Notes under the pieces: model-generated
The model's database searches: none
What the model was told of the DNA's origin: nothing
Seen by the model: the letters and a program-made list of their open reading frames with translations, nothing else
Shown: positions 1-64,000 of the stretch, in pieces
Numbering within the stretch: position 1 is the stretch's first letter
Layout: every line of letters begins with the position of its first letter
DNA from: Candidatus Thiodictyon syntrophicum
GTDB taxonomy: Bacteria; Pseudomonadota; Gammaproteobacteria; Chromatiales; Chromatiaceae
DNA: 64,000 nt
NCBI RefSeq assembly: GCF_002813775.1
Contig: NZ_CP020371.1
Coordinates: 62,001-126,000, forward strand
Direction: 5' to 3'
Program-made: the position numbers and the translations under genes

Positions 1-60
1 GTACTATCTCTATAAGATTCTCTCTGTTCCGCGCTTCGCTTGCATTAGTGCTGTGCCTAT

Positions 61-1419
61 TCACACCGATTCGCCAGCACTCGTATCATTTTGCATACCA
101 TTGTCTTCGGTCAGCAGCATTCTTACGACGTACCGCAGACGGTGCGCTGGCATCCAGGACAAATAACGCGCGAAGTGGTCCTCAGGACTCTTGACACCAA
201 GTCGCAGCAGATGCGCTTCCAGCAAAACCTGTGCATCGACGCCACTGCCATAAGAAGACTGCTTTCGTGCTTCCTGCATTATCCTGAGCAGGCGCTCCTT
301 CGCTTTAACATAATTGCTTTCGACCAGCAAGGTGAGAAGAAGACCTCGTTGAATATTTAAAGTAACCTCTTCAAGAACTCGCTCGCATACAACTTCTTCT
401 GAGGCTAACTCATCAATATCAATGTCATCCAGCGGGCCAAGATTGCCTGCGCCCCCATCATCCTCACCTACCAACTTCAAACGGCACGCCGCGACCTCAT
501 CCGACTGTGGCACTATTCCTAAAACTCGGCCTAACTGACATAACAAAGTGCGAACAAGTCCATCTTGGAACAACCGAGCACCTTCAGAGTCCGCCACAAC
601 GGCAAAATCCAGCAAATCGCGCAGTACGGGAACGTCGTCAGCCCCCGGTATCCCGCGATCTATTGGGCTGACCACCTCAAGCGGCCGAGAGAACAACGCT
701 TCATCCCAGAACGGTCCGCAGGGAGGCTCGATCGAATATTCCGTAAACCCAGGCGCTTTTCTGCCATCCTCCGCCCAGTCCCTCATCTTTCTTAGCATTG
801 CCAGCGCGTCCATTTTTTTCAGGTCAACCCGAAACTCCGGAACCGTACGCCGGAGCCGCGCTATGTCCAACGCGGTCTCTGGGAAAGACTCTGGATTCAG
901 AATGTGGTCCCAACTTCGATCGATAAAGCACATCTTCTTTGCCCGCGCGATCACGCTAGTCGCAACATTGGAGCTTACGATATCGAGGCGCACGGCCTCA
1001 TCCATCGTTGCCCGGATGTTGGCCAGCGCATCGAATCCGGGCATCACGGACCAACCCCGACCCTTCAAGTAGACGCACGGCACGGCAACTTCATCATCAC
1101 CATCCCACTCTCCAGATACAAACCGCTGGTAGATTTGACCCACGCCTATCATGCCATAGCGATGTAATTCAGCCGCTCTCAACGCCCCGATACTTGCCGC
1201 GCCATAAACGATGATCCCACGGGATAGCGCATAAAGTATATCTTTGTGGAGAACCGCTGCGGTCAGGTGAAATAATCCGTCCACGATCCCTATTACCTGG
1301 GGTCGGAACTCGGAAATCGCCGCCGGGATGTCGCCAGCGCATACTGGCCCAAGATACCGCGCGTCACAAACGCTGCTCGCCTCGCTTTCACCTACAGTCA
1401 TCCCAATAAAGCAGATCAT
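61..1419 (-). CDS. tfuA: TfuA-like protein of a YcaO cluster
   Basis: TfuA-family proteins partner with YcaO enzymes, for example in peptide thioamidation and trifolitoxin synthesis; they are thought to supply sulfur or bind the substrate. The family core is visible: FIG near the N-terminus, GIVDGLFH, YGAASIGALRAAEL, GVGQIY and DDEVAV in the first ~130 residues. About 300 further residues follow the core and are not recognised. The start is chosen at 1419 because an AAGGG Shine-Dalgarno overlapping the ycaO stop lies 8 nt upstream; ATGs at 1425 and 1458 are worse placed. It is the last gene of the minus-strand cluster seen here. Family assignment is firm; the actual modification is not known. 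Confidence 0.85.
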   Translation of the reverse strand: MICFIGMTVGESEASSVCDARYLGPVCAGDIPAAISEFRPQVIGIVDGLFHLTAAVLHKDILYALSRGIIVYGAASIGALRAAELHRYGMIGVGQIYQRFVSGEWDGDDEVAVPCVYLKGRGWSVMPGFDALANIRATMDEAVRLDIVSSNVATSVIARAKKMCFIDRSWDHILNPESFPETALDIARLRRTVPEFRVDLKKMDALAMLRKMRDWAEDGRKAPGFTEYSIEPPCGPFWDEALFSRPLEVVSPIDRGIPGADDVPVLRDLLDFAVVADSEGARLFQDGLVRTLLCQLGRVLGIVPQSDEVAACRLKLVGEDDGGAGNLGPLDDIDIDELASEEVVCERVLEEVTLNIQRGLLLTLLVESNYVKAKERLLRIMQEARKQSSYGSGVDAQVLLEAHLLRLGVKSPEDHFARYLSWMPAHRLRYVVRMLLTEDNGMQNDTSAGESV

Positions 1420-1430
1420 TTCCATAGCCC

Positions 1431-2684
1431 TTAAGCTCTCGCCACTGAACTTTTCCATGCTCGATAGGATTCCATTCGTTGCGCAAGAGGTCTATGGTAG
1501 CCGCTCAATCCGGGAACAAGAACCTTTACAACCGGAACCCCGATCTTCTCATCGGTTATTTCTCTTTGTAAAATTCTTGTGAATCCCTCCGACCTGAGAC
1601 GGTCGACGACAATCGCGAGCATGCCATGTAGTCGCCTTGGGAGAGTCATTGGCGCAGCCGCGGGTACAGTCGCGCCAGCTAATTCCGCTTCATATCGTCC
1701 GCGTCTCAAGAGACTTTCTCCAACTTCGTGCAACACCCGATAATCTGCACGAGCGTTGTCCTCTCTCGTGCCGCTAATCATCGTGATTCTACCTTGCGCC
1801 GCCTCGGTGATCGCTCTGGCAGCGGCCACATTTGGGTCCAGGTGCGCTCCATGGCCAACATTGGTGTGAAATAGAGTGTCCCGGTCTTCCAGATAAGCAG
1901 AATAGCAACATATCGCGAACGGATTCTCATTCGAGAAAATCAAGAGGCCCAACCCTGCTGAATTAACTTTTTCTATTAGTTCTTTGACGTATGGTGCCCC
2001 AAATGTTGCAGTATCAATGCGTGGTCGCGGAACGGCCTCATGCTCCATAAGGTGATCGGCGCATGTTTCAGCGTCGCGCTCGATTACCTCCAACAACCCA
2101 TGTAAGCAGGCTTCGCCGATCGAGTTGCCCGAGGCGAGACCATTTGTTGAAGCATAGGCCCATCGTGCCGCCTTACGATACGATCCCAACCGCTGTACGC
2201 AAATAGTATCGTGCGGCACCCAAAAGACCGCGCCACTGACTATGTCTCTGACATCAATCCAGGGCAGCACCGTGTCGACCGAAACCGGACCGTAAACGGC
2301 ATCAGCCAATTCGGCGGGACTGATAAACCTTTCTCCTCTCATACCCGAGAGGGTTTCCCAGCGAGGCGGCGGGCTAAATCTTTCCCAAGTCGCTTGCTCT
2401 ATCGATTCCATAGCTGCTGATACGCGAGCCTGAACGGGAGTGCACCCTTTACCCTGGCTTACCGAAAGCGTGATGGCTAAGGGACGAATGGCTTGCCAGG
2501 TAGGGATGCCTACCACGTCCAATCCCGTAACGTCTGCAAGTCGAGTAATGCCGGCTCGCTCTATTGCGCAGTGGATGCCCCCAAATGTGTCCTCTGCTGA
2601 TTGCAGGCGAGCGGACCCATCAGCCACGATTAGCTCGGCATCTGCCCCAACTGTCTCCAATAACGTTGTGTCGTCGCCCCTCAT
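1431..2684 (-). CDS. ycaO: YcaO-domain ATP-dependent cyclodehydratase / thioamidation enzyme
   Basis: YcaO enzymes activate peptide-backbone amides with ATP to make azolines, thioamides or amidines. This 417-residue protein has the conserved ATP/Mg regions: SAAMESIEQATWERF (about residues 89-103), then NSIGEACLHGLLEVIERDAE around the middle and AARAITEAAQGR later. The C-terminus (SSVARA) lacks the proline-rich tail of azoline-forming YcaOs, which fits a TfuA-dependent type. Its ATG overlaps the amidohydrolase stop by 4 nt (ATGA), so the two are translationally coupled, and tfuA follows immediately. A thioamide or thiazoline product is inferred from the TfuA partner only. Confidence 0.9.
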   Translation of the reverse strand: MRGDDTTLLETVGADAELIVADGSARLQSAEDTFGGIHCAIERAGITRLADVTGLDVVGIPTWQAIRPLAITLSVSQGKGCTPVQARVSAAMESIEQATWERFSPPPRWETLSGMRGERFISPAELADAVYGPVSVDTVLPWIDVRDIVSGAVFWVPHDTICVQRLGSYRKAARWAYASTNGLASGNSIGEACLHGLLEVIERDAETCADHLMEHEAVPRPRIDTATFGAPYVKELIEKVNSAGLGLLIFSNENPFAICCYSAYLEDRDTLFHTNVGHGAHLDPNVAAARAITEAAQGRITMISGTREDNARADYRVLHEVGESLLRRGRYEAELAGATVPAAAPMTLPRRLHGMLAIVVDRLRSEGFTRILQREITDEKIGVPVVKVLVPGLSGYHRPLAQRMESYRAWKSSVARA

Positions 2685-3490
2685 ACTTCGCGCCTATTAT
2701 CACGGCTGGAAGACATATGAAAGACCGCACACGCGTTGTCCCGAAAAAACGCGTTCGTAGCCTTCACTCGCGCGGCGGCGGCCAGCAATTTCTGTACGTT
2801 GTGACAATAGGACGAGATCACATCTAGTCCTGGATGATAAATGGCCTGAACAGGATAATCCGACCCAAACAGAAGGCGGTTTGGGCCGATCGCGTCGAAA
2901 GCGCAAGCAAAGCTATCAGGATCACAGAAAGAGAACTCGAGATATACGCTCGATGATTTCTTGGCAGCATCTAGCGATTCCTGGAAAGGGCGCGCGTGAA
3001 ACAATATCAGCGCCTGGGAGAAACCTCTAGGAAAGCACCGAGACACATCCTTTGGCATACAACCTCGATTACCCGTATGCACGGCTACAGGAACCGACCA
3101 CCTCTCCGCCGCAGTGATTACGGGTCGCATCAGAGACAGCATCATATCGTACTGGTCCGCATAAGGATGCAATTTAATGCCCACATATCCATCCGGACAC
3201 TGCGCCATCTTAAGAATATCTATAGCCGATTCGCGGACGGGCGACACCCACAGCCAATTGAGCACTCTATCTTGCAAAACAGCAGGAAATACATCTGAAA
3301 AGCCCGCCTTAAGCCGCTCTGTCTGTTCGTCCCAAGAGAATGGAGCGCAGACGAAGCGTTCCATTGGCAATCGGCCGCACAGTTCCTCCAGATACACCGG
3401 CGGAAAACAGGCATTCTCCCCGTACGTGCCACAATGTACATGCACGTCGAAAATGGAAAAGCCGTCCGGGAGCGCCGTATCCGCGTTCAT
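2681..3490 (-). CDS. Amidohydrolase-2 family metal-dependent hydrolase
   Basis: A 269-residue TIM-barrel amidohydrolase. Visible metal-site motifs: DVHVH near the N-terminus (about residue 15-19), KLHP mid-protein, AVHTGNRG with a histidine on the next strand, a further ILFHARPF histidine, and the terminal GSDYP aspartate motif. The family hydrolyses or decarboxylates small carboxylated or amide substrates. The start overlaps the upstream radical SAM stop by 4 nt and its stop overlaps ycaO, so it belongs to the same operon. In a peptide-maturation setting it might trim or decarboxylate a modified residue; that role is inference. Confidence 0.8.
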   Translation of the reverse strand: MNADTALPDGFSIFDVHVHCGTYGENACFPPVYLEELCGRLPMERFVCAPFSWDEQTERLKAGFSDVFPAVLQDRVLNWLWVSPVRESAIDILKMAQCPDGYVGIKLHPYADQYDMMLSLMRPVITAAERWSVPVAVHTGNRGCMPKDVSRCFPRGFSQALILFHARPFQESLDAAKKSSSVYLEFSFCDPDSFACAFDAIGPNRLLFGSDYPVQAIYHPGLDVISSYCHNVQKLLAAAARVKATNAFFRDNACAVFHMSSSRDNRREV

Positions 3491-4713
3491 TTCACTCTCG
3501 CCAAATCACCGAGCCGATCGAGCAATGCGTCGGTATCTCTTGCTGCCTGGTCCCATCCAACCTCGAAGCGATCTAAGAGTTGACGTACGAGAGCGTCGCG
3601 CGTCCCGCCGCACCACAGCGTTTCAATCAGGTCCATCGCAATTGTGTCCAACACGTACGACTCCGAAGGTCTGCCCTTGCGCATGAAAAATATGTGCCAC
3701 CGGTCCATGAGTGGAAGAATAGCGATCCCGTCTGGTATCCGTCTAAATGATCGCTCGTCATTGCTGGAAGGCAAAGCAATATCGTCGAAGCGTGCGAGAC
3801 AACCTATGCGGCATTGGTTGCGAAGCAAGTCAGCGCAGCCCCCGCATGTTTCTACGGGCTGTAGATGTAACTCGTCTCGAAGTCCTCGGAAATACGCTCG
3901 CGCGTGTTCCCATGACTGGAAAAAAGTCAGCGGTCTTGCCAATATGCCGTTTCGGGGTCGCGCGGCACAGTAGCTCACAGTGAGGTCAGGAAAGACGTCC
4001 AGATTAGGTTCACAGCCGATCAATCCATGATAGCCCGCGCAGTGAGCAGATAGATAGCGATGTTCATAATCAGTGAAAATGCATCGCGGCATTGCGCATA
4101 ACTCTGCGCTCACGGCAAATCCTTGCTCGCACAGGAGTCTTGCCACGCTGTAGTAATGAGAGCCTATCTGTCTATTTCCTATCTGCGCCCATAGCGTCCG
4201 GACATCCAGTGCAATGCGTACGCGCGTGATATCGCATTCCTGGTAGTATCGGATTAGATAATCATAATCGGAGAAAGGCCGCACATCACTCACTGTTATC
4301 GCCAGTGTAACGCGAGTCGGGCACGCGGACACACGAGCAAGATTGGAAGAAAAACGAGCATACGAAGATCGGCTGTAGGTATCGGGAAAATCCGCGTTTA
4401 CCAAGAATTCCTCGATAACATTATTGCTAGACCAGTGATGCAGACGGCTTATCATAACGTCTTGGCAAAGCAAATTTGTCAGAAGGATAATGGATAATCC
4501 CCGCTCGCAGGCACTCTCGACCATTTTCGCAAAATCTGGGTGCAGGGTCGGCTCTCCACCTAGAAGCGTGATAGTGCGTTCGGCTGATGCGACCGCAATA
4601 TCAAGGCAATGCAGGTAGTCCTGAAAAGACATTGTGCTGTCGCTATTGCGTCTCCCAGGAATAAGGCAAAACGAGCAGTTCTTGTTGCACCGTTCCGTCA
4701 GCAATAGGTTCAT
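3487..4713 (-). CDS. Radical SAM enzyme with auxiliary-cluster region and C-terminal PqqD-like domain
   Basis: The radical SAM motif CNKNCSFC sits at residues 9-16 and GGEPT about 45 residues later. A cysteine-rich segment near residue 290 (ETCGGCADLLRNQC then GCLAR) looks like a SPASM/twitch auxiliary Fe-S site. The last ~85 residues (YVLDTIAMDLIETLW onward, then a helical stretch ending LLDRLGDLARV) resemble a PqqD-type RiPP recognition element placed at the C-terminus, whereas PqqD fusions are usually N-terminal. It starts one base after the upstream radical SAM stop (TGAATG). It probably modifies the same peptide as its neighbour; chemistry unknown. Confidence 0.85.
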   Translation of the reverse strand: MNLLLTERCNKNCSFCLIPGRRNSDSTMSFQDYLHCLDIAVASAERTITLLGGEPTLHPDFAKMVESACERGLSIILLTNLLCQDVMISRLHHWSSNNVIEEFLVNADFPDTYSRSSYARFSSNLARVSACPTRVTLAITVSDVRPFSDYDYLIRYYQECDITRVRIALDVRTLWAQIGNRQIGSHYYSVARLLCEQGFAVSAELCAMPRCIFTDYEHRYLSAHCAGYHGLIGCEPNLDVFPDLTVSYCAARPRNGILARPLTFFQSWEHARAYFRGLRDELHLQPVETCGGCADLLRNQCRIGCLARFDDIALPSSNDERSFRRIPDGIAILPLMDRWHIFFMRKGRPSESYVLDTIAMDLIETLWCGGTRDALVRQLLDRFEVGWDQAARDTDALLDRLGDLARVK

Positions 4714-6138
4714 TCAGACAGTGCCTCCGCCATCCGCTTCTAAAGTAGACGGGGGGCCGCCGTATTTGCGGTGGTATTGTGCAATTCGGCATATGGCATC
4801 GGCTTTTCCTACTGGGTTCCCCGTTTCCTGGTAAGTGGTAGCCATGCATCGCGGACACGCGGGTATGAGTTCACATCCAACACACTCAGTGAAGGATCGG
4901 TTGCGGTAGCTGCGAATCTGTCGAGTGGGTTCGTTCCGATCGGAAAGTATCTCTCGAAGAGGTTGTTCTCTAATATTACCTAAACGGTATGGGAAGGCTA
5001 TACAAGGACGAACATCTCCGTTTACGTTGATGGCCACCATGGTATTGGCTGCCCCGCAGATAGGGGACTCCGGGTCGTCGATCGGATATGAAACAAGGAG
5101 TTGGTTCTGGTCGCCCAAACCGGCTATATTGGTGGACCCCTCAAAGATGACATCGGACATGACACCTTTTTGATCCAACCAGATTAGGTCGTCTTCGGTG
5201 AGGCGTTCAATCAGCGGGTCGTCGGTTCCGTCCAGACGACGGGTTACAAGCAAATCGAAACCGATAGGTGCATCAATGCTTGTGGCAAACTCCTTCAAGC
5301 CATCGAGTTGCTGATAGTTGGACCGTGTGACGACGCAAGATATGCGACAACGCTGTCCTAATGCGTGGCAGAGCCTTAGTCCAGCTACGGTTCTGGCATG
5401 ACTGCCTGGTTGTCTCACGAATACGTCGTGAGTGGCGGCGTCCATGCTATAAAGGCTTACTTGAACTTCTGTTACGTGCAGTCTCCTAAGCTCGGCTACA
5501 AACGCTTCGGTCAGGAGAGTGGCGTTGGTCTTGAGTATTACGGAGAAACCTAACTGGCGGGCGTACGCACACGTCTCAATGAGGTGGCGCGCCATCAGAG
5601 GTTCGCCGCCGGTTAGGGTAACTTCTAGGCAGGAAAGCTCCCGGAGTTGTTTAAGCAAGTCGCGAAGCTCAGATATGTTGAGCGGGTCTTTCAGCGGCCC
5701 TATAGCGCCAACATCCGGGATGTAACAATGTTTACACCGAAGATTGCAAACAGTCGTTATTTCGATGAATGCTTGTAGCGGTAAAGAGTGTTCGCTACAG
5801 TATTTCTTGACCTCCTTCCTAGGGTCGGTCTTGCTTTCCATGGGAAGAGCCAGCGCTTCGGCAGGATCGCCGTTGTGCTCGATGAGCCCTAGGGTGCGGA
5901 AGGATGCATAAGTAATCTCCAAATCCCGAAGCGCGACATCGTGACCGATATCGTATTGTTCGCAGATCTCCTGAACTGCCTCTTGACCAACCACACCGTC
6001 GGCTAGCATCTGGAATATAGCGGCGGCGGTCTCGTTAAGGAATAGCATGGAACCGCGGTCAGTGAGTATTACGTGTCCTTCCGGCAAGGCTGCATGAATG
6101 CCGAGCGCGGTTCCGGTAGCGTGGGAGCCCCGCGTCAT
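4714..6138 (-). CDS. PqqD-radical SAM-SPASM peptide maturase, 5' end rebuilt by IS66 insertion
   Basis: Domains in order: a PqqD-like recognition domain (VILTDRGSMLFLNETAAAIF and the following helices), a radical SAM core with CNLRCKHC and TGGEP, and a C-terminal SPASM region (CGAANTM, NGDVRPC, then CVGCELIPACPRC) for auxiliary Fe-S clusters. This is the PqqE/AnSME-type layout for radical modification of ribosomal peptides. The N-terminal ~20 residues (from ATG 6138) are encoded by the terminal inverted repeat of the adjacent IS66 element. The original start is probably the orphan ATG at 8923-8921, which has its own Shine-Dalgarno. Whether the hybrid gene is expressed is unclear; an internal ATG near residue 36 is an alternative. 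Confidence 0.85.
   Translation of the reverse strand: MTRGSHATGTALGIHAALPEGHVILTDRGSMLFLNETAAAIFQMLADGVVGQEAVQEICEQYDIGHDVALRDLEITYASFRTLGLIEHNGDPAEALALPMESKTDPRKEVKKYCSEHSLPLQAFIEITTVCNLRCKHCYIPDVGAIGPLKDPLNISELRDLLKQLRELSCLEVTLTGGEPLMARHLIETCAYARQLGFSVILKTNATLLTEAFVAELRRLHVTEVQVSLYSMDAATHDVFVRQPGSHARTVAGLRLCHALGQRCRISCVVTRSNYQQLDGLKEFATSIDAPIGFDLLVTRRLDGTDDPLIERLTEDDLIWLDQKGVMSDVIFEGSTNIAGLGDQNQLLVSYPIDDPESPICGAANTMVAINVNGDVRPCIAFPYRLGNIREQPLREILSDRNEPTRQIRSYRNRSFTECVGCELIPACPRCMATTYQETGNPVGKADAICRIAQYHRKYGGPPSTLEADGGGTV
6072..6131. repeat. IS66 left terminal inverted repeat
   Basis: The outer 27 nt (6072-6098) match the outer end of 8851-8910 in inverted orientation with one difference (GGCAAGG versus GGTAAGG). 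A 14-nt unmatched spacer follows, then a second conserved block (CCGGTAGCGT, GGAGCCCC). Read on the minus strand this arm encodes HAALPEGH of the fused radical SAM protein. Confidence 0.75.
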
Positions 6139-6312
6139 TGGCGAACCCAAGGCCCGCCGTTGTCGCTGTTGGCGGAGCGGGCGAGCCGCCAGTAGCAAGC
6201 TGGGATGACGTCTGCCTGCCCGTGCGCGCCCACGCCCCAGCGCGGTGACGGGTCGGGACCTTGGGCGGTGTGGGGAGGAGGCCCGCACGGGCGGCACGGG
6301 GCCGCCGCGGGA

Positions 6313-7998
6313 TCAGTCCGGCGCGGGTTCGGCGGCCAGGCGCGCCAGCGCCGTGGTGTAATTCCAGGGCATCCAGGCCGGCGGGTCGAGTGCCACCGCG
6401 GCGGGATGGCGCTGCAGCGCGACCAGGTAATCAAACGGCGCCACTTGGTGCAGTTCCGCGGTATGGATCAGACTCATGAACAGATCGCCGACCTTGGCGC
6501 CGTTCAAGGTGCGATAAAACAGCGAATTGTTGCGATGCAGGATGGCCTTCTTGAGCGCCCGCTCGCAGATGTTGTTGCTCAGCGGGGCGCCGGGTACGCG
6601 CAGAAACAGGGTCATTTTTTGCCAATGATTCTGCATGTAGCGGATCGCCTGACCGAGCCCCGAGTTGGGCTCCACGGCGTGCGTCTCCAACTGCGTGGCC
6701 ATCCAGTCGTGGAGCGCCTGCATCCGCGGGCCGCTTTCCTGTTGGTGCAGGAGTAAGCGCGCGTGCGGGTCGAGTCCCTGGTGCTGGGCCTGGTGGTCAG
6801 TGTGGAACACGGGACGCAGGGTTTCCAGCACGAAGGCGACCTCGTCGGGAAAGGCGTCATGGACCTCGACGAACTTGCGGCGCCCATGGGGAATACAGGA
6901 CGCGGCCTGCGTGGGATGATCCCCCGGGGTGTTGCGCGCCAGGGCGTCGGACATCTGGATCGGGGGCACGGGGTCGTGGCGCCGGTTGAGGACCTCGGCG
7001 AGGTGCTCCCCGGCATGACAAGGTCCGGTTTTGAACAGGGCGATCGGGCCATTGACGGTCTCGGCGACGACGCCGCTGGTGAACACCCCGGTGCGCTCGG
7101 CGTTAGCTCCCGGGGGCAGCGCCTCGGCCCGCGCCTCGGCGGTGAATTTCAGGATGCGCATGGTGGTGTCGTCGTTATAGAGCACCGTGCCCTGCGCCGC
7201 CTGCTGGGCCAGCTCCTCCACCGCGGGGGCGAGGCACGGCGCGGCCGCCGCGACCACATCCCATTGGGTAGTGGCCGGCAGGGGGATGGCCAGCGCCTGC
7301 TCCAGGCGTTGGATGCGATGAAACGGCAGCCCGCAGCCGTATTTCAGCAAGGCGATCATGGCGGCGGCGGTCGCGTCGTATTTCGCCGCGCCCACGCCCG
7401 CGGGGGGGTCGGCCGTAAACACCGTGCCGCACAGCCCACAGCGCAGCCGCTCCAGGGTGTAGACCTGCGCCTGCAGGGGCGCCACGCCGGTGACGCGCAC
7501 CAGGACGGCGGGCTCCTGGCGTTGGACATAGACCCGGCCGGTGCAACCGGGCTCGGGACAGGGGTCGCCCTGCTTCAAGGTGGCGTGGGCAACCGGGATG
7601 CGCGGGGCGCGGGGATACTTGTCGGCCCCGTTGCGGCCGTGGCCAGTGCGTGTCTTTTGGTGGGGCGGCAGCGTGGCATCGCCGTCGCTGGCGCCCGGCG
7701 CCGCCGGGTCGGCGTCGGCCGGCGGCGCCGGGGCATCGCGCGGCGCTGGCTGGTCCTTGCCCAGGACCGTGTCCGTGGTCTCGGTGCGGGGTCCGAAAAT
7801 CAGCCGACGCACCCGCTCCAGGGTGGTGGTCGTGGTCTCCAGTTCCTCGGTCAGGCGCGCCAAGGTGTCGACCGCCGCCTTGAGGGTGGCGTGGTCATCC
7901 ACCGGCAGCGCTTGGGTACGGGTGCGCTCGACAATGGCATCGAGTCGCGCGATGGGGACCGACACCCGCGGGGTGCGCGGGTTCTTACGCCGGCTCAT
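6313..7998 (-). CDS. tnpC: IS66 transposase TnpC
   Basis: IS66-family DDE transposase of about 561 residues. The N-terminal part holds a coiled-coil-like segment (LARLTEELETTTTTLERVRRLIFG) typical of IS66 TnpC. A zinc-finger-like segment with CPEPGC and CGLCG follows, then a catalytic core with LYNDDTT, and a C-terminal region containing SNNICERALKKA, the usual IS66 DDE glutamate motif. The reading frame is intact. The start is taken at 7998 (MSRRKN); ATG 8055 just downstream of the tnpB stop is an alternative. Confidence 0.9.
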   Translation of the reverse strand: MSRRKNPRTPRVSVPIARLDAIVERTRTQALPVDDHATLKAAVDTLARLTEELETTTTTLERVRRLIFGPRTETTDTVLGKDQPAPRDAPAPPADADPAAPGASDGDATLPPHQKTRTGHGRNGADKYPRAPRIPVAHATLKQGDPCPEPGCTGRVYVQRQEPAVLVRVTGVAPLQAQVYTLERLRCGLCGTVFTADPPAGVGAAKYDATAAAMIALLKYGCGLPFHRIQRLEQALAIPLPATTQWDVVAAAAPCLAPAVEELAQQAAQGTVLYNDDTTMRILKFTAEARAEALPPGANAERTGVFTSGVVAETVNGPIALFKTGPCHAGEHLAEVLNRRHDPVPPIQMSDALARNTPGDHPTQAASCIPHGRRKFVEVHDAFPDEVAFVLETLRPVFHTDHQAQHQGLDPHARLLLHQQESGPRMQALHDWMATQLETHAVEPNSGLGQAIRYMQNHWQKMTLFLRVPGAPLSNNICERALKKAILHRNNSLFYRTLNGAKVGDLFMSLIHTAELHQVAPFDYLVALQRHPAAVALDPPAWMPWNYTTALARLAAEPAPD

Positions 7999-8069
7999 GC
8001 CGCGACTGGCCGGTGGTGCAGGAGCGTCGTGTTCATACACGGCGTTATACCGCATCGTACACCGCCACG

Positions 8070-8426
8070 TCACGCCCCCGGCGTCAACGCCCGCCACACC
8101 GGCGCCCCCGCCGCGGCGCGCCAATCCCCACCGGCGAGCAATACCGCCAGTTCCTGGGGGGCCAGCACCTGCCCCGGCGGGCCGCTCGGCCAGTGCCGAA
8201 AGCGGCCTTCGGACAGGCGCTTCTGACACAGCCAGAAACCCTGGCCGTCGTAGACCAGGAGCTTGATCGCGGTACCGCGGCGGTTGCGGAAGACGAAGAG
8301 TGCTCCACTCATGGGCTCGTCCGCCAACACCTGGCGCACCCGCCGGGCAAGACCATCAATGCCTTGGCGAAAGTCCGCCGGGTCCGTCGCGACCAAGACC
8401 CGCAACTGCGGGGTCAGGGCAAGCAC
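8070..8426 (-). CDS. tnpB: IS66 accessory protein TnpB (Orf2)
   Basis: About 118 residues. IS66 Orf2 hallmarks: VLVATDPADFRQGIDGLARRV, then GALFVFRNRRGTAIKLLVYDG and a tryptophan-containing GFWLCQKRL. The GTG at 8426 is chosen because GGGAGG lies 6-7 nt upstream and the conserved region begins right after it; it overlaps tnpA by 13 nt. TnpB is required for IS66 transposition, though its biochemical role is unclear. Confidence 0.85.
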   Translation of the reverse strand: MLALTPQLRVLVATDPADFRQGIDGLARRVRQVLADEPMSGALFVFRNRRGTAIKLLVYDGQGFWLCQKRLSEGRFRHWPSGPPGQVLAPQELAVLLAGGDWRAAAGAPVWRALTPGA

Positions 8427-8824
8427 GGCGCCGCCTCCCACAGGCGACACGCCACCGTCGCGACCTCGCCGGTCGCCGCCCCGGTCCACTCGATGCGCAA
8501 CGAACGACCACGGGCGTCGGACAGGGTCAGCACGCAGCCCGGCCCCGACGGTGGTAAGCCCAGCATCATTTCCACAAAGGCCGGCGGCGCCGTGGTGGGC
8601 ACCGGCAGGGGCGCTGTCCGCGCCGTCAGCCGCCGCTTCAAACCGGCGTAGTCCAGTCGCAGCGTCGTGGCGACCTTGCTTACCCCATGGCGGGCGGCCA
8701 GTTCAACCGCCCGCGACCACAGTTCCGCGGGAATGCGCGCGCCCTGGGACGTGGTGTTGCGCCAGTGGGCAAAGGCCGCGGCCGTCTGTGCCAGATCGGC
8801 CGCGGCGGGAAGTGACAGTGACAT
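8414..8824 (-). CDS. tnpA: IS66 accessory protein TnpA (Orf1)
   Basis: A 136-residue protein in the first position of the IS66 operon. A helix-turn-helix-like stretch is visible (LWSRAVELAARHGVSKVATTLRLDYAGLKRRL, about residues 35-66), as in other Orf1/TnpA proteins of the family. It sits 26 nt inside the right terminal repeat and its 3' end overlaps tnpB. A GGAGGC Shine-Dalgarno lies just upstream of the ATG. Confidence 0.75.
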   Translation of the reverse strand: MSLSLPAAADLAQTAAAFAHWRNTTSQGARIPAELWSRAVELAARHGVSKVATTLRLDYAGLKRRLTARTAPLPVPTTAPPAFVEMMLGLPPSGPGCVLTLSDARGRSLRIEWTGAATGEVATVACRLWEAAPCLP

Positions 8825-8850
8825 CGTGGAGCCTCCGGATCACCAAAAAC

Positions 8851-8910
8851 GGGGCTCCTACGCTACCGGGCTAGGGACGGGATTTCATGCAGCCTTACCG
8901 GAAGGACACG
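8851..8910. repeat. IS66 right terminal inverted repeat
   Basis: Inverted counterpart of 6072-6131: GGGGCTCC and GCTACCGG at the inner side, and a 27-nt outer block (8884-8910) matching the left end except for one base. Confidence 0.75.
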
Positions 8911-8923
8911 ATGCGTGGCTCAT
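8911..8923 (-). pseudogene. Displaced start codon of the PqqD-radical SAM gene
   Basis: On the minus strand the stop codon of the preceding gene (8937-8935) is part of TAAGGA, followed 8-9 nt later by ATG at 8923-8921 and the codons for M-S-H-A, after which the IS66 end begins. Spacing and Shine-Dalgarno match a coupled start for the next gene, so this is probably the original 5' end of the gene now beginning at 6138. Confidence 0.6.
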
Positions 8924-8934
8924 GCGGGTAGTCC

Positions 8935-9732
8935 TTATGTTGTGGCGGTGATGGTGCGTAGATCAGAGATGTGTCGCAAAAGATCCAGGTATTGCGTGTA
9001 GTCCTGTGCGGATGATGTGCGCTCTATGACTTTGAAGTGGCGGACACCAAGGTCATAGTAACGGAGTAAGTCATTTACGGTAGGTTGCGTCCGCCAGTCT
9101 TTGCGTCGCGCTCCTTTACGCAGGTTAGGACATTGGAATAGTGCGTTCGTATTTCCATCGCGGTTTGCCTCCGAATTATGCCGGTAATGGGATAGGCAGT
9201 TGGTCCCGAAGCCGGCACATTCGTTATTTATGAAAACCTCCAACTTTCTCCAGTGCTCTGCTTTGGAAATAAGGTCAAAGTTGTATGTTTCGGGGACAGG
9301 GCAGACGACGACATCAAAATTTGAAAATAGGGAGAACTCATGCCATCCTTCACTGAGAAAGCCGATGGTCGAAAAGGTGAAACGAAAATCAGGAAAGCGA
9401 TCTCTAATCTCTTTTGCTATCCAGTGTCGGGCGACGATAACGCCATTCCTCGGATGGTACGCTTCGGCTAGCAGGTCCCATGTGCGCGAATCGATGGTGA
9501 GTGCGTCTGGACCAAGAACAGTGCTACAACAGACGTTAAATGGGATGCTTCGCTCTCTAAGATAATGAAGTACGCTCAGGAAGTTCTCTTTGGAATCATG
9601 CACGATACGACCACCGTCGAGTGCGAACGCTGAAGGTGCGCCGTAAAAAGAGATGTCGATGCCTCTTGTGTGCTTGAGTAGCTCTTGGATACGAGTCAGA
9701 TCGAGTTGGCTACCGATCGAAAGATGTAGCAT
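8935..9732 (-). CDS. TIM-barrel protein resembling peptidase U32 family
   Basis: A 265-residue protein, first gene of the minus-strand cluster. Features seen: GIDISFYGAPSAF near the N-terminus, RERSIPFNVCC, IVARHWIAKEIRDRFP followed by FTFSTIGF, and a late cysteine cluster (NNECAGFGTNC, then FQCPN). This order (barrel strands, an St-rich strand, then clustered cysteines that could hold Fe-S) resembles U32-type proteins. No radical SAM CxxxCxxC is present. GAGGAAAG lies 4 nt before the ATG. It could act on a peptide or tRNA substrate; function not established. The match to U32 is by motif layout only. Confidence 0.45.
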   Translation of the reverse strand: MLHLSIGSQLDLTRIQELLKHTRGIDISFYGAPSAFALDGGRIVHDSKENFLSVLHYLRERSIPFNVCCSTVLGPDALTIDSRTWDLLAEAYHPRNGVIVARHWIAKEIRDRFPDFRFTFSTIGFLSEGWHEFSLFSNFDVVVCPVPETYNFDLISKAEHWRKLEVFINNECAGFGTNCLSHYRHNSEANRDGNTNALFQCPNLRKGARRKDWRTQPTVNDLLRYYDLGVRHFKVIERTSSAQDYTQYLDLLRHISDLRTITATT

Positions 9733-9830
9733 GCTTTCCTCTTCGCGCCATGATTCAGGAGAACGAGAAGGCTCTGGCTAGCCAGACGCGCCGTAGTAGG
9801 GGTCACCTCACGAAACGGAAAAATCGTACG

Positions 9831-10046
9831 CTAAGGCTCTAAGTGGCTCAATCTGCGTGGTGCCGCAAATTGATCTTGACCCGGCGCCTGCCGCGAACGG
9901 TCCGCGGTCGCGGCTGATCGAACGGGCAATGCAGCAGCGCCGTGACTAATCCTTGGACATGATCCTCGCCCTATCTTCCTGTTGATCGTTCTGTACTCCT
10001 CGATCAGGGTGATCCAGACGCACGAGTCCAGATAGGCTAGCTTCAT
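9831..10046 (-). pseudogene. Truncated PIN-domain toxin
   Basis: The ATG at 10046 overlaps the antitoxin stop (ATGA) and begins MKLAYLDSCVWITLIE, the first strand and Asp of a PIN (VapC-type) ribonuclease. After ~16 residues the similarity ends (EEYRTINRKIG and onward) and no other PIN acidic motif follows before the stop. The toxin is cut and joined to unrelated sequence. The remaining stretch to 9733 shows nothing recognisable. Confidence 0.6.
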
Positions 10047-10270
10047 TCGGACTCCCGGAACCCCCGGACCTCTTCGAGTATCTCCCGATGACTGCGCTGC
10101 GCGATGCGCTGGGGCTCGACCCGGTCCAGCACCGCCGTCAGTGCCGCCCATTGCGCCGACGCAAGCTCGTCCTCGTCCTCGATCATGACGCGCACAGGCC
10201 TGCCGCGATAGCGGTCCGGCAGTTTGGCGGTCAATATACCGTCGTCGGAGACATCGGCCTCGACCTGCAT
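10043..10270 (-). CDS. Antitoxin of a PIN-type toxin-antitoxin pair
   Basis: A 75-residue protein starting MQVEADVSDDGILTAKLPD, with an N-terminal beta region (LPDRYRGRPVRVMIEDED) and a charged helical C-terminus (SHREILEEVRGF) suited to wrapping a toxin. The ATG at 10270 is preceded by GAGAGG. The stop overlaps the start of a truncated PIN toxin, the classical antitoxin-toxin order. With the toxin destroyed it is probably a relic. No DNA-binding domain could be named. Confidence 0.6.
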   Translation of the reverse strand: MQVEADVSDDGILTAKLPDRYRGRPVRVMIEDEDELASAQWAALTAVLDRVEPQRIAQRSHREILEEVRGFRESE

Positions 10271-10440
10271 CGCAAGCCTCTCATGTGTTGGTCTCAGAGC
10301 CCCCGCGCGGCTCAAGCAGCGGTGTCGATGCGCCCCGATGGCGTTACGAGTGCCCGCGACCCTCGCGATGCACTACGGATCGACGGGGACTGCCCGCCCG
10401 CCGCGACCTGACCGCAATACGGCGAATCATAACACGGAGA

Positions 10441-10665
10441 TCAGGCCCGCGGCCGGACCACTGTCACCGCGCAGGGGGCATAGGCGATCACCCGCCGGGC
10501 GACCGAGCCGATCAACTGGCGCTCGAACAGGCTGTGCCCGCGGTGCCCGACCACGATGTGGTCGATGCCGTGGCCCTCGGCGTAGATCACGAGATTCAAA
10601 CCTCCCGCAGCGATGTGGGCGAGGAAGCGGTCGGCCTCGTCCCGCGTGATGACGAAACTCGTCTT
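10441..10665 (-). pseudogene. 3' fragment of a universal stress protein gene
   Basis: Reading the minus strand to the TGA at 10443-10441 gives about 75 residues including EADRFLAHI, HIVVGHRGHS, FERQLIGSVARRVI and APCAVTVVR. This is the C-terminal half of a UspA domain with the G-x2-G-x9-G(S/T) nucleotide-binding pattern partly intact. No N-terminal half is found upstream: homology stops near 10665 at the sequence TATAGGGAAATAGGGGAC, which resembles an IS end or scar. No start codon is available, so it is a remnant. Confidence 0.65.
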
Positions 10666-10870
10666 TATAGGGAAATAGGGGACGTACCACGAAATACATT
10701 TCTGATGGCACTCCCCGCCAAACTCCTGAAGGAAAGCTGAAATAAATCAAGGCGCGTCTGGGCCAAGTCGTCACGAGACTGCGTCGGCGGGGCCGTGGAA
10801 CACGCAGCACCGGTCGTCCAGGGCCTCGGGCCCCACAACGAACAACCGACGGCCTCCTCGCAACACCGCC

Positions 10871-10889
10871 AGTATGATATTCTCATACT
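10871..10889. promoter_or_regulatory. Palindromic operator of the ParDE-type module
   Basis: AGTATGA-N5-TCATACT, a perfect 7-bp inverted repeat directly before the parD start codon (10891). Position and symmetry fit autoregulation by the ribbon-helix-helix antitoxin. The right arm is only 1 nt from the ATG, so binding would also block translation initiation or the promoter start region. Confidence 0.6.
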
Positions 10890-10890
10890 A

Positions 10891-11178
10891 ATGAGCACCA
10901 TCGAACGCATCACCATCACACTCACCGCCGAGATGGCACAGGCCGTGCGCGGCGCCGTGCAGGCTGGCGAGTACGCCTCCAGCAGCGAGATTATCCGCGA
11001 GGCCCTGCGCGACTGGCGGCATAAGCGGGCGTTGCAGGAACAGGAGTTAGGCGAACTACGCGCGCAGGTCCAGGAGGGGCTGGCCGACATCGCGGCCGGG
11101 CGCCTACGCGACTTCGACGCCGAGCGCATCATTCGTAAGGGAGAGCAACAATTAGCGGCTCGCGACGCCTGCGCATAA
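10891..11178 (+). CDS. parD: ParD-like ribbon-helix-helix antitoxin
   Basis: A 95-residue protein beginning MSTIERITITLTAEMAQAVRGAV, the beta-strand and helix of a CopG/Arc-type DNA-binding fold, followed by ASSSEIIREALRDW, the family signature. The C-terminal helices (RALQEQELGELRAQVQEGLADI) are the usual toxin-neutralising part. The ATG at 10891 is preferred over an upstream in-frame start because it begins the conserved domain and lies next to the palindromic operator. It overlaps the toxin frame. Confidence 0.85.
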   Translation: MSTIERITITLTAEMAQAVRGAVQAGEYASSSEIIREALRDWRHKRALQEQELGELRAQVQEGLADIAAGRLRDFDAERIIRKGEQQLAARDACA

Positions 11179-11465
11179 CCGACAGCGCCGAGCAGGATCT
11201 CGTCGATATCTGGTGCTTCATCGCCCAGGACAATCGCCGGGCCGCATCGAAGCTGATCCGCGAGATCGAGGGGCGTTTCGCGACGGTCCAGGCGCATCCG
11301 GAGATTGGCCCGCGCCGCGAGCGGCTGGCCCCGGGGTTGCGGGCGCATTTCCACCGCGACTACGTGCTGTATTACCTGTTTACCGACGAGGAAGTCATCA
11401 TCGTGCGCGTGGTGCACGGCGCGCGGGATGTTCGGGCGCTGACCTTCGACGAGGGCACTCAGTAA
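11151..11465 (+). CDS. parE: ParE-like toxin lacking an ATG/GTG/TTG start
   Basis: About 104 residues of a RelE/ParE-fold toxin: LRITDSAEQDLVDIWCFIAQDN, then FATVQAHPEIGPRR, GLRAHFHRDYVLYYLF and VRVVHGARDV, a complete domain without internal stops. The frame is open from a TAA at 11136-11138. It contains no ATG, GTG or TTG before the conserved domain. The best initiation site is ATT at 11151, placed 6-8 nt after GGGAGAG; CTG 11169 is another possibility. ParE toxins poison DNA gyrase. The gene overlaps parD by 28 nt. Either it uses a rare start codon or the start was lost by mutation. Confidence 0.75.
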   Translation: MSGSRRLRITDSAEQDLVDIWCFIAQDNRRAASKLIREIEGRFATVQAHPEIGPRRERLAPGLRAHFHRDYVLYYLFTDEEVIIVRVVHGARDVRALTFDEGTQ

Positions 11466-11781
11466 CCCCGCGAGGCTCGCCGTGGCGTCGGGTGCCCCGG
11501 CACCTTGCGCTGGCCCCGGCGCGGCGCGCCAGGCCCGCCGGCGGACACCGGCGGGCGTCCGATCGTGCAAACCGTAGTACCCTCAATGACTTAGCGTCGA
11601 AGCATGTTCCTACGCGAAATCTGAAGCCCTGACCCAACGCGGGAGCCGCAGATTTCGCGTAGGACCACCGAAAACGATCAATTGGTGACCGATGTTTCGG
11701 CGCGGTCCCGAAAATCCGACAGGCTACTCGCGGCTTGGCGCCCGCTGGCGCGCAATCCGCGCCGGCCCAGCCCTGGCGTGT
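11466..11781. other. Intergenic region with one strong inverted repeat
   Basis: Between the convergent parE and ihfA genes. A perfect 16-bp inverted repeat (TCCTACGCGAAATCTG at 11608-11623 and its complement at 11649-11664) with a 25-nt loop is the only structure seen. It has no T-run, so it is not a typical terminator. Confidence 0.5.
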
Positions 11782-12126
11782 TCAGGTCGTGGCGCGCCGT
11801 TCGTCGGACCCCGCAGCGGCAGCGCTCGGCTGCGCGGATCCGGCATCGGCTTCGACCCGGGCCTTGAGCTTCTGGCCGGGCCGGAAGGTCACGACACGGC
11901 GGGCGGTGATCGGGATTTCCTCACCGGTCTTTGGATTGCGCCCCGGGTGCTCCTTCTTCTCGTGCAGGGCGAAATTCCCGAACCCGGACAGTTTCACGTC
12001 CTCGCCGCGCTCCAGCGCCGTGCGCATCGCCTCAAAGAAGCCCTCGAGGATCTCGCTGGCCTCCCGTTTGTTGAGCCCAAGCTCGTCGAACAGGTGTTCT
12101 GCCATGTCGGCTTTCGTCAAGGCCAT
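11782..12126 (-). CDS. ihfA: Integration host factor alpha subunit
   Basis: A 114-residue HU/IHF-family protein. [13 protein letters not shown] at the start and the intact beta-arm region ([38 protein letters not shown]) identify the alpha subunit, including the proline that intercalates DNA. An unusual low-complexity tail ([18 protein letters not shown]) follows the normal end at about residue 97. It is not next to pheT, its usual partner, so it may be an extra copy. A broken second copy lies at 52277. IHF bends DNA for recombination and transcription. Confidence 0.9.
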
Positions 12127-13128
12127 ACCTTCAATCCTCAGTGGTGCGCGAACATCGACTCAGGACGAGCCAACACAGACCCCATCGTCTAAGCCTCTGC
12201 TTGGGCGGTCATTGTCTGAGCAGGCTCTTGTAAAATCAATCACAATGCAAGACTATTTTAGGTGATCTGGCGTTTGATGTGAGCAATGGAGTTAGGTCCG
12301 CGAAGGGGCGGCGGCCAACAGGCGGTCCTGGAGCACGGGGATCTGCCCGCGCCGCCCCTCCCGAGCCTGGTCTTGCGCCACCTGGTGACGCTCCCTCGGA
12401 CCTGATCGAGGTCTCGCTCGCCTGGTCGGGGCGAGGGTTGCTCCTCGGTCGCTCAGGCCAACGGCGATGGCTTGGATCCAGACCGCGGAAGACCGAGTGT
12501 TGCCCGGTCTGGCTTGCGGTAACGGAGGAGCAGGCTTCGGTTCAGGAGATATGCAATGAGTAAAGCATCCGTCGATGGTATGGGGGTCGAGTCGGCAGCA
12601 CTGAACGGACTGGTGGGCCAGTTGCGTGACCTGATCGCCCAGGCACGCGCCCAGGCGCTGCGTACAGTGGATGCCGTTCAAGTACGTGCCTGCTGGGAGA
12701 TTGGCCGCCATATCGTGGATTTCGAGCAGCAAGGCCACGCCCGAGCCACTTATGGAGCGCGACTGTTGCCGCAATTGGCGGAACGCCTGTCGCATGAGTT
12801 CGGCGCGGGTTTCGATGCGCGTAATTTGCGCCACATGCGCAGCTTTTTCCAAGCCTTTCCATTTTGGAACGCGGTGCGTACCGAATTGAGTTGGACGCAT
12901 TACCGCACGCTGCTGCGACTGGATAGCGAGGCGGCAAGGCAGTGGTATGTGAACGAGGCCATTGCCCAAAATTGGAGTTCACGAGCGCTGGAGCGCCAAA
13001 TTGGCACCCTCTATTACGAACGCCTGCTGTCCAGCCAGGACAAGGCGGCCGTCCAGGCTGAAGCAAGCAGTCAGGTAGCCCCCTTGAATCAATCCCCGCG
13101 TGCGTTTGTGCGCGACCCCGTGCTACTC
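11983..13128. repeat. Inverted duplication, copy 1
   Basis: This segment (5' half of ihfA, 429-bp intergenic region, first ~190 codons of a DUF1016 gene) recurs in opposite orientation at 51287-52420. The intergenic part is nearly identical and almost equal in length. The ihfA coding parts differ more after residue ~22, suggesting patchy conversion. Confidence 0.85.
12127..12555. other. Divergent intergenic region between ihfA and DUF1016
   Basis: 429 bp with no gene. It should hold the promoters of the two divergent genes; an AT-rich stretch (about 12225-12265, TTGTAAAATCAATCACAAT) stands out in otherwise GC-rich DNA. The same stretch is kept almost unchanged in the second copy near 52140-52175. 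Confidence 0.4.
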
Positions 13129-13539
13129 GAGTTTTTGGGCTTGCCGGGTACGGGCCGTTTGCTTGAAAGCGAATTAGAGCAGGGCTTGATGGATAAGCTG
13201 CAAGCCTTCCTGCTGGAACTGGGCAAGGGTTTCGCCTTTGTCGCGCGGCAGCAGCGCATCAGCACCGAGAGCAAAGATTTTTACATCGACCTCGTCTTTT
13301 ACAATTACTTACTGAAATGCTTCGTGCTGTTCGACCTGAAAACCGGCGAACTGACGCATCAGGACATCGGCCTCGCTGTCAGTCCGCCATGGGTCGGCGC
13401 GCCGCCGCCCGTCCGCCGGGCACGGCGCCGGGTGTGTCACCTGGCGCGGGGTTGGTCTGGCAGTGGCCCCCTCGGCGGCGCGGCGACGGTCACGACGCGC
13501 CCGCGGGGCCGGCCCGTGTGCGTGATACAGAATGACTAA
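12556..13539 (+). pseudogene. DUF1016 / YhcG-type PD-(D/E)XK nuclease, 3' truncated
   Basis: The first ~270 residues match the DUF1016 family: N-terminal domain (RACWEIGRHIVDFEQQG, SHEFGAGFDARNLRHMRSF, SWTHYRTLLRL) and most of the C-terminal nuclease domain (DFYIDLVFYNYLLKCFVLFDLKTGELTHQDIG). At 13371, after DIG, the frame enters unrelated GC-rich sequence, so the conserved QMDMYVR end is missing. That end survives in the second, inverted copy (51135-51846). Catalytic D and K residues remain, but a functional fold is unlikely. Members occur in restriction and defence islands. Confidence 0.75.
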
Positions 13540-13559
13540 TTCTGTCTCAGGGACCCCCG

Positions 13560-13608
13560 AAAAACGCCCCAGAAAGGGCGCCCGCGCGGGCCCAGAGGGG
13601 CGTTTTTT
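13560..13608. terminator. Long GC-rich hairpin with T-run
   Basis: AAAAACGCCCC (13560-13570) pairs with GGGGCGTTTTT (13597-13607), with a further GGGCGCCCGCGCGGGCCC fold inside. A/T runs on both sides make it usable in both directions. The adjacent sequence TCTGTCTCAGGGACC just upstream recurs inverted near 50915-50935. Confidence 0.65.
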
Positions 13609-13665
13609 GGGGTTTTCGCGGGCTGCCTTGATACACTTCCCTTAAGCCTGGAAAGAGCATTTTTT

Positions 13666-13793
13666 TCACGCAAAGACGCAAAGACGCAAAGTTTTTCAAT
13701 GCGATATCTCTGTCGTATGGTTCACCTACCGGGTGACGGGATCATCGCCAGCAAAGTTCTATTCTTCTTTGCGTTCTTGGCGTCTTTGCGTGA
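13666..13793. repeat. Inverted pair of ACGCAAAG-type repeats
   Basis: At 13666-13691 the unit ACGCAAAG is repeated in tandem; an inverted counterpart (CTTTGCGTTCTTGG..., ending TTTGCGTGA) lies at 13767-13793. This type of repeat is common in intergenic DNA of many Proteobacteria. The rest of 13609-14045 contains no gene I can recognise. Confidence 0.6.
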
Positions 13794-14045
13794 GCAATTG
13801 CCGATTCTAGGTTAAGTCATCGGTATCACAGGCACGCTGCCATGCCTCACCACTGCGCGGTTTGGGAGAAGGTATCCGATCCTTATGAAAGCTAGGCAGT
13901 CACACACGTAGCGAGGCCAAGAACCGGACCGACCGCGGGGTGGCCGCGGGATGCGCCACGGGCTAGGCTGGAGTGCTTCCGCCTATCCTTGCGAGTATTT
14001 CAAATCATTTCGCTGTTCCCGGTAGACTGAGAAGATTCCGAAACG

Positions 14046-14540
14046 GTGGAGGGGGCGATCGACGTGGCAACCAACGTTCTGCGGTCGGTGCGGTTACCGA
14101 CCGATGAAGAGGCCATTCTGGCCGCGGATAGCAGCCGGTTGCTCGCGGCCTGCGTGGGCACCGGCGAGCGGGCGCGACTGCGCCTGATCGACGGCGACGC
14201 GGACGTGACGGTCCCGGTGTCGGCGATCCATCTGCTGGTGGACATCTTGAACCAGATGGCCCAGGGCAACGCGGTCTCGCTAGTGCCAGTACATGCGGAG
14301 CTCACCACCCAGCAGGCGGCGGATCTCCTCAACGTCTCGCGGCCTTATCTGGTCAAGGGCGTAATCGGGGACAACCCACGGTTTCCCGCTCGATTTATCG
14401 ATCTAGACCGAAAACCGTGGTCTGTCGCCTATTTCCCCCTGTCCCCTATTTCCCCCCTATTTCCTTTAACAGAAATAGTAGGTATTTCCATAAGCGGCAG
14501 CAAAATAGGAGCTATGCCGGCCCTAATAGTTAAGGCGTGA
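14046..14540 (+). pseudogene. Excisionase-type HTH antitoxin, 3' truncated
   Basis: The first ~105 residues include VLRSVRLPTDEEAI, RLRLIDGDADVTVPVSAIHLLVDIL and a helix-turn-helix TTQQAADLLNVSRPYLVK. This is the architecture of MerR/excisionase-like proteins that act as antitoxins of adjacent PIN toxins. After YLVK the conserved hinge is missing and the frame runs into a scar (CTGTCCCCTATTTCCC) and then through the end of the SecB-like gene on the other strand. GTG 14064 with GGAGGGGG upstream is an alternative start. A 55-bp piece of this gene (14137-14191) recurs inverted at 50843-50897. Confidence 0.6.
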
Positions 14541-14896
14541 ACATGTTCGCGAATATATGGATATAATATCAATGGGGCATTGTGTTCTGCCCAGTGTTCA
14601 AGTTTATCCATCGGAAATCGTTCTTGGTCTACTGTAAACTTAGCAAGAAGATGGATCTTTAAATCGAACTTGGTGGTTATGTCTTTTTCCTCAATAATTT
14701 CTGGTTGCCCTATTCTTACGAATAATCCGATATCAATGGTGCTGTCGTTAATATCAAAATCAGAGTGGCCGATTCCTATCTGGAATCGGCCTTCATCGGA
14801 CTTTTGTGTTTCGTATAGGCCATTTACTCTAATAAATAGCTCCTTTACCTGTATGCCCAGTAGCTGGATAGGGTGTAACTTAAAATTATCGGCCAT
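14429..14896 (-). CDS. SecB-like chaperone of a toxin-antitoxin-chaperone module
   Basis: A 155-residue SecB-family protein: FDLKIHLLAKFTV in the beta-sheet part, and LILYPYIREHVHALTIRAGI followed by APILLPLMEIPTI, which is the helix and C-terminal segment of SecB. It differs from housekeeping SecB and lies third in a toxin-antitoxin operon, as in TAC modules where the chaperone protects the antitoxin. AAGGAG lies 7 nt before the ATG (14896). About 13 residues at the end (VKGNRGEIGDRGK) derive from a junction with foreign sequence, so the natural C-terminus may have been altered. Base composition is clearly more AT-rich than neighbours. Confidence 0.75.
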   Translation of the reverse strand: MADNFKLHPIQLLGIQVKELFIRVNGLYETQKSDEGRFQIGIGHSDFDINDSTIDIGLFVRIGQPEIIEEKDITTKFDLKIHLLAKFTVDQERFPMDKLEHWAEHNAPLILYPYIREHVHALTIRAGIAPILLPLMEIPTISVKGNRGEIGDRGK

Positions 14897-14912
14897 TATA
14901 TTCTCCTTAGTA

Positions 14913-15206
14913 TCATGACGCAGCCAATGGGAATGGCTCTTCGTTCGCCGCGATAAAAGATTTATCCGTAAAAGATGTATATGCGCTTTCTTTTAATTTA
15001 ACATATTTTATTTCTGTTGTGACAACGTGGTACCTCTGTGTTTCATCTGGATACAGATAATTTTCGGCAAATTTAGCGATTTGCCTAATGGTCGCAGCAA
15101 ACTGTGAATTTTTGCTTGCGGATATCTCTGCCAGCAACTGCTCTATTGGCATTTCTTCGATTTCTTTTGCTGCCAATCTTGATGCATTCTCCAGGCTAGT
15201 ATTCAT
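14913..15206 (-). CDS. Candidate antitoxin of the TAC module
   Basis: A 97-residue protein with no recognised domain. Residues 1-50 are predicted helical (ASRLAAKEIEEMPIEQLLAEI, FAATIRQIAKFAENYL). The second half (YHVVTTEIKYVKLKES then FIAANEEPFPLA) looks extended and hydrophobic, as expected for a chaperone-addiction tail bound by SecB-like chaperones. It overlaps the toxin 3' end by 11 nt and ends 16 nt before the SecB-like gene. Its role as antitoxin is inferred from order, size and partners only. Confidence 0.55.
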   Translation of the reverse strand: MNTSLENASRLAAKEIEEMPIEQLLAEISASKNSQFAATIRQIAKFAENYLYPDETQRYHVVTTEIKYVKLKESAYTSFTDKSFIAANEEPFPLAAS

Positions 15207-15771
15207 ATTCTGTTACCATATCAGATGCAATTATTTCAATGCTGCTCGTATTTAGTACTACAACAGCTTCCCCGCAGTTTCCAAAGTACCGACCGATTTT
15301 TCCTGGCGATCCTTTTGGGGTGGAGATATCTGAAATGATGGCGTCAAACTTCACACCCCTGTAATTTTCAATTTTTTCAACAAATAATTGATAAAGGGTA
15401 GAAACTAATATTTCTTCTGGCTCAGTAATTTTTGCTCCGCTGGTTTTTATTCTTTTAAGTTGTTTGTTTACTAAGCTCCTGACTTCTTCTCTTATTTGGC
15501 CGTGGCTCAGGTCCAATGTTTTATCTTCGGTAGTGTTGAGTTTCATCGCTATCAGGCAGCAATCAGTATTTTTGCCTAGTTTGTTATATTCACCTCTTTC
15601 TTTTGAGTACTTCCACCACATAAATGACAAGTATCTTGCGTAGCAGTCTTCATTGAAGTAGCGCCAAAAATAAACTCCAGGCCCCGACATTCCTGATATA
15701 GAGGTTATGAATCCTTCTTTATTTATTTTTTCTGATACTGAAACGCTTGTTCCGTGAATTCCAAAAATCAT
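15196..15771 (-). CDS. ADP-ribosyltransferase-like toxin of the TAC module
   Basis: 191 residues with a PARP/ART-like layout: HGT at residues 6-8, GPGVYFW with Tyr34, and NCGEAVVVLN with Glu168, together a plausible H-Y-E triad. Between them lie long charged helices. No other catalytic motif is visible. It is the first gene of an AT-rich three-gene operon (toxin, antitoxin, SecB-like chaperone). The same order is known for CmdTAC, in which the CmdT toxin ADP-ribosylates mRNA on phage infection. TAAGG precedes the ATG. Enzyme class is inferred from motifs and context; a direct relation to CmdT was not tested. Confidence 0.55.
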   Translation of the reverse strand: MIFGIHGTSVSVSEKINKEGFITSISGMSGPGVYFWRYFNEDCYARYLSFMWWKYSKERGEYNKLGKNTDCCLIAMKLNTTEDKTLDLSHGQIREEVRSLVNKQLKRIKTSGAKITEPEEILVSTLYQLFVEKIENYRGVKFDAIISDISTPKGSPGKIGRYFGNCGEAVVVLNTSSIEIIASDMVTEYEY

Positions 15772-16533
15772 ACATTAACCTTAGATATTCTCTTCTTGGT
15801 TCGCTTTTGGCGAAGACGCGCCTAATTTTTTAGACTGAATCTGCCGAACTGTCTGCTAACCGGCGACCGCCCCGAACTGAACCATAAATCCGATTCGGTG
15901 TCCAGGGGGAGGGCGATTCTGACGTTGCGGATATTGGGGTCGCGGGCGCAATGGAACAGAAAAACCAGGTAAGGGCCGCTCCGGGATTTCAGGGGCCGAC
16001 GCACCTCCTCGCCAGTGTCCCTGAGGTATACCCCAGCCTAAGGTCAGGCTCGCGGCCGAAAATGCATCAGGTTAGGGTCGATTTTTCAGTTACCTGGCGG
16101 GTCCGACCGGACCTCTCAGACCGCAACCTGACGCCTTCCGCCCGGCGTCAGGTCCCGTCCGCCGTAAGCCTGGCCTTCTTCTCGAAGACCTGGGCCTTGA
16201 TCATCGTTTCGGCCGCTGCCCCGAGGTCTCACACCGGAGGTCGACGCTTTACCGTGAAAGTCCGGCGGGGCCTGTGGGAGCGGCTTTACCGTGAAAGTGC
16301 GTAGTCAGGCCATCCTGGCCTGACGGTGTCGGGGCTGGAACAGTCAGGGCTGGAAGCCCTGACTACGCCGCCCCGCACGCTGGCCATCGAGCTAGCGGTC
16401 GAGAGGACTTTCATGTTCCGGGGTGGCGCGGGTGCCATGACCGTTAGCTGGACCCGGGGCACGCTGACGCGCCGTCGACCGGCTAAAGCTCGACCTCCTG
16501 TCCCCTGCGGCCGGAACGACGATCAAGGCCAAC

Positions 16534-16557
16534 AAGGCGGCGCGAGCCGCCTTTTTT
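16534..16557. terminator. Rho-independent-type terminator
   Basis: AAGGCGGC-GCGA-GCCGCCTT stem-loop followed by TTTT on the plus strand. No gene of this strand ends nearby, so it may insulate cbbL from upstream transcription. Confidence 0.7.
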
Positions 16558-16775
16558 GTGCCTGCGCCCGGCGTCGAAGTCGCGCACGCCCCCGGAAACT
16601 CATGTCGCCGCGAAATTCCTGAGACCGCAGGAAGGGGCTTAGCGTAAGTTTTCGCGCCGATGATTGTCAGACCCCGAACCCGTTGCGCGCGGCGCAGACC
16701 CCACCACGCGGCCCCCGGGGCGGCCCGGCGCGGCGCCGATAGATCAGAGTCTATGGCTAGCGAACGAAATATGTA

Positions 16776-16803
16776 TTGGATGTCCGGGTTACCGGTTATC
16801 TAT
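16776..16803 (+). promoter_or_regulatory. Possible cbbL promoter
   Basis: TTGGAT (16776-16781) and ATCTAT (16798-16803) separated by 16 nt, about 65 nt before the cbbL ATG, in a locally AT-richer patch. Weak matches; a CbbR site is expected near here but was not identified with confidence. Confidence 0.3.
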
Positions 16804-16867
16804 GCTACGCCCAACATCAGGAATCATTTTGTCTCCGCCAACCCAGCAACCGAATCAGGAGTCGCTC

Positions 16868-18283
16868 ATGGCTGTTAAGACCTATGACGCGGGCGTGAAA
16901 GAATACCGCGACATGTATTGGACCCCGGACTATGTCCCGCTCGATACGGACCTGCTCGCCTGCTTCAAGTGTACCGGTCAGACCGGTGTGCCGCGCGAAG
17001 AGGTGGCAGCGGCGGTGGCGGCGGAATCCTCCACCGGCACCTGGTCCACGGTGTGGTCGGAACTGCTGACCGATCTGGAGTATTACAAGGGCCGCGCCTA
17101 TCGCATCGAGGACGTGCCGGGGGACCGCGAGTCCTTCTATGCCTTCGTGGCTTATCCCATCGACCTGTTCGAGGAAGGCTCGATCGTCAACGTGCTCACC
17201 TCCCTGGTCGGTAACGTGTTCGGCTTCAAGGCGTTGCGTCATTTGCGTCTGGAGGATATCCGCTTTCCCATCGCCTATATCAAGACCTGTAACGGCCCGC
17301 CGGCCGGTATCCAGCTCGAGCGTGACCGGCTCAACAAGTACGGCCGCCCCATGCTGGGTGCCACCATCAAGCCGAAGCTCGGACTGTCCGCCAAGAACTA
17401 TGGCCGGGCCGTCTACGAGTGTCTGCGCGGCGGCCTGGACATGACGAAGGACGACGAGAACGTCAATTCGCAGCCCTTCATGCGTTGGCGCGACCGCTTC
17501 GAGTTCGTGGGCGAGGCGATTCAGAAGGCGCAAGCCGAAACCGGCGAGCGCAAGGGCCACTACCTGAACGTCACCGCCCCGGACCCGGAGCAGATGTACG
17601 AGCGTGCCGCGTTCGCCAAGGAGGTCGGCTCGCCCATTATCATGCACGACTTCCTCACCGGCGGCTTCACGGCGAACACCGGGCTCGCCAACTGGTGCCG
17701 CAAGAACGGGATGCTGCTGCACATCCACCGCGCCATGCACGCGGTCATCGACCGTCACCCCAAGCACGGTATCCACTTCCGGGTCCTGGCCAAGTGTCTG
17801 CGCCTGTCCGGTGGCGACCATCTGCACACCGGCACCGTGGTGGGCAAGCTGGAAGGTGATCGCCAGTCCACCCTGGGCTATGTCGATCAGTTGCGCGAGT
17901 CCTTCGTGCCCGAGGATCGCTCGCGCGGGGTCTTCTTCGATCAGGACTGGGGCTCCATGCCCGGCGTCATGGCCGTGGCCTCCGGCGGCATCCATGTCTG
18001 GCACATGCCGGCACTGCTGGCCATCTTCGGGGACGATTCGATGCTGCAGTTCGGTGGCGGCACCCAGGGCCACCCCTGGGGCAACGCGGCCGGCGCCGCG
18101 GCCAACCGGGTCGCGCTGGAGGCCTGCGTCAAGGCCCGCAACCAGGGCCGGGAACTGGAGAAGGAGGCGCGCGACATCATGACCGACGCCGCCAGACACA
18201 GCCCGGAACTTGCCATCGCCATGGAGACCTGGAAGGAGATCAAGTTCGAGTTCGACACCGTCGACAAGCTCGACGTGGCCTGA
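16868..18283 (+). CDS. cbbL: RuBisCO large subunit, form IA
   Basis: The 471-residue catalytic subunit that carboxylates ribulose-1,5-bisphosphate in the Calvin cycle. Active-site motifs are intact: [26 protein letters not shown] with the carbamylated lysine, [21 protein letters not shown] and the phosphate-binding glycines near [12 protein letters not shown]. Length and immediate linkage to cbbS and cso shell genes place it in the carboxysomal form IA group. ATG 16868 is preceded by AGGAG; upstream in-frame starts lie in the leader. It heads the carboxysome operon and is probably activated by the CbbR encoded at 25695. Confidence 0.98.
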
Positions 18284-18335
18284 CGCTCAAGCCGCAGTCC
18301 AGAACCCCAGTGAACCGACCGCGAGGATTATCTCA

Positions 18336-18680
18336 ATGCGAACCAACTCCACGGTGGGCGACTACCAGACCGCCCAGACCCTCGAAACCTTCGGCTTCCT
18401 GCCGAAGCTGACGCAGGACGAGATCTACGACCAGATCGCCTATCTGATCGGTAACGGCTGGACGCCGGCCATCGAGCACGAGCACCCGAGCCGCTCGACC
18501 GATCACTACTGGACCATGTGGAAGCTGCCGTTCTTCGGCGAGCAGGACATGGACCGCGTGATGGCCGAGATCGATGCCTGCCACCAGGCCTACCCGACTC
18601 ACCATGTGCGCCTCATCGGCTACGACAACTACACCCAGAGCCAAGGGGTGTCGTTCGTGGTCATCGAGGGTCGCACCTGA
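18336..18680 (+). CDS. cbbS: RuBisCO small subunit, form IA
   Basis: 114 residues that complete the L8S8 holoenzyme. Conserved parts seen: [20 protein letters not shown] near the N-terminus, [12 protein letters not shown], and [15 protein letters not shown] at the end. It begins 52 nt after cbbL. The ATG at 18336 is preceded by GAGGA. A 137-nt hairpin element separates it from csoS2, which may modulate the ratio of enzyme to shell transcripts. Confidence 0.97.
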
Positions 18681-18723
18681 CGGACCCCGGTTCTCAGGCA
18701 GCGCGTGGGGCGGTTTTAGGGCA

Positions 18724-18860
18724 TTGATCGTCGTTCCGGCCGCAAGGAGACAGGAGGTCGAGGCTTTAGCCGGTCGACATCGCGTCTTCGCGGCCCTGAT
18801 CCGGCTAAAGCCTCGACCTCCGGTGTGGGACGCCTGGGTGGCGGCCGGGACGATGATCAA
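18724..18860. repeat. Dispersed hairpin/MITE-like element between cbbS and csoS2
   Basis: Outer arms TTGATCGTCGTTCCGGCCG (18724-18742) and its near complement ending 18860, plus an inner perfect 21-bp inverted repeat (18753-18773 with 18801-18821). The same outer arms recur at about 16195-16528, 40981-41140, 50089 and 50939-51062. It has no ORF, so it is a non-autonomous or structural repeat. Confidence 0.75.
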
Positions 18861-18894
18861 GGCCGGTTTTAGAGCAGAGGCGGTTCTCGAGTAG

Positions 18895-21366
18895 ATGGGT
18901 GAAGACATGAAACCAGAGAGCAACGTAACGGGGACGAGCGGACGCGCGCTGGCACAGGCGCGGCGCCAGGCCTTGTCGGGTGCCGGCAAGGCGGCCATAC
19001 AGTCCGTCGCGGCGGGCCCGACCCGTCGGGAGGCCGAGCGCCCGAGCGATCCTCAGGCGTCGCTCAGGGTGCGTGCGGCACCGGTTTCAGCCCCGCCGAT
19101 CGCGCCGGAGCCGGGCCGCGTCCCGGTGGCGGGTCGGCGCGCCGCGGTGCCTGCACCGCCAGCCCCCAGCGCCAACGCCGGCCGCGCCGCGGCGCTCGCC
19201 CGTCGCAAGGCGATGTCCAGCAAGGGTAAAGTCGCCGTCGACCGGAAGGATCGGGTGCGTGACGGGGAGCGCACCAAGCCGGTGGACGAGCCGGGCGCCG
19301 CCAAGAATGCCTCACGCCAGGACGGGAATTGCTCCTGCGGCGCCAAGGACACGAGCGAGCGCGGGGGGAGCGACGTTTCCCTCTCGCGGGCCGCGACCCC
19401 CAGTCGCGGCAACGGGCGGCCCAAGCCGCGCGGGCCCCGCCGCAACGATACGCGAATGAACCCAGGGCGCGCCGCGTCGCTGGCGCGCCGCCAGGCCCAG
19501 TCCTCCCGCGGCAAGGCGGGCGTCGGCGCCGCCGGGCTGAGCGCCGCCCAGACCGCGCGGGCGGCCAATCCGGAGCTGTCCGGCCGTGAGTTGGCCAAGG
19601 CGCTGCGCGAGCAGCGCAGCCGCCGCGGGGGTGCCGGCCGGAAGCAGTCCGCACCCACCGGGCGTGCGCGGGCGGCCCGCACCGCAGCAGCACCGGGCGC
19701 GGCAACGGGCGCGGCCCAGGATGCCCCCTGGAAGGTGGGTGCCAGTGAGACCTCCCACGGCCAGACCGTGACCGGCACCATGGTCGGGCGCTCGCGCGAC
19801 ATGACCGGGGACGAGGCCAGCACCTGCCGCACCGTTACCGGCACCGAATACATGGGTGCCGACATCTTCCGCGACTTCTGCCAGGGCGAGCCCCCGAAGG
19901 CCCCCAGGCGGGTCGGCGTGAGCCCGACGAATCGCGGCAACCCGGTGACCGGCAACCAGGTCGGACGCAGCACCAAGGTGACCGGCGACGAACCCGGTAC
20001 CTGCCAGCAGGTGACCGGGACCGAGTACATGGGCGCCAATCTGCAGGAGGCCTTCTGCGGCCGCACGCCTGAAAAAGGTCCGGCCAAGTCCGACAGTGCC
20101 GCGACCCGCGGCGGCAAGCGGGTGACCGGCAACAACGTCGGACGCTCCGGTAAGGTGACCGGCGACGAGGTCGGTGCCACTCGTTCCCTCACGGGTACCC
20201 AGTACATGCAGCCCGGCAGCCCCGCTGCCGGTCCAAGCGCCGCCCCACTCAAGGTCGGCACCAGCGCGACCCTGCTCGGCGGTACCGTGACCGGCACCAT
20301 GATCGGCCGGCACCCGGCGCTCACCGGCGATGAGGCCGGCAGTTGCCGCAACGTCACCGGTGACGACTACATCGGCCTGGAGCAGTTCGGTCAGTTCTGC
20401 GCTGCGACGCCCGCCCGCACCGAGCGCAAGGTCGGCGTCTCCGCCACCCTGGGCGGCGAGCGGATCACCGGCACCATGACCGGGCGGGCGCCCCGGATGA
20501 CCGGCGACGAGCCCGGCACCTGCCGGGCCGTCACCGGCACGCCCTACGCCGGGGTCGAGCAGTACCGTGCCTACTGCGAGCCGACCCAGGCCAGCCGGGC
20601 CGCGGCCCGCATGCAGCCTGACCAGCGCCGCATCCGCCCGATGATGACCGGCATCCAGCCCGGCGTCGGCGGCCGGATGACGGGCGACGCGAAAGGGGCC
20701 TGCGAGCCCGTCACCGGCACCCCCTACAGCGATGCCGGGCAGGTCCTGGCGGTGTGTGCCGCGGAACCGGCAGAGCCCGGGAGCCCGGACTTTCCCCAGC
20801 CCCTGCCCAGCACCGGCGAGGCCGGCGGCGCCGAACCCGCGCCCTGGAGCGACTTCAGCATCGCGTCACCGGCCCACGCGTCCAACGCGCCCCAACCGGC
20901 CCGGGGTGTGACGGGCGCGCCACTGGAGGGCGGTCGGATCACCGGGCCCTTCGGCATGGCCAGCGGCAAGGTCACCGGGATCGTGGAGACCGGGTTCGGG
21001 CGCAACGGCCGCGCCCCGCTGGAGGCCGACCTGTCCGCCGCGCCGCCAACCGTCCACGGACGGGTCAAGTCGCGGATCAGCGGGGAGGGCATCAATGACG
21101 GCATCACGGTCACCGGCGACGACTGGGACCCCGGCGACCGGGTCACCGGTACCGCGGGGACCTCGGCCCCGGTGCGCAACCCGAGCCGTCGCGGCGCCCA
21201 GCCCCTTGGGCTGCCGATGGCCGCGGCCATGGCCGTAACCAAGGCCGCGACCAAGGCGAAGGGTCGTGCCGAGGGCATCCCGGAGCCGGTCAGTAAGGTC
21301 ACGGGCGGCAGCGGCAACACCGACAAGGGTGCGATGGTCACCTACTCGGGCGGGGCCCGCGGCTGA
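18895..21366 (+). CDS. csoS2: Carboxysome assembly scaffold CsoS2
   Basis: An 823-residue, largely disordered protein that links RuBisCO to the shell. Four N-terminal repeats are seen (GRALAQARRQALS at ~16, GRAAALARRKAMS at ~96, GRAASLARRQAQS at ~191, GRELAKALREQRS at ~230); these bind RuBisCO. Six M-repeats follow from ~280 to ~640 with VTGT, GRS..TGDE, C..VTGTEY and a closing Cys. The third lacks the paired cysteines. A C-terminal domain (ITGPFGMASGKVTG, ISGEGINDGITVTGDDW) anchors it to the shell. ATG 18907, with GGTGA just upstream, is an alternative start. Programmed frameshifting is known in some CsoS2 genes and was not assessed here. Confidence 0.95.
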   Translation: MGEDMKPESNVTGTSGRALAQARRQALSGAGKAAIQSVAAGPTRREAERPSDPQASLRVRAAPVSAPPIAPEPGRVPVAGRRAAVPAPPAPSANAGRAAALARRKAMSSKGKVAVDRKDRVRDGERTKPVDEPGAAKNASRQDGNCSCGAKDTSERGGSDVSLSRAATPSRGNGRPKPRGPRRNDTRMNPGRAASLARRQAQSSRGKAGVGAAGLSAAQTARAANPELSGRELAKALREQRSRRGGAGRKQSAPTGRARAARTAAAPGAATGAAQDAPWKVGASETSHGQTVTGTMVGRSRDMTGDEASTCRTVTGTEYMGADIFRDFCQGEPPKAPRRVGVSPTNRGNPVTGNQVGRSTKVTGDEPGTCQQVTGTEYMGANLQEAFCGRTPEKGPAKSDSAATRGGKRVTGNNVGRSGKVTGDEVGATRSLTGTQYMQPGSPAAGPSAAPLKVGTSATLLGGTVTGTMIGRHPALTGDEAGSCRNVTGDDYIGLEQFGQFCAATPARTERKVGVSATLGGERITGTMTGRAPRMTGDEPGTCRAVTGTPYAGVEQYRAYCEPTQASRAAARMQPDQRRIRPMMTGIQPGVGGRMTGDAKGACEPVTGTPYSDAGQVLAVCAAEPAEPGSPDFPQPLPSTGEAGGAEPAPWSDFSIASPAHASNAPQPARGVTGAPLEGGRITGPFGMASGKVTGIVETGFGRNGRAPLEADLSAAPPTVHGRVKSRISGEGINDGITVTGDDWDPGDRVTGTAGTSAPVRNPSRRGAQPLGLPMAAAMAVTKAATKAKGRAEGIPEPVSKVTGGSGNTDKGAMVTYSGGARG

Positions 21367-21486
21367 TCGCCAGACACGGATCGATAGACACGGATCGACG
21401 GACACCATTCGACGGACCTACACAGGGCCGAATCCAGAAAACACCACGAGCGGCACAGAAATCAGAGCGTCCCCGGAAAGACAGTC

Positions 21487-23061
21487 ATGCAGCGCACTCA
21501 CTCCAGAACACTCAGCCGCGCCCGGACCACCGGCACCGCACCACTGCGCCGCCCCGGCGCGGTGGGGGTCGGCGTCGGCGCAAACGGTGCCGGAGCCGGC
21601 GCCGGCGTCGGCACCGGTGTGGCCGGCCCCCGCCCGGCCGCGGGCCTGGCCACCCGTCACGTCCTGGCCCACGCCGAGGAGAATGCGCGGCTCCACGACT
21701 ATGAGCAGGGGGTGAAGTCCGCCTTCGATGCCATCGTGCCGACCTTGAAGCGCATCTCGGCCCTGCAGCACGAGACCGACTTCGAGGCCCAGGCCCAGGC
21801 CATCGCCCAGCGGGCGCTCGGCTTCACGCTGCCGGAAGACATCCTGGCGAATGCCTGGGTCGCTCAGCTCGACCTGCGCCGCCTCTATGCCTGGTGCACC
21901 TTCGCGACCTACCGGCGGTTCTGCGACGACTTTTACACCCGGGACCCGCTGGTGGTCGATGACGAGACCCTCTTCAACGGCGGCTTCGAGGGCTTTCTGC
22001 AGACCTGCGGCTTCCACACCCTGGACCTCTCGCCCTGTGCGGACGGCCGCCTGGCGCACCTGGTCCGCTATGTGCTGCGCCTGCCCCACCGGGCGGTGCG
22101 TCGCAAGTCCTACGCCGGGGCCCTGTTCGACATCGAAGACAGCATCCAGAAGTGGGTCGAGGTGGAGATGCTGCGCATGCGCCGCGGGCTGCCGAACACC
22201 GCGGACGCGCCGACCCGGTATCTGAAGGCGGCCGTCTACCACCATAGCTCGGTGGCGCCGGACCAGGAGGGCTGCGCCGCCCACGGCTCGGATGACGCGC
22301 GGGCCGCCGCCGCGGGGCTCGAGCGCCTGCGGGGTTTTCAGCAGGCCATCGAGAACAGCTTCTGCTGCGGGGCCTCCATCGACCTCCTGCTGATGGGCCT
22401 GGACACCGCCACGGACGCGATCCGCGTGTACGTGCCGGATGCCGATGGCGCCATCGACCTCGGCCGCTCGGTGGATGCCTTGGCGCTCTACCGCAGTACC
22501 GCCCGGCTGGACGCCTCCGCTGCCCTGCGCGAGGTCCAGGAGGCGGTGCGCCGCACCTCGCCCGGGGTGGCCGCGGGCATGGCACGGCTCATCGAGCGGC
22601 TGATCGTGAACAACTTCTCCCAGATCGCCTATGTGGGCACCTATCAGGGCGAGCACTACGACGACATCGGCCATGCGGAGCGTTTCATTGGGGCCGGCGT
22701 CGGCTTCGAGGAGATCCAACTGCGCAACCTCATGTATTTCGCCTACCTCCACACGGTCGAGGAGGCCACGGTGGACCTGGACGTGGGCCTCAAGATCTTC
22801 ACCGGGCTTAACGTCTGCCGCGGGCTGCCCACACCGGTGGTGGTGCGCTTCGACTACCACGGCCAGGTACCGGGTGCGCGGGAGCGGGCCGTCGGGCACT
22901 GCCGCCGCGTGACCGAGGCACTCAAGACGCGCTATGGGGAACTCTTCGGGCGCGGCCTGTTGCACATCCTTCAGGTGGTGCGCGACTGCAACGCCGACGC
23001 GCCCATCGAGATGCTGTCCTGCACCGTCAACGCCGAGCGCATGGCCGGGGGGGAGCGATGA
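21487..23061 (+). CDS. csoSCA: Carboxysomal carbonic anhydrase CsoSCA (CsoS3)
   Basis: A 524-residue beta-class-derived carbonic anhydrase that converts bicarbonate to CO2 inside the shell. Recognisable parts: CTFATYRRFCDDFY, LDLSPCADGRLAHLVRYVLRLP (zinc ligand region), YHHSSVAPDQEGCAAHGSDD (His/Cys ligands), FCCGASIDLLLMGLDT and the end KTRYGELFGRGLLHI. The N-terminal ~60 residues are disordered and Gly/Ala/Arg-rich, as expected for the segment that associates with RuBisCO. Its stop overlaps the csoS4A start (ATGA). Confidence 0.95.
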   Translation: MQRTHSRTLSRARTTGTAPLRRPGAVGVGVGANGAGAGAGVGTGVAGPRPAAGLATRHVLAHAEENARLHDYEQGVKSAFDAIVPTLKRISALQHETDFEAQAQAIAQRALGFTLPEDILANAWVAQLDLRRLYAWCTFATYRRFCDDFYTRDPLVVDDETLFNGGFEGFLQTCGFHTLDLSPCADGRLAHLVRYVLRLPHRAVRRKSYAGALFDIEDSIQKWVEVEMLRMRRGLPNTADAPTRYLKAAVYHHSSVAPDQEGCAAHGSDDARAAAAGLERLRGFQQAIENSFCCGASIDLLLMGLDTATDAIRVYVPDADGAIDLGRSVDALALYRSTARLDASAALREVQEAVRRTSPGVAAGMARLIERLIVNNFSQIAYVGTYQGEHYDDIGHAERFIGAGVGFEEIQLRNLMYFAYLHTVEEATVDLDVGLKIFTGLNVCRGLPTPVVVRFDYHGQVPGARERAVGHCRRVTEALKTRYGELFGRGLLHILQVVRDCNADAPIEMLSCTVNAERMAGGER

Positions 23062-23312
23062 AGATCTGTCAGGTCGAGCGGCCCCTGGTCGCGACCAATC
23101 GGATTCCCGGGCTGGAACACCGGCACCTGCAGGTGGTGCGCGACGGGGCCATCAGCGCGGTGGCTGTGGATGCGGTCGGCTGCATCCCGGGGGACTGGGT
23201 GATCTGCGTCGGCAGCTCCGCCGCCCGCGAGGCGGCCGGCAGCAAGGAGTATCCGAGCGATCTCACCATCGTCGGCATCATCGACCACTGGCCACCGCCG
23301 GAGAACCCGTGA
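23058..23312 (+). CDS. csoS4A: Carboxysome pentameric vertex protein CsoS4A
   Basis: An 84-residue BMV (CcmL/EutN) protein that caps icosahedral vertices. It starts MKICQVERPLVATNRIPGL and contains DAVGCIPGDWVICVGSSAAREA and DLTIVGIIDHW, the family core. It overlaps csoSCA by 4 nt and csoS4B by 1 nt (TGATG), so translation is coupled. Confidence 0.95.
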   Translation: MKICQVERPLVATNRIPGLEHRHLQVVRDGAISAVAVDAVGCIPGDWVICVGSSAAREAAGSKEYPSDLTIVGIIDHWPPPENP

Positions 23313-23605
23313 TGGACCTGTTCGAGGTGGAAGGGCCGCTGGTCTGCACCCGGCGCATCGCTGGCCTCAAGCAGGCGAGCCTGCGGGTGTTGCGCGATGC
23401 CAAGGGCAAGCGCCAGGTGGCGACGGACCCGGTCGGGGCGCGGGCCGGCAACCAGGTGTTCACGGTCAACGGGTCCGCGGCCCGCTACGCCCAGGGGGAT
23501 TTCGCCGTGCTCACCGATCTCACCATCGGCGGGATCATCGACGACCGGGACCAGGCACCAGCGGGGTCGGCAACGGCCGCGGCGGCAACGTCGGCAGCCG
23601 TTTGA
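23312..23605 (+). CDS. csoS4B: Carboxysome pentameric vertex protein CsoS4B
   Basis: A 97-residue paralogue of CsoS4A: MDLFEVEGPLVCTRRIAGL at the start, DPVGARAGNQVFTVNGSAAR and DLTIGGIIDD later. It carries an extra Ala/Thr-rich tail of ~18 residues. CsoS4A/B occupy the vertices and keep the shell tight to CO2. Confidence 0.95.
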   Translation: MDLFEVEGPLVCTRRIAGLKQASLRVLRDAKGKRQVATDPVGARAGNQVFTVNGSAARYAQGDFAVLTDLTIGGIIDDRDQAPAGSATAAAATSAAV

Positions 23606-23646
23606 AAAAGTCAAATCAATCGAGTCAATCAGCAGGAGACAAGGCG

Positions 23647-23967
23647 ATGGCAACTGAACACTACGGTATCGCACTGGGCATGATCGAGACGCGCGGGCTG
23701 GTCCCCGCCATCGAGGCCGCGGACGCCATGACCAAGGCGGCCGAGGTGCGCCTGATCGGCCGCGAGTTCGTCGGCGGCGGCTACGTCACCGTATTGGTGC
23801 GCGGGGAGACCGGTGCGGTCAACGCCGCCGTGCGGGCGGGTGCCGACGCCTGCGAGCGGGTCGGCGACGGGCTGGTGGCGGCCCACATCATCGCCCGTCC
23901 CCACCGCGAGGTGGAGCCGGTGCTCGGCACCCCGTTCCCTGGCACGGACAATCCCGTCATCAGGTAA
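23647..23967 (+). CDS. csoS1: Carboxysome shell hexamer CsoS1 (copy 1)
   Basis: A 106-residue single-BMC-domain protein forming the hexagonal tiles of the shell facets: YGIALGMIETRGLVPAIEAA, GREFVGGGYVTVLVRGE with the pore loop, and AHIIARPHREVEPVL. ATG 23647 follows AGGAGACAAGG. It is nearly identical to the next gene through about residue 93 and differs only at the ends (here GTPFPGTDNPVIR). Confidence 0.96.
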   Translation: MATEHYGIALGMIETRGLVPAIEAADAMTKAAEVRLIGREFVGGGYVTVLVRGETGAVNAAVRAGADACERVGDGLVAAHIIARPHREVEPVLGTPFPGTDNPVIR

Positions 23968-24053
23968 CCAGGTAGTCAGGTAATCATCTTCGCCGCCCGG
24001 CGGTGCGGCGCGTGCAGTTCCAAACCAAGACATTCCAAAGTGGAGACCAGGCG

Positions 24054-24374
24054 ATGGCAAGCGAGATCTACGGTATAGCGTTGGGCATGATCGAGACGCG
24101 CGGGTTGGTGCCCGCCATCGAGGCGGCGGACGCCATGACCAAGGCCGCCGAGGTGCGGCTCATCGGGCGCGAGTTCGTCGGCGGCGGCTATGTGACGGTG
24201 CTGGTGCGCGGCGAGACCGGCGCGGTCAACGCCGCGGTGCGCGCCGGTGCCGACGCTTGCGAGCGGGTGGGTGACGGGCTGGTGGCGGCCCACATCATCG
24301 CCCGCCCCCACCGCGAGGTGGAGCCGGTGCTGCCCACCGGCGGGGTCGGCGAGACCCTGGCGCGGGCCGCCTGA
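24054..24374 (+). CDS. csoS1: Carboxysome shell hexamer CsoS1 (copy 2)
   Basis: A 106-residue tandem paralogue of the preceding gene, starting MASEIYGIALGMIETRG and ending LPTGGVGETLARAA. The central ~85 residues are the same in both copies, which indicates recent duplication or gene conversion. The different C-terminal tails may set facet position or interaction with CsoS2. Confidence 0.96.
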   Translation: MASEIYGIALGMIETRGLVPAIEAADAMTKAAEVRLIGREFVGGGYVTVLVRGETGAVNAAVRAGADACERVGDGLVAAHIIARPHREVEPVLPTGGVGETLARAA

Positions 24375-24399
24375 CCCAGCACCCGGGTGACGCGATCCC

Positions 24400-24876
24400 A
24401 TGCGGCAGAACAGCACTGACCAGCGAATCCTGGGCTATCTGGGCCGGGCCCTCAGCCTGGAGCTGTCGGCGGTCCAGACCTATAGTACCCAGGCGCGACT
24501 GGTCGCGACCTGGGGGCTGGACGGACCGGCGGAGCGCCTGCGCGAGGAGGCCCATGAGGAGCTGCAGCATGTGGAGCGGATCATCGCCCGGATGCTGGCG
24601 CTCGGCGCGGCACCGAACGGGTCCCAACTGCGCCCGGCCCTGGTGGGGGGCGACCTGCTGTCGCTGCTCCAGGCCGACTATGTCTTCGAGCTGGAGCTGG
24701 TCGGGCTGTACCGCGATGCCGCCAGACATGGCGAGCGGATCGCCAGTCGGGACGACCGCGTCTTCTTTGGGGCCCTGCTCGCCGAGGAGCAGGCCCACGC
24801 CCGGGAGTTGATCGAATGGATAGCTGCGCTCGAGCAGCCGGTCGAGCCGCCCACGCGGCGCCGGGCATTGCGGTGA
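24400..24876 (+). CDS. Carboxysome-associated bacterioferritin-like protein
   Basis: A 158-residue four-helix-bundle protein of the ferritin-like superfamily. Metal ligands fit ELSAVQTY in helix 1, EEAHEELQHVERI (E-x2-H) in helix 2, FELELVGLY in helix 3 and EEQAHARELIEW in helix 4. Such genes are common between csoS1 and the acRAF gene in proteobacterial cso operons. The role in the carboxysome is not settled; iron storage or a scaffolding function are both possible. It starts 25 nt after csoS1. Confidence 0.85.
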   Translation: MRQNSTDQRILGYLGRALSLELSAVQTYSTQARLVATWGLDGPAERLREEAHEELQHVERIIARMLALGAAPNGSQLRPALVGGDLLSLLQADYVFELELVGLYRDAARHGERIASRDDRVFFGALLAEEQAHARELIEWIAALEQPVEPPTRRRALR

Positions 24877-24904
24877 TCTTTCAGGTGATGGGTGGAGAAA
24901 ATCG

Positions 24905-25168
24905 ATGAGTCAACAATGGCAAGAGAGGGCGCGTCCGGCATGTCTGGAGCGCCGCTACCGGTTCGCGAGCTACGACGCGCTACGCGATTTTCTCGATCAG
25001 GCCGCCGCGCTCTCGGAGCGCGAGGGGCTTTACCCCGACCTCGGCTTCGGGCGCGACTATGTGAACATGACGATCCACGCGGACGAGGCTAGCGGGTCCC
25101 TGGATGAGCGGCAGCGTCGCTTTGCCCAGCTCATCGATGAGATCGGTGATCAAGGCGTCTTGACCTGA
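24905..25168 (+). CDS. acRAF: RuBisCO assembly factor acRAF (pterin dehydratase-like)
   Basis: An 87-residue protein with the pterin-4a-carbinolamine dehydratase fold: ERRYRFASYDALRDFLDQAA, GLYPDLGFGRDYVNMTIHADE and QRRFAQLIDEI. The usual dehydratase histidine motif is altered, as in the carboxysomal paralogues that act as RuBisCO chaperones. Position after the ferritin-like gene is standard for cso operons. Confidence 0.85.
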   Translation: MSQQWQERARPACLERRYRFASYDALRDFLDQAAALSEREGLYPDLGFGRDYVNMTIHADEASGSLDERQRRFAQLIDEIGDQGVLT

Positions 25169-25245
25169 GTCCGGGCGCAGCCCAGGATCGCAGGTCCGCG
25201 GGGGTGCAATCAGCACTGATGTGGTGACCGAGATCCCGGGTCCGC

Positions 25246-25304
25246 TGTCGTTGTCGTTGTCGTTGTCGTAATCGAATAATCCGACAACGACAACGACAAC
25301 GACA
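25246..25304. repeat. Perfect 23-bp hairpin of TGTCGT-type repeats
   Basis: The left arm (25246-25268) is made of GTCGTT units and pairs perfectly with the right arm of CAACGA units (25282-25304); the loop is 13 nt (TAATCGAATAATC). No T-run follows, so it is more likely an mRNA-stabilising or processing structure, or a repeat-expansion scar, than a terminator. Confidence 0.75.
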
Positions 25305-25373
25305 ACGCTAAGACGCTTGTGGACGACCGCTCGGCAGTCGGCACCGCCAACCAATCGAAGAGGCATTCAGGGT

Positions 25374-25628
25374 ATGACCACGACCGAGCGCACCGGCGAC
25401 ACGCCCGTCGCACCACCACGCCGCACCAAGACCGCCGCCGCCCCGGGCGAGCCCGCTGCCGCCCAGGGCGAGCCCGCCGCCGCCCAGGCCGACTCCGCCG
25501 CCCCGCGGCCCCGAGCCCGCGCGTCGACCACGCCCGCGGTCGCCGTCCTCGGGCCGGCACGGACGACCACGCTAGCGGCCGAGTCAGTCGATCCCTATCG
25601 GTCCGTCGAGCGGGTCTGGCCGGATTGA
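25374..25628 (+). CDS. Small disordered protein, possible orphan McdB-like carboxysome positioning factor
   Basis: 84 residues, rich in Ala, Pro and Arg, with AAAPGEPAAAQGEPAAAQ repeats and no fold. Only the end looks conserved-like: DPYRSVERVWPD with a tryptophan three residues from the C-terminus. Alpha-McdB proteins are small, disordered, lie in cso operons and keep a tryptophan near the C-terminus, which is the basis of the suggestion. The partner ATPase McdA (ParA family), expected next to it, is absent. ATG 25374 follows AGG. It might equally be an unrelated spacer-like ORF. Confidence 0.45.
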   Translation: MTTTERTGDTPVAPPRRTKTAAAPGEPAAAQGEPAAAQADSAAPRPRARASTTPAVAVLGPARTTTLAAESVDPYRSVERVWPD

Positions 25629-25694
25629 ACCCCGCTCCGCAAACCGGGATATCAGGCCGCCCAGCCTCACGACGCGCCCACCGGAGAGTCATCC

Positions 25695-26726
25695 TTGCCT
25701 CCCTCCCGAGATCCGACCTACACGCCGCCGGCGGCGATGCCCGATTACCTGATTCGGCAAGCCAGTCTGCGCCAGCTCCAGGTATTTGAAGCCATCGTGC
25801 GGCTCGGCAGCTTCACCCGTGCCGCGGACGAGCTCTTTGTGTCCCAGCCCACGGTGTCCATGCAGACCAGGAAACTGGCGGATGCCCTGGGACTGCCCTT
25901 GCTGGAGAACGTCGGGCGTCAGGTCCGGCCGACCGAGGCCGGGGCCGAGCTCTATCAGGCCTGCCGCGCCATCTTCGAGATCTTATCGAACCTGGAGATG
26001 AAGGTGGCCGACCTGAAGGGGATCAAGTGCGGGCGCCTGCGGCTCGGCGTCATCACCACCGCCAAGTATTTCGCGCCCGAAATACTGGGTGCGTTCTGCA
26101 AGCGGTATCCCGGGATCGAGGTCGCACTCAAGGTCTCCAACCGGGATCGCATCATGGATCGCATCAACGCCAACGAGGACGATCTCTACATCCTGGGCGA
26201 GTTCCACGGCGATCAGGTCGAGGTCGAGGCGGTCCCCTTTGCCCCGAACCCACTGGTGGTGATGGCCCCCCGCGACCACCCGTTGGTGGGGGAAAAGACG
26301 ATCCCACTCACCCGCATCGCCGAGGAGACCTTCATCCTGCGCGAGCCCGGCTCCGGTACGCGCGACGCGACGCTACGGGTCTTTGAACAGCACGGCTTGC
26401 GGCCCCGGGTGCGCATGGAACTCGGCAGCAGCGAGGCCATCAAGCATGCCATCGTGGGTGGGCTCGGACTGTCCGTGATGTCGCTGCACACCCTGACCTT
26501 GGAGGGCACGCAGGGACCGGTCGCGCTCTTGGACGTCGAGGGCTTTCCAATCATGCGCAGGTGGTATCTGGTGTATCCAACAGGCAAGGAGTTGTCCCTG
26601 GTCGCACGGGCCTTTCTGGCGTTCGTGATCGAGAGCATACCGGGGATCAGCGAGCGCATGGAGAAGATGTGGCCAACGCTCGCCGCCCAGTCGACCACCG
26701 CCAAGCCGGCAGCGCAGGATGATTAA
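25695..26726 (+). CDS. cbbR: LysR-type regulator CbbR
   Basis: A 343-residue LysR regulator. N-terminal winged [45 protein letters not shown]. The effector domain ([51 protein letters not shown]) is characteristic of CbbR, which senses Calvin-cycle metabolites. The TTG at 25695 has GGAGAG in good position; ATG 25737 has no Shine-Dalgarno but begins closer to the conserved domain. Unusually, the gene lies downstream of the operon in the same direction and overlaps csoS1D by 8 nt, instead of being divergent from cbbL. Confidence 0.9.
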
Positions 26727-27333
26727 TCTAAGAACCTACGTCTATATCGACTCGCTGCAGCCCCAGCTCGCCGCCTATATCGCGACGGTGTCCCAGGGCT
26801 TTCTGCCGGTACCCGGGGATGCGTGCCTGTGGGTCGAGGTCTCGCCCGGGATGGCGGTCCACCGGCTGACCGATGTGGCGCTGAAGGCGACCCGCGTCCA
26901 TCTGGCCCAGCAGGTCGTCGAGCGCACCTTTGGCTCCATGGTGATCCACCAGCGCGATCAAAGCGACGTGCGCGAGGCCGGCCGGGCCGTGCTCGCCAAG
27001 CTGAAGTCCCGCGTCCAGGACCGTCAACCCTGCCGCGTCGCCTGGCATGAGGTGATCCGCGGCATGACGCCGGACCACTGCGTGCTGATCAACCGCCAGG
27101 ATCGACGGGGCTCCATGATCCTGCCGGGCCAGAGCATGTTCATCCTCGAGACCGAGCCCGCCGGATACATCGTCTATGCCGCCAACCAGGCGGAGAAGGC
27201 CGCCAACATCACCCTGATCGACGTGCGCGCCGTCGGCGCTTTCGGGCGCCTGATCCTGTCCGGCCGCGAGGGTGATGTGGACGAGGCCGCCGCCGCGGCC
27301 ATCGCGGCCGTCGAAAACCCATCCGGCACCTGA
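26719..27333 (+). CDS. csoS1D: Tandem-BMC trimeric shell protein CsoS1D
   Basis: 204 residues forming two BMC-like halves ([24 protein letters not shown] with [19 protein letters not shown], then [12 protein letters not shown] with [19 protein letters not shown] and [23 protein letters not shown]). CsoS1D trimers stack and have a gated central pore thought to pass RuBP and 3-phosphoglycerate. The ATG overlaps the cbbR stop, so the two are translated together. Confidence 0.93.
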
Positions 27334-27375
27334 GGTCCCTGCTCCAACCCATCGGCACCAGCGAGGATCGCCGCC

Positions 27376-27999
27376 ATGCACCGCCGCGCACTGCTCAAAC
27401 GACTCGCTGCGCACCAGACCCGCTTCATGGAGGAGTCCGCCTATGTGGCACGGGCGCGGGTGTTCATTCGCGCGCACGAGGATTGCTTCCACAGCGATCT
27501 GTGGCCGGGCCACGTGACCGGCTCGGCCTGGGTGGTCAATCCCAGCCGCGAGCGGGTCCTGCTGCTGCACCATCGCAAACACGACCAATGGTTTCAGCCC
27601 GGCGGACACGCGGACGGAGACGGCGACATCCTGCGGGTCTCGCTGCGGGAAACCGCGGAGGAGACGGGCCTCGACCCCTCGCACATCCGGCTGGTGGACG
27701 ACGCCCTGTTCGACGTGGACATCCACAGCATCCCGGAGAGCGAACAGGGCCCGGCCCACGAGCACATCGACATCCGCTTCCTGGTGGAGATGGACGACGA
27801 CCTGTCGATCCCCGGCAACGACGAATCCCACCAGGTGCTGTGGGTACCGCTCGCACAGGTGGTGCGCTTCAACAACAGCCTTTCCACGCACCGCATGGTT
27901 GAAAAGACCCGCCGGCTTCGCCCTAAGTCCATAGCGAGACGGGCGCTTGGCTCAGAGACAGCGTCAGGGACACGCTGGTACCAGGCGCCAGAGGGGTGA
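27376..27999 (+). CDS. Nudix hydrolase
   Basis: A 207-residue Nudix-fold protein. The Nudix helix is seen as GGHADGDGD followed by RETAEETGL, but the first glutamate of the GX5E pattern is replaced by glycine, while the REUXEE residues remain. The N-terminus (ALLKRLAAH, EEDAYVARA-like helix) and AWVVNPSRERVLLLHHRK are typical of bacterial nucleoside-diphosphate-linked hydrolases. Its last 77 nt overlap the convergent histidine kinase gene, and the tail after RRL is probably not conserved. It follows csoS1D by 42 nt; such Nudix genes occur near cso loci and RuBisCO loci, role unclear. Confidence 0.8.
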   Translation: MHRRALLKRLAAHQTRFMEESAYVARARVFIRAHEDCFHSDLWPGHVTGSAWVVNPSRERVLLLHHRKHDQWFQPGGHADGDGDILRVSLRETAEETGLDPSHIRLVDDALFDVDIHSIPESEQGPAHEHIDIRFLVEMDDDLSIPGNDESHQVLWVPLAQVVRFNNSLSTHRMVEKTRRLRPKSIARRALGSETASGTRWYQAPEG

Positions 28000-29272
28000 A
28001 AGCGAGCCGGCCGCCAATGTCGCGTGCCCGTCTCTGCATGTTCGCCAGACCGCGCCCCGCCGCCGGGACGGCGGGCAGCCCGATGCCGTCATCGCAGACG
28101 GCGATCCGCAACTGGCCATCCGGATGACAACAGGCGGCGACCCGGATCTGCCGGGCCTGCGCGTGCTTGACCGCGTTGTTCAGGCTTTCCTGCAGGATAC
28201 GCAGTATATTCAGTAGCGTCCGCCGCTCTAACGGCGGGCAGGCCGACAGCTCGATCACCCAGTCGACCTGCATCCCGAGACCAGACAGGCGGCTCTCACA
28301 GCGGTAACGATAATCGGCGATGGCGTCGTTCAGGCTCAGATCCTCGTGCCCCAGGGCTTCGACGACCAAATGGAGGTCATCGAGACACTCGCGCAATAGC
28401 GCGCCCACCTCGGCTCGGTTGAGCACGCGGTACTCGTTGCGCAGGCAAGCGCTGGCCAGTTGAGAGGCGAATCCGTCATGCAGGTCCTGCAGCAGTTGCT
28501 CGCGCTCCTGCATCCGCGAACGTTCCGCCAGGCGCAAGCGCTGCGCTGCTTCCGCCTGCTTGCGCTCGCTGATGTCGCGGGTGACGCCAAGGATTTCCAC
28601 AAAGGTGCTGTCGGCACTGATCGGCAGGCAGGCAATGACATCGGTCCAGACGGTGGAGCCGTCTTTACATTTGTGTTCGAGCTCCAACCGCATTGTCCCC
28701 GTTGGCGTTCCGGCATGGAACTCAGCCAGAAAACGACCGAACTGCTCATGGACCAGGGCCTGCGAAGCGGGAGGAAAAATGTCTTCAAATGATTGCTGCA
28801 ATACCTCCTCCGGCGTAAAGCCCCGTAATTGCTGCACCGAGGGGCTGACGAAGGTAAACCGGCCGTCCAGATTCATCGTCCAGATAACATCGATGGCCGT
28901 CTCGGCCAACAACCGGTAGCGCTCCTCGCTGATCCGTAGCCGCTCTTCCATCTCCTTGCGCTCAGCGACATCGACCACGAGCGCGCGACATTCCAGCGCA
29001 TTGGCAGCGAGGCTCATCGCGAGCGCCGCTTCCAAATTCGCTTGCGACTCCCGCAATTGCTCATTCTCGATCTCCAGCCCGTGCTGGCGAACCCGAAGCT
29101 CATGCACCAGGCGCTCGAGGTCGCCAACTGACTGCATGGCAGTGGTGTCCGGCGGCTGCCGAACCAGGTGCGGTTCCGCCTGGCGGGGCAAGTCAGCGGC
29201 CGCGGTGCCGGCTGGGTCGGAGTTCATCGGTCTTTGCTCACTCGATCTGTGCACTGGTCTGGCGCAGTTCAT
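27923..29272 (-). CDS. Cytoplasmic PAS histidine kinase (NarX-type)
   Basis: 449 residues without membrane segments. Order: N-terminal coiled coil (LERLVHELRVRQHGLEIENEQLRESQANLEAAL), PAS domain with PAC (ISEERYRLLAETAIDVIWTM to GVTRDISERKQAE, ~115-245), HisKA_3 dimerisation (QDLHDGFASQLASA, phospho-His in LHDG), and HATPase_c (ILQESLNNAVKHAQA, CDDGIGLP, GRGLANMQRRA). No LuxR-type response regulator is encoded nearby, so it is an orphan. A shorter start at residue 16 is possible. Confidence 0.88.
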   Translation of the reverse strand: MNCARPVHRSSEQRPMNSDPAGTAAADLPRQAEPHLVRQPPDTTAMQSVGDLERLVHELRVRQHGLEIENEQLRESQANLEAALAMSLAANALECRALVVDVAERKEMEERLRISEERYRLLAETAIDVIWTMNLDGRFTFVSPSVQQLRGFTPEEVLQQSFEDIFPPASQALVHEQFGRFLAEFHAGTPTGTMRLELEHKCKDGSTVWTDVIACLPISADSTFVEILGVTRDISERKQAEAAQRLRLAERSRMQEREQLLQDLHDGFASQLASACLRNEYRVLNRAEVGALLRECLDDLHLVVEALGHEDLSLNDAIADYRYRCESRLSGLGMQVDWVIELSACPPLERRTLLNILRILQESLNNAVKHAQARQIRVAACCHPDGQLRIAVCDDGIGLPAVPAAGRGLANMQRRARDIGGRLAFTPLAPGTSVSLTLSLSQAPVSLWT

Positions 29273-29466
29273 CGGTCTGGGGAGATGGCGATCGGCATCG
29301 ACGGCAGTCGGTGCTTGACCGGGCCGGCGATGTCCGTGCCGGTCGACGGCAGCGGGCAGGCCGCGCTCATGTGGCAGCGAACCTTATACCACGCGCCGTT
29401 ACGAACTGCTTGGACAGTCCATGGAGGTATCGGCTCGGAATCGAGCTGGGTCTTGGCCCGGCCGCT
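29273..29466. other. Gap between sulP and the histidine kinase gene
   Basis: 194 bp; no gene, strong hairpin or clear promoter seen. Confidence 0.4.
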
Positions 29467-31254
<1,788 letters not shown>

Positions 31255-31326
31255 GTGATCGCGCCAGCCTGGAGGGGGAAATCGAACGCTAACACAGTGC
31301 CCCTCGGGACGGACATACGCCGACCG

Positions 31327-31590
31327 CTATTTCTTCGCGGGTGTCGTCTCTATCTTGACCTGCACGGTGCCGTCCTTTTCCATGTGATTCGGTCCGCCTG
31401 GCTTTTCTGCACTGCAACCAAAAAGCGCCACCGCGCTGATCACGACGATTACCCGATAGCAGCGGATCGTTCGAGAAAGCGATGCCTGGCGCCACCTGCG
31501 ATAGGCCGTTCGTGGAGAATCACCGTTGCGGACCGCGACCGGTTGCGTTGCGGGTGTTTCAGCCTGACCTGCCGTCTTGTTCTTGCCCAT
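31327..31590 (-). CDS. Small putative lipoprotein
   Basis: About 87 residues. A charged N-terminus of ~45 residues precedes a hydrophobic stretch YRVIVVISAVALFGC with a lipobox-like ALFGC, then a short mature tail (SAEKPGGPNHMEKDG, VQVKIETTPAKK). The true start may be an internal codon just before the signal segment. No family recognised. It lies upstream of sulP in the same direction. Confidence 0.4.
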   Translation of the reverse strand: MGKNKTAGQAETPATQPVAVRNGDSPRTAYRRWRQASLSRTIRCYRVIVVISAVALFGCSAEKPGGPNHMEKDGTVQVKIETTPAKK

Positions 31591-31834
31591 GATCGTGCGC
31601 ATTATTCCGTCTTGGGTCTGAGTGCCACGAGCTGACGGTGCTTTGCCGTGGTGTCCATGTCGTTGCCGCTCCAGGGCTGACTCGAGCGGCCGTGACCGCG
31701 GCGGTCATGGGCAACGCAGCGATAAATCTCCGAGGATAAAGTTATTACCGCCGGCGGTAAGCGCCGGGGAACACGCCGCCTGGGTGCGCTGAGGTTCGCT
31801 TGTGCCGCCTAGAGATCATTCCTTCGCTGAGTCC
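31591..31834. other. Intergenic region upstream of the small lipoprotein gene
   Basis: 244 bp; an ACCGCCGGCGGTA palindrome near 31746-31758 is the only structure noted. It could be an operator or a chance GC palindrome. Confidence 0.3.
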
Positions 31835-32842
31835 TCAACCATCCTCAAAATCGATCCCAGGCGCCAGGAGTTCTGCGACGGTCTGGAATTCGTCAACCGA
31901 TGCAAACCGTACCATGACCCGACCGTGCCCCGTGCGCGGGTCGAAGTCGATCTGAACGGGAAAGCCGCAGCGCTCTGTCAAGAGCCTCTCGGCCCGTCCT
32001 AAATCGCCGGATGCGTGCTTTACCTGCCCCGCCATCCTGCCCGTGAGACCCGCGCGCTTACCGATCCCGGCATCCCCGGCTTGAGCCACCGTTTCCTCTC
32101 GCCGGAGGACCTCCGCGACGAGTCGTTCAACCTCGCGGACGCTGTAGGGTCGCCGCCGCGCACGGGCCGGCGTCCCTGGCAGTGCCGCCACCTTGTGCGC
32201 CAATACACGCGCCCGTTCTGGCCATGCAGTGAGCCGCGAGAGTGCCCGCGCCTGTCCGAACGATAGCGCCCCCTGCTCGATCAGATCGAGAACCGGCGCG
32301 GGCAGCGTCAACACACGCAGATAGTGGGCCCCTTCGGCCCGGGATAGCCCAAACAGCTCGGCGGCGGCGGTCAACGACCAGCGTTGCTCTTGGCGCAACA
32401 CGCGCATGGCGCGGGCGATCCCCATCTTCGCTCTGCCGCACCAGGGAAGATGCCCTGCGCCTACGGTCGTGCCCGGGAGTCGCGCGGTATCCTGATCGGC
32501 ATCCAGCGCCGCCAACTGCTGCGCGAGTCCATCATCGACCGGTTGCAACACCCTGGCCGGTAAGGTGTCGAACCGGGCGGCTTGCGCCAGGCGCCAGGCG
32601 AACTCCCCGACCAGCAGTTCATACCCGCCCGGTTGGCGCGGACGTACCAGTACCCGGTCGCGCAACGCCGGATTGTTCAGCCAGGCCGCGAGCGCCGCGG
32701 GATCGGGGGTCGGTGCCAGTGAGCGGTGGGGTGAGCGGTAAATGTGTTCGATGGGGACGGCAATCACATCTCGCTCGGCAGGCGCTGGGATCTGGTGGTT
32801 CGGCCAAGACACGATTATGCGCTCCGCGGTGTCATGCGACAA
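31835..32842 (-). CDS. ParB/KorB-like DNA-binding protein
   Basis: 335 residues. The N-terminus resembles a ParB nuclease/CTPase domain (VPIEHIYRSPHRSL, LVRPRQPGGYELLVGEFAWRLAQAA), but the GERR box is replaced by GEFAWR. The middle has the ParB HTH (WSLTAAAELFGLSRAEGAHYLRVLTLPAPVLDLIEQGALSFGQARALSRL, ~155-205). The end (ERCGFPVQIDFDPRTGHGRVMVRF) is the ParB dimerisation region. No parA is adjacent, so a role in segregation is uncertain; such stand-alone ParB-like proteins are often linked to integrative elements. Confidence 0.8.
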   Translation of the reverse strand: MSHDTAERIIVSWPNHQIPAPAERDVIAVPIEHIYRSPHRSLAPTPDPAALAAWLNNPALRDRVLVRPRQPGGYELLVGEFAWRLAQAARFDTLPARVLQPVDDGLAQQLAALDADQDTARLPGTTVGAGHLPWCGRAKMGIARAMRVLRQEQRWSLTAAAELFGLSRAEGAHYLRVLTLPAPVLDLIEQGALSFGQARALSRLTAWPERARVLAHKVAALPGTPARARRRPYSVREVERLVAEVLRREETVAQAGDAGIGKRAGLTGRMAGQVKHASGDLGRAERLLTERCGFPVQIDFDPRTGHGRVMVRFASVDEFQTVAELLAPGIDFEDG

Positions 32843-32872
32843 CCTGGGTGAGGGGCCTTAGTGAATCGTATC

Positions 32873-35109
<2,237 letters not shown>

Positions 35110-35113
<4 letters not shown>

Positions 35114-36051
35114 CGATGCCGCGCCCCTGGTTGCCCGGTCGGTGGCCCCTCCTGCTCCTGTGGGGATGGTGGTGGGCGCTTGCCGCGGTGCCGACGCAGG
35201 CCGAGGTGGCCGTGCCGCCGCTGCGCTCGCACCTGACCGACCTCACGCAGACCCTCACCGCGCAACAGCAGCAGGCGATCGAACACGATCTTGCCGAGCT
35301 CCAGGCGCGCAAGGGGGCGCAGATCGCCGTGCTGATCGTGCCCAGTACCCAGTCCGAGAGCATCGAACAATACGCCCGCCGCATCTTGGACGCGTGGCAG
35401 TTGGGACGCAAGGGGGTGGATGACGGCGCGCTGCTGTTGGTGGCGAAGGATGACCGCCGACTGCGGATCGAAACCCAGTACGGACTGGAAGGCGTGATCC
35501 CCGACGCCACGGCCAAGCGCATCATGGTCGAGGACATCACGCCGGCCCTCAAGCGCGGCGATTTCTACGGCGGGATCGCGGCCGGCCTTGGACGCATGAT
35601 CGGCTTGGTGGACGGCGAGCCGTTGCCGCCGCCGCCCCCGCCTAAGCAGGACCCGGACTGGTCCTCGATCGAGGACCTGTTGGCGGTGCTGGTGTTTGCC
35701 GTGGTGTTTGTCGCCGGTGCGTTGCGCGCGCTATTGGGCGAATTGTTCGGCGCGGCGGCGGCGGGTGCGGTGGTCGGCCTGGGTCTGTGGCTATCGGTCG
35801 GCTCCTTGATCCTGGCCGGCGCCGGTGCGATGGCCGCCTTCCTCATCGTGCTGCTCGGCCGTCGCAATCGCAGGGGCAGGGGCGGGAGCAGGAGGGATAA
35901 GGGACGGCAGCGCCCCAGCGATTGGGGCTGGTGGAGCGGGGGCGGGGGCTTCAGTGGCGGGGGCAACTCCGGCGGCGGGGGCTCCAGCGGCGGGGGCTTC
36001 AGTGGCGGTGGCGGCTCCGGCGGCGGGGGCGGCGCCTCCGATAGTTGGTAA
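35110..36051 (+). CDS. TPM-domain membrane protein (YgcG family)
   Basis: 313 residues. A signal peptide (LLLLWGWWWALAAVPTQA), TPM domain (LTDLTQTLTAQQQQAIEHDLAELQARKGAQIAVLIVPST, GVDDGALLLVAKDDRRLRIETQYGLEGVIPDATA), two hydrophobic segments (LAVLVFAVVFVAGALRALL, GLGLWLSVGSLILAGAGAMAAFLIVLL) and a Gly/Ser-rich tail ending SDSW. TPM domains are linked to repair of photosystem II in plants; bacterial role unknown. Start GTG 35110 or ATG 35116. Confidence 0.9.
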
Positions 36052-36061
36052 GGAGAAGACG

Positions 36062-36553
36062 ATGCGTCGGTTCTTGCAACACCTTTGCTACTTTCCCTGG
36101 CGCCTGCGGCAGTTGTTTCCCCGCCCCGTGCTGGATCGGATCGAACACGAAATCGCCGCCTCGGAAAGGCACCACAGCGGCGAGATCTGCGTTGCCATCG
36201 AAGCCAACCTCGACCTGTTGCAACTCGTGCGCGGTACCACCGCGCGGGCGCGGGCACTGGAGGTCTTCAGCGACTTGCGCCTGTGGGATACCGAACACAA
36301 CAACGGCGTGCTGATCTATCTCTTGCTGGCCGAACAACGGGTGGAGATCGTTGCCGACCGGGGTATCAACGCCAGGATCGGCCCGCAGTCCTGGGCGCAG
36401 GTCTGCCGGGACCTGGGCGACGCCTTCCGCCGGGGCGAATTCGAGACGGGCGTCTGCCACGGCGTCCGCGACATCGCTGCGCAACTGCGGACCCATTTCC
36501 CGGCGACCGGCGCCCACTCGAATGAACTGCCGAATCGCCCCCTGGTCCTTTGA
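36062..36553 (+). CDS. Second TPM-domain protein
   Basis: 163 residues, starting MRRFLQHLCYFPWRLRQLFP. TPM-domain motifs: IEHEIAASERHHSGEICVAIEANLDL, LRLWDTEHNNGVLIYLLLAEQRVEIVADRGI and WAQVCRDLGDAFRRGEFETGV. No signal peptide; probably cytoplasmic or membrane-peripheral. GGAGAAG precedes the ATG, 10 nt after the previous gene. lemA and the two TPM genes form an operon. Confidence 0.9.
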   Translation: MRRFLQHLCYFPWRLRQLFPRPVLDRIEHEIAASERHHSGEICVAIEANLDLLQLVRGTTARARALEVFSDLRLWDTEHNNGVLIYLLLAEQRVEIVADRGINARIGPQSWAQVCRDLGDAFRRGEFETGVCHGVRDIAAQLRTHFPATGAHSNELPNRPLVL

Positions 36554-36571
36554 CAGCGCAACCTGTCGGTA

Positions 36572-37021
36572 TCACACCCGCATGAAGGCAGCCGCCACCG
36601 GGTCGGCGCGCAGCCCCTCCAGGTCATGCGCGGTGGGCAAGACCGGCCGGTCCCGCTCCCGGTTGACCAGGCAGAGAAACCCGAGCGGCGCGTCCGGGTC
36701 GGCGCGCAATTGGTGCCAGGTCCAGGGCGGGACCCGCAGCAGGTCATGCGGTCCCAATGAATGGACCCCCTGGCCGACCAGACAGGCCCCGCGGCCGATC
36801 AGTACCAGGACGGCGTGGGCGTGCGCGTGCCGCTCCAGCGTGGAGTGACCGCCGGCGGCGATCTCAAAATAGCGCAGCTCCGCCGCGAGCGTCTCGTCGC
36901 CGACCAGGACCTGGCGGGTGATGGCCTTGAAGGGTGCGCTGCCGCTCGGTTTGTAGTCGAGCAGATCGATGCCTGCCCAACGCTGGCCGGGCAGCGAGCG
37001 CCGGACCGGAGAATCGCTCAT
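36572..37021 (-). CDS. Cupin-domain protein
   Basis: 149 residues. Cupin motif 1 appears as GGHSTLERHAHAHAVLVLIGRG and motif 2 as LLRVPPWTWHQLRA, giving three histidines and a glutamate able to bind metal. Similar cupins are found with 5-oxoprolinase genes. It lies 10 nt after pxpA in the same direction. Substrate unknown. Confidence 0.8.
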   Translation of the reverse strand: MSDSPVRRSLPGQRWAGIDLLDYKPSGSAPFKAITRQVLVGDETLAAELRYFEIAAGGHSTLERHAHAHAVLVLIGRGACLVGQGVHSLGPHDLLRVPPWTWHQLRADPDAPLGFLCLVNRERDRPVLPTAHDLEGLRADPVAAAFMRV

Positions 37022-37031
37022 GTCTGTTGCC

Positions 37032-37776
37032 TTATGTCGAAGTGGTCCGGGTGTTCGCGCCCGCGACGCGGCCCGGGTGCAGCACGCGGTGAAGGGCGCG
37101 CGCCAAGGTCAATGCCTGTTCGCCATCGCCATGCACGCACACCGTTTGCGCGTGCAGTGGGATCATCCGCCCGGTCCGTGAGCGCAGCCGCCCGGTGTCG
37201 CGCACCGAAAGCACCTGGGCGAGTGCCTCCTCAAGGGTAGCAATCACGGCGTGCGGGTGCGTGCGCGGGGTCAGGCCGCCATTGTCTTCATAGCGCCGGT
37301 CGGCGAACAGTTCCGCAATGAATCCGCTCCCGGCCAGGCGCGCGTTCCTGCAAGACGCTGCCGGGCAGCCCCATCACGGCAGCGCCGCCCAGCACGGCAC
37401 GCACGGCACGCAGGAAGGCGTCAGCGGCGGACGGGTCCTGCATCAACCGGTGATAGAGGGCGCCGTGCGCCTTGACATGGGCGACGGCCAGTCCGCAGTC
37501 ATCCGCCTCCCGCCGGAACGCCGCGAGTTGACTGGTGCAGTCGGCCTCGATCTGCGCCGGGGTAGCGCCGGTCTCAGTCCGCCCGAAGCGTGCGCGGTCA
37601 GGATAGCCGGGGTGCGCCCCGATCTGGATGCCGTGTCGTTCGGCCAGCCGCAGCGTCGCGCGCATGCGGGCGGCGTCACCCGCGTGACCGCCGCAGGCGA
37701 TATTGGCGCGTGCAATCAGCGGCATCAGCGCGGCGTCCTGACCGCCGCCCTCCCCGAGATCGGCATTGATGTCCAT
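37032..37776 (-). pseudogene. pxpA: 5-oxoprolinase subunit PxpA (LamB/YcsF), frameshifted
   Basis: Two consecutive frames together make a complete PxpA. The first (from 37776) has MDINADLGEGG, ANIACGGHAGDA, IGAHPGYPDRARFGR and VKAHGALYHRL; the second (to 37032) continues FIAELFADRRYEDNGGLTPRTHPHAVI and ends with the nucleotide-binding-like VCVHGDGEQAL. The switch lies near 37335-37342, where one extra C in GCGCGCCTGGCC shifts the frame. PxpA with PxpB/PxpC hydrolyses 5-oxoproline to glutamate with ATP. Either a recent mutation or a sequencing error; if real the pathway is disabled. Confidence 0.85.
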
Positions 37777-37809
37777 GGTTGAGCTAGGCCCTTTGGCGCG
37801 GCACCGGCC

Positions 37810-38814
37810 TCAGCCCTGTGCGGCGCGCCACGCCAGTTCGTGTTTGATGATGAGTAACCGCCGTTCGCGCTCCCGCAGCAGTTGCTGCGCCTGCGCGAGC
37901 CCGCAGGGGACGAAGCGCACCGCGTCACCGGGGCGCAGTTGCGCCAGGCGCGTGCCCTCGACGCCGGCCGTCACCCCGATCACCGGATAGCCCCCCGTCG
38001 TCTGATGGTCCGCCAGGAGCAGGATGGGATTGCCGTCCGGCGGCAGTTGCATGACCCCGCGGCAGACCCCGGCCGACGGGTACCGGCAGGACCTGAGTGT
38101 CAGGGCGGGCCCCTGCAGACGCAACGCCTGGCGGTCGGACTGCGGCAGCACGCGAAAGCTCGCCCCATGCAGGGCCGCCAGGTCCTTCGGACCCAGCCGC
38201 GACTGGTGTGGACCGGTCAGCAACCGCAGCGGCGCGGCGTTCGGCACGCCGCTGTCGCGCCACATCGACACCTGCCAGGGCGGCGCGGCGAAGTCCCCGT
38301 GCGTGTCGGTAAGCCTCGCATGTAAGCGCGGGTAGGACTCCTGCTGCGCCCCGAGTGCCAGCACATCGCCCCGGATCAGTGCCCGCCCCGCGTGCCCGCC
38401 GAAGCGATTGCGCAAGTCCGTACCCAGTCCGCCCAGGACCGCGGGCGTGTCGATCCCGCCCTGCACACACAGATACAGACGGGCGCCCTCGGTGACCTGG
38501 CCGATCTCCAGTACGCCGCCCTTTCTGATCCACACCGGCCGCCAGCCCGGCACCGGCACCCCCGCGCAGGATAGCTCGGCGGCGGCACCGGTCGCCGCGA
38601 TCAAGGTATCCTCGGTGCAGCCGATCCGCGGGCCCGCCCAGGTGATCTCGATGGCCGCCTGGTGCCCGGCATTGCCGACCAGCCAGTTGCCCACGCGCAA
38701 CGCCACCGTATCCAGGGCGCCCCCGGGGGTGACGCCCAGGGCCTGAAAACCCGGACGGCCGGCGTCCTGGATGCTGGAGAGCTGCCCGCCGCGCAGGATC
38801 TTCAACTGGTGCAC
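37810..38814 (-). CDS. pxpC: 5-oxoprolinase subunit PxpC
   Basis: 334 residues of the KipA/PxpC family: LRGGQLSSIQDAGRPGFQALGVTPGGALD at the start, AIEITWAGP, LCVQGGIDTPAVLGG, PLRLLTGPHQSRL and GNPILLLADHQTTGGYPVIG. It overlaps pxpB by 13 nt and is followed by pxpA. The complex degrades spontaneous 5-oxoproline. Confidence 0.92.
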   Translation of the reverse strand: MHQLKILRGGQLSSIQDAGRPGFQALGVTPGGALDTVALRVGNWLVGNAGHQAAIEITWAGPRIGCTEDTLIAATGAAAELSCAGVPVPGWRPVWIRKGGVLEIGQVTEGARLYLCVQGGIDTPAVLGGLGTDLRNRFGGHAGRALIRGDVLALGAQQESYPRLHARLTDTHGDFAAPPWQVSMWRDSGVPNAAPLRLLTGPHQSRLGPKDLAALHGASFRVLPQSDRQALRLQGPALTLRSCRYPSAGVCRGVMQLPPDGNPILLLADHQTTGGYPVIGVTAGVEGTRLAQLRPGDAVRFVPCGLAQAQQLLRERERRLLIIKHELAWRAAQG

Positions 38815-39494
38815 AGGGCCTCGAAGCCATGCCGATCAACCGGCGTGAAGCTTACCTGATCCCCCGCCCGCAGGAGGCTGGGCGGGTCGCGATACGGGTC
38901 GAACAGGCGCACCGGGGTCCGCCCCACTACATGCCAGCCGCCCGGCAATTGCACCGGATAGATGCCGCACAGGTCCTGCGCGATGGCGACACTGCCGGCC
39001 GGCACCGCGCTGCGCGGGCTGGCCCGCCGCGGCACTTGCAGGGCCTGCGGCAGGCCCGCCAGATAGGGAAAGCCGGGCGCGAAGCCGATCATCACGACCT
39101 GGTACAGCGCGGCCGCGTGCCGCTCGATCACCGCGTCCACCGAGAGACCCAACTGCCCCGCAACCCGCTCCAGATCCAGACCGAACCCGGCCTCATAGCA
39201 GATCGGCAGCCGCTGCTGACGGGCCGCGGACGGCTTGGCCGGCGCAGCGTCCAGGGCCGCCAGCGCGGCGCACCAGGACGGTGCCGTCCAGCCGCTCACG
39301 GCGAGGCGCACGGGGTCATAATGGATGCAGACACTCTGGACGCCCGGCACCAGGTCATGCACGAAAGGCCAGGACCGCGCCTGCACCGCCGCGCAGAATC
39401 CAACGATGGCCGGGCGCAGCGCCGCCTCCGGGGCCGCGTCGAACTCGACCAGTACGGCGCTGTCCCCGAGTGGATCGACCCGGCGTAGCGTCAT
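38802..39494 (-). CDS. pxpB: 5-oxoprolinase subunit PxpB
   Basis: 230 residues of the KipI/PxpB family: DLVPGVQSVCIHYDPVRL, CYEAGFGLDLERVA, VMIGFAPGFPYLAGLP and YPVQLPGGWHVVGRTPVRLFDPYRDPPSLLRAGDQVSF. It is the first gene of the minus-strand operon pxpB-pxpC-pxpA-cupin. Confidence 0.92.
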   Translation of the reverse strand: MTLRRVDPLGDSAVLVEFDAAPEAALRPAIVGFCAAVQARSWPFVHDLVPGVQSVCIHYDPVRLAVSGWTAPSWCAALAALDAAPAKPSAARQQRLPICYEAGFGLDLERVAGQLGLSVDAVIERHAAALYQVVMIGFAPGFPYLAGLPQALQVPRRASPRSAVPAGSVAIAQDLCGIYPVQLPGGWHVVGRTPVRLFDPYRDPPSLLRAGDQVSFTPVDRHGFEALCTS

Positions 39495-39620
39495 CGCCTC
39501 ATCCCCTGCAGAAGGGGTCTTAAATCGAACCGTTTCCGATCCCGCGCGCCATGGCCGGAGCGGGCCGATAGCGGCGCATCAAGATCGGTCGCAATGCCAT
39601 GAAAGCAAAATTTCCGGCAC

Positions 39621-40190
39621 TCACAACGGCACGCGTTCGTACATTTCACGCAAGAGCAACCGACACCCCACCGAGACCAGTTCGAGCTTGTCATCGAGCC
39701 CCCGATATTCGGTCAGCAACCAGCGGCTACCGGCCTCGCGGACATAATGTTCCACCCGGGATTCGGTTTGCGCCACCAGTAGATAATCCTGCAACGAGGC
39801 CAAGGTGCGGTAGTGTTGGAACTTGGTACCGCGATCGTAGTGCTCGGTAGAGTCGGACAGTACCTCGATAATCAATGTCGGATTGAGAAGGGTGTCGACC
39901 TCGGCGTCCTCGAATTGTGGATCGGCGCAGGCGATCACGATGTCCGGGTAGGTATAGATGCCGGTCTCGCTGACCTTCACGCGCATGTCATTGTTATAGA
40001 CCTCACAGGGGGTTGCTCGCAATTGTGCATGAAGTGCTGCAAAGGTATTCCCGCATACCAGGTTATGTTCACGACTCGCCCCCGTCATGGCGTAGATCTC
40101 GCCGTCGACATATTCGTGGCGGGTTTCCTGCCGGCGCTCCCAGGCCAGGTATTCCTGCGCGGTGACATGCGGTCTTGCTTGGAGGCTCAT
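39621..40190 (-). CDS. Uma2-family (DUF820) PD-(D/E)XK protein
   Basis: 189 residues. Uma2 signature: HVTAQEYLAWERRQETRHEYVDGEIYAMTGAS, TYPDIVIACADPQFED, NPTLIIEVLSDSTEHYDRGTKFQHYR and YLLVAQTESRVEHYVR. The D and E-x-K-like residues of the restriction-endonuclease fold are kept. These proteins are abundant in phototrophs and cyanobacteria, often many per genome; function unknown. Confidence 0.9.
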   Translation of the reverse strand: MSLQARPHVTAQEYLAWERRQETRHEYVDGEIYAMTGASREHNLVCGNTFAALHAQLRATPCEVYNNDMRVKVSETGIYTYPDIVIACADPQFEDAEVDTLLNPTLIIEVLSDSTEHYDRGTKFQHYRTLASLQDYLLVAQTESRVEHYVREAGSRWLLTEYRGLDDKLELVSVGCRLLLREMYERVPL

Positions 40191-40593
40191 GACGTGCTTC
40201 TTGGAGCTGAATGGGCGTCGTGTCGATATAGTTGGCAGTCATGTCGATGGTCAAGAGGGCAACATGGCCCTCACCGTGAAGTCCAACGCGGCGGCATCGG
40301 CGAGCAAGGTCGTATCGCTATGCTGGATCAGGGCCAACTTACCCGACCGGGGAATGACAGTTGAACTTGGCAAGATGCACTGCTCTTGCGTTCACGGAAA
40401 AGATGACGCAAACAGCATGCGATCAGGATTTTACACACGGATTTTCGGGATATGCAAGCTCTTTTTTATGCATCGCCGCGGGCGGACGGGTTGCTGTGGC
40501 GCGGCGATGCCGCCGGTGGTTTCGGGCCGGTTTCCGCAGGCCTAGGAGTCGCTGCACGGCCCTGAATGTCAGCGAGCGGCGCGCTGACGAAGG
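40191..40593. other. Region without a recognisable gene
   Basis: About 400 bp. On the minus strand about 40240-40330 a short frame (LALIQHSDTTLLADAAALDF) could be the tail of a lost gene, but it has no start or family match that I can name. Nothing else is supported. Confidence 0.3.
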
Positions 40594-40947
40594 CTAGCGC
40601 AGGTCGAACAGTTCCTGATGAAAGTCGCCGGCTGCCAGTCCTCTGAGGCTAAAGTCCTGGTGAATCGCCCGATTGAAGGCGGCTGGACCGCAAAACCAGA
40701 CATCGGCGCTTGGCCATTGGGGCACCGTCCGACAGATGTGTTCCACATCGAGCCTGCCGTCCTGGGCGGTCACCAGCAGATGCAGCCGCACCTGTGCCGC
40801 CTGTGCGAGTACCCGGACCTTGGCGATGAAGCCCTCATCGGGCGCGTTGGTGCTGTAGAACAGGTCGATTGACTTGTCATCCGAGCGGTGCGCCAAGGCC
40901 TCCATGCGGGCGATCAGGAGGAAATAACTCAGCTTGATATTCGTCAT
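40594..40947 (-). pseudogene. C-terminal fragment of a ferredoxin-reductase-type oxidoreductase
   Basis: About 105 residues matching only the NAD-binding half of the FNR/ferric-reductase family: DLFYSTNAPDEGF, LLVTAQDGRLDVEHIC, DVWFCGPAAFNRAI and the FHQELFDLR end. The FAD domain and the first part of the NAD domain are missing; the first ~15 residues (MTNIKLSYFLLIA) are unrelated. A hairpin repeat element lies directly upstream, so its arrival or a deletion may have removed the 5' part. Confidence 0.7.
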
Positions 40948-40980
40948 AAGCGGAAATGCGCTGGGGTGGTCTCGTTGAGG

Positions 40981-41140
40981 GCCTTGACCATCGTTGCGGC
41001 CGCCCCGGGTCGGAGTCCAAGGCTTCAGCCTTGGAGGGTGACATAGGTCGCGGCCGGGGGGCCGCTCCTACGCCGTAGGAGCGGCCCCCCGGCCGCGACG
41101 GGTTACCGCAAGGGCGCGTGGCCGACCCTACGATCAAGGC
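40981..41140. repeat. Dispersed hairpin element with a 25-bp palindromic core
   Basis: Ends GCCTTGACCATCGTTGCGG and CGATCAAGGC match the repeat family seen at 18724 and 50939. Inside are the CCAAGGCTTCAGCCTTGG palindrome (within 41012-41034) shared with the 50.9-kb copy, and a near-continuous inverted repeat of 25-nt arms (41048-41072 and 41074-41098), which would form an extremely stable hairpin. Confidence 0.75.
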
Positions 41141-41255
41141 CGCACCGCGGACCCACGACCCTGCGCCAAGCGCGGCGGCCGGGACGCTGATCACAACCGT
41201 CGCGGGTCCCGCCGGCAGCGGCCGGCGTGTCCCTGGTGGAGGGCAGCCGTCTAAT

Positions 41256-41432
41256 TCAGATCGCCTTCTTGATGTCTTCCCGGAGATCGGCCACGCCCGC
41301 CTCGACCTTGCCGAGGTTCTTCTGGACGATGCCTTCCGCCTCCAGGTCGTCATTGCCCACGACCCGCCCGGCGACTTCCTTGACGGCGCCTTTCGCTTCT
41401 TCGTAACGGCTGGTGACTTGTTCTTTGTTCAT
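41256..41432 (-). CDS. CsbD-family stress protein
   Basis: 58 residues: MNKEQVTSRYEEAKGAVKEVAGRVVGNDDLEAEGIVQKNLGKV, a typical CsbD sequence. These small hydrophilic proteins are induced by general stress in many bacteria; mechanism unknown. ATG 41432 begins the conserved domain, with AGACCTCTC upstream giving no strong Shine-Dalgarno. Confidence 0.9.
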   Translation of the reverse strand: MNKEQVTSRYEEAKGAVKEVAGRVVGNDDLEAEGIVQKNLGKVEAGVADLREDIKKAI

Positions 41433-41947
41433 GAGAGGTCTCGTGATGATGAGTGTGAACATGACCTTTTGTCAGCCATGACCCCGGCCGGGTAACGAGT
41501 GTCCCCGCGCTGTCAGGAAATGCTACGCGCGAAACCGCGGTAACTCGGTGCGCCAGCGCACCCACACCAGGATGACAAAATGTTGTTGTAAATTAATCAG
41601 TTTGTTGCAGTGCACCATTCCGGCCAGGCGTCGGCAGCAAGTGCCAGGTGAGGCGCGGGCGCTCCTTCCGAGAGGAAAAAAACAATACATAAACAATCGG
41701 CAAGCGGTGCAAGGCCCGCCGACGCAAACCAGCGGGCAGGGGCCGTTGTCGACCTGCAACATCGTCCGAAAATACAACAAACATTAATAAAAACATAACG
41801 TTATTGACCAAACGCGGCGCTTGGTCTAGACTTGGATGCAGCGTTACCGGGTGGGCCCCCGGGGCTGACAGGTACCCACCAATCAGCCTCCCGGAACCTG
41901 TATCAAGTCGCTGGTGTTGACGCAACAAGAAAGAGAGGAAGACCGCC
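41433..41947. other. Long AT-richer leader upstream of the hemerythrin gene
   Basis: 515 bp between divergent csbD and the hemerythrin gene; no gene seen. An AT-rich tract (about 41755-41810) precedes a good sigma-70-type promoter, leaving a ~110-nt 5' leader. Confidence 0.5.
41804..41832 (+). promoter_or_regulatory. Sigma-70-type promoter of the hemerythrin gene
   Basis: TTGACC (41804-41809), 17-nt spacer, TAGACT (41827-41832), preceded by an A/T-rich UP-like tract. Confidence 0.6.
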
Positions 41948-42391
41948 ATGCAAACCCTAGACGGCTATCGCAGCACGCATTCGGATCTGCGCCAAATGAT
42001 CGACGATCTGCGCTCGCTCCTCACCCCCGAGCAACTGCGCATTCGCCCCAATGCCCGGATGGCCTATGAGTTGTTGCTCGATCTGGGTGAGCGGGTGCAG
42101 CGACACCTGGCCGAAGAGGATCGCGGTCTGTATCCCAGCCTCCTGATCCACGATGACCCCAAGGTCAAATCGATCGCCTGGGGCTTCATCAGCGGTGAGC
42201 GGCCCCTGCGGATGATTTTCGATCACTACCACAAGCACTGGCTGAAGAACGGCGATTTCAATTTCAGCGACGATTTTCTGGCCGAGACCCATCAGGTCTT
42301 CGAGATGATCGGACAGCGCCTCGACCGCGAAGAAGAGGTCCTCCTGCCCAAGCTGGTGGAGATCGGCATGTTCCATCAGGCGCGGGCCTGA
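41948..42391 (+). CDS. Hemerythrin HHE-domain protein
   Basis: 147 residues. Iron-ligand pattern of an HHE cation-binding domain: YRSTHSDLRQMIDDL (first His), ERVQRHLAEEDRGLYPSLL (H-x3-E), and later HYHKHW and EEEVLLPKL. Such proteins sense or store O2, NO or iron; a role in oxygen sensing or protection would suit an anaerobic phototroph. AGAGAGGAAG precedes the ATG. Confidence 0.85.
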   Translation: MQTLDGYRSTHSDLRQMIDDLRSLLTPEQLRIRPNARMAYELLLDLGERVQRHLAEEDRGLYPSLLIHDDPKVKSIAWGFISGERPLRMIFDHYHKHWLKNGDFNFSDDFLAETHQVFEMIGQRLDREEEVLLPKLVEIGMFHQARA

Positions 42392-42429
42392 CCGGGACGC
42401 CAGGGGCGAGCGTCCATCGGCCGCCCCTA

Positions 42430-44139
42430 TCAGCCGTCCTGCACCACCGCCCGCAACCGCTCCCCGAGCCGGTTGAGTGCCGCGGAGCAGTCGTCCGGGC
42501 GCAGGCCCACCTCGATCAGCGAGGGGCCGTCGCGGAAGGCGAGCGCTGCCCCCAGGGCCTCCTCGAATGCCTCCTCGGTGGGGGCCAGAAAGCCGCGCAA
42601 GGGGCCGAACAGCTCGCCCAGGCGGTGGAAGCGCCAGTCGGCGATGTCGTTGAACGGGCCCTCCAGGATGAAGCGTTCCGTGGTGTAGCCACGGTTGTTG
42701 CAGAGGATCACGATAGGGTCCAGGCCCAGCCGGGCGGCGGTCGAGAGCTCGGTGCCGGTCATCTGGAAGGCGCCGTCGCCCACCAGCACCAGCGGCCGGC
42801 GACTCGGGCGGGCCACCTGGGCGCCCAGCGCGGCGGGGACCCCGAATCCCATGGTCGTGTAATAGGCCGAGGCGAGGAACTCGCTGCGCTCGTGCACCCG
42901 CAGATCCACCGCGGCGAACAGACAGTCCCCGGAGTCGGCCACCACCTGCATGTCGGGGGTGAGGAAGTCGTTGAGTCGGGCCATCAGCCTGGCCATGGTC
43001 ATGGGCGCCCCGGGCCGCGGAAAGTCGGGGGCGGTCAGCGGACCCGGGACCTCCGGCAGCGGCCCCGGGTGGGGCTTGACCGCCGTCGCGAGCGCCGCGA
43101 TAAAGTCCCGCAGGTGCACCCGCGGGAAGCGGTGGCGATGCACCCAGACCTCCTCCTGGCCCGCCCGGACCATGCGCGCCGGGTCCAGGCGCGCGGTATT
43201 GATCCCCAGATCGATGTCGTTGGGGGTGACCCCGAGCAGCAACAGCAGGTCCGCCCGCTCGATCACTGCACGCGCGCCCTCCGGACCCATGGCCCCCTCG
43301 TAAACCCCCAGATAGCCGGGCTGGCGCTCCGCCACCACGGACTTGCCGGTCAGCGTGGCGGCCACCGGCAGCCGCGCCTGGCGCACGAAGTCCGCCAGCA
43401 GGTCCTGGAGCCCGCGGCGATGGACCTCCACCCCGGCGAGGATGGCCGGAACCTGGGCGCGGCCCAGCAGGGTCAGGGTCTCCTCCACCGCCTCGGCCAA
43501 GACCTCGGGGTCGCTGGCGCCTTCCGCCTGGTCGGCGGCGGGGTCCCAGCCGGGCGTCTCCCGGGGGATCGGGAAGGCCGGGGTGTCGACGCGGTCGCGG
43601 GGCAGCTCGATATAGACCGGTCGGCTGTAGCGGCGCGCCGCGTCCAGGGTGCGGTCGATCTCGCGCAGGGCCGTGTAGGGATCGTCCAGCACGGCGCAGG
43701 CAACGGTGATGCGCTCGAAGATCTCGCGCTGAAAGCGGAAGGGACCGAAACGATGGTGCAGCTGCGGGTCGTCGCGCTGCTCGGCGACCCCCGGGGCGCC
43801 GCTGACCACCACCACCGGGGAGCACTCCGCATTGGCCCCGGCCACCGCGTTCACCACATTGAGCGCGCCCACCCCGTAGGTGACGGCCAGGGCCCCGAGC
43901 CCCCGGCAGCGGGCATAGCCGTCCGCGGCGAAGGCGGCCGTGTCCTCCCGGGTGGTGCCGATATGGCGGATCTCGGAGCGGCAGAGCCGGTCGTAGAAGC
44001 GCAGTACATAGTCGCCGGGGACGCCGAAGAGGTGATCGACCCCCGCCTCCTTGAGGCGGGCGATCAGGTAGTCGCCGATCCGGGGCCAGTCGGTCGGGGC
44101 GCATTCCGGCGCTCCGGACAGGGTGGAGGTGCCGCTCAT
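42430..44139 (-). CDS. Thiamine-diphosphate decarboxylase (pyruvate/indolepyruvate decarboxylase type)
   Basis: 569 residues. TPP enzyme N domain with the catalytic Glu in GTTREDTAAFAADGYARCRG; HH motif region LHHRFGPF; and TPP/Mg motif LVGDGAFQMTGTELSTAARLGLDPIVILCNNRGY. YLIARLKEAGVDHLFGVPGDYVLRFYDRL is characteristic of PDC/IPDC. It would decarboxylate a 2-oxo acid to an aldehyde. The start at 44139 (MSGTS, AGGAACC upstream) is preferred; the frame is open to 44364 but that extension is not conserved. Confidence 0.88.
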   Translation of the reverse strand: MSGTSTLSGAPECAPTDWPRIGDYLIARLKEAGVDHLFGVPGDYVLRFYDRLCRSEIRHIGTTREDTAAFAADGYARCRGLGALAVTYGVGALNVVNAVAGANAECSPVVVVSGAPGVAEQRDDPQLHHRFGPFRFQREIFERITVACAVLDDPYTALREIDRTLDAARRYSRPVYIELPRDRVDTPAFPIPRETPGWDPAADQAEGASDPEVLAEAVEETLTLLGRAQVPAILAGVEVHRRGLQDLLADFVRQARLPVAATLTGKSVVAERQPGYLGVYEGAMGPEGARAVIERADLLLLLGVTPNDIDLGINTARLDPARMVRAGQEEVWVHRHRFPRVHLRDFIAALATAVKPHPGPLPEVPGPLTAPDFPRPGAPMTMARLMARLNDFLTPDMQVVADSGDCLFAAVDLRVHERSEFLASAYYTTMGFGVPAALGAQVARPSRRPLVLVGDGAFQMTGTELSTAARLGLDPIVILCNNRGYTTERFILEGPFNDIADWRFHRLGELFGPLRGFLAPTEEAFEEALGAALAFRDGPSLIEVGLRPDDCSAALNRLGERLRAVVQDG

Positions 44140-44631
44140 GGGGTTCCTGCGCGTGGCGCGTCTGATGGATTGAATCGGTGCCCGCCCCGGCCCTCGCTGC
44201 CGGGTCGCGCGCGGCGTCCGGTTGCCCCCGAGCGCCGCTGCAGCATTAGTGTAGGTCGTCGGCGCGGGGGTGTCTGGCCGGTATTCGCTCCGGGTCATCG
44301 TTACCCGCGCTTGCTCTGCGCCGCGCGACGCATTAGCCTGCACCGCCATGGATGAACTCGGCACACCCCATGATCGTTATTTCCGGCAGGACCGCGGGCG
44401 TCTGGAGATCGCCCGGGACGCCCCGCGCCGGACGCCGCGGGCGCCCCGGCCGAACTCGGCCTTACGACGCTGGAGCCCTCCAAGGACACCTGAGGGTAGG
44501 CGCAGACCTGAGCGCCGACTGCTCAGCGCGAGTTGGTCCGCGCCCGCCGCGCTGGTGCCAACCCGGGGCAACGACGGCAAGTGACACGGAAGTTCCCCTT
44601 TCACTTCACTCATCAGTTTGTTGTGGTCAAC
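44140..44631. other. Intergenic region upstream of the decarboxylase gene
   Basis: About 490 bp of GC-rich sequence; short frames on both strands show no domain, and no hairpin or promoter stands out. Confidence 0.3.
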
Positions 44632-44868
44632 ATGGCATCCAACTTGTGTCCGGCTTGTGGCGCACCCAAGCACCCGTTGAAAGCCTGCGAGGCTTGTGGT
44701 TTTACACACCGCGGGAGTCTCCCACCTGCAATCACCGATAACGCCGGTATGCCGGAGGCCGCGGTTCCTGCACCGCGGTCACGGTCAACCCCGACGCAAC
44801 CAGTGCGCGTAACAACGAAGCCGCGGTCGCGTTTGGCGAGCCTTTCAGTGGACCCCGCGGTGGATTAG
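44632..44868 (+). CDS. Small L32-like zinc-ribbon protein
   Basis: 78 residues. MASNLCPACGAPKHPLKACEACGF contains CxxC and CxxC pairs spaced as in the zinc ribbon of ribosomal protein L32 (RpmF), followed by a disordered Pro/Arg/Thr-rich tail. The basic L32 N-terminus is missing, so it is not the ribosomal protein itself. It could be a paralogue serving as a zinc-binding regulator. ATG choice rests on the start of the ribbon; no strong Shine-Dalgarno. Confidence 0.5.
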   Translation: MASNLCPACGAPKHPLKACEACGFTHRGSLPPAITDNAGMPEAAVPAPRSRSTPTQPVRVTTKPRSRLASLSVDPAVD

Positions 44869-45229
44869 GTTGCGCTGGGCGGGTGCCGGCCTCAGGTCGC
44901 CGCGGCGCCCGGGGCGAGCCGGTGCCCATGCGCTGTTTGAACAGCAGCAGGCGCCACGCCCGCCGCTCGATCATAACGGATCGTCGGCTGGCCGGTCCCG
45001 GTCGCGCCGCAGCCCGCCGCGACGCCCGCTTGGGTCCTGGCCTGGCGGCATCGGCGCGCGACGACTAAGCGCTGTTTTCGCTATCCCTTTCTTGCCCGCC
45101 CCGGACCGCCACCGGTTCGCGGTCCGAAGATCAAGGCGCGACGCGTCGCAGCGCGTAGTACCATGACAGCGGACCTGTGCTATAAAAAAAGGGCCTGGAG
45201 ACCAGGCTCAACCAACGGAGACTTTACCG
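44869..45229. other. Intergenic region upstream of the lipoprotein gene
   Basis: 360 bp. TATAAAAAAAG near 45179 may be part of a promoter for the lipoprotein gene; no gene seen. Confidence 0.35.
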
Positions 45230-45424
45230 ATGACAAAAACCCTCAAGCTCGTTTCCCTGTCGGCCGCCGCCCTGATCGGGGCGACCCTGATCGGCGGCTG
45301 CACCGACCAGACCGCCCGCGATATGGCCACGCAGGCCCTGGACGCCGCCAAGGCCGCCCAGTCCTGTTGCGACGCCAATACCGAGCGCCTCGATCGTATG
45401 TATCAAAAGATCATGCGCAAATAA
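45230..45424 (+). CDS. Lpp/OprI-like outer-membrane lipoprotein
   Basis: 64 residues. Signal peptide with lipobox LIGGC (Cys at residue 24), then an alanine-zipper helix (ARDMATQALDAAKAAQSCCDANTERLDRMYQKIM) and a C-terminal Arg-Lys, as in murein lipoprotein, where the terminal lysine is joined to peptidoglycan. ACGGAG lies 9 nt upstream of the ATG. Two adjacent cysteines in the helix are unusual. Confidence 0.8.
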   Translation: MTKTLKLVSLSAAALIGATLIGGCTDQTARDMATQALDAAKAAQSCCDANTERLDRMYQKIMRK

Positions 45425-45686
45425 AAGCGGTCTACGGAGCCGCGCCGGCTTCCCGCCAGCGGTGGGAAACCGGCGTTGCCGGGGTCGTGGTGCCCCGCGA
45501 GGGCCTTGATCATCATGAGGCCAATCAGCCAACTGCGGCGTCTGCGGTCCGCACAGCGGACCCTACGCAATCCCTTCGCTCGCGTGCTGCTGGTCATCAG
45601 CACCCCCCCTCAGGAGCAACGGGCCTTAGGGTCACTTGCGGCTTGCGCAGTGCCTGCAAGACCCCTTTGCCAAGCGAGAACAGCCC
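45425..45686. other. Intergenic region between lipoprotein gene and pta
   Basis: 260 bp. Holds a single end of the dispersed hairpin family (CCTTGATCATCATGAGGCC near 45506); no gene. Confidence 0.4.
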
Positions 45687-47768
45687 ATGAATTCCAGCTT
45701 CACCCAGACCTTCCTCGTGACGCCGGTACGCCAGGGCGTGGGGCTGACGTCGGCGGCGCTGGGCATCGTGCGCGCATTGCAGCGCCTGGGTGTGGCGGTC
45801 GGATTCGTCAAACCGATCGCCCAAGAAGAGGAAGACAACTCGGATTACTTCGCCCGGGAGATCTTTCAGATCCCGGTACCCGCGGCGCTCACGCTGGCGG
45901 ACGCGGCAGAACGGATCGCCGCCAACCAGACCGGCCAATTGCTGGAGGACGTGGTGGCGCTGTGCATGAGCGCGGGCACGGGGGTCGGCGTCCTCGTCGT
46001 GGAGGGATTGCACGCCGACGCGGAACACGCCTTTGCATCCCAACTCAATGTCGATCTGGCGCTCAGCCTCAAGGCCGAGGTCGTGCTGGTCGCCGACGCC
46101 TCGCTGCCGCATGCCGTCACCGAATCGCGCCTGGCTGCGAGTCAATTCGCGAACGAGGATTGCCGCGTGGCCGGGGTGATCTTCAACAAGGCCCCCGCGG
46201 GTTTCGATGCAGCGTCGGCCCGCAACACGCTGGGCCAACTGCGCATCTGGGGTGTGGTTCCGGAACACCCCAGCCTGCGCGCGCCGCGCACCCTGGACGT
46301 GGCGCAGCACCTGAACGCCGAGGTGGTCTTGCGGGGCGAACTCGACACCCGTCGGGTCACCGAGGTCGTGACCGCCGCGCGTTCGGTCGCCGAAGTGATC
46401 CCGCGACTGCGCCCGGGCGTGCTGGTGATCACCTCCGGTGACCGGGACGACGTGATTCTGGCCTGCGCCCTGGCGGCCGCTCGCGGCATTGAACTGGCCG
46501 GCCTGTTGCTCACCCACGCGAGCGTCATTGCCCCGCAGGTCATGGAATTGGCGGCCCCGGCCTTGACGCGCGGCCTGCCGATCCTGCGCTCCGATGACGA
46601 CAGCTATGGGACGGCACGCCGCGTCAGCCATATCCCGACAACGGTGCCCAAGGACGACATCGCGCGCATGAACGCCGTGCTCGATTGCGTGGCCGAGCAC
46701 CTGGACGCCGCGACGATTTCCGCCGCCTTTCACCTGCGGGAGAACACCAAACTCTCCCCCCCGGCCTTCCGCTATCAACTCATCCAGAAGGCGCGGGCCG
46801 CGCAAAAGCGTATCGTCCTGCCGGAAGGCGAAGAGCCCCGCACCCTGCGCGCCGCGGTGATCTGTGAGGAAAAGGGCATTGCCCACTGTGTGCTCCTGGG
46901 CAAGCGCGAGGCGATTGAAATCGTCGCGGCCTCCCAGGGCCTCACCCTGCCTGCCGGTCTGGAGATCCTTGATCCCGACGCCATCCGCGGCAACTATGTC
47001 GCCGCCATGGTCGAGTTGCGCAAGGCCAAGGGCCTGACGCCGACGCAGGCCTTGGAGCAGCTCGAAGACGTGGTGGTGGTGGGCACGATGATGCTCGCGG
47101 TCGGCGATGTGGACGGCCTGGTCTCGGGCGCCGTACATACCACGGCCAATACGGTGCGCCCCGCCATGCAGTTGATCAAGACCGCGCCCGGCTCCTCGAT
47201 CGTCTCATCGGTCTTTTTCATGCTCATGCCGGACCAGGTACTGGTTTACGGCGACTGTGCCATCAATCCGGATCCCACCGCAGACCAACTGGCCGAGATC
47301 GCCAAGCAGAGCGCGGACAGCGCCGCCGCCTTCAGCATCACGCCGAAGGTGGCGATGATCAGCTACAGCACCGGTGTCTCGGGCAGCGGCGACGACGTGA
47401 ACAAGGTGCGGCAGGCCACCGCCATCGCCCAGGCGCGTTACCCGGAGCTGGTCCTCGATGGCCCGTTGCAATACGACGCGGCCTCAACGGCCGCGGTGGG
47501 CCGACAAAAGGCGCCCGACAGCCCGGTCGCCGGACAGGCAACCGTCTTTGTCTTTCCGGATCTCAACACCGGCAACACCACCTACAAGGCAGTGCAGCGC
47601 AGCGCCAATGTCGTGTCGGTCGGCCCGATGCTGCAAGGCCTGCGCAAGCCGGTCAATGACCTCTCGCGCGGCGCACGCGTGGATGACATCGTCTTCACGA
47701 TTGCGCTGACGGCGATTCAGGCACAACAGACGCAGGCGGCGCAGGTATGCAGTGCCGCATCGACATAA
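45687..47768 (+). CDS. pta: Phosphate acetyltransferase (long form)
   Basis: 693 residues converting acetyl-CoA and phosphate to acetyl phosphate and CoA. N-terminal P-loop-like domain (FLVTPVRQGVGLTSAALGIVRALQRLG), a middle DRTGG-type domain (~220-330) and the PTA catalytic domain (KRIVLPEGEEPRTLRAAV, AVGDVDGLVSGAVHTTANTVRPAMQLIK, GDCAINPDPTADQLAEIA, SYSTGVSGSGDDVNKVRQA, VFVFPDLNTGNTTYKAVQR). The N-terminal nucleotide motif differs from the E. coli one. ackA is not adjacent, unlike in many bacteria. Confidence 0.95.
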   Translation: MNSSFTQTFLVTPVRQGVGLTSAALGIVRALQRLGVAVGFVKPIAQEEEDNSDYFAREIFQIPVPAALTLADAAERIAANQTGQLLEDVVALCMSAGTGVGVLVVEGLHADAEHAFASQLNVDLALSLKAEVVLVADASLPHAVTESRLAASQFANEDCRVAGVIFNKAPAGFDAASARNTLGQLRIWGVVPEHPSLRAPRTLDVAQHLNAEVVLRGELDTRRVTEVVTAARSVAEVIPRLRPGVLVITSGDRDDVILACALAAARGIELAGLLLTHASVIAPQVMELAAPALTRGLPILRSDDDSYGTARRVSHIPTTVPKDDIARMNAVLDCVAEHLDAATISAAFHLRENTKLSPPAFRYQLIQKARAAQKRIVLPEGEEPRTLRAAVICEEKGIAHCVLLGKREAIEIVAASQGLTLPAGLEILDPDAIRGNYVAAMVELRKAKGLTPTQALEQLEDVVVVGTMMLAVGDVDGLVSGAVHTTANTVRPAMQLIKTAPGSSIVSSVFFMLMPDQVLVYGDCAINPDPTADQLAEIAKQSADSAAAFSITPKVAMISYSTGVSGSGDDVNKVRQATAIAQARYPELVLDGPLQYDAASTAAVGRQKAPDSPVAGQATVFVFPDLNTGNTTYKAVQRSANVVSVGPMLQGLRKPVNDLSRGARVDDIVFTIALTAIQAQQTQAAQVCSAAST

Positions 47769-47793
47769 CGGCCAATCCGCTTGGAGTTGAAGA

Positions 47794-49991
47794 ATGACGG
47801 CAGAGCGCAGCAGCAACCCGACCGATCCAGTCCATGATACGCCGGCCGGGGCGTCGCCGACTATGATCCGCGCCGGCCGGTCTTTGCCGTCCCTTACCGC
47901 CAACTGGCCGATCAGTTCCGCGGCCGGGAGGCGGCATTGGACGAGGTGCGGCAACAGCTCGACGCCGGGCGCCGCACCTGCATCACCCAGGCGGCGGGCG
48001 ACCAGGACCAGGGCGGTCTGGGCAAGACCCAAGTCGCCGTGGAGTACGCCTATCGCTATCGGGATCAGTACCCCAATGGCGTCATCTGGCTGTCCGCCGA
48101 CTGGGACCTGGACGCCCAACTCGTGGATCTGGCGGTCAAGCCCCGCTGGATCGCGCCCGAGTCCGAACGCCGCTACGCGCTCGACATCGCCCGCCACCGG
48201 CTGCGCAGCGTCGCGGACTGCCTGATCGTCTTCGACCAGGTACAGGACCCGGCGGCGCTGCGCGACTACCTGCCCGAGCCGGCCGCGGCCACTCAGGTTC
48301 TGATCACCAGCAACGCCGGGCAACCGGACTACACGGCGGTCCTCATCGCCCCACTGGACCCCAACGCCGCCCTGCGGCTGTTGATCGAGACCGCCGGTCG
48401 CGAGCCGGAGGGCGAGGCGGAACTGGACGCCGCCCGCACGATCACCCACACCCTGGACGGCCTGCCGCTGGCCCTGGAACTGGCAGGCGGCCAACTGGCG
48501 CATGGCGCGCCGCGCTTCCAGGACTATCTCCAACGGCTGCGCCAGGACCGCGGGCAGGCAGCGCCGGAGCGCAGCGACGACGCGCTGGACTCAATCCTGC
48601 GGATCGGCACCGGAGTCTACGCGGAGCAGCCGCTCCTGCCGGCCGTCTTGGACGCACTCGCCTGGGGCGGTCCGGCACCCATGGGTCGCGACCTGCTGGC
48701 CGCCATGCTCGGCGCGCAGGACGGCGCCGAACTCAGCGCCGCGCTCGATCTCGGCAGCGCACTGCGCATCATCCGGCCGGTGCCGGACAGCACCCGTTAT
48801 GCCATGCACGGGCGGATAGCGCAGCTCCGCCGCGCCCAGGCCCCTATCGCCGGGCGGCCCGACTTGGCGGCGCAACAGTGCGCGCGGGTCACGGCCTGGT
48901 TCAGCGCCCGGCTCGATGACCCGCAACAGTTGCCGGACTTCGAGGCCGAACTGGACCAGTTGCGCGAATGGCATGACCATGCGGTCGAATGTGCCCCACG
49001 ACTTGCCGCCCGGCTCACCTGGCTGCGAATCTATGTGCCCTTGCAGCGCGGCCAGCCGCAGGAGATCCGGCGGCTGCTCGAACAGGGACTGGCCGAATAC
49101 AAGCAGCACGGGTGTGACGATCAGGCCCTCTTCGCCTGCCTGCACCACGACCTGGCCTTCGCGCTGGACGCGCTCGGTGACTCCAAGCGCGCACTGGCAA
49201 CGGCCGAGCAGGCACTCGCCATCCGCCGCGGGCTCTTTGGCAATGACCATCCGGATACGGCCAGGTCACTCGGCAATGTCGCCAACTACGCCGCCACCCT
49301 CGGCGACCCCTTGCGCGCCCTGGAATCGACTGAGCAATCGCTCGCCATCCGCCGCGGCCTCCATGGCGAGTGGCATCGCGACACCGCCGCGTCCCTCAAC
49401 AACATCGCCACCTACACCTATACGCTGGGCAACCAGCAACACGCACTCGACATGGCAAGCCAGGCACTCGCCATCCACCGTGACCTCTACGGCGAGCGCC
49501 ATCCGGATACCGCCGCGTCGCTGCTGAGCGTCGCCTATTACACCAATGCGCTGGGCGACCCGCAGCGGGCACTGGAACTGGCCCAGCAGGCCCTGCTCAT
49601 CCACCGTGACCTGTTCGGCGACCGGCACCCCGACACCGCCATCAGCGTCAACACCATGGCCACCTATGCCGGCGCCCTGGGCGACCACCAACGCGCCCTG
49701 GACCTGGCCCAGCAGGGGCTGGCCATCCAGCACGAACTGTTCGGCGTGCGCCACCCCGCCACGGCCAAGTGCCTGCACAACACCGCAGGCTATCTATTGA
49801 AACTCGGCAAGACCACTGAAGCCTATAACCAGGCCCAGGCGGCCCACGACCTCTTCCGCCAACTCCTGGGTGCCAAGCACCCGCAGACCCTGAGTACCGC
49901 CCAACTCCTCAGCCGCATCAAGCGTCCGGGGTTTCGCATCCCATCGTTTCGCAAGGGCGGCAGCGCCAAGAAGGCGAAGCCGAAAAAATAG
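47794..49991 (+). CDS. STAND NTPase with kinesin-light-chain TPR repeats, 5' frameshift
   Basis: From ~47862 the frame encodes VFAVPYRQLADQFRGREAALDEV, a STAND entry motif, then P-loop GGLGKTQVAVEYAYRY, Walker B CLIVFDQVQD, a winged-helix-like part, and at least five ~42-residue TPR units (KRALATAEQALAIRRGLFG-type) to residue ~670, closing with a Lys-rich tail. The natural start ATG 47794 (MTAERSSNPTDPVHDTPAG) is in another frame; the change falls near the G-run at 47847-47850. Without it, translation could begin only at internal codons such as TTG 47937. STAND-TPR proteins act as signalling or anti-phage sensors. Possible sequencing error. Confidence 0.75.
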
Positions 49992-50088
49992 CCAAGCGCC
50001 TGTCTTGGCGTGGCCCAGTCGACGGCGGTGTCCTACGGCGTAGGAGCGGCCTCCAGGCCGCGACGGATGTCACTCTCGATGTGGCCGG

Positions 50089-50106
50089 AATAATGATCAA
50101 GGCCGC
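50089..50106. repeat. Single end of the dispersed hairpin family
   Basis: AATAATGATCAAGGCCGCC lies here, with a TCCTACG/CGTAGGA palindrome 60 nt upstream (50032-50046), both also present in the 41-kb copy. An incomplete element between the STAND gene and mazF. Confidence 0.5.
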
Positions 50107-50121
50107 CATAGCCGTTGCCCA

Positions 50122-50448
50122 TCATTTTGCAATGCCAAAGAAAACGGCCAAACAACGCTCAACCTCTATCATAGTATCCCCATCGATGCGCCCGAAGGCT
50201 TGCCCGACCTTGTCGCGCTTCACGGTCATCGCCTTATCGACCATCACTTGTGACGGCTGCTGCAAGCCGTTCTCGGCGCTCGGCTGAACCGTGATCCGAA
50301 ACAGCGGCGCGGCAACCAGCGTGCTGGTTACCGGCAGTACGGTGACGGTGGCGTGCTCGCCGAATTGATCCGCCTGAATCACCAACGCGGGTCTTGGCTT
50401 GCCGAAATCGCCTTGCATGGCGATGGTCACAAAGTCCCCCCGCATCAT
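50122..50448 (-). CDS. mazF: MazF/PemK-type endoribonuclease toxin
   Basis: 108 residues: MMRGDFVTIAMQGDFGKPRPALVIQAD is the CcdB/MazF SH3-like start, TVLPVTSTLVAAPLFRITV the middle strand, and QVMVDKAMTVKRDKVGQAFGRID the end. The Arg and Thr/Ser typical of the RNA-cleaving site are present. It overlaps its antitoxin by 4 nt (ATGA). Confidence 0.9.
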   Translation of the reverse strand: MMRGDFVTIAMQGDFGKPRPALVIQADQFGEHATVTVLPVTSTLVAAPLFRITVQPSAENGLQQPSQVMVDKAMTVKRDKVGQAFGRIDGDTMIEVERCLAVFFGIAK

Positions 50449-50669
50449 GCCGTCCAGCCAGCCACATCCGCCACGGCTTCATCCATGAATCGCTGCATAT
50501 CCGCGTCGGCCAGATCCGCCTGAGCGGCAATCAGCGACTGGCGGCGGCATTCTTGCGCAAAGTCCGGCCGTCGCGTATCAGGCACCCAGATTTGCACCGG
50601 GCGAAGTCCTGCCCTACGCAAGGCATCGCGATGCTTTTGAACACGGGCGTTCACGGGAATCGTTGCCAA
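50445..50669 (-). CDS. mazE: MazE-type antitoxin (DUF3018 family)
   Basis: 74 residues: VNARVQKHRDALRRAGLRPVQIWVPDTRRPDFAQECRRQ is the DUF3018 hallmark, followed by an acidic toxin-binding tail (ADADMQRFMDEAVADVAGW). It precedes mazF in the normal order. Confidence 0.88.
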   Translation of the reverse strand: MATIPVNARVQKHRDALRRAGLRPVQIWVPDTRRPDFAQECRRQSLIAAQADLADADMQRFMDEAVADVAGWTA

Positions 50670-50842
50670 CGCAAATCTCCGGTTGTCTCCTCACACCAAA
50701 CAGTATAGTCAACAAGACCGTTACATGCAACACCCTTTCGGGGTCTCGGGTCTGAGGCACAGTGGAACCCGAGCCGTTGCCGGTCCAACTCAGGCCGGGC
50801 GCGCAACAGCGCCTCGGTCCATTCTCGATGGATACGCTCGGT

Positions 50843-50897
50843 TCGATCAGGCGTAGTCGCGCCCGCTCGCCGGTGCCCACGCAGGCCGCGAGCAACC
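50843..50897 (-). repeat. 55-bp fragment of the excisionase-type HTH gene
   Basis: Near-identical, inverted copy of 14137-14191 (encoding LLAACVGTGERARLRLI). It lies beside the TCTGTCTCAGGGACC block also shared with 13545-13560, so the duplicated material extends patchily beyond the main inverted repeat. The surrounding 50670-50940 has no gene. Confidence 0.7.
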
Positions 50898-50938
50898 TTT
50901 TTTGGCCCTTTTTCGGGGGTCCCTGAGACAGAATTATT

Positions 50939-51062
50939 GGCCTCAATCATCGTTCCGGCCGGCAGCCACCTTCTGGAGTCCAAGGCTTCAGCCTTGGTCT
51001 TACATATCCAAGGCTGAAGCCTTGGACTCCGACCCGCGGCGGCCGGAACGATGATCGAAGCC
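50939..51062. repeat. Dispersed hairpin/MITE-like element, best preserved copy
   Basis: Outer arms of 22 nt (50939-50960 and 51041-51062; core ATCATCGTTCCGGCC / GGCCGGAACGATGAT) and an inner perfect 23-bp inverted repeat (50975-50997 with 51008-51030). About 124 nt, no coding capacity. Confidence 0.8.
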
Positions 51063-51134
51063 GAATTATTATTTCTGTATCAAGGGGCGCCAAGGCGGGG
51101 GCGCGCCGAGGCGCCGACCCCGGGTCGTAGCGGA

Positions 51135-51846
51135 CTATTTCGAGGAACCTTCGTGAACCGAATAGCGCACGACTGAAGCATCTTTTTGCGAACACAAAAT
51201 AATGCCCACCGTCGGGTTGTCGTCGGGGCTGCGCTTCAGATCGTCGTAGATGCGCACATACATATCCATTTGGCAGTAGTACGGGGTCGCGCACAAACGC
51301 ACGCGGGGATTGATTCAAGGGGGCTAAGTGACTGCTGGCTTCAGCCTGGACGGCCGCCTTGTCTTGGCTGGACAGCAGGCGTTCGTAATACAGGGTACCA
51401 ATTTGGCGTTCCAGCGCTCGTGAACTCCAGTTTTGGGCAATGGCCTCGTTCACATACCACTGCCTTGCGGCCTCGCTATCCACTCGCAGCAGCGTCCGGT
51501 AATGCGTTCAACTCAATTCGGTACGCACTGCGTTCCAAAATGGAAAGGCTTGAAAAAAACTGCGCATGTAGCGCAAATTACGCGCATCGAAACCCGCGCC
51601 GAACTCATGCGACAGGCGTTCCGCCAATTGCGGCAACAGTCGCGCTCCATAAGCGGCGCGAGCGTGGCCTTGCTGCTCGAACTCCACGATATGGCGGCCA
51701 ATCTCCCAGCAGGCACGCACTTGAACGGCATCCACTGTACGTAGCGCCTGGGCGCGTGCCTGGGCGATCAGGCCACGCAACTGGCCCACCAGTCCGTTCA
51801 GCGCTGCCGACTCGACCCCCATGCCATCGACGGGTGCTTTGCTCAT
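51135..51846 (-). pseudogene. Second DUF1016 nuclease copy, nonsense mutation and internal deletion
   Basis: Closely related to the gene at 12556. It begins MSKAPVDGMGVESAALNGL and runs to RTELS, where TGG has become TGA (near 51510). After that stop the frame continues as THYRTLL to RDPVLL, and then at ~51287 joins directly to QMDMYVRIYDDLKRSPDDN, IILCSQKDASVVRYSVHEGSSK and a natural stop (51137-51135). The middle ~95 residues with the catalytic core are deleted. It keeps the C-terminus missing from the first copy. Confidence 0.8.
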
Positions 51847-52420
51847 TGCTTATCTCCTGAACCGAAGTCTGTTCCTCCCTTACCGCAAACCGGACCGGGC
51901 AACACGCGGTCTTCCGCGGTCTGGATCGTAAGCCATCGCCGATGGGCTGAGCGACCGAGGAGCGACCCTCGCCCCGACCAGGCGAGCGGGACCTCGATCA
52001 GGTCCGGGGGAGCGTCACCAGGTGGCGCAAGACCTGGCTCGGGAGGGTCGGCGCGGGCAGATCCCCGTGCTCCAGGACCTCCTGACGGCCGCCGCCCCTT
52101 CGCGGACCTAACCCCATGGCTCACATCAAACGCCAGATCACCTAAAATAGTCTTGTATTGTGATTGATTTTACAAGAGCCTGCTCAGACAATGACCGCCC
52201 AAGCAGAGGCTTAGACGATGGGGTCTGTGTTGGCTCGTCCTGAGTCGATGTTCGCGCACCACTGAGGATTGAAGGTATGGCCTTGACCAAAGCCGACATG
52301 GCAGAACACCTGTTCGACGAGCTTGGGCTCAACAAACGGGAGGCCAAAGACCTGATCGAGAGCTTTATTGAGGAAATCCGCACGGCGCTGGGGCGTGGCG
52401 AAGAAGTCAAACTGTCCGGG
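51287..52420. repeat. Inverted duplication, copy 2
   Basis: Inverted match to 11983-13128: ihfA 5' part, the ~430-bp intergenic region, and the N-terminal part of DUF1016. The two copies lie ~38 kb apart and face each other. Confidence 0.85.
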
Positions 52421-52498
52421 TTCGTTAGGTTATGTGAAGTGATGGCCGATAGGGGGCGCGCGTTCGTGACCCAATGTGGTCTTTCACCACGCTGTTGA
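52277..52498 (+). pseudogene. Truncated ihfA copy
   Basis: Begins [20 protein letters not shown] like the intact gene and continues to EEVKLSGF (52420), then runs into unrelated codons ([11 protein letters not shown]) and stops at 52498. The whole beta-arm and C-terminal half are missing. The sequence after residue ~22 ([20 protein letters not shown]) is closer to canonical IhfA than the copy at 11782. Confidence 0.8.
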
Positions 52499-52607
52499 AG
52501 CGCCTCCACGGGAGTTTCCCGCTCCCTGTCTTTCGACAGCAACTCCACATTTGGGCGCCCCCCGACGATCCTTGGCGGAACCAGCACTGTGGGTTCGGAG
52601 CCCGCGC
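52421..52607. other. Junction sequence between truncated ihfA and the metallopeptidase gene
   Basis: A minus-strand frame here ([18 protein letters not shown]) may be the tail of a lost transposase or other gene; no family could be named. Confidence 0.3.
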
Positions 52608-54086
52608 TCAGAAAGGCGCCCAGAGCGATTTCAGGTAGGGTTGCAGCGTGTCTTCGTCGGCATCGGAAAGCCGGCCCGAATTCTTGATCTGCCAGGCGGC
52701 AGTCTCGAAGCTCACGGCGTAATCCTCGTTGAGACGTTTGATGGCGTCCTCAATGGCCTGCCGACGAGCATCCGTGGTGCGGATGTATGCGAGTTCGGCT
52801 TCGGCTGCGCGGCCGGCCGCACCGCGGGGCAGCAGAAACTCGGCGGCGAAGGCGTTGGCGCGTTGCTCCAAGTCTGGTGCTACGCGCCCGCCGAGAACCT
52901 CGACCGCGGGCAGTGCACCCTCGGCGTCCACCAACAGGTGACAGATCTCGTGGGCGCAGGTAGATCGCTTGCCGGTCGGTAGGCGCGAGCGCAGACCACG
53001 GGTATTGACGAGCACCGTCGGCCGATGCTCCTTCCCCCAGACCGCGATGGCGTCGAGTTGCTCGCTCCCCAGGTCGTGATCGCGCACATCGACGCTCCAT
53101 TGCTTCAACAGGCCCTCCGGATCGGTTCGCCCCTCCTCATTACTCAGATATTCCCGCAATGCCTGCGCCAAGCGGTAACCTTGCACATAGGGCACATCCT
53201 CCTGGTGGTCGCGCATGACCTCGGCAGCGAGCGCGCGTGGCTCGGCAAGCGCTGGGCCCGTGCCACTGGGTATGGACTCGATATCCGCCAGGATCTGCCG
53301 AAACGCCGGGCCATCCAAGGCACCGCCGATCATCCGCGCAGCGGCTTTAAGGCTGTAGGGCACCACATCGGCGGCATCCAGCGGCCGGGGCCAGACTTGT
53401 TCGAGCGTGTGCGACGACAGGCCTGTGGCAGCCTCCAACCTGCTGCGCCGATCCAGGTCTTCGCGCGCGCGCCAACGGTTCCATGCCAGCGTCGAGCGAG
53501 CATCGTTAAGCGTCTCAGTGCGCGCCAGGATGCACTCGGCCAGAGATTGCAGGGTGCCCATGGTGTCGGCAAAGTCGAGCTGCCATTCGCGCCCGGCCGT
53601 GGCAACGCGCATCCGCAACCCTTCCCGTAGCAGCAGTAGGCCAGGCGGGAAGGCGCCCTTGAGCGATTCGCCTAAATCATGAACAAGCAGGAAGTCGTCC
53701 AACAGCCCTTCTTCGGCTTGTGCTTGCCTTTGCGCCAGGCTGCGTTGGCGCAGCTTGGCCCGGCCGCGCAGTTCGCCAAGATGCCGCGGTGCCTCAAAGC
53801 GGGACGCGAATTCGATCGGATAGGTCTCTTCTTCCTCGAGGTAGGGCCAGGCGACCGCGAGGAATTCCGGCAGGTCGATCCAGCTCCAGCGAATACCTTG
53901 CGGTTGGCCCACATCGCCGTACGGGTTGCCCCAGATCAGGGTAGTGTCAACCCAGATCTGTAGGTCACCCCAGGTGCGGCCCACCGGGCCGACGCTGCCG
54001 TAGTCGTCGCGCCAGTGGAGGATACAGCGCAGCGCGCCGGGTTTACCGAAAACCAGCTGGTCGCTCAAGATCGCTTTATCACCCAT
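52608..54086 (-). CDS. ImmA/IrrE-type zinc metallopeptidase with large N-terminal domain
   Basis: About 492 residues. The C-terminal ~170 residues form the ImmA/IrrE domain: VLVNTRGL, CAHEICHLLVD with HExxH, and LEQRANAFAAEFLLPR with the third-ligand Glu. The N-terminal ~300 residues are not recognised; they contain WGDLQIWVDTTLIWG and a helical, DNA-binding-like stretch (LEAATGLSSHTLEQVWP). ImmA-like proteases cleave repressors or antitoxins in response to damage or phage. Start at 54086 (or 54101), overlapping the upstream small gene by ~22 nt; the ORF is open to 54356 but the upstream part lies in another gene. Confidence 0.75.
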   Translation of the reverse strand: MGDKAILSDQLVFGKPGALRCILHWRDDYGSVGPVGRTWGDLQIWVDTTLIWGNPYGDVGQPQGIRWSWIDLPEFLAVAWPYLEEEETYPIEFASRFEAPRHLGELRGRAKLRQRSLAQRQAQAEEGLLDDFLLVHDLGESLKGAFPPGLLLLREGLRMRVATAGREWQLDFADTMGTLQSLAECILARTETLNDARSTLAWNRWRAREDLDRRSRLEAATGLSSHTLEQVWPRPLDAADVVPYSLKAAARMIGGALDGPAFRQILADIESIPSGTGPALAEPRALAAEVMRDHQEDVPYVQGYRLAQALREYLSNEEGRTDPEGLLKQWSVDVRDHDLGSEQLDAIAVWGKEHRPTVLVNTRGLRSRLPTGKRSTCAHEICHLLVDAEGALPAVEVLGGRVAPDLEQRANAFAAEFLLPRGAAGRAAEAELAYIRTTDARRQAIEDAIKRLNEDYAVSFETAAWQIKNSGRLSDADEDTLQPYLKSLWAPF

Positions 54087-54469
54087 TTCTGCTTCAGCCA
54101 TTTCTTCAAACGGTCGCTCTCGTCCTCGGCTACGGCTTGGGCTTCGAGCCGGGGCAGGATATCGTCCGGGATGTGGCGCGCCGCGACCGGCCAGCCATGC
54201 CAAGTCGTGCCGCCATCTGACGTACGTGCCTGATAGACGGCACCGTCGTGGTAACTCCAGAGTCGAAACGGGGTATCGGGCTGTCGCGACCTGTACTCCT
54301 CGATCGCATCTTCGAGCAGTTCCTGGGCGGCTTTGAGAGAAAAGCCCTTGGGACATTCACCGACTTCTTCTCCGTACTTGTCGACGATCCGTGCCTCGCG
54401 GCCTGTTCCCAGGTGCTTCGGTCTGTTCTCGCCCTTGTCGTACTTGTACTTGTGTTGCGGCTCGGCCAT
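54065..54469 (-). CDS. Small conserved-type protein paired with the metallopeptidase
   Basis: 134 residues: an N-terminal charged segment (MAEPQHKYKYDKGENRPKH), LEDAIEEYRSRQPDTPFRLWSYHDGAVYQARTSDGGTTWHGWP, and a basic C-terminus (LKKWLKQKWVIKRS). The overlap with the downstream gene indicates an operon pair. No known domain; it could be the substrate, partner or antitoxin of the protease, by analogy with ImmA-repressor pairs. Confidence 0.65.
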   Translation of the reverse strand: MAEPQHKYKYDKGENRPKHLGTGREARIVDKYGEEVGECPKGFSLKAAQELLEDAIEEYRSRQPDTPFRLWSYHDGAVYQARTSDGGTTWHGWPVAARHIPDDILPRLEAQAVAEDESDRLKKWLKQKWVIKRS

Positions 54470-55101
54470 CGAAATTCTACGCCGTCGAATGTTTCCGTTG
54501 CGTCGATGTTACTTCCGTTGGATTCACGGCGGCAACTGTTGGATCGGCTCTCCCGAGCAAGACCCTCGCGCCAGGGCGTCATCAACGATGATCACGCACG
54601 GGACTTGATCGCCGACACGGACGTGGCCGCGAGCCGCGCGACCCTTGCACTGGTCGGGCCACGGCGCGAGTGCCCCCGTCACTGCGCCGACAGACCAACG
54701 GCCGATAAGGTTCTTTATGTGAAGTGACGGGCGCGGGACGAGCGTGCTCATGGCCACTGCCGCCTCAAGCCCCATGGTCAGGGTCTCGATACCGTCGATT
54801 ACCAGAGGGTAGGTGCGGACACTTAGAAGGTGCCGGCACTGCCCAGGGATGTTGCCGACATACGCGCCCGCGATGGGTGGTGAAATGAAGCAGGCCATTG
54901 AAGTTGGCGGCTGCGTCGATCAGATGCGTGTCGATCACGATCCACCCACTGCCACGGCCAGCGCAATTCATCGCAGTCGTCACACCGCCGCCGTGGGCGG
55001 TGATGGTGCCCACACCGGACAGAGCGCCAACCCGGCGGTCGGCACTGCGCGTGAAGCGGACGGTAGCCGTCCTCACGCGTGTCCGGCGACTGGACGCGAA
55101 C
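54470..55101. other. Intergenic region with a decayed repeat of the giant protein
   Basis: On the minus strand about 54890-55020 the sequence encodes GVGTITAHGGGVTTAMNCAGRGSGWIVIDTHLIDAAANF, a degenerate match to the repeat (SISANGG, GGGGGRVAI, VDGTDAF) of the giant protein, lying after its stop codon and out of frame. The rest (54470-54880) has no recognised gene. Confidence 0.5.
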
Positions 55102-58100
55102 TCAAGGTGCGACCACCTCGAGATGGACCGTACCCGCCGTGCCATCACCATAAGCACCGTCCCCACCCCGGGTCTGGATATTGCCGCCCGGCAGGCTCAG
55201 CGTGCCGCTGTAGCGGATGCCGATGCGCCCGCCGCCACCACCGACGTGGCTACCGCCGCCGGTGGTGCCGCCACTGGCCGTGATCAGCCCACTGCCCGTC
55301 AGGTCACCGGTACGGATGTTGACCGTGCCGCCGGATCCCTCGCCTGAGGCCGAGCCGGTGGAGAGACTGCCGTCGGCATGGATCTCCCCGTCGTTCTCGA
55401 TGGCCCCGGCAGTGATGAAGACCCGGCCGCCGCCGTCGCCGCCCGTCCCGCCCCAGGCGCCACCGCCGCTGCCCAGGTCCGCAGGGTCGGTCGGGCTACC
55501 ATAGACGAGGTTGGTTACCCCGTCGGCCCCGCTGTAATGGCCACCGATGCCGCCGTAGCTCCCGCCGTTACCCCGCTGGGCGCCAGCCGTGAAGTCCAGG
55601 GTATACGCGGTCTCGCCCAGACCCCCCTTGTTGCCCCCAAGGTACCCGCGGCCGGTGACGTCGATGCGCCCTGTCGCGTCGATCGTCAGCGTCCCGGCCT
55701 CGATATCGAGCATGGCCGCATAGGTCGTCGTGGTCTCCGGATGCGTCATCAACCCATGCTCGGTGATGCGCAGGGTATCGGTGACTGTCAGTCGATCGCC
55801 CAGATCCAGATGACCGGCCCCGCGCAGCGTCAGATTGGTGTAGCGATAGTCGCCGACATAGCCCTTGCCCACAGCCGCCACATCCATGAAGTCCACACCG
55901 TTCTCGTTGGGGGTCTCCACCACGATCTCGGTCCCCGTGTTGGCGAGAATGGTGAAGGACTCCACCTGCTCGAGGTCCGGGTTGATCCGCAGACCCACCA
56001 AGGCGTTGGTCAGGAGGGGTATCTCACCATCGGTCGTCAGGCTATCGGCCGTCACCGCGGTCGTCACCCCGGGGCCCATCAGCGAGAACGGCGTGCCCAT
56101 CGGCGAACTGACGCCCGTGTCGTTGTCGTCGATGATCAACTCGTCCACACCGCCGATCTTCAGATAGACGGTCCCGGCGCCGCCGCGGGTGTTGTCGTAA
56201 TAGCCCCGACCGCGCCAGGCGCTGATCGCCCGCAGACCGGCAAAGGCGTCGGTGCCGTCCACCGCGTCCGCGTCGATGGCCACCCGCCCGCCGCCGCCGC
56301 CGACGTGGTTGCCGCCATTGGTGGTGCCGCCGTTGGCGGAGATGCTGCCGGCACCGGCCAGGTGCGCGGTGGTGATCCACACCGAACCGCCGGCGCCCTC
56401 GCCCGAGGCGCTGCTGCTGGAGAGACTGCCGTCGGCGCGGATGGCCCCCTCGACGATGACCGATTCGCTCGCCTGGATGCGGACATACCCTCCGCCGTCA
56501 CCGCCGACTCCACCCCAGGCACCGCCGCCGCTGCCGAGTCGATTCGGCCGCGCGGGATCACCATAGACCGGACTTGCGTTCCCGCTCGCACCGCTGTAAG
56601 AAGCACCGAGCCCGCCGTGACTGCCGCCGTGGCCACGCTGAGCGCCGGCCGCAAAGCCCAGGGTGTGGGCAGTCTCGCCGAGCCCTGACTTGTTACCGCC
56701 AAGGTACCCACGCCCCGTCACATCGATGGCACCACCGGACTCCACGACGACCCGCGCAGCCTGGATCTGCAGACCGGCCTCAAGACCGCCGCTATGGGTC
56801 AGGGTGGAATTGGCGCCGATCGACAGGGTTCCGAGCACCCGCAGTCCCGCATCGGCCACTACCCGGGCGCCGTTGCGCAACACGATGTTGTCGAAGGTCA
56901 GACCGCCCGGGATGGTGACCGTGTCGGTCGGCTGGACAAGCCCCAGACCGTCGATGGTCAGGTCGCCATAGGTCTGACCCGCACCCTTCAGGTAGAGGGT
57001 CCCATGACCGCCGTCACCAAAGTAGCCATCCCCACCACGGCTCTGGATATTGACCTGCGGCAGGCTCAGGGTACCGCTGTAGCGGATGGCGATCCGTCCA
57101 CCGCCGCCCCCGGTGTGGTTGCCGCCGCCGGTGGTTCCGCCATTGGTCGTGATCAGCCCGTTGCCGGTCAGAGTTCCGGTGCGGATATTGACCGTGCCGC
57201 CGGACCCCTCGCCTGACGCCGAGCCGCTGGAGAGGCCGCCATCGGCATGGATCGCCCCCGCATTATGGATCGCCGCCGCGGTGATGAAGACCCGACCGCC
57301 GCCGTCGCCGCCCGCCCCACCCCAGGAACCGCCACCACTACCGAGGTCCTGCGGGTCGGTCAGGCTGCCATAGAGTGGGTTGGCCGCGTTCCCGCCGGCC
57401 CCGCTGTAATGGCCGCCGAGTCCGCCGTAGCTGCCGCCATTGCCCGACTGGGCGCCGGCGGTGAGGTCCAGGGTGTGCGCGGTGCCGCCGAGCCCGGCCC
57501 GGTCGCCACCGAGATAGCCGTGACCCGTCACGTCGATGCGCCCGGTGGCGTCGATCTCCAGGGTGCCGACCTCCAGGTCCAGCACCGCCTCATAGGTCGC
57601 GGTGGTCTGCGGGTGCGTCAGCAGGCCGTATTCGTCAATACGCAGGGTATCGGTGACCGTCAGCCGATCACCCATTTCCAGATAACCGCCGCGGCGCAGC
57701 CGCAGGTTGGTGTAGCGATAATCGCCCGCGTAGCCCTTGCCGACCGCTGCCACATCCGCGAAGCGGACACCATGCTCATTGGGCGTCGCGACCCGGATGC
57801 TGCCGGTGTCGTTGGCAAGGATCGTGAAGCACTCGGCCTGATTGAGGTCGGGGTTGAGCCGCAGCCCCACCAAGACATCGGGGAACAGCGGCAGGACGCC
57901 GTCCGTGGTGAGGGTATCCGCGGTCACCGCCCGGGTCAGGCCTGGCCCCATCAAGGGCAAGGGGGTTCCGGTCGCCGCCGTGGTCGTGGACTCGTTGTCG
58001 TCGATGATCAGGTCTTCGACTCCGCCGATCTTCAGATAGACGGTCCCGGCGCTGCCGCGGGCGCTGCCGCCGGTGTTGTCGTAGTAGCCCCGCCCACGCC

Positions 58101-61100
58101 AGGCGCTGATGGCCCGCAGACCGGCAAAGGCGTCGCTGCCGTCCACATAGTCGGCGTAGATGGCCACCCGGCCGCCGCCGCCACCGGTGTGGTTAGCGCC
58201 GCCGGTGCCGCCGCCGTTGGCGGAGATGCTGCCGCCCCCTGCCAGGCGCGAGGTAGTGATCCACACCGAACCGCCGGCGCCCTCGCCGGAGGCGCTCCCG
58301 CTGGAGAGGCCGCCATCGGCGCGGATGGCCCCCTCCACAATGACCGCCTCGCTGGCGATGATCCGCAGAGAGCCGCCGCCGTCGCCGCCGGCCCCACCCC
58401 AGGCGCCGCCACCGCTGCCGAGCCGATCCGGCCGTCTGGGATCGCCATAGACCGGGTTGGTCGTGTTCCCGCCGGCACCCCCGTAATGGCCGCCGAGGCC
58501 GCCGTGACTGCCGCCGTTGCCCGATTCGGCCCCGGCCAAGAAGCCCAAGGTGTGTGCGGTGCCCCCGAGCCCCGCCTTGTCGCCCCCGAGATAACCACGA
58601 CCCGTCACGTCGATGGCGCTGCCGGACTCGACGATCACGCGCCGCGCCTCGATCTGCAGACCGGCCTCGTTGGCGGTCGGACTGGTGAGCAGCGAATTGT
58701 CCCGCAGGCGCAGGGTCTGCGCGAGCTTGATCGGTTCCTGGACAATCACCCGCGCCCCGTTCTGCAGGGTGATGGCATCGAAGGTCTGGCCGGGCGGCAT
58801 GATGAGATCCGTGAAGGGCGAGTTGGCCCCTTGCCCGTTGAGCACCAATTCACCGCCGGCCTGCCCTTCTGCGAGCAGGTAGACGGTGCCATCCGCCCCG
58901 TCCCCGTAGTAGCCGTCGCCGCCCTTTGCCGTGATACCGGCCAGGTTCAGGGTGCTGATATCCAGCGAGCGGATGGCGACGCGCCCGCCGCCGCCGCCGG
59001 TGTGGTTGGCACCGCCGGTGCCGCCACCGTTGGCCGTGATGGTCCCCTTACCGGAGAGCGTGCGGGCCGCCAGATTGATGCTGCCGCCGGAACCCTCGCC
59101 GGAGGCCGAGCCGCTGGAAAGGCCGCCGTCGACGCGGACTGCGCCGTCGACCGCGAGGTTGATGGCCGAGAGCAAGACCCGCCCGCCGCCGTCGCCCCCG
59201 GCACCGCCCCAGGCGCCGCCACCGCTGCCCAGGTCGACCGGGTTGACCAGATTGCCGTTGACCGGGTTCGACACGGCGCTTCCGGAGCCGCTGTAATGAC
59301 CGCCGAGACCGCCGTAACTGCCGCCGTTGCCCGACTGGGCGCCCGGCAGAAAGCCGACGGTATGGGCGGTACCGCCGAGCCCGGCCCGATCACCGCCGAG
59401 ATAGCCGCGGCCGACCACATCAAGGCGGCTGGTCGCGTCGATGCTCAGGGTCCAGACCTGCACATGCAGGCCGAAGGCCTCGGTTTGCGTGGTCTCACGG
59501 TGGGTGAGGACAGCGCCGTTCAGGAGTTCGACATTGTGGAAGGTCCGGTCGCCGACCAGGGTCAGCGTGGCGCCCTGGACGCGGACGTTGCGGCCATCGA
59601 AGGCGGCGTCGGCGATCTCGGTATTGCTGGTGATCAGCAGCACCGAGGCGCCGGTGGCGAAGGTGGCAGTGGCGCCTGAGTCTCCCATCGGCGCGCCCTG
59701 GACATCCGCGGGCAGGGGCTCGCGGTTACCGGCCAGGTCTACGCCGACGGTCGCGAACTCATAGCTGCCGTCTCCCCCCATCCGGGTCGCATCGAAGGCG
59801 ATGGTACCGGTCGCACCGCCGGGGGACGGGAACTCCCCGTTGCCGGTCCCGTCGGCGCCGGTGTAGCGGTTGAAGGTGCCTAATCCATTACGGCGGAACC
59901 ACAGCTCGACATGGGCGAGATCGGTGAGCCCATCGGTGACCTGATAGCTGACCTGGGTGACCACGCCGGTGCCCGGACTGGCTGCGGCGGTTGCAAGCGT
60001 CGCCGGCGGCGTGATGTCGGCCCCGGTCAGGATCACGTCCACCGGGATCGCCGCCCCCTCATTGCCGGCCGCATCGCTGGCAAAGGCCAGCAGCCGTAGT
60101 TCGGTGCCGGGGGTGCCGGGCGGCACGGTGAGCGTGAAGGCGGCGCTCGCCGGGGTCGCGGCCGGCTGCACCTGGACCTGATCGGCCAGGGTCAGGGCGC
60201 CGGTGGTGGCGACACGGATCGAGGCCACGCCCACCGCGTCCGCCGCGGTGACCTGCACCAGGATGTGGTCGCCGAAGTTGTACGGGGTCTGCGGCGCGGG
60301 CGCGGTGATCGACACCGTCGGCGCGGTCTGATCGACCACGGTCAGCGTCACCACCGCGACCGGGGCGCTGTGCCCGGCGGTGTCGGTGGCGGCGGCCTCC
60401 AGACGCAAGGTGCCGCCGATGGCCACGTTGCCCGGCACCGTGAAACTGAGGCTACGCACGGCATCGTTGGCGGCCGGGCTCACCACGATCTGGCGGCTGT
60501 CGGTGACGGCGCCGCTGGCCGTGACCGTGATGCCGGTGACACCGCCGACCGCGTCCTGGGCGCGCACGGTGACGCCAATGACGGCACCGGGTTCGACCTG
60601 ACCGCCGGTGGCCGGGGTCAGGATCGCGACCGTCGGCGAGGTATCCAAGGTGCTGTTGACGGCCACCGGCACCGCGACCGCCGGCAGGCCGCCCGCGGTC
60701 ACATAGACCAGCGTCGCGCCGTTGCCGACCGCGGTGATGCGCCCACCGGCGGTGACGCTCGCCACTGCCGCATCGGCGCTGGAGAAACTCGCCTGGGCGG
60801 TCAGGGTCTGGGTGCTGCCATTGCTGTAGCGCCCGGTGACGGCCAGTTGACTGGTCTCACCGAGGAAGCTCAGGGCGATCGGCGTGGGCGTCACCTGCAA
60901 GGATTGCAGCGTGACGATGGACACCGTCACCGGCACCCGGGCCTCCCGCCCACCGGCGGTGACGACGATCTCGGCCGTACCGCTGCCGACCGCGGCCACG
61001 CGGCCGGCGGTGGTGACCGTGGCCACCGTGGGGGCGGTCGACGCGAAGCCGGCGGTGGCGGTCAGATCAGCACTGGCGCCATTGTCATACTGGCCGGTGA

Positions 61101-64000
61101 CGGTGAGATCCGCCACGGCGCCGGCGCTGGTGAAGGACAGGTTGACCGGCGCGACGGCGATGGACACCAGGGTCGGCAGGGCCGGCACCGTCACTTGGGT
61201 CGGCGCGCTCGGGGTCGGCGAACTGGCGAGATCGAAGGCCTGGGCCTGGATGCGATCCCCGGCCGCGGCGTCGATGAGGGTGCTGAAGTGCCCGCTGCCG
61301 TCGGCAGCGACCTGGGTGCTGAAGCCGGTATTCAAATTGGTCAGTGTGACCCGAGCCCCGGCCACACTCTGGCCGGCGATGCGGACCTGATTGGCGGCCG
61401 TGGGCTGCGGCGCCTCGAGGGTCGGTGCGGCCGGGGCGGCACCCGTCGGCAGCGCGACGACGATGAATTCCAAATAAGAACCAGCGGCGGCCGGGTCGTT
61501 ACTGACACCGACGCCGTTGGTCGCGACCAGATAGAGTCGGTGGGCGCCGGGGCTGAGCCCGGCGGTGGCGATGCGCACGGCGGTCCCGGCGACGGTGAGC
61601 GGCTGCGGCAGGGACGGGGCATCCAGATAGACCTGGGTCTGCGCGATGCCGCTGGGGTCGGTGACCGCGATGGTGACGGTGAGCGGCTCGCCTGGAATCA
61701 CCTGTTGGCCGGCGGTGACACCGGTAAAGCTCAAGGTCGGCGGGTCGGTGTTGGCGGCGAGCGCGAATGGGTAGAGGGCCTCGCCGGTCTGGCCGAGGCC
61801 ATCCTGGGCTACCGCGCGGACCTCGTGGTCGCCGAGCCCGAGCCCGAGGGTACTGAGGATAGCCTGGAAGGGCGCGATGTTGACGGTCTTGAACGGGGTC
61901 GTGGCACCGTCAAGGAAGAATGCCACTTGCCGCACGCCGGCACTGACCGCGGTCGGGGTCAGGTCCAGCGATAACCCCTGACGGAGCGTCTGGGTCGGGG
62001 GGACTGGCAGGCTGATGGTCGGGGGCGTCGCACTCGGCGCGACCAGCAAGGCCAGGGTCGCGTCGCGGCTATTACCGGCACCGTCGTAGGCCGTGACCAG
62101 GAGTTGATAGTCGTGGCCCGCGGTCAGGCCGGCGGAGTCGATCGCGAACAGGAACGGCGGGGCGTCCCCGGCGAACACCGAGCGCTGATCGATCAACCGA
62201 TACAGCGCACCGGCCACGCCCAGGTCCTTGATGCGCGCCTCGACCCGCGCGACCCGGCTACCCTGGTCGGTGGCATAGGCATTGAGCTGCACCACCTGGC
62301 CGGGGATCACCCGGTTCGGGTCCACCGGCGGGGCGACCGACAGGGTCAGTTCCGGCGGCGTCAGGTCATTGTCGCCGCTGCCGGTGGTGGTGAAGCGGCT
62401 GCTCCATTCCTGGGTCATCGCGAACCCGTCCTGGTCGGTCACGGCGGTGGTAATGACCACCGTGTATTCGGCATTCGGCGCCAAGGTGCCGATCACCGGG
62501 CCCCAGACCACGACGGTCTTGCCGTTGAGGGTATCCAAGCGCAGCAGGCCGAGGAGCCGCCCACCACTGCTGTCGAAGACGTTGAATGACCCGGCCTCGC
62601 CGGTGCTGAGCGAGGCGGCGTTCATCGCCTCGCTGAAGAACGCCACCACCGGCGACTCGACGCCGACCCCGGTCATGTTCGGTGCCGGCAATACGCTCAC
62701 CGCCGGGGTGCCGTCCGTCGGCACGCGGTCGGACGGGAACTCGCCGACCAGACAGCCGAGGCTGCCCACCACCACTCGCAGGCTCAGGTTTTGATCCGCC
62801 AGGGCCATGCAGGTGGTGATCTCACCGGACTTGAGCGGCAATACCCGGAACACCTCGGTGGCGGTCTCGCCGGGCAGCAGATGGCCAAGATTACGCAGAT
62901 CGGCACCTTCGATTTCGGTGCAGGCGGGCGTGCCGCCGGTGTCGATGATGCAGCGCAACAGATGGGCGTCGAAGCCCATGTCCAAGTCCAGACTCGCGTA
63001 GAGGGCCGGGATATCGTCAGTGTTGGTGATCTTGACTTCCAGATCGTAGGGCACGCCGGCGGTGACCCGATCCGGATGCACGACCTGGACATCGAGGGTG
63101 GGCGGCCCGCGGACCTCGACGCTGGTCTCGGCGCTGCCGCTGAACGGGATCGGCGCATCCTCGGGGATACCGGGCCCGGTGAGCGCGCCGCCGAACTCGA
63201 CCCGCACCGGGCGCACGCCGATCTCATCGCCGCGCACCACGAACTCGCGCTCGGACTGTCCCGGCTCCGCGACGTTACCCGGAAGGATGGCGCCGAATAC
63301 GGCGACCCCATCGGCCGGTAACATGCTGGTGAGTCCGGCAGTCGGAAAGGCGATCCTGGCACTCACGTCGCTCAGCGTGAAGATGCCCGAGGTGTTCATC
63401 AGCAGCAGGCGGACCGAGAAGAACTCCTTCAGTGACTTGATCCGCCCCTCGATGACGATGATGCCGGGCAGCGAGATGTCGGGTTGTCCCGGCACCGTGA
63501 CCGACTGCTGAAAGACGATAATCTGGGTGTCCTGGATGTTGGGCCTGCCGCCGCCGTCGCCGCGCCCGCCTGGGATGGCGTAGGTCTCGACGCCGATCTC
63601 TTCGGGGACGGCAATCCGACTCGCGATCGGGACCGACACCGGCACTGGCCGGTTGCCGATGGTGAGCACGATATCGAACACCGAGACGTTGTAGTTGGCG
63701 GGGTCGTCCAGCGCGATCACGCCGTCGGCGACCAGGGCCTCGATCTGCCGCGGCGCGAGCCGCTCGGAGGTGATGCGCGACACTACCACCGACTCCAGGG
63801 AGACCTGGGTGATGGCGACCGACTGCTCGGCGCGGTTGCCGTTGGCGTCCACTGCACTGACGCGGACGTTGTTGACCGCGTTGCGGGTCAGCGGCAGGTT
63901 CAGGTCGAAGCCACCGCCGGCGTCGGGCAGGGTCTGGGTCGCGCGCCCGCCGGGGCCCACGACCTCGACCTGCACCGCGGCGAGGGCCGGGGCCAGTGGC
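55102..64000 (-). CDS. Giant repetitive surface-type protein (5' end beyond the window)
   Basis: At least 2,965 residues; the frame stays open at the window edge. From the N-terminal side: beta-rich domains (NVSVFDIVLTIGNRPVPV, LDVQVVHPDRVTAGVPYDLEVKITN), an SbsA-type Ig-like domain (APNMTGVGVESPVVAFFSEAMN, ~62650-62390), several Ig-like domains (TPPELTLSVAPPVDPN etc.), two BIG2 domains (SIAVAPVNLSF and SLQVTPTPIALSF, ~61170-60660), then from ~59650 to the end five glycine-rich beta-helix-like repeats with GRGYLGGDKAGLGGTAHT and LGSGGGAWGGAGGDGGG. Such proteins are exported adhesins or outer-layer proteins; no export signal or anchor lies within the window. Confidence 0.85.
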   Translation of the reverse strand, partial: PLAPALAAVQVEVVGPGGRATQTLPDAGGGFDLNLPLTRNAVNNVRVSAVDANGNRAEQSVAITQVSLESVVVSRITSERLAPRQIEALVADGVIALDDPANYNVSVFDIVLTIGNRPVPVSVPIASRIAVPEEIGVETYAIPGGRGDGGGRPNIQDTQIIVFQQSVTVPGQPDISLPGIIVIEGRIKSLKEFFSVRLLLMNTSGIFTLSDVSARIAFPTAGLTSMLPADGVAVFGAILPGNVAEPGQSEREFVVRGDEIGVRPVRVEFGGALTGPGIPEDAPIPFSGSAETSVEVRGPPTLDVQVVHPDRVTAGVPYDLEVKITNTDDIPALYASLDLDMGFDAHLLRCIIDTGGTPACTEIEGADLRNLGHLLPGETATEVFRVLPLKSGEITTCMALADQNLSLRVVVGSLGCLVGEFPSDRVPTDGTPAVSVLPAPNMTGVGVESPVVAFFSEAMNAASLSTGEAGSFNVFDSSGGRLLGLLRLDTLNGKTVVVWGPVIGTLAPNAEYTVVITTAVTDQDGFAMTQEWSSRFTTTGSGDNDLTPPELTLSVAPPVDPNRVIPGQVVQLNAYATDQGSRVARVEARIKDLGVAGALYRLIDQRSVFAGDAPPFLFAIDSAGLTAGHDYQLLVTAYDGAGNSRDATLALLVAPSATPPTISLPVPPTQTLRQGLSLDLTPTAVSAGVRQVAFFLDGATTPFKTVNIAPFQAILSTLGLGLGDHEVRAVAQDGLGQTGEALYPFALAANTDPPTLSFTGVTAGQQVIPGEPLTVTIAVTDPSGIAQTQVYLDAPSLPQPLTVAGTAVRIATAGLSPGAHRLYLVATNGVGVSNDPAAAGSYLEFIVVALPTGAAPAAPTLEAPQPTAANQVRIAGQSVAGARVTLTNLNTGFSTQVAADGSGHFSTLIDAAAGDRIQAQAFDLASSPTPSAPTQVTVPALPTLVSIAVAPVNLSFTSAGAVADLTVTGQYDNGASADLTATAGFASTAPTVATVTTAGRVAAVGSGTAEIVVTAGGREARVPVTVSIVTLQSLQVTPTPIALSFLGETSQLAVTGRYSNGSTQTLTAQASFSSADAAVASVTAGGRITAVGNGATLVYVTAGGLPAVAVPVAVNSTLDTSPTVAILTPATGGQVEPGAVIGVTVRAQDAVGGVTGITVTASGAVTDSRQIVVSPAANDAVRSLSFTVPGNVAIGGTLRLEAAATDTAGHSAPVAVVTLTVVDQTAPTVSITAPAPQTPYNFGDHILVQVTAADAVGVASIRVATTGALTLADQVQVQPAATPASAAFTLTVPPGTPGTELRLLAFASDAAGNEGAAIPVDVILTGADITPPATLATAAASPGTGVVTQVSYQVTDGLTDLAHVELWFRRNGLGTFNRYTGADGTGNGEFPSPGGATGTIAFDATRMGGDGSYEFATVGVDLAGNREPLPADVQGAPMGDSGATATFATGASVLLITSNTEIADAAFDGRNVRVQGATLTLVGDRTFHNVELLNGAVLTHRETTQTEAFGLHVQVWTLSIDATSRLDVVGRGYLGGDRAGLGGTAHTVGFLPGAQSGNGGSYGGLGGHYSGSGSAVSNPVNGNLVNPVDLGSGGGAWGGAGGDGGGRVLLSAINLAVDGAVRVDGGLSSGSASGEGSGGSINLAARTLSGKGTITANGGGTGGANHTGGGGGRVAIRSLDISTLNLAGITAKGGDGYYGDGADGTVYLLAEGQAGGELVLNGQGANSPFTDLIMPPGQTFDAITLQNGARVIVQEPIKLAQTLRLRDNSLLTSPTANEAGLQIEARRVIVESGSAIDVTGRGYLGGDKAGLGGTAHTLGFLAGAESGNGGSHGGLGGHYGGAGGNTTNPVYGDPRRPDRLGSGGGAWGGAGGDGGGSLRIIASEAVIVEGAIRADGGLSSGSASGEGAGGSVWITTSRLAGGGSISANGGGTGGANHTGGGGGRVAIYADYVDGSDAFAGLRAISAWRGRGYYDNTGGSARGSAGTVYLKIGGVEDLIIDDNESTTTAATGTPLPLMGPGLTRAVTADTLTTDGVLPLFPDVLVGLRLNPDLNQAECFTILANDTGSIRVATPNEHGVRFADVAAVGKGYAGDYRYTNLRLRRGGYLEMGDRLTVTDTLRIDEYGLLTHPQTTATYEAVLDLEVGTLEIDATGRIDVTGHGYLGGDRAGLGGTAHTLDLTAGAQSGNGGSYGGLGGHYSGAGGNAANPLYGSLTDPQDLGSGGGSWGGAGGDGGGRVFITAAAIHNAGAIHADGGLSSGSASGEGSGGTVNIRTGTLTGNGLITTNGGTTGGGNHTGGGGGRIAIRYSGTLSLPQVNIQSRGGDGYFGDGGHGTLYLKGAGQTYGDLTIDGLGLVQPTDTVTIPGGLTFDNIVLRNGARVVADAGLRVLGTLSIGANSTLTHSGGLEAGLQIQAARVVVESGGAIDVTGRGYLGGNKSGLGETAHTLGFAAGAQRGHGGSHGGLGASYSGASGNASPVYGDPARPNRLGSGGGAWGGVGGDGGGYVRIQASESVIVEGAIRADGSLSSSSASGEGAGGSVWITTAHLAGAGSISANGGTTNGGNHVGGGGGRVAIDADAVDGTDAFAGLRAISAWRGRGYYDNTRGGAGTVYLKIGGVDELIIDDNDTGVSSPMGTPFSLMGPGVTTAVTADSLTTDGEIPLLTNALVGLRINPDLEQVESFTILANTGTEIVVETPNENGVDFMDVAAVGKGYVGDYRYTNLTLRGAGHLDLGDRLTVTDTLRITEHGLMTHPETTTTYAAMLDIEAGTLTIDATGRIDVTGRGYLGGNKGGLGETAYTLDFTAGAQRGNGGSYGGIGGHYSGADGVTNLVYGSPTDPADLGSGGGAWGGTGGDGGGRVFITAGAIENDGEIHADGSLSTGSASGEGSGGTVNIRTGDLTGSGLITASGGTTGGGSHVGGGGGRIGIRYSGTLSLPGGNIQTRGGDGAYGDGTAGTVHLEVVAP
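55490..59430 (-). repeat. Five-copy intragenic repeat with a two-step higher-order period
   Basis: The GYLGG core of each copy lies near 59400, 58590, 57512, 56700 and 55640 (plus-strand coordinates). Spacing alternates about 0.81 and 1.07 kb, so copies 2+3 and 4+5 form a ~1.88-kb super-repeat. The longer spacers carry an extra module (VGLRINPDLEQVESFTILAN, VAAVGKGYVGDYRYTNL). Confidence 0.8.

Follow-up and report, generated by a model that had tools for sequence, protein, structure and literature searches.

The carboxysome genes of "Thiodictyon syntrophicum" Cad16T, a purple sulfur bacterium, lie on the plasmid pTs417 within a 38-kb block that is enclosed by two inverted copies of one cassette, and the DUF1016 gene is broken in both copies. 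We take this arrangement to reflect an inverted duplicate of the cassette that decayed late, within a rearranging stretch of the plasmid, the two genes having been broken separately (probability roughly 0.55). The gain is chiefly one of annotation: the two DUF1016 genes are relics, and the duplication is not a switch by which a nuclease gene is restored. The carboxysome block of pTs417 sits, at the same time, between inverted repeats that could support its inversion.

The window analysed here is a stretch of 64,000 nucleotides of pTs417 (C2:62001-126000), and the coordinates below refer to it unless the plasmid or another contig is named. The published genome of Cad16T, sequenced by PacBio at 200x, consists of a chromosome of 6,837,296 bases and the plasmids pTs417 (416,864 bases) and pTs485 (484,824 bases), and the carboxysome genes were assigned to pTs417 (PMC5944118); the main text of that paper contains no word beginning with 'pseudogene', 'duplicat' or 'inver'. 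When the window was compared with itself, copy A (11979-13127, plus strand) and copy B (51275-52424, minus strand) were identical at 1082 of 1150 positions (94.1%, one gap, E = 0.0), and the inverted duplication that the earlier note had described on either side of the 38-kb block with the carboxysome genes is thus real. The mismatches are distributed unevenly, with 17 in the 78 bp of 11979-12056, inside ihfA, and two in the following 228 bp (12057-12284).

The full cassette was found in an uncultured Lamprocystis sp. (Loc080925-5-5m_bin-0833, hereafter G007; its DUF1016 protein is that of locus L171, with 100% identity over 352 residues), in which ihfA is followed by ~430 bp and a DUF1016 gene of 352 amino acids. 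Low identity in the intergenic part, which the earlier note would have counted against its proposal, was not what we found: the two copies share 94.9% over 429 bp, whereas A and B are 81.9% and 83.3% identical to G007, respectively. The duplication therefore postdates the divergence from G007, unless the copies have been partly homogenised. The N part of the coding region separates the two dates only weakly, as A and B are 95.1% identical to each other there, and B and A are 94.2% and 92.7% identical to G007. Independent entry of the two copies is accordingly opposed by the intergenic part, while the difference in the N part is small. No record in the plasmid collection covered 80% of the query, the best place reaching 29%; among the viral contigs scanned for relatives, four stretches fitted a pattern and none was confirmed.

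At the ihfA end the copies differ, as the earlier note had it, in that one gene is intact and the other cut. The ihfA-type gene of copy A (11782-12126, minus strand; IHF alpha, PF00216) is a full frame of 114 amino acids that scores 152.7 bits against the NCBIfam model TIGR00987 (cut-off 120.25), and copy B holds a 5' fragment (52277-52424, plus strand) whose homology to copy A stops at 52424. The segment 12061-12126 of copy A is 95% identical to another ihfA of G007 and 83% identical to the ihfA linked to DUF1016 in that genome, which suggests exchange between paralogues. Sequences similar to ihfA are present in multiple copies in the genome, also at C1:5635123 and C2:155769.

The YhcG family, to which the DUF1016 genes belong, has been predicted to be a PD-(D/E)XK nuclease for which no function was known (PMC1189080). 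Copy A retains residues 1-272 of the 352-residue relative (12556-13372, plus strand; Pfam and alignment to G007), and after the break at 13369-13372 continues as an unrelated tail up to the stop at 13539. It thus lacks its C-terminus, as was claimed before. Copy B retains residues 1-190 (51275-51846, minus strand), with a nonsense codon at codon 113; after residue 190 a 242-bp deletion follows, and the homology re-enters at 51274-51272 (residue 272/273) in a changed frame, such that residues 273-311 lie out of frame and are followed by an unrelated end (51135-51274, minus strand; homology to the relative stops at 51155). The description of copy B as lacking only its middle and having a nonsense codon was therefore right on the deletion and the stop, and wrong in 'only', because neither copy retains the final 41 residues of the G007 protein. 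For the same reason the statement that each copy keeps what the other lost holds for residues 191-311 and fails for the final 41.

The domain matches agree with these boundaries. Against the DUF1016_N profile (cut-off 32.8 bits), copy A scores 147.9 bits over positions 2-137 of 137, and copy B scores 87.5 bits over positions 2-92 in its first frame and 143.6 bits over positions 2-137 if the stop is read through. Neither copy carries a complete YhcG_C PDDEXK domain: copy A spans profile positions 3-89 of 157, and no match to YhcG_C was detected in the two DUF1016 frames of copy B that were scanned, which do not comprise its out-of-frame C piece. The G007 protein matches the PADLOC candidate PDC-S02 over its residues 13-347, covering positions 10-345 of the 351 in PDLC04807, and copy A covers positions 10-270. 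Both domains of the DUF1016/YhcG PDDEXK family (PF17761 and PF06250; PDC-S02) are consequently matched by copy A and the N domain by copy B, unlike typical members in that both are truncated. The product of copy A may still be expressed; judging from the incomplete nuclease domain and the unrelated tail, nuclease activity of such a product is doubtful. Seven further matches to DUF1016_N were found on the chromosome, five of them within open frames of 364-455 amino acids. The relative G006 has no DNA match to this DUF1016 subtype, yet two DUF1016_N genes are present in it.

The substitution pattern bears on when the damage occurred. With G007 as the outgroup, the changes in the N part (~138 synonymous and ~432 non-synonymous sites) were polarised into 11 synonymous and 6 non-synonymous on the A branch and 6 and 2 on the B branch, one of the latter 2 being the nonsense codon; between G007 and the positions at which A and B agree there were 16 and 6. 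If there were no constraint, synonymous excesses of this size would have binomial P values of 0.0005 (A) and 0.0035 (B), in a test that presumes simple descent and could be blurred or weakened by the sequence exchange between A and B that the uneven identity suggests. The middle of A differs from G007 by 12 synonymous and no non-synonymous changes, and the C part of B by 5 and none. Both copies seem, from these counts, to have been under purifying selection for most of their divergence, and the damage to the DUF1016 genes accordingly looks late.

This bears on the origin of the duplication as well. Staggered breaks at the ends of an inverted segment can generate, in one event, inverted copies at both ends of the inverted block, a mechanism discussed for Drosophila inversions, and the geometry on pTs417, with inverted copies flanking the block, would suit it. 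We nevertheless hold such an origin to be very improbable, as both copies show selection after the duplication, their identity is uneven along their length, and on their inner sides both continue into one and the same downstream unit.

What the late breaks do not easily explain is their position. The point at which A loses the gene and that at which B re-enters it coincide to the base, the trinucleotide GCC being kept in both copies, and such a meeting is not predicted by separate events; the rough chance of the coincidence is about 1% if five offsets are allowed and 2% if eleven are. We placed the breakpoints by comparison with relatives whose gene runs uninterrupted through this position. 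The gene is contiguous with GGC-CA at this point in G033 (which matches Allochromatium warmingii DSM 173), G001 and G029, and GGCC is contiguous gene sequence in G033, whose frame is broken near residue 114, so that it is usable solely as evidence of contiguity. G007 is contiguous as well, but reads GAT-CAA. The 148 bp that replace the C-terminal part of A (13373-13520, plus strand; hereafter X) resemble DNA lying outside DUF1016 in relatives: G001:C177 and G004:C381 match at 81% over 93 bp, and a region of G005:C278 upstream of a 92-aa frame matches at 85% over 46 bp. Because the likeness of G001 and G004 begins at 13369 and so includes GGCC, the junction in A looks like unrelated DNA joined at a match of 3-4 bp.

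A single rearrangement might account for the meeting of the breaks. If both A (at residue 272/273) and B were broken at once and the 38-kb block rejoined in reverse, the middle of A would now face the far side of B, the N part of B would face the C part of A, and the split halves would stand at the block ends. Genes altered at inversion breakpoints in Drosophila offer a parallel, with one split point whose halves come to lie at opposite ends of a block; here, however, B also has an N part of its own, and filler DNA is needed for the joining. The exact meeting at GCC, the contiguity of GGCC in G033 and of GGC-CA in G001 and G029, and the selection that suggests both genes were whole until late are all consistent with such an event. 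In G005:C258, the segment of plasmid 56082-56262 adjoins the M78 gene where the latter ends (plasmid position 114591), the arrangement that a 58-kb inversion in one lineage would produce; this segment has no other match in pTs417 or the compared loci. Moreover, G006:C828 carries pieces of the left outer flank (10441-10603 and 11514-11878) ~10 kb from a copy of a mazEF-like unit that corresponds to the right inner end of the block (50126-50729), although this unit is multicopy and its placement in G006 proves little.

Several observations speak against a single inversion, which we judge to be unlikely. As the homology of B stops exactly at the supposed break, it would require that the middle of B, its C-terminus and the DNA after them gave way to X, either during that one event or through a second coincidence. 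G007 reads GAT-CAA rather than GGC-CAA at the break point; apart from G006:C828, none of the eleven contigs or contig parts examined joins the block interior to the outer flank in reverse; and GC skew gave no sign either way. Were it true, the shared break would mark an inversion of a plasmid-borne carboxysome region.

Two attempts to fix the orientation of the block gave no result. The mazEF-like unit (50114-50731) was dropped as a marker, since G006 (C333 and C828) and G005 (C278) contain further copies and pTs485 matches it in part. G006 is ~93-98% identical in most pieces that match the block interior, and collinearity inside the block extends over its contigs C821, C516 and C246, none of which reaches the DUF1016 copies. 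The M78/IrrE-type gene beyond the right end of the block (52591-54558), for which the PADLOC hits include capP and RmrA, adjoins in G005:C258 a sequence that lies 58 kb off in pTs417, which is a second rearrangement.

The breaks might alternatively meet because the DUF1016 gene tends to break at certain positions. Among 80 related loci, 58 gave a single alignment over residues 30 to 325; among the other 22 are cases at contig ends and loci where a full-length copy is accompanied by further fragments (L174, L176, L215, L224 and L238). Internal deletions with both sides joined were found in L226, L231, L232 and L248, and L236 was excluded, its parts being separated by ~190 bp of other DNA. In these four and copy B, residues 187-191 contain three of the five exits and residues 266-272 three of the five re-entries, the exit of L231 having been placed by eye near residue 188-190 (196 by tblastn) and taken as 190 in the simulation. 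In the simulation, clustering had a P value of 0.011 at the exits, 0.098 at the re-entries and about 0.0015 at the two combined, for windows picked after seeing the data. Copy A also stops at the second cluster, and L232:3001-3720, from a Nitrosomonadales MAG, has lost residues 188-269, nearly the stretch lost from B; decay of the DUF1016 gene thus occurs elsewhere too. The deletion-junction pattern was found in one of 369 genomes of the class, that of Cad16T itself. The support for a fragile site as the cause of the meeting breaks is therefore mixed. If real, it would tell how a widespread nuclease family decays. That either both genes broke when the carboxysome block inverted in one recent event, or DUF1016 has preferred breaks near residues 187-191 and 266-272, appears to us rather improbable.

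The region downstream of DUF1016 tells how the cassettes decayed at another place. The duplication was once longer than 1.1 kb, as A and B both extend into remnants of one unit of an HTH gene and a PIN gene. In G005:C258 the unit is complete and comprises, besides a short leader and a conserved palindromic segment, an HTH gene of 156 amino acids (HTH_17) and a PIN-domain gene of 189 (PIN_3, 46.5 bits, cut-off 27); given the pairing, the HTH gene is probably the antitoxin and the PIN gene the toxin. Beyond the main repeat, A and B share the pieces 13537-13567/50909-50936 and 14137-14191/50843-50897. Copy A retains the segment at 13521-13567 (plus strand), partly common to that of B at 50909-50936 (minus strand), and the 5' part of the HTH gene at 14046-14356 (plus strand; 87% to G005:C258 4918-5464). 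Copy B retains, all on the minus strand, the leader (51073-51141; 88% to G005:C258 5587-5655), 55 bp of the HTH gene (50843-50897, matching the G005 unit) and 73 bp of the PIN gene (50770-50842; 93% to G005:C258 4578-4650).

The insertion and the deletions are particular to each copy. In B, a dispersed palindromic element of 124 bp (50939-51062) is inserted in the segment between 8-bp repeats (AATAATTC at 51063-51070 and 50931-50938), and in A the unit contains a dispersed repeat (13643-13815) that G005 lacks at this position. Here the break positions of the two copies do not coincide, and 267 bp (G005:C258 4651-4917) are gone from both. Decay at this place, hence, need not in general leave complementary pieces. 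The palindromic element has the core CCAAGGCTTCAGCCTTGG and belongs to a MITE-like family; of 81 own-genome matches listed, 77 hit it, both strands of the palindrome being counted. The repeat in A contains runs of CGCAAAGACGCAAAG, and 34 of 37 own-genome matches fall on it.

The pieces, their breakpoints and the pattern of substitutions are observed; that the breaks arose separately, and that the copies serve no purpose as a pair, we infer on balance. Under late and separate decay, two paralogous cassettes (ihfA, the divergent DUF1016/YhcG nuclease gene and the HTH/PIN unit) would have ended up in opposite orientation on pTs417, and both DUF1016 genes would have been selected for most of their separate history before late illegitimate breaks. 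The DNA of A past residue 272 would then have been swapped for unrelated DNA joined at the GGCC match, and the 242-bp internal deletion would have taken out most of the nuclease domain of B. The downstream unit would have eroded differently in each copy through dispersed elements and deletions. For the remaining relics, the sole plausible present effect as a pair would be to supply homology for an occasional inversion of the 38-kb block.

Such an inversion is possible in principle. The two copies of ~1.15 kb, inverted and 94% identical, resemble known substrates of homologous recombination between inverted repeats, with the difference that the assembly shows one orientation and no alternative is known. 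The earlier note had gone further, in what amounts to a reversible switch: the 38-kb carboxysome block would flip, and a full nuclease gene could be regained. The exact runs between the repeats, the longest being 131 bp, would suit it, but no recombinase Pfam match was found among the scanned frames near the block ends, and the gene cannot be rebuilt. We simulated single crossovers at all 1150 positions of the shared DNA. Products joining the left of A to the right of B were of 112 or 299 residues, the latter unrelated past residue 190, and those joining the left of B to the right of A were of 112 or 327 residues, the latter being the truncated frame of A itself. None of the 1150 crossovers yielded a full frame and the last 41 residues are lost from both copies, so the claim of rebuilding fails, and we give the reversible switch scarcely any credence.

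Two further frames lie near the block. A small gene at its left end (14429-14896) is SecB-like (26.8 bits, cut-off 26) and also matches the C part of PD-T4-9 (45.7 bits). On the minus strand at 55102-63975, a single open frame of 2957 amino acids contains long internal repeats.
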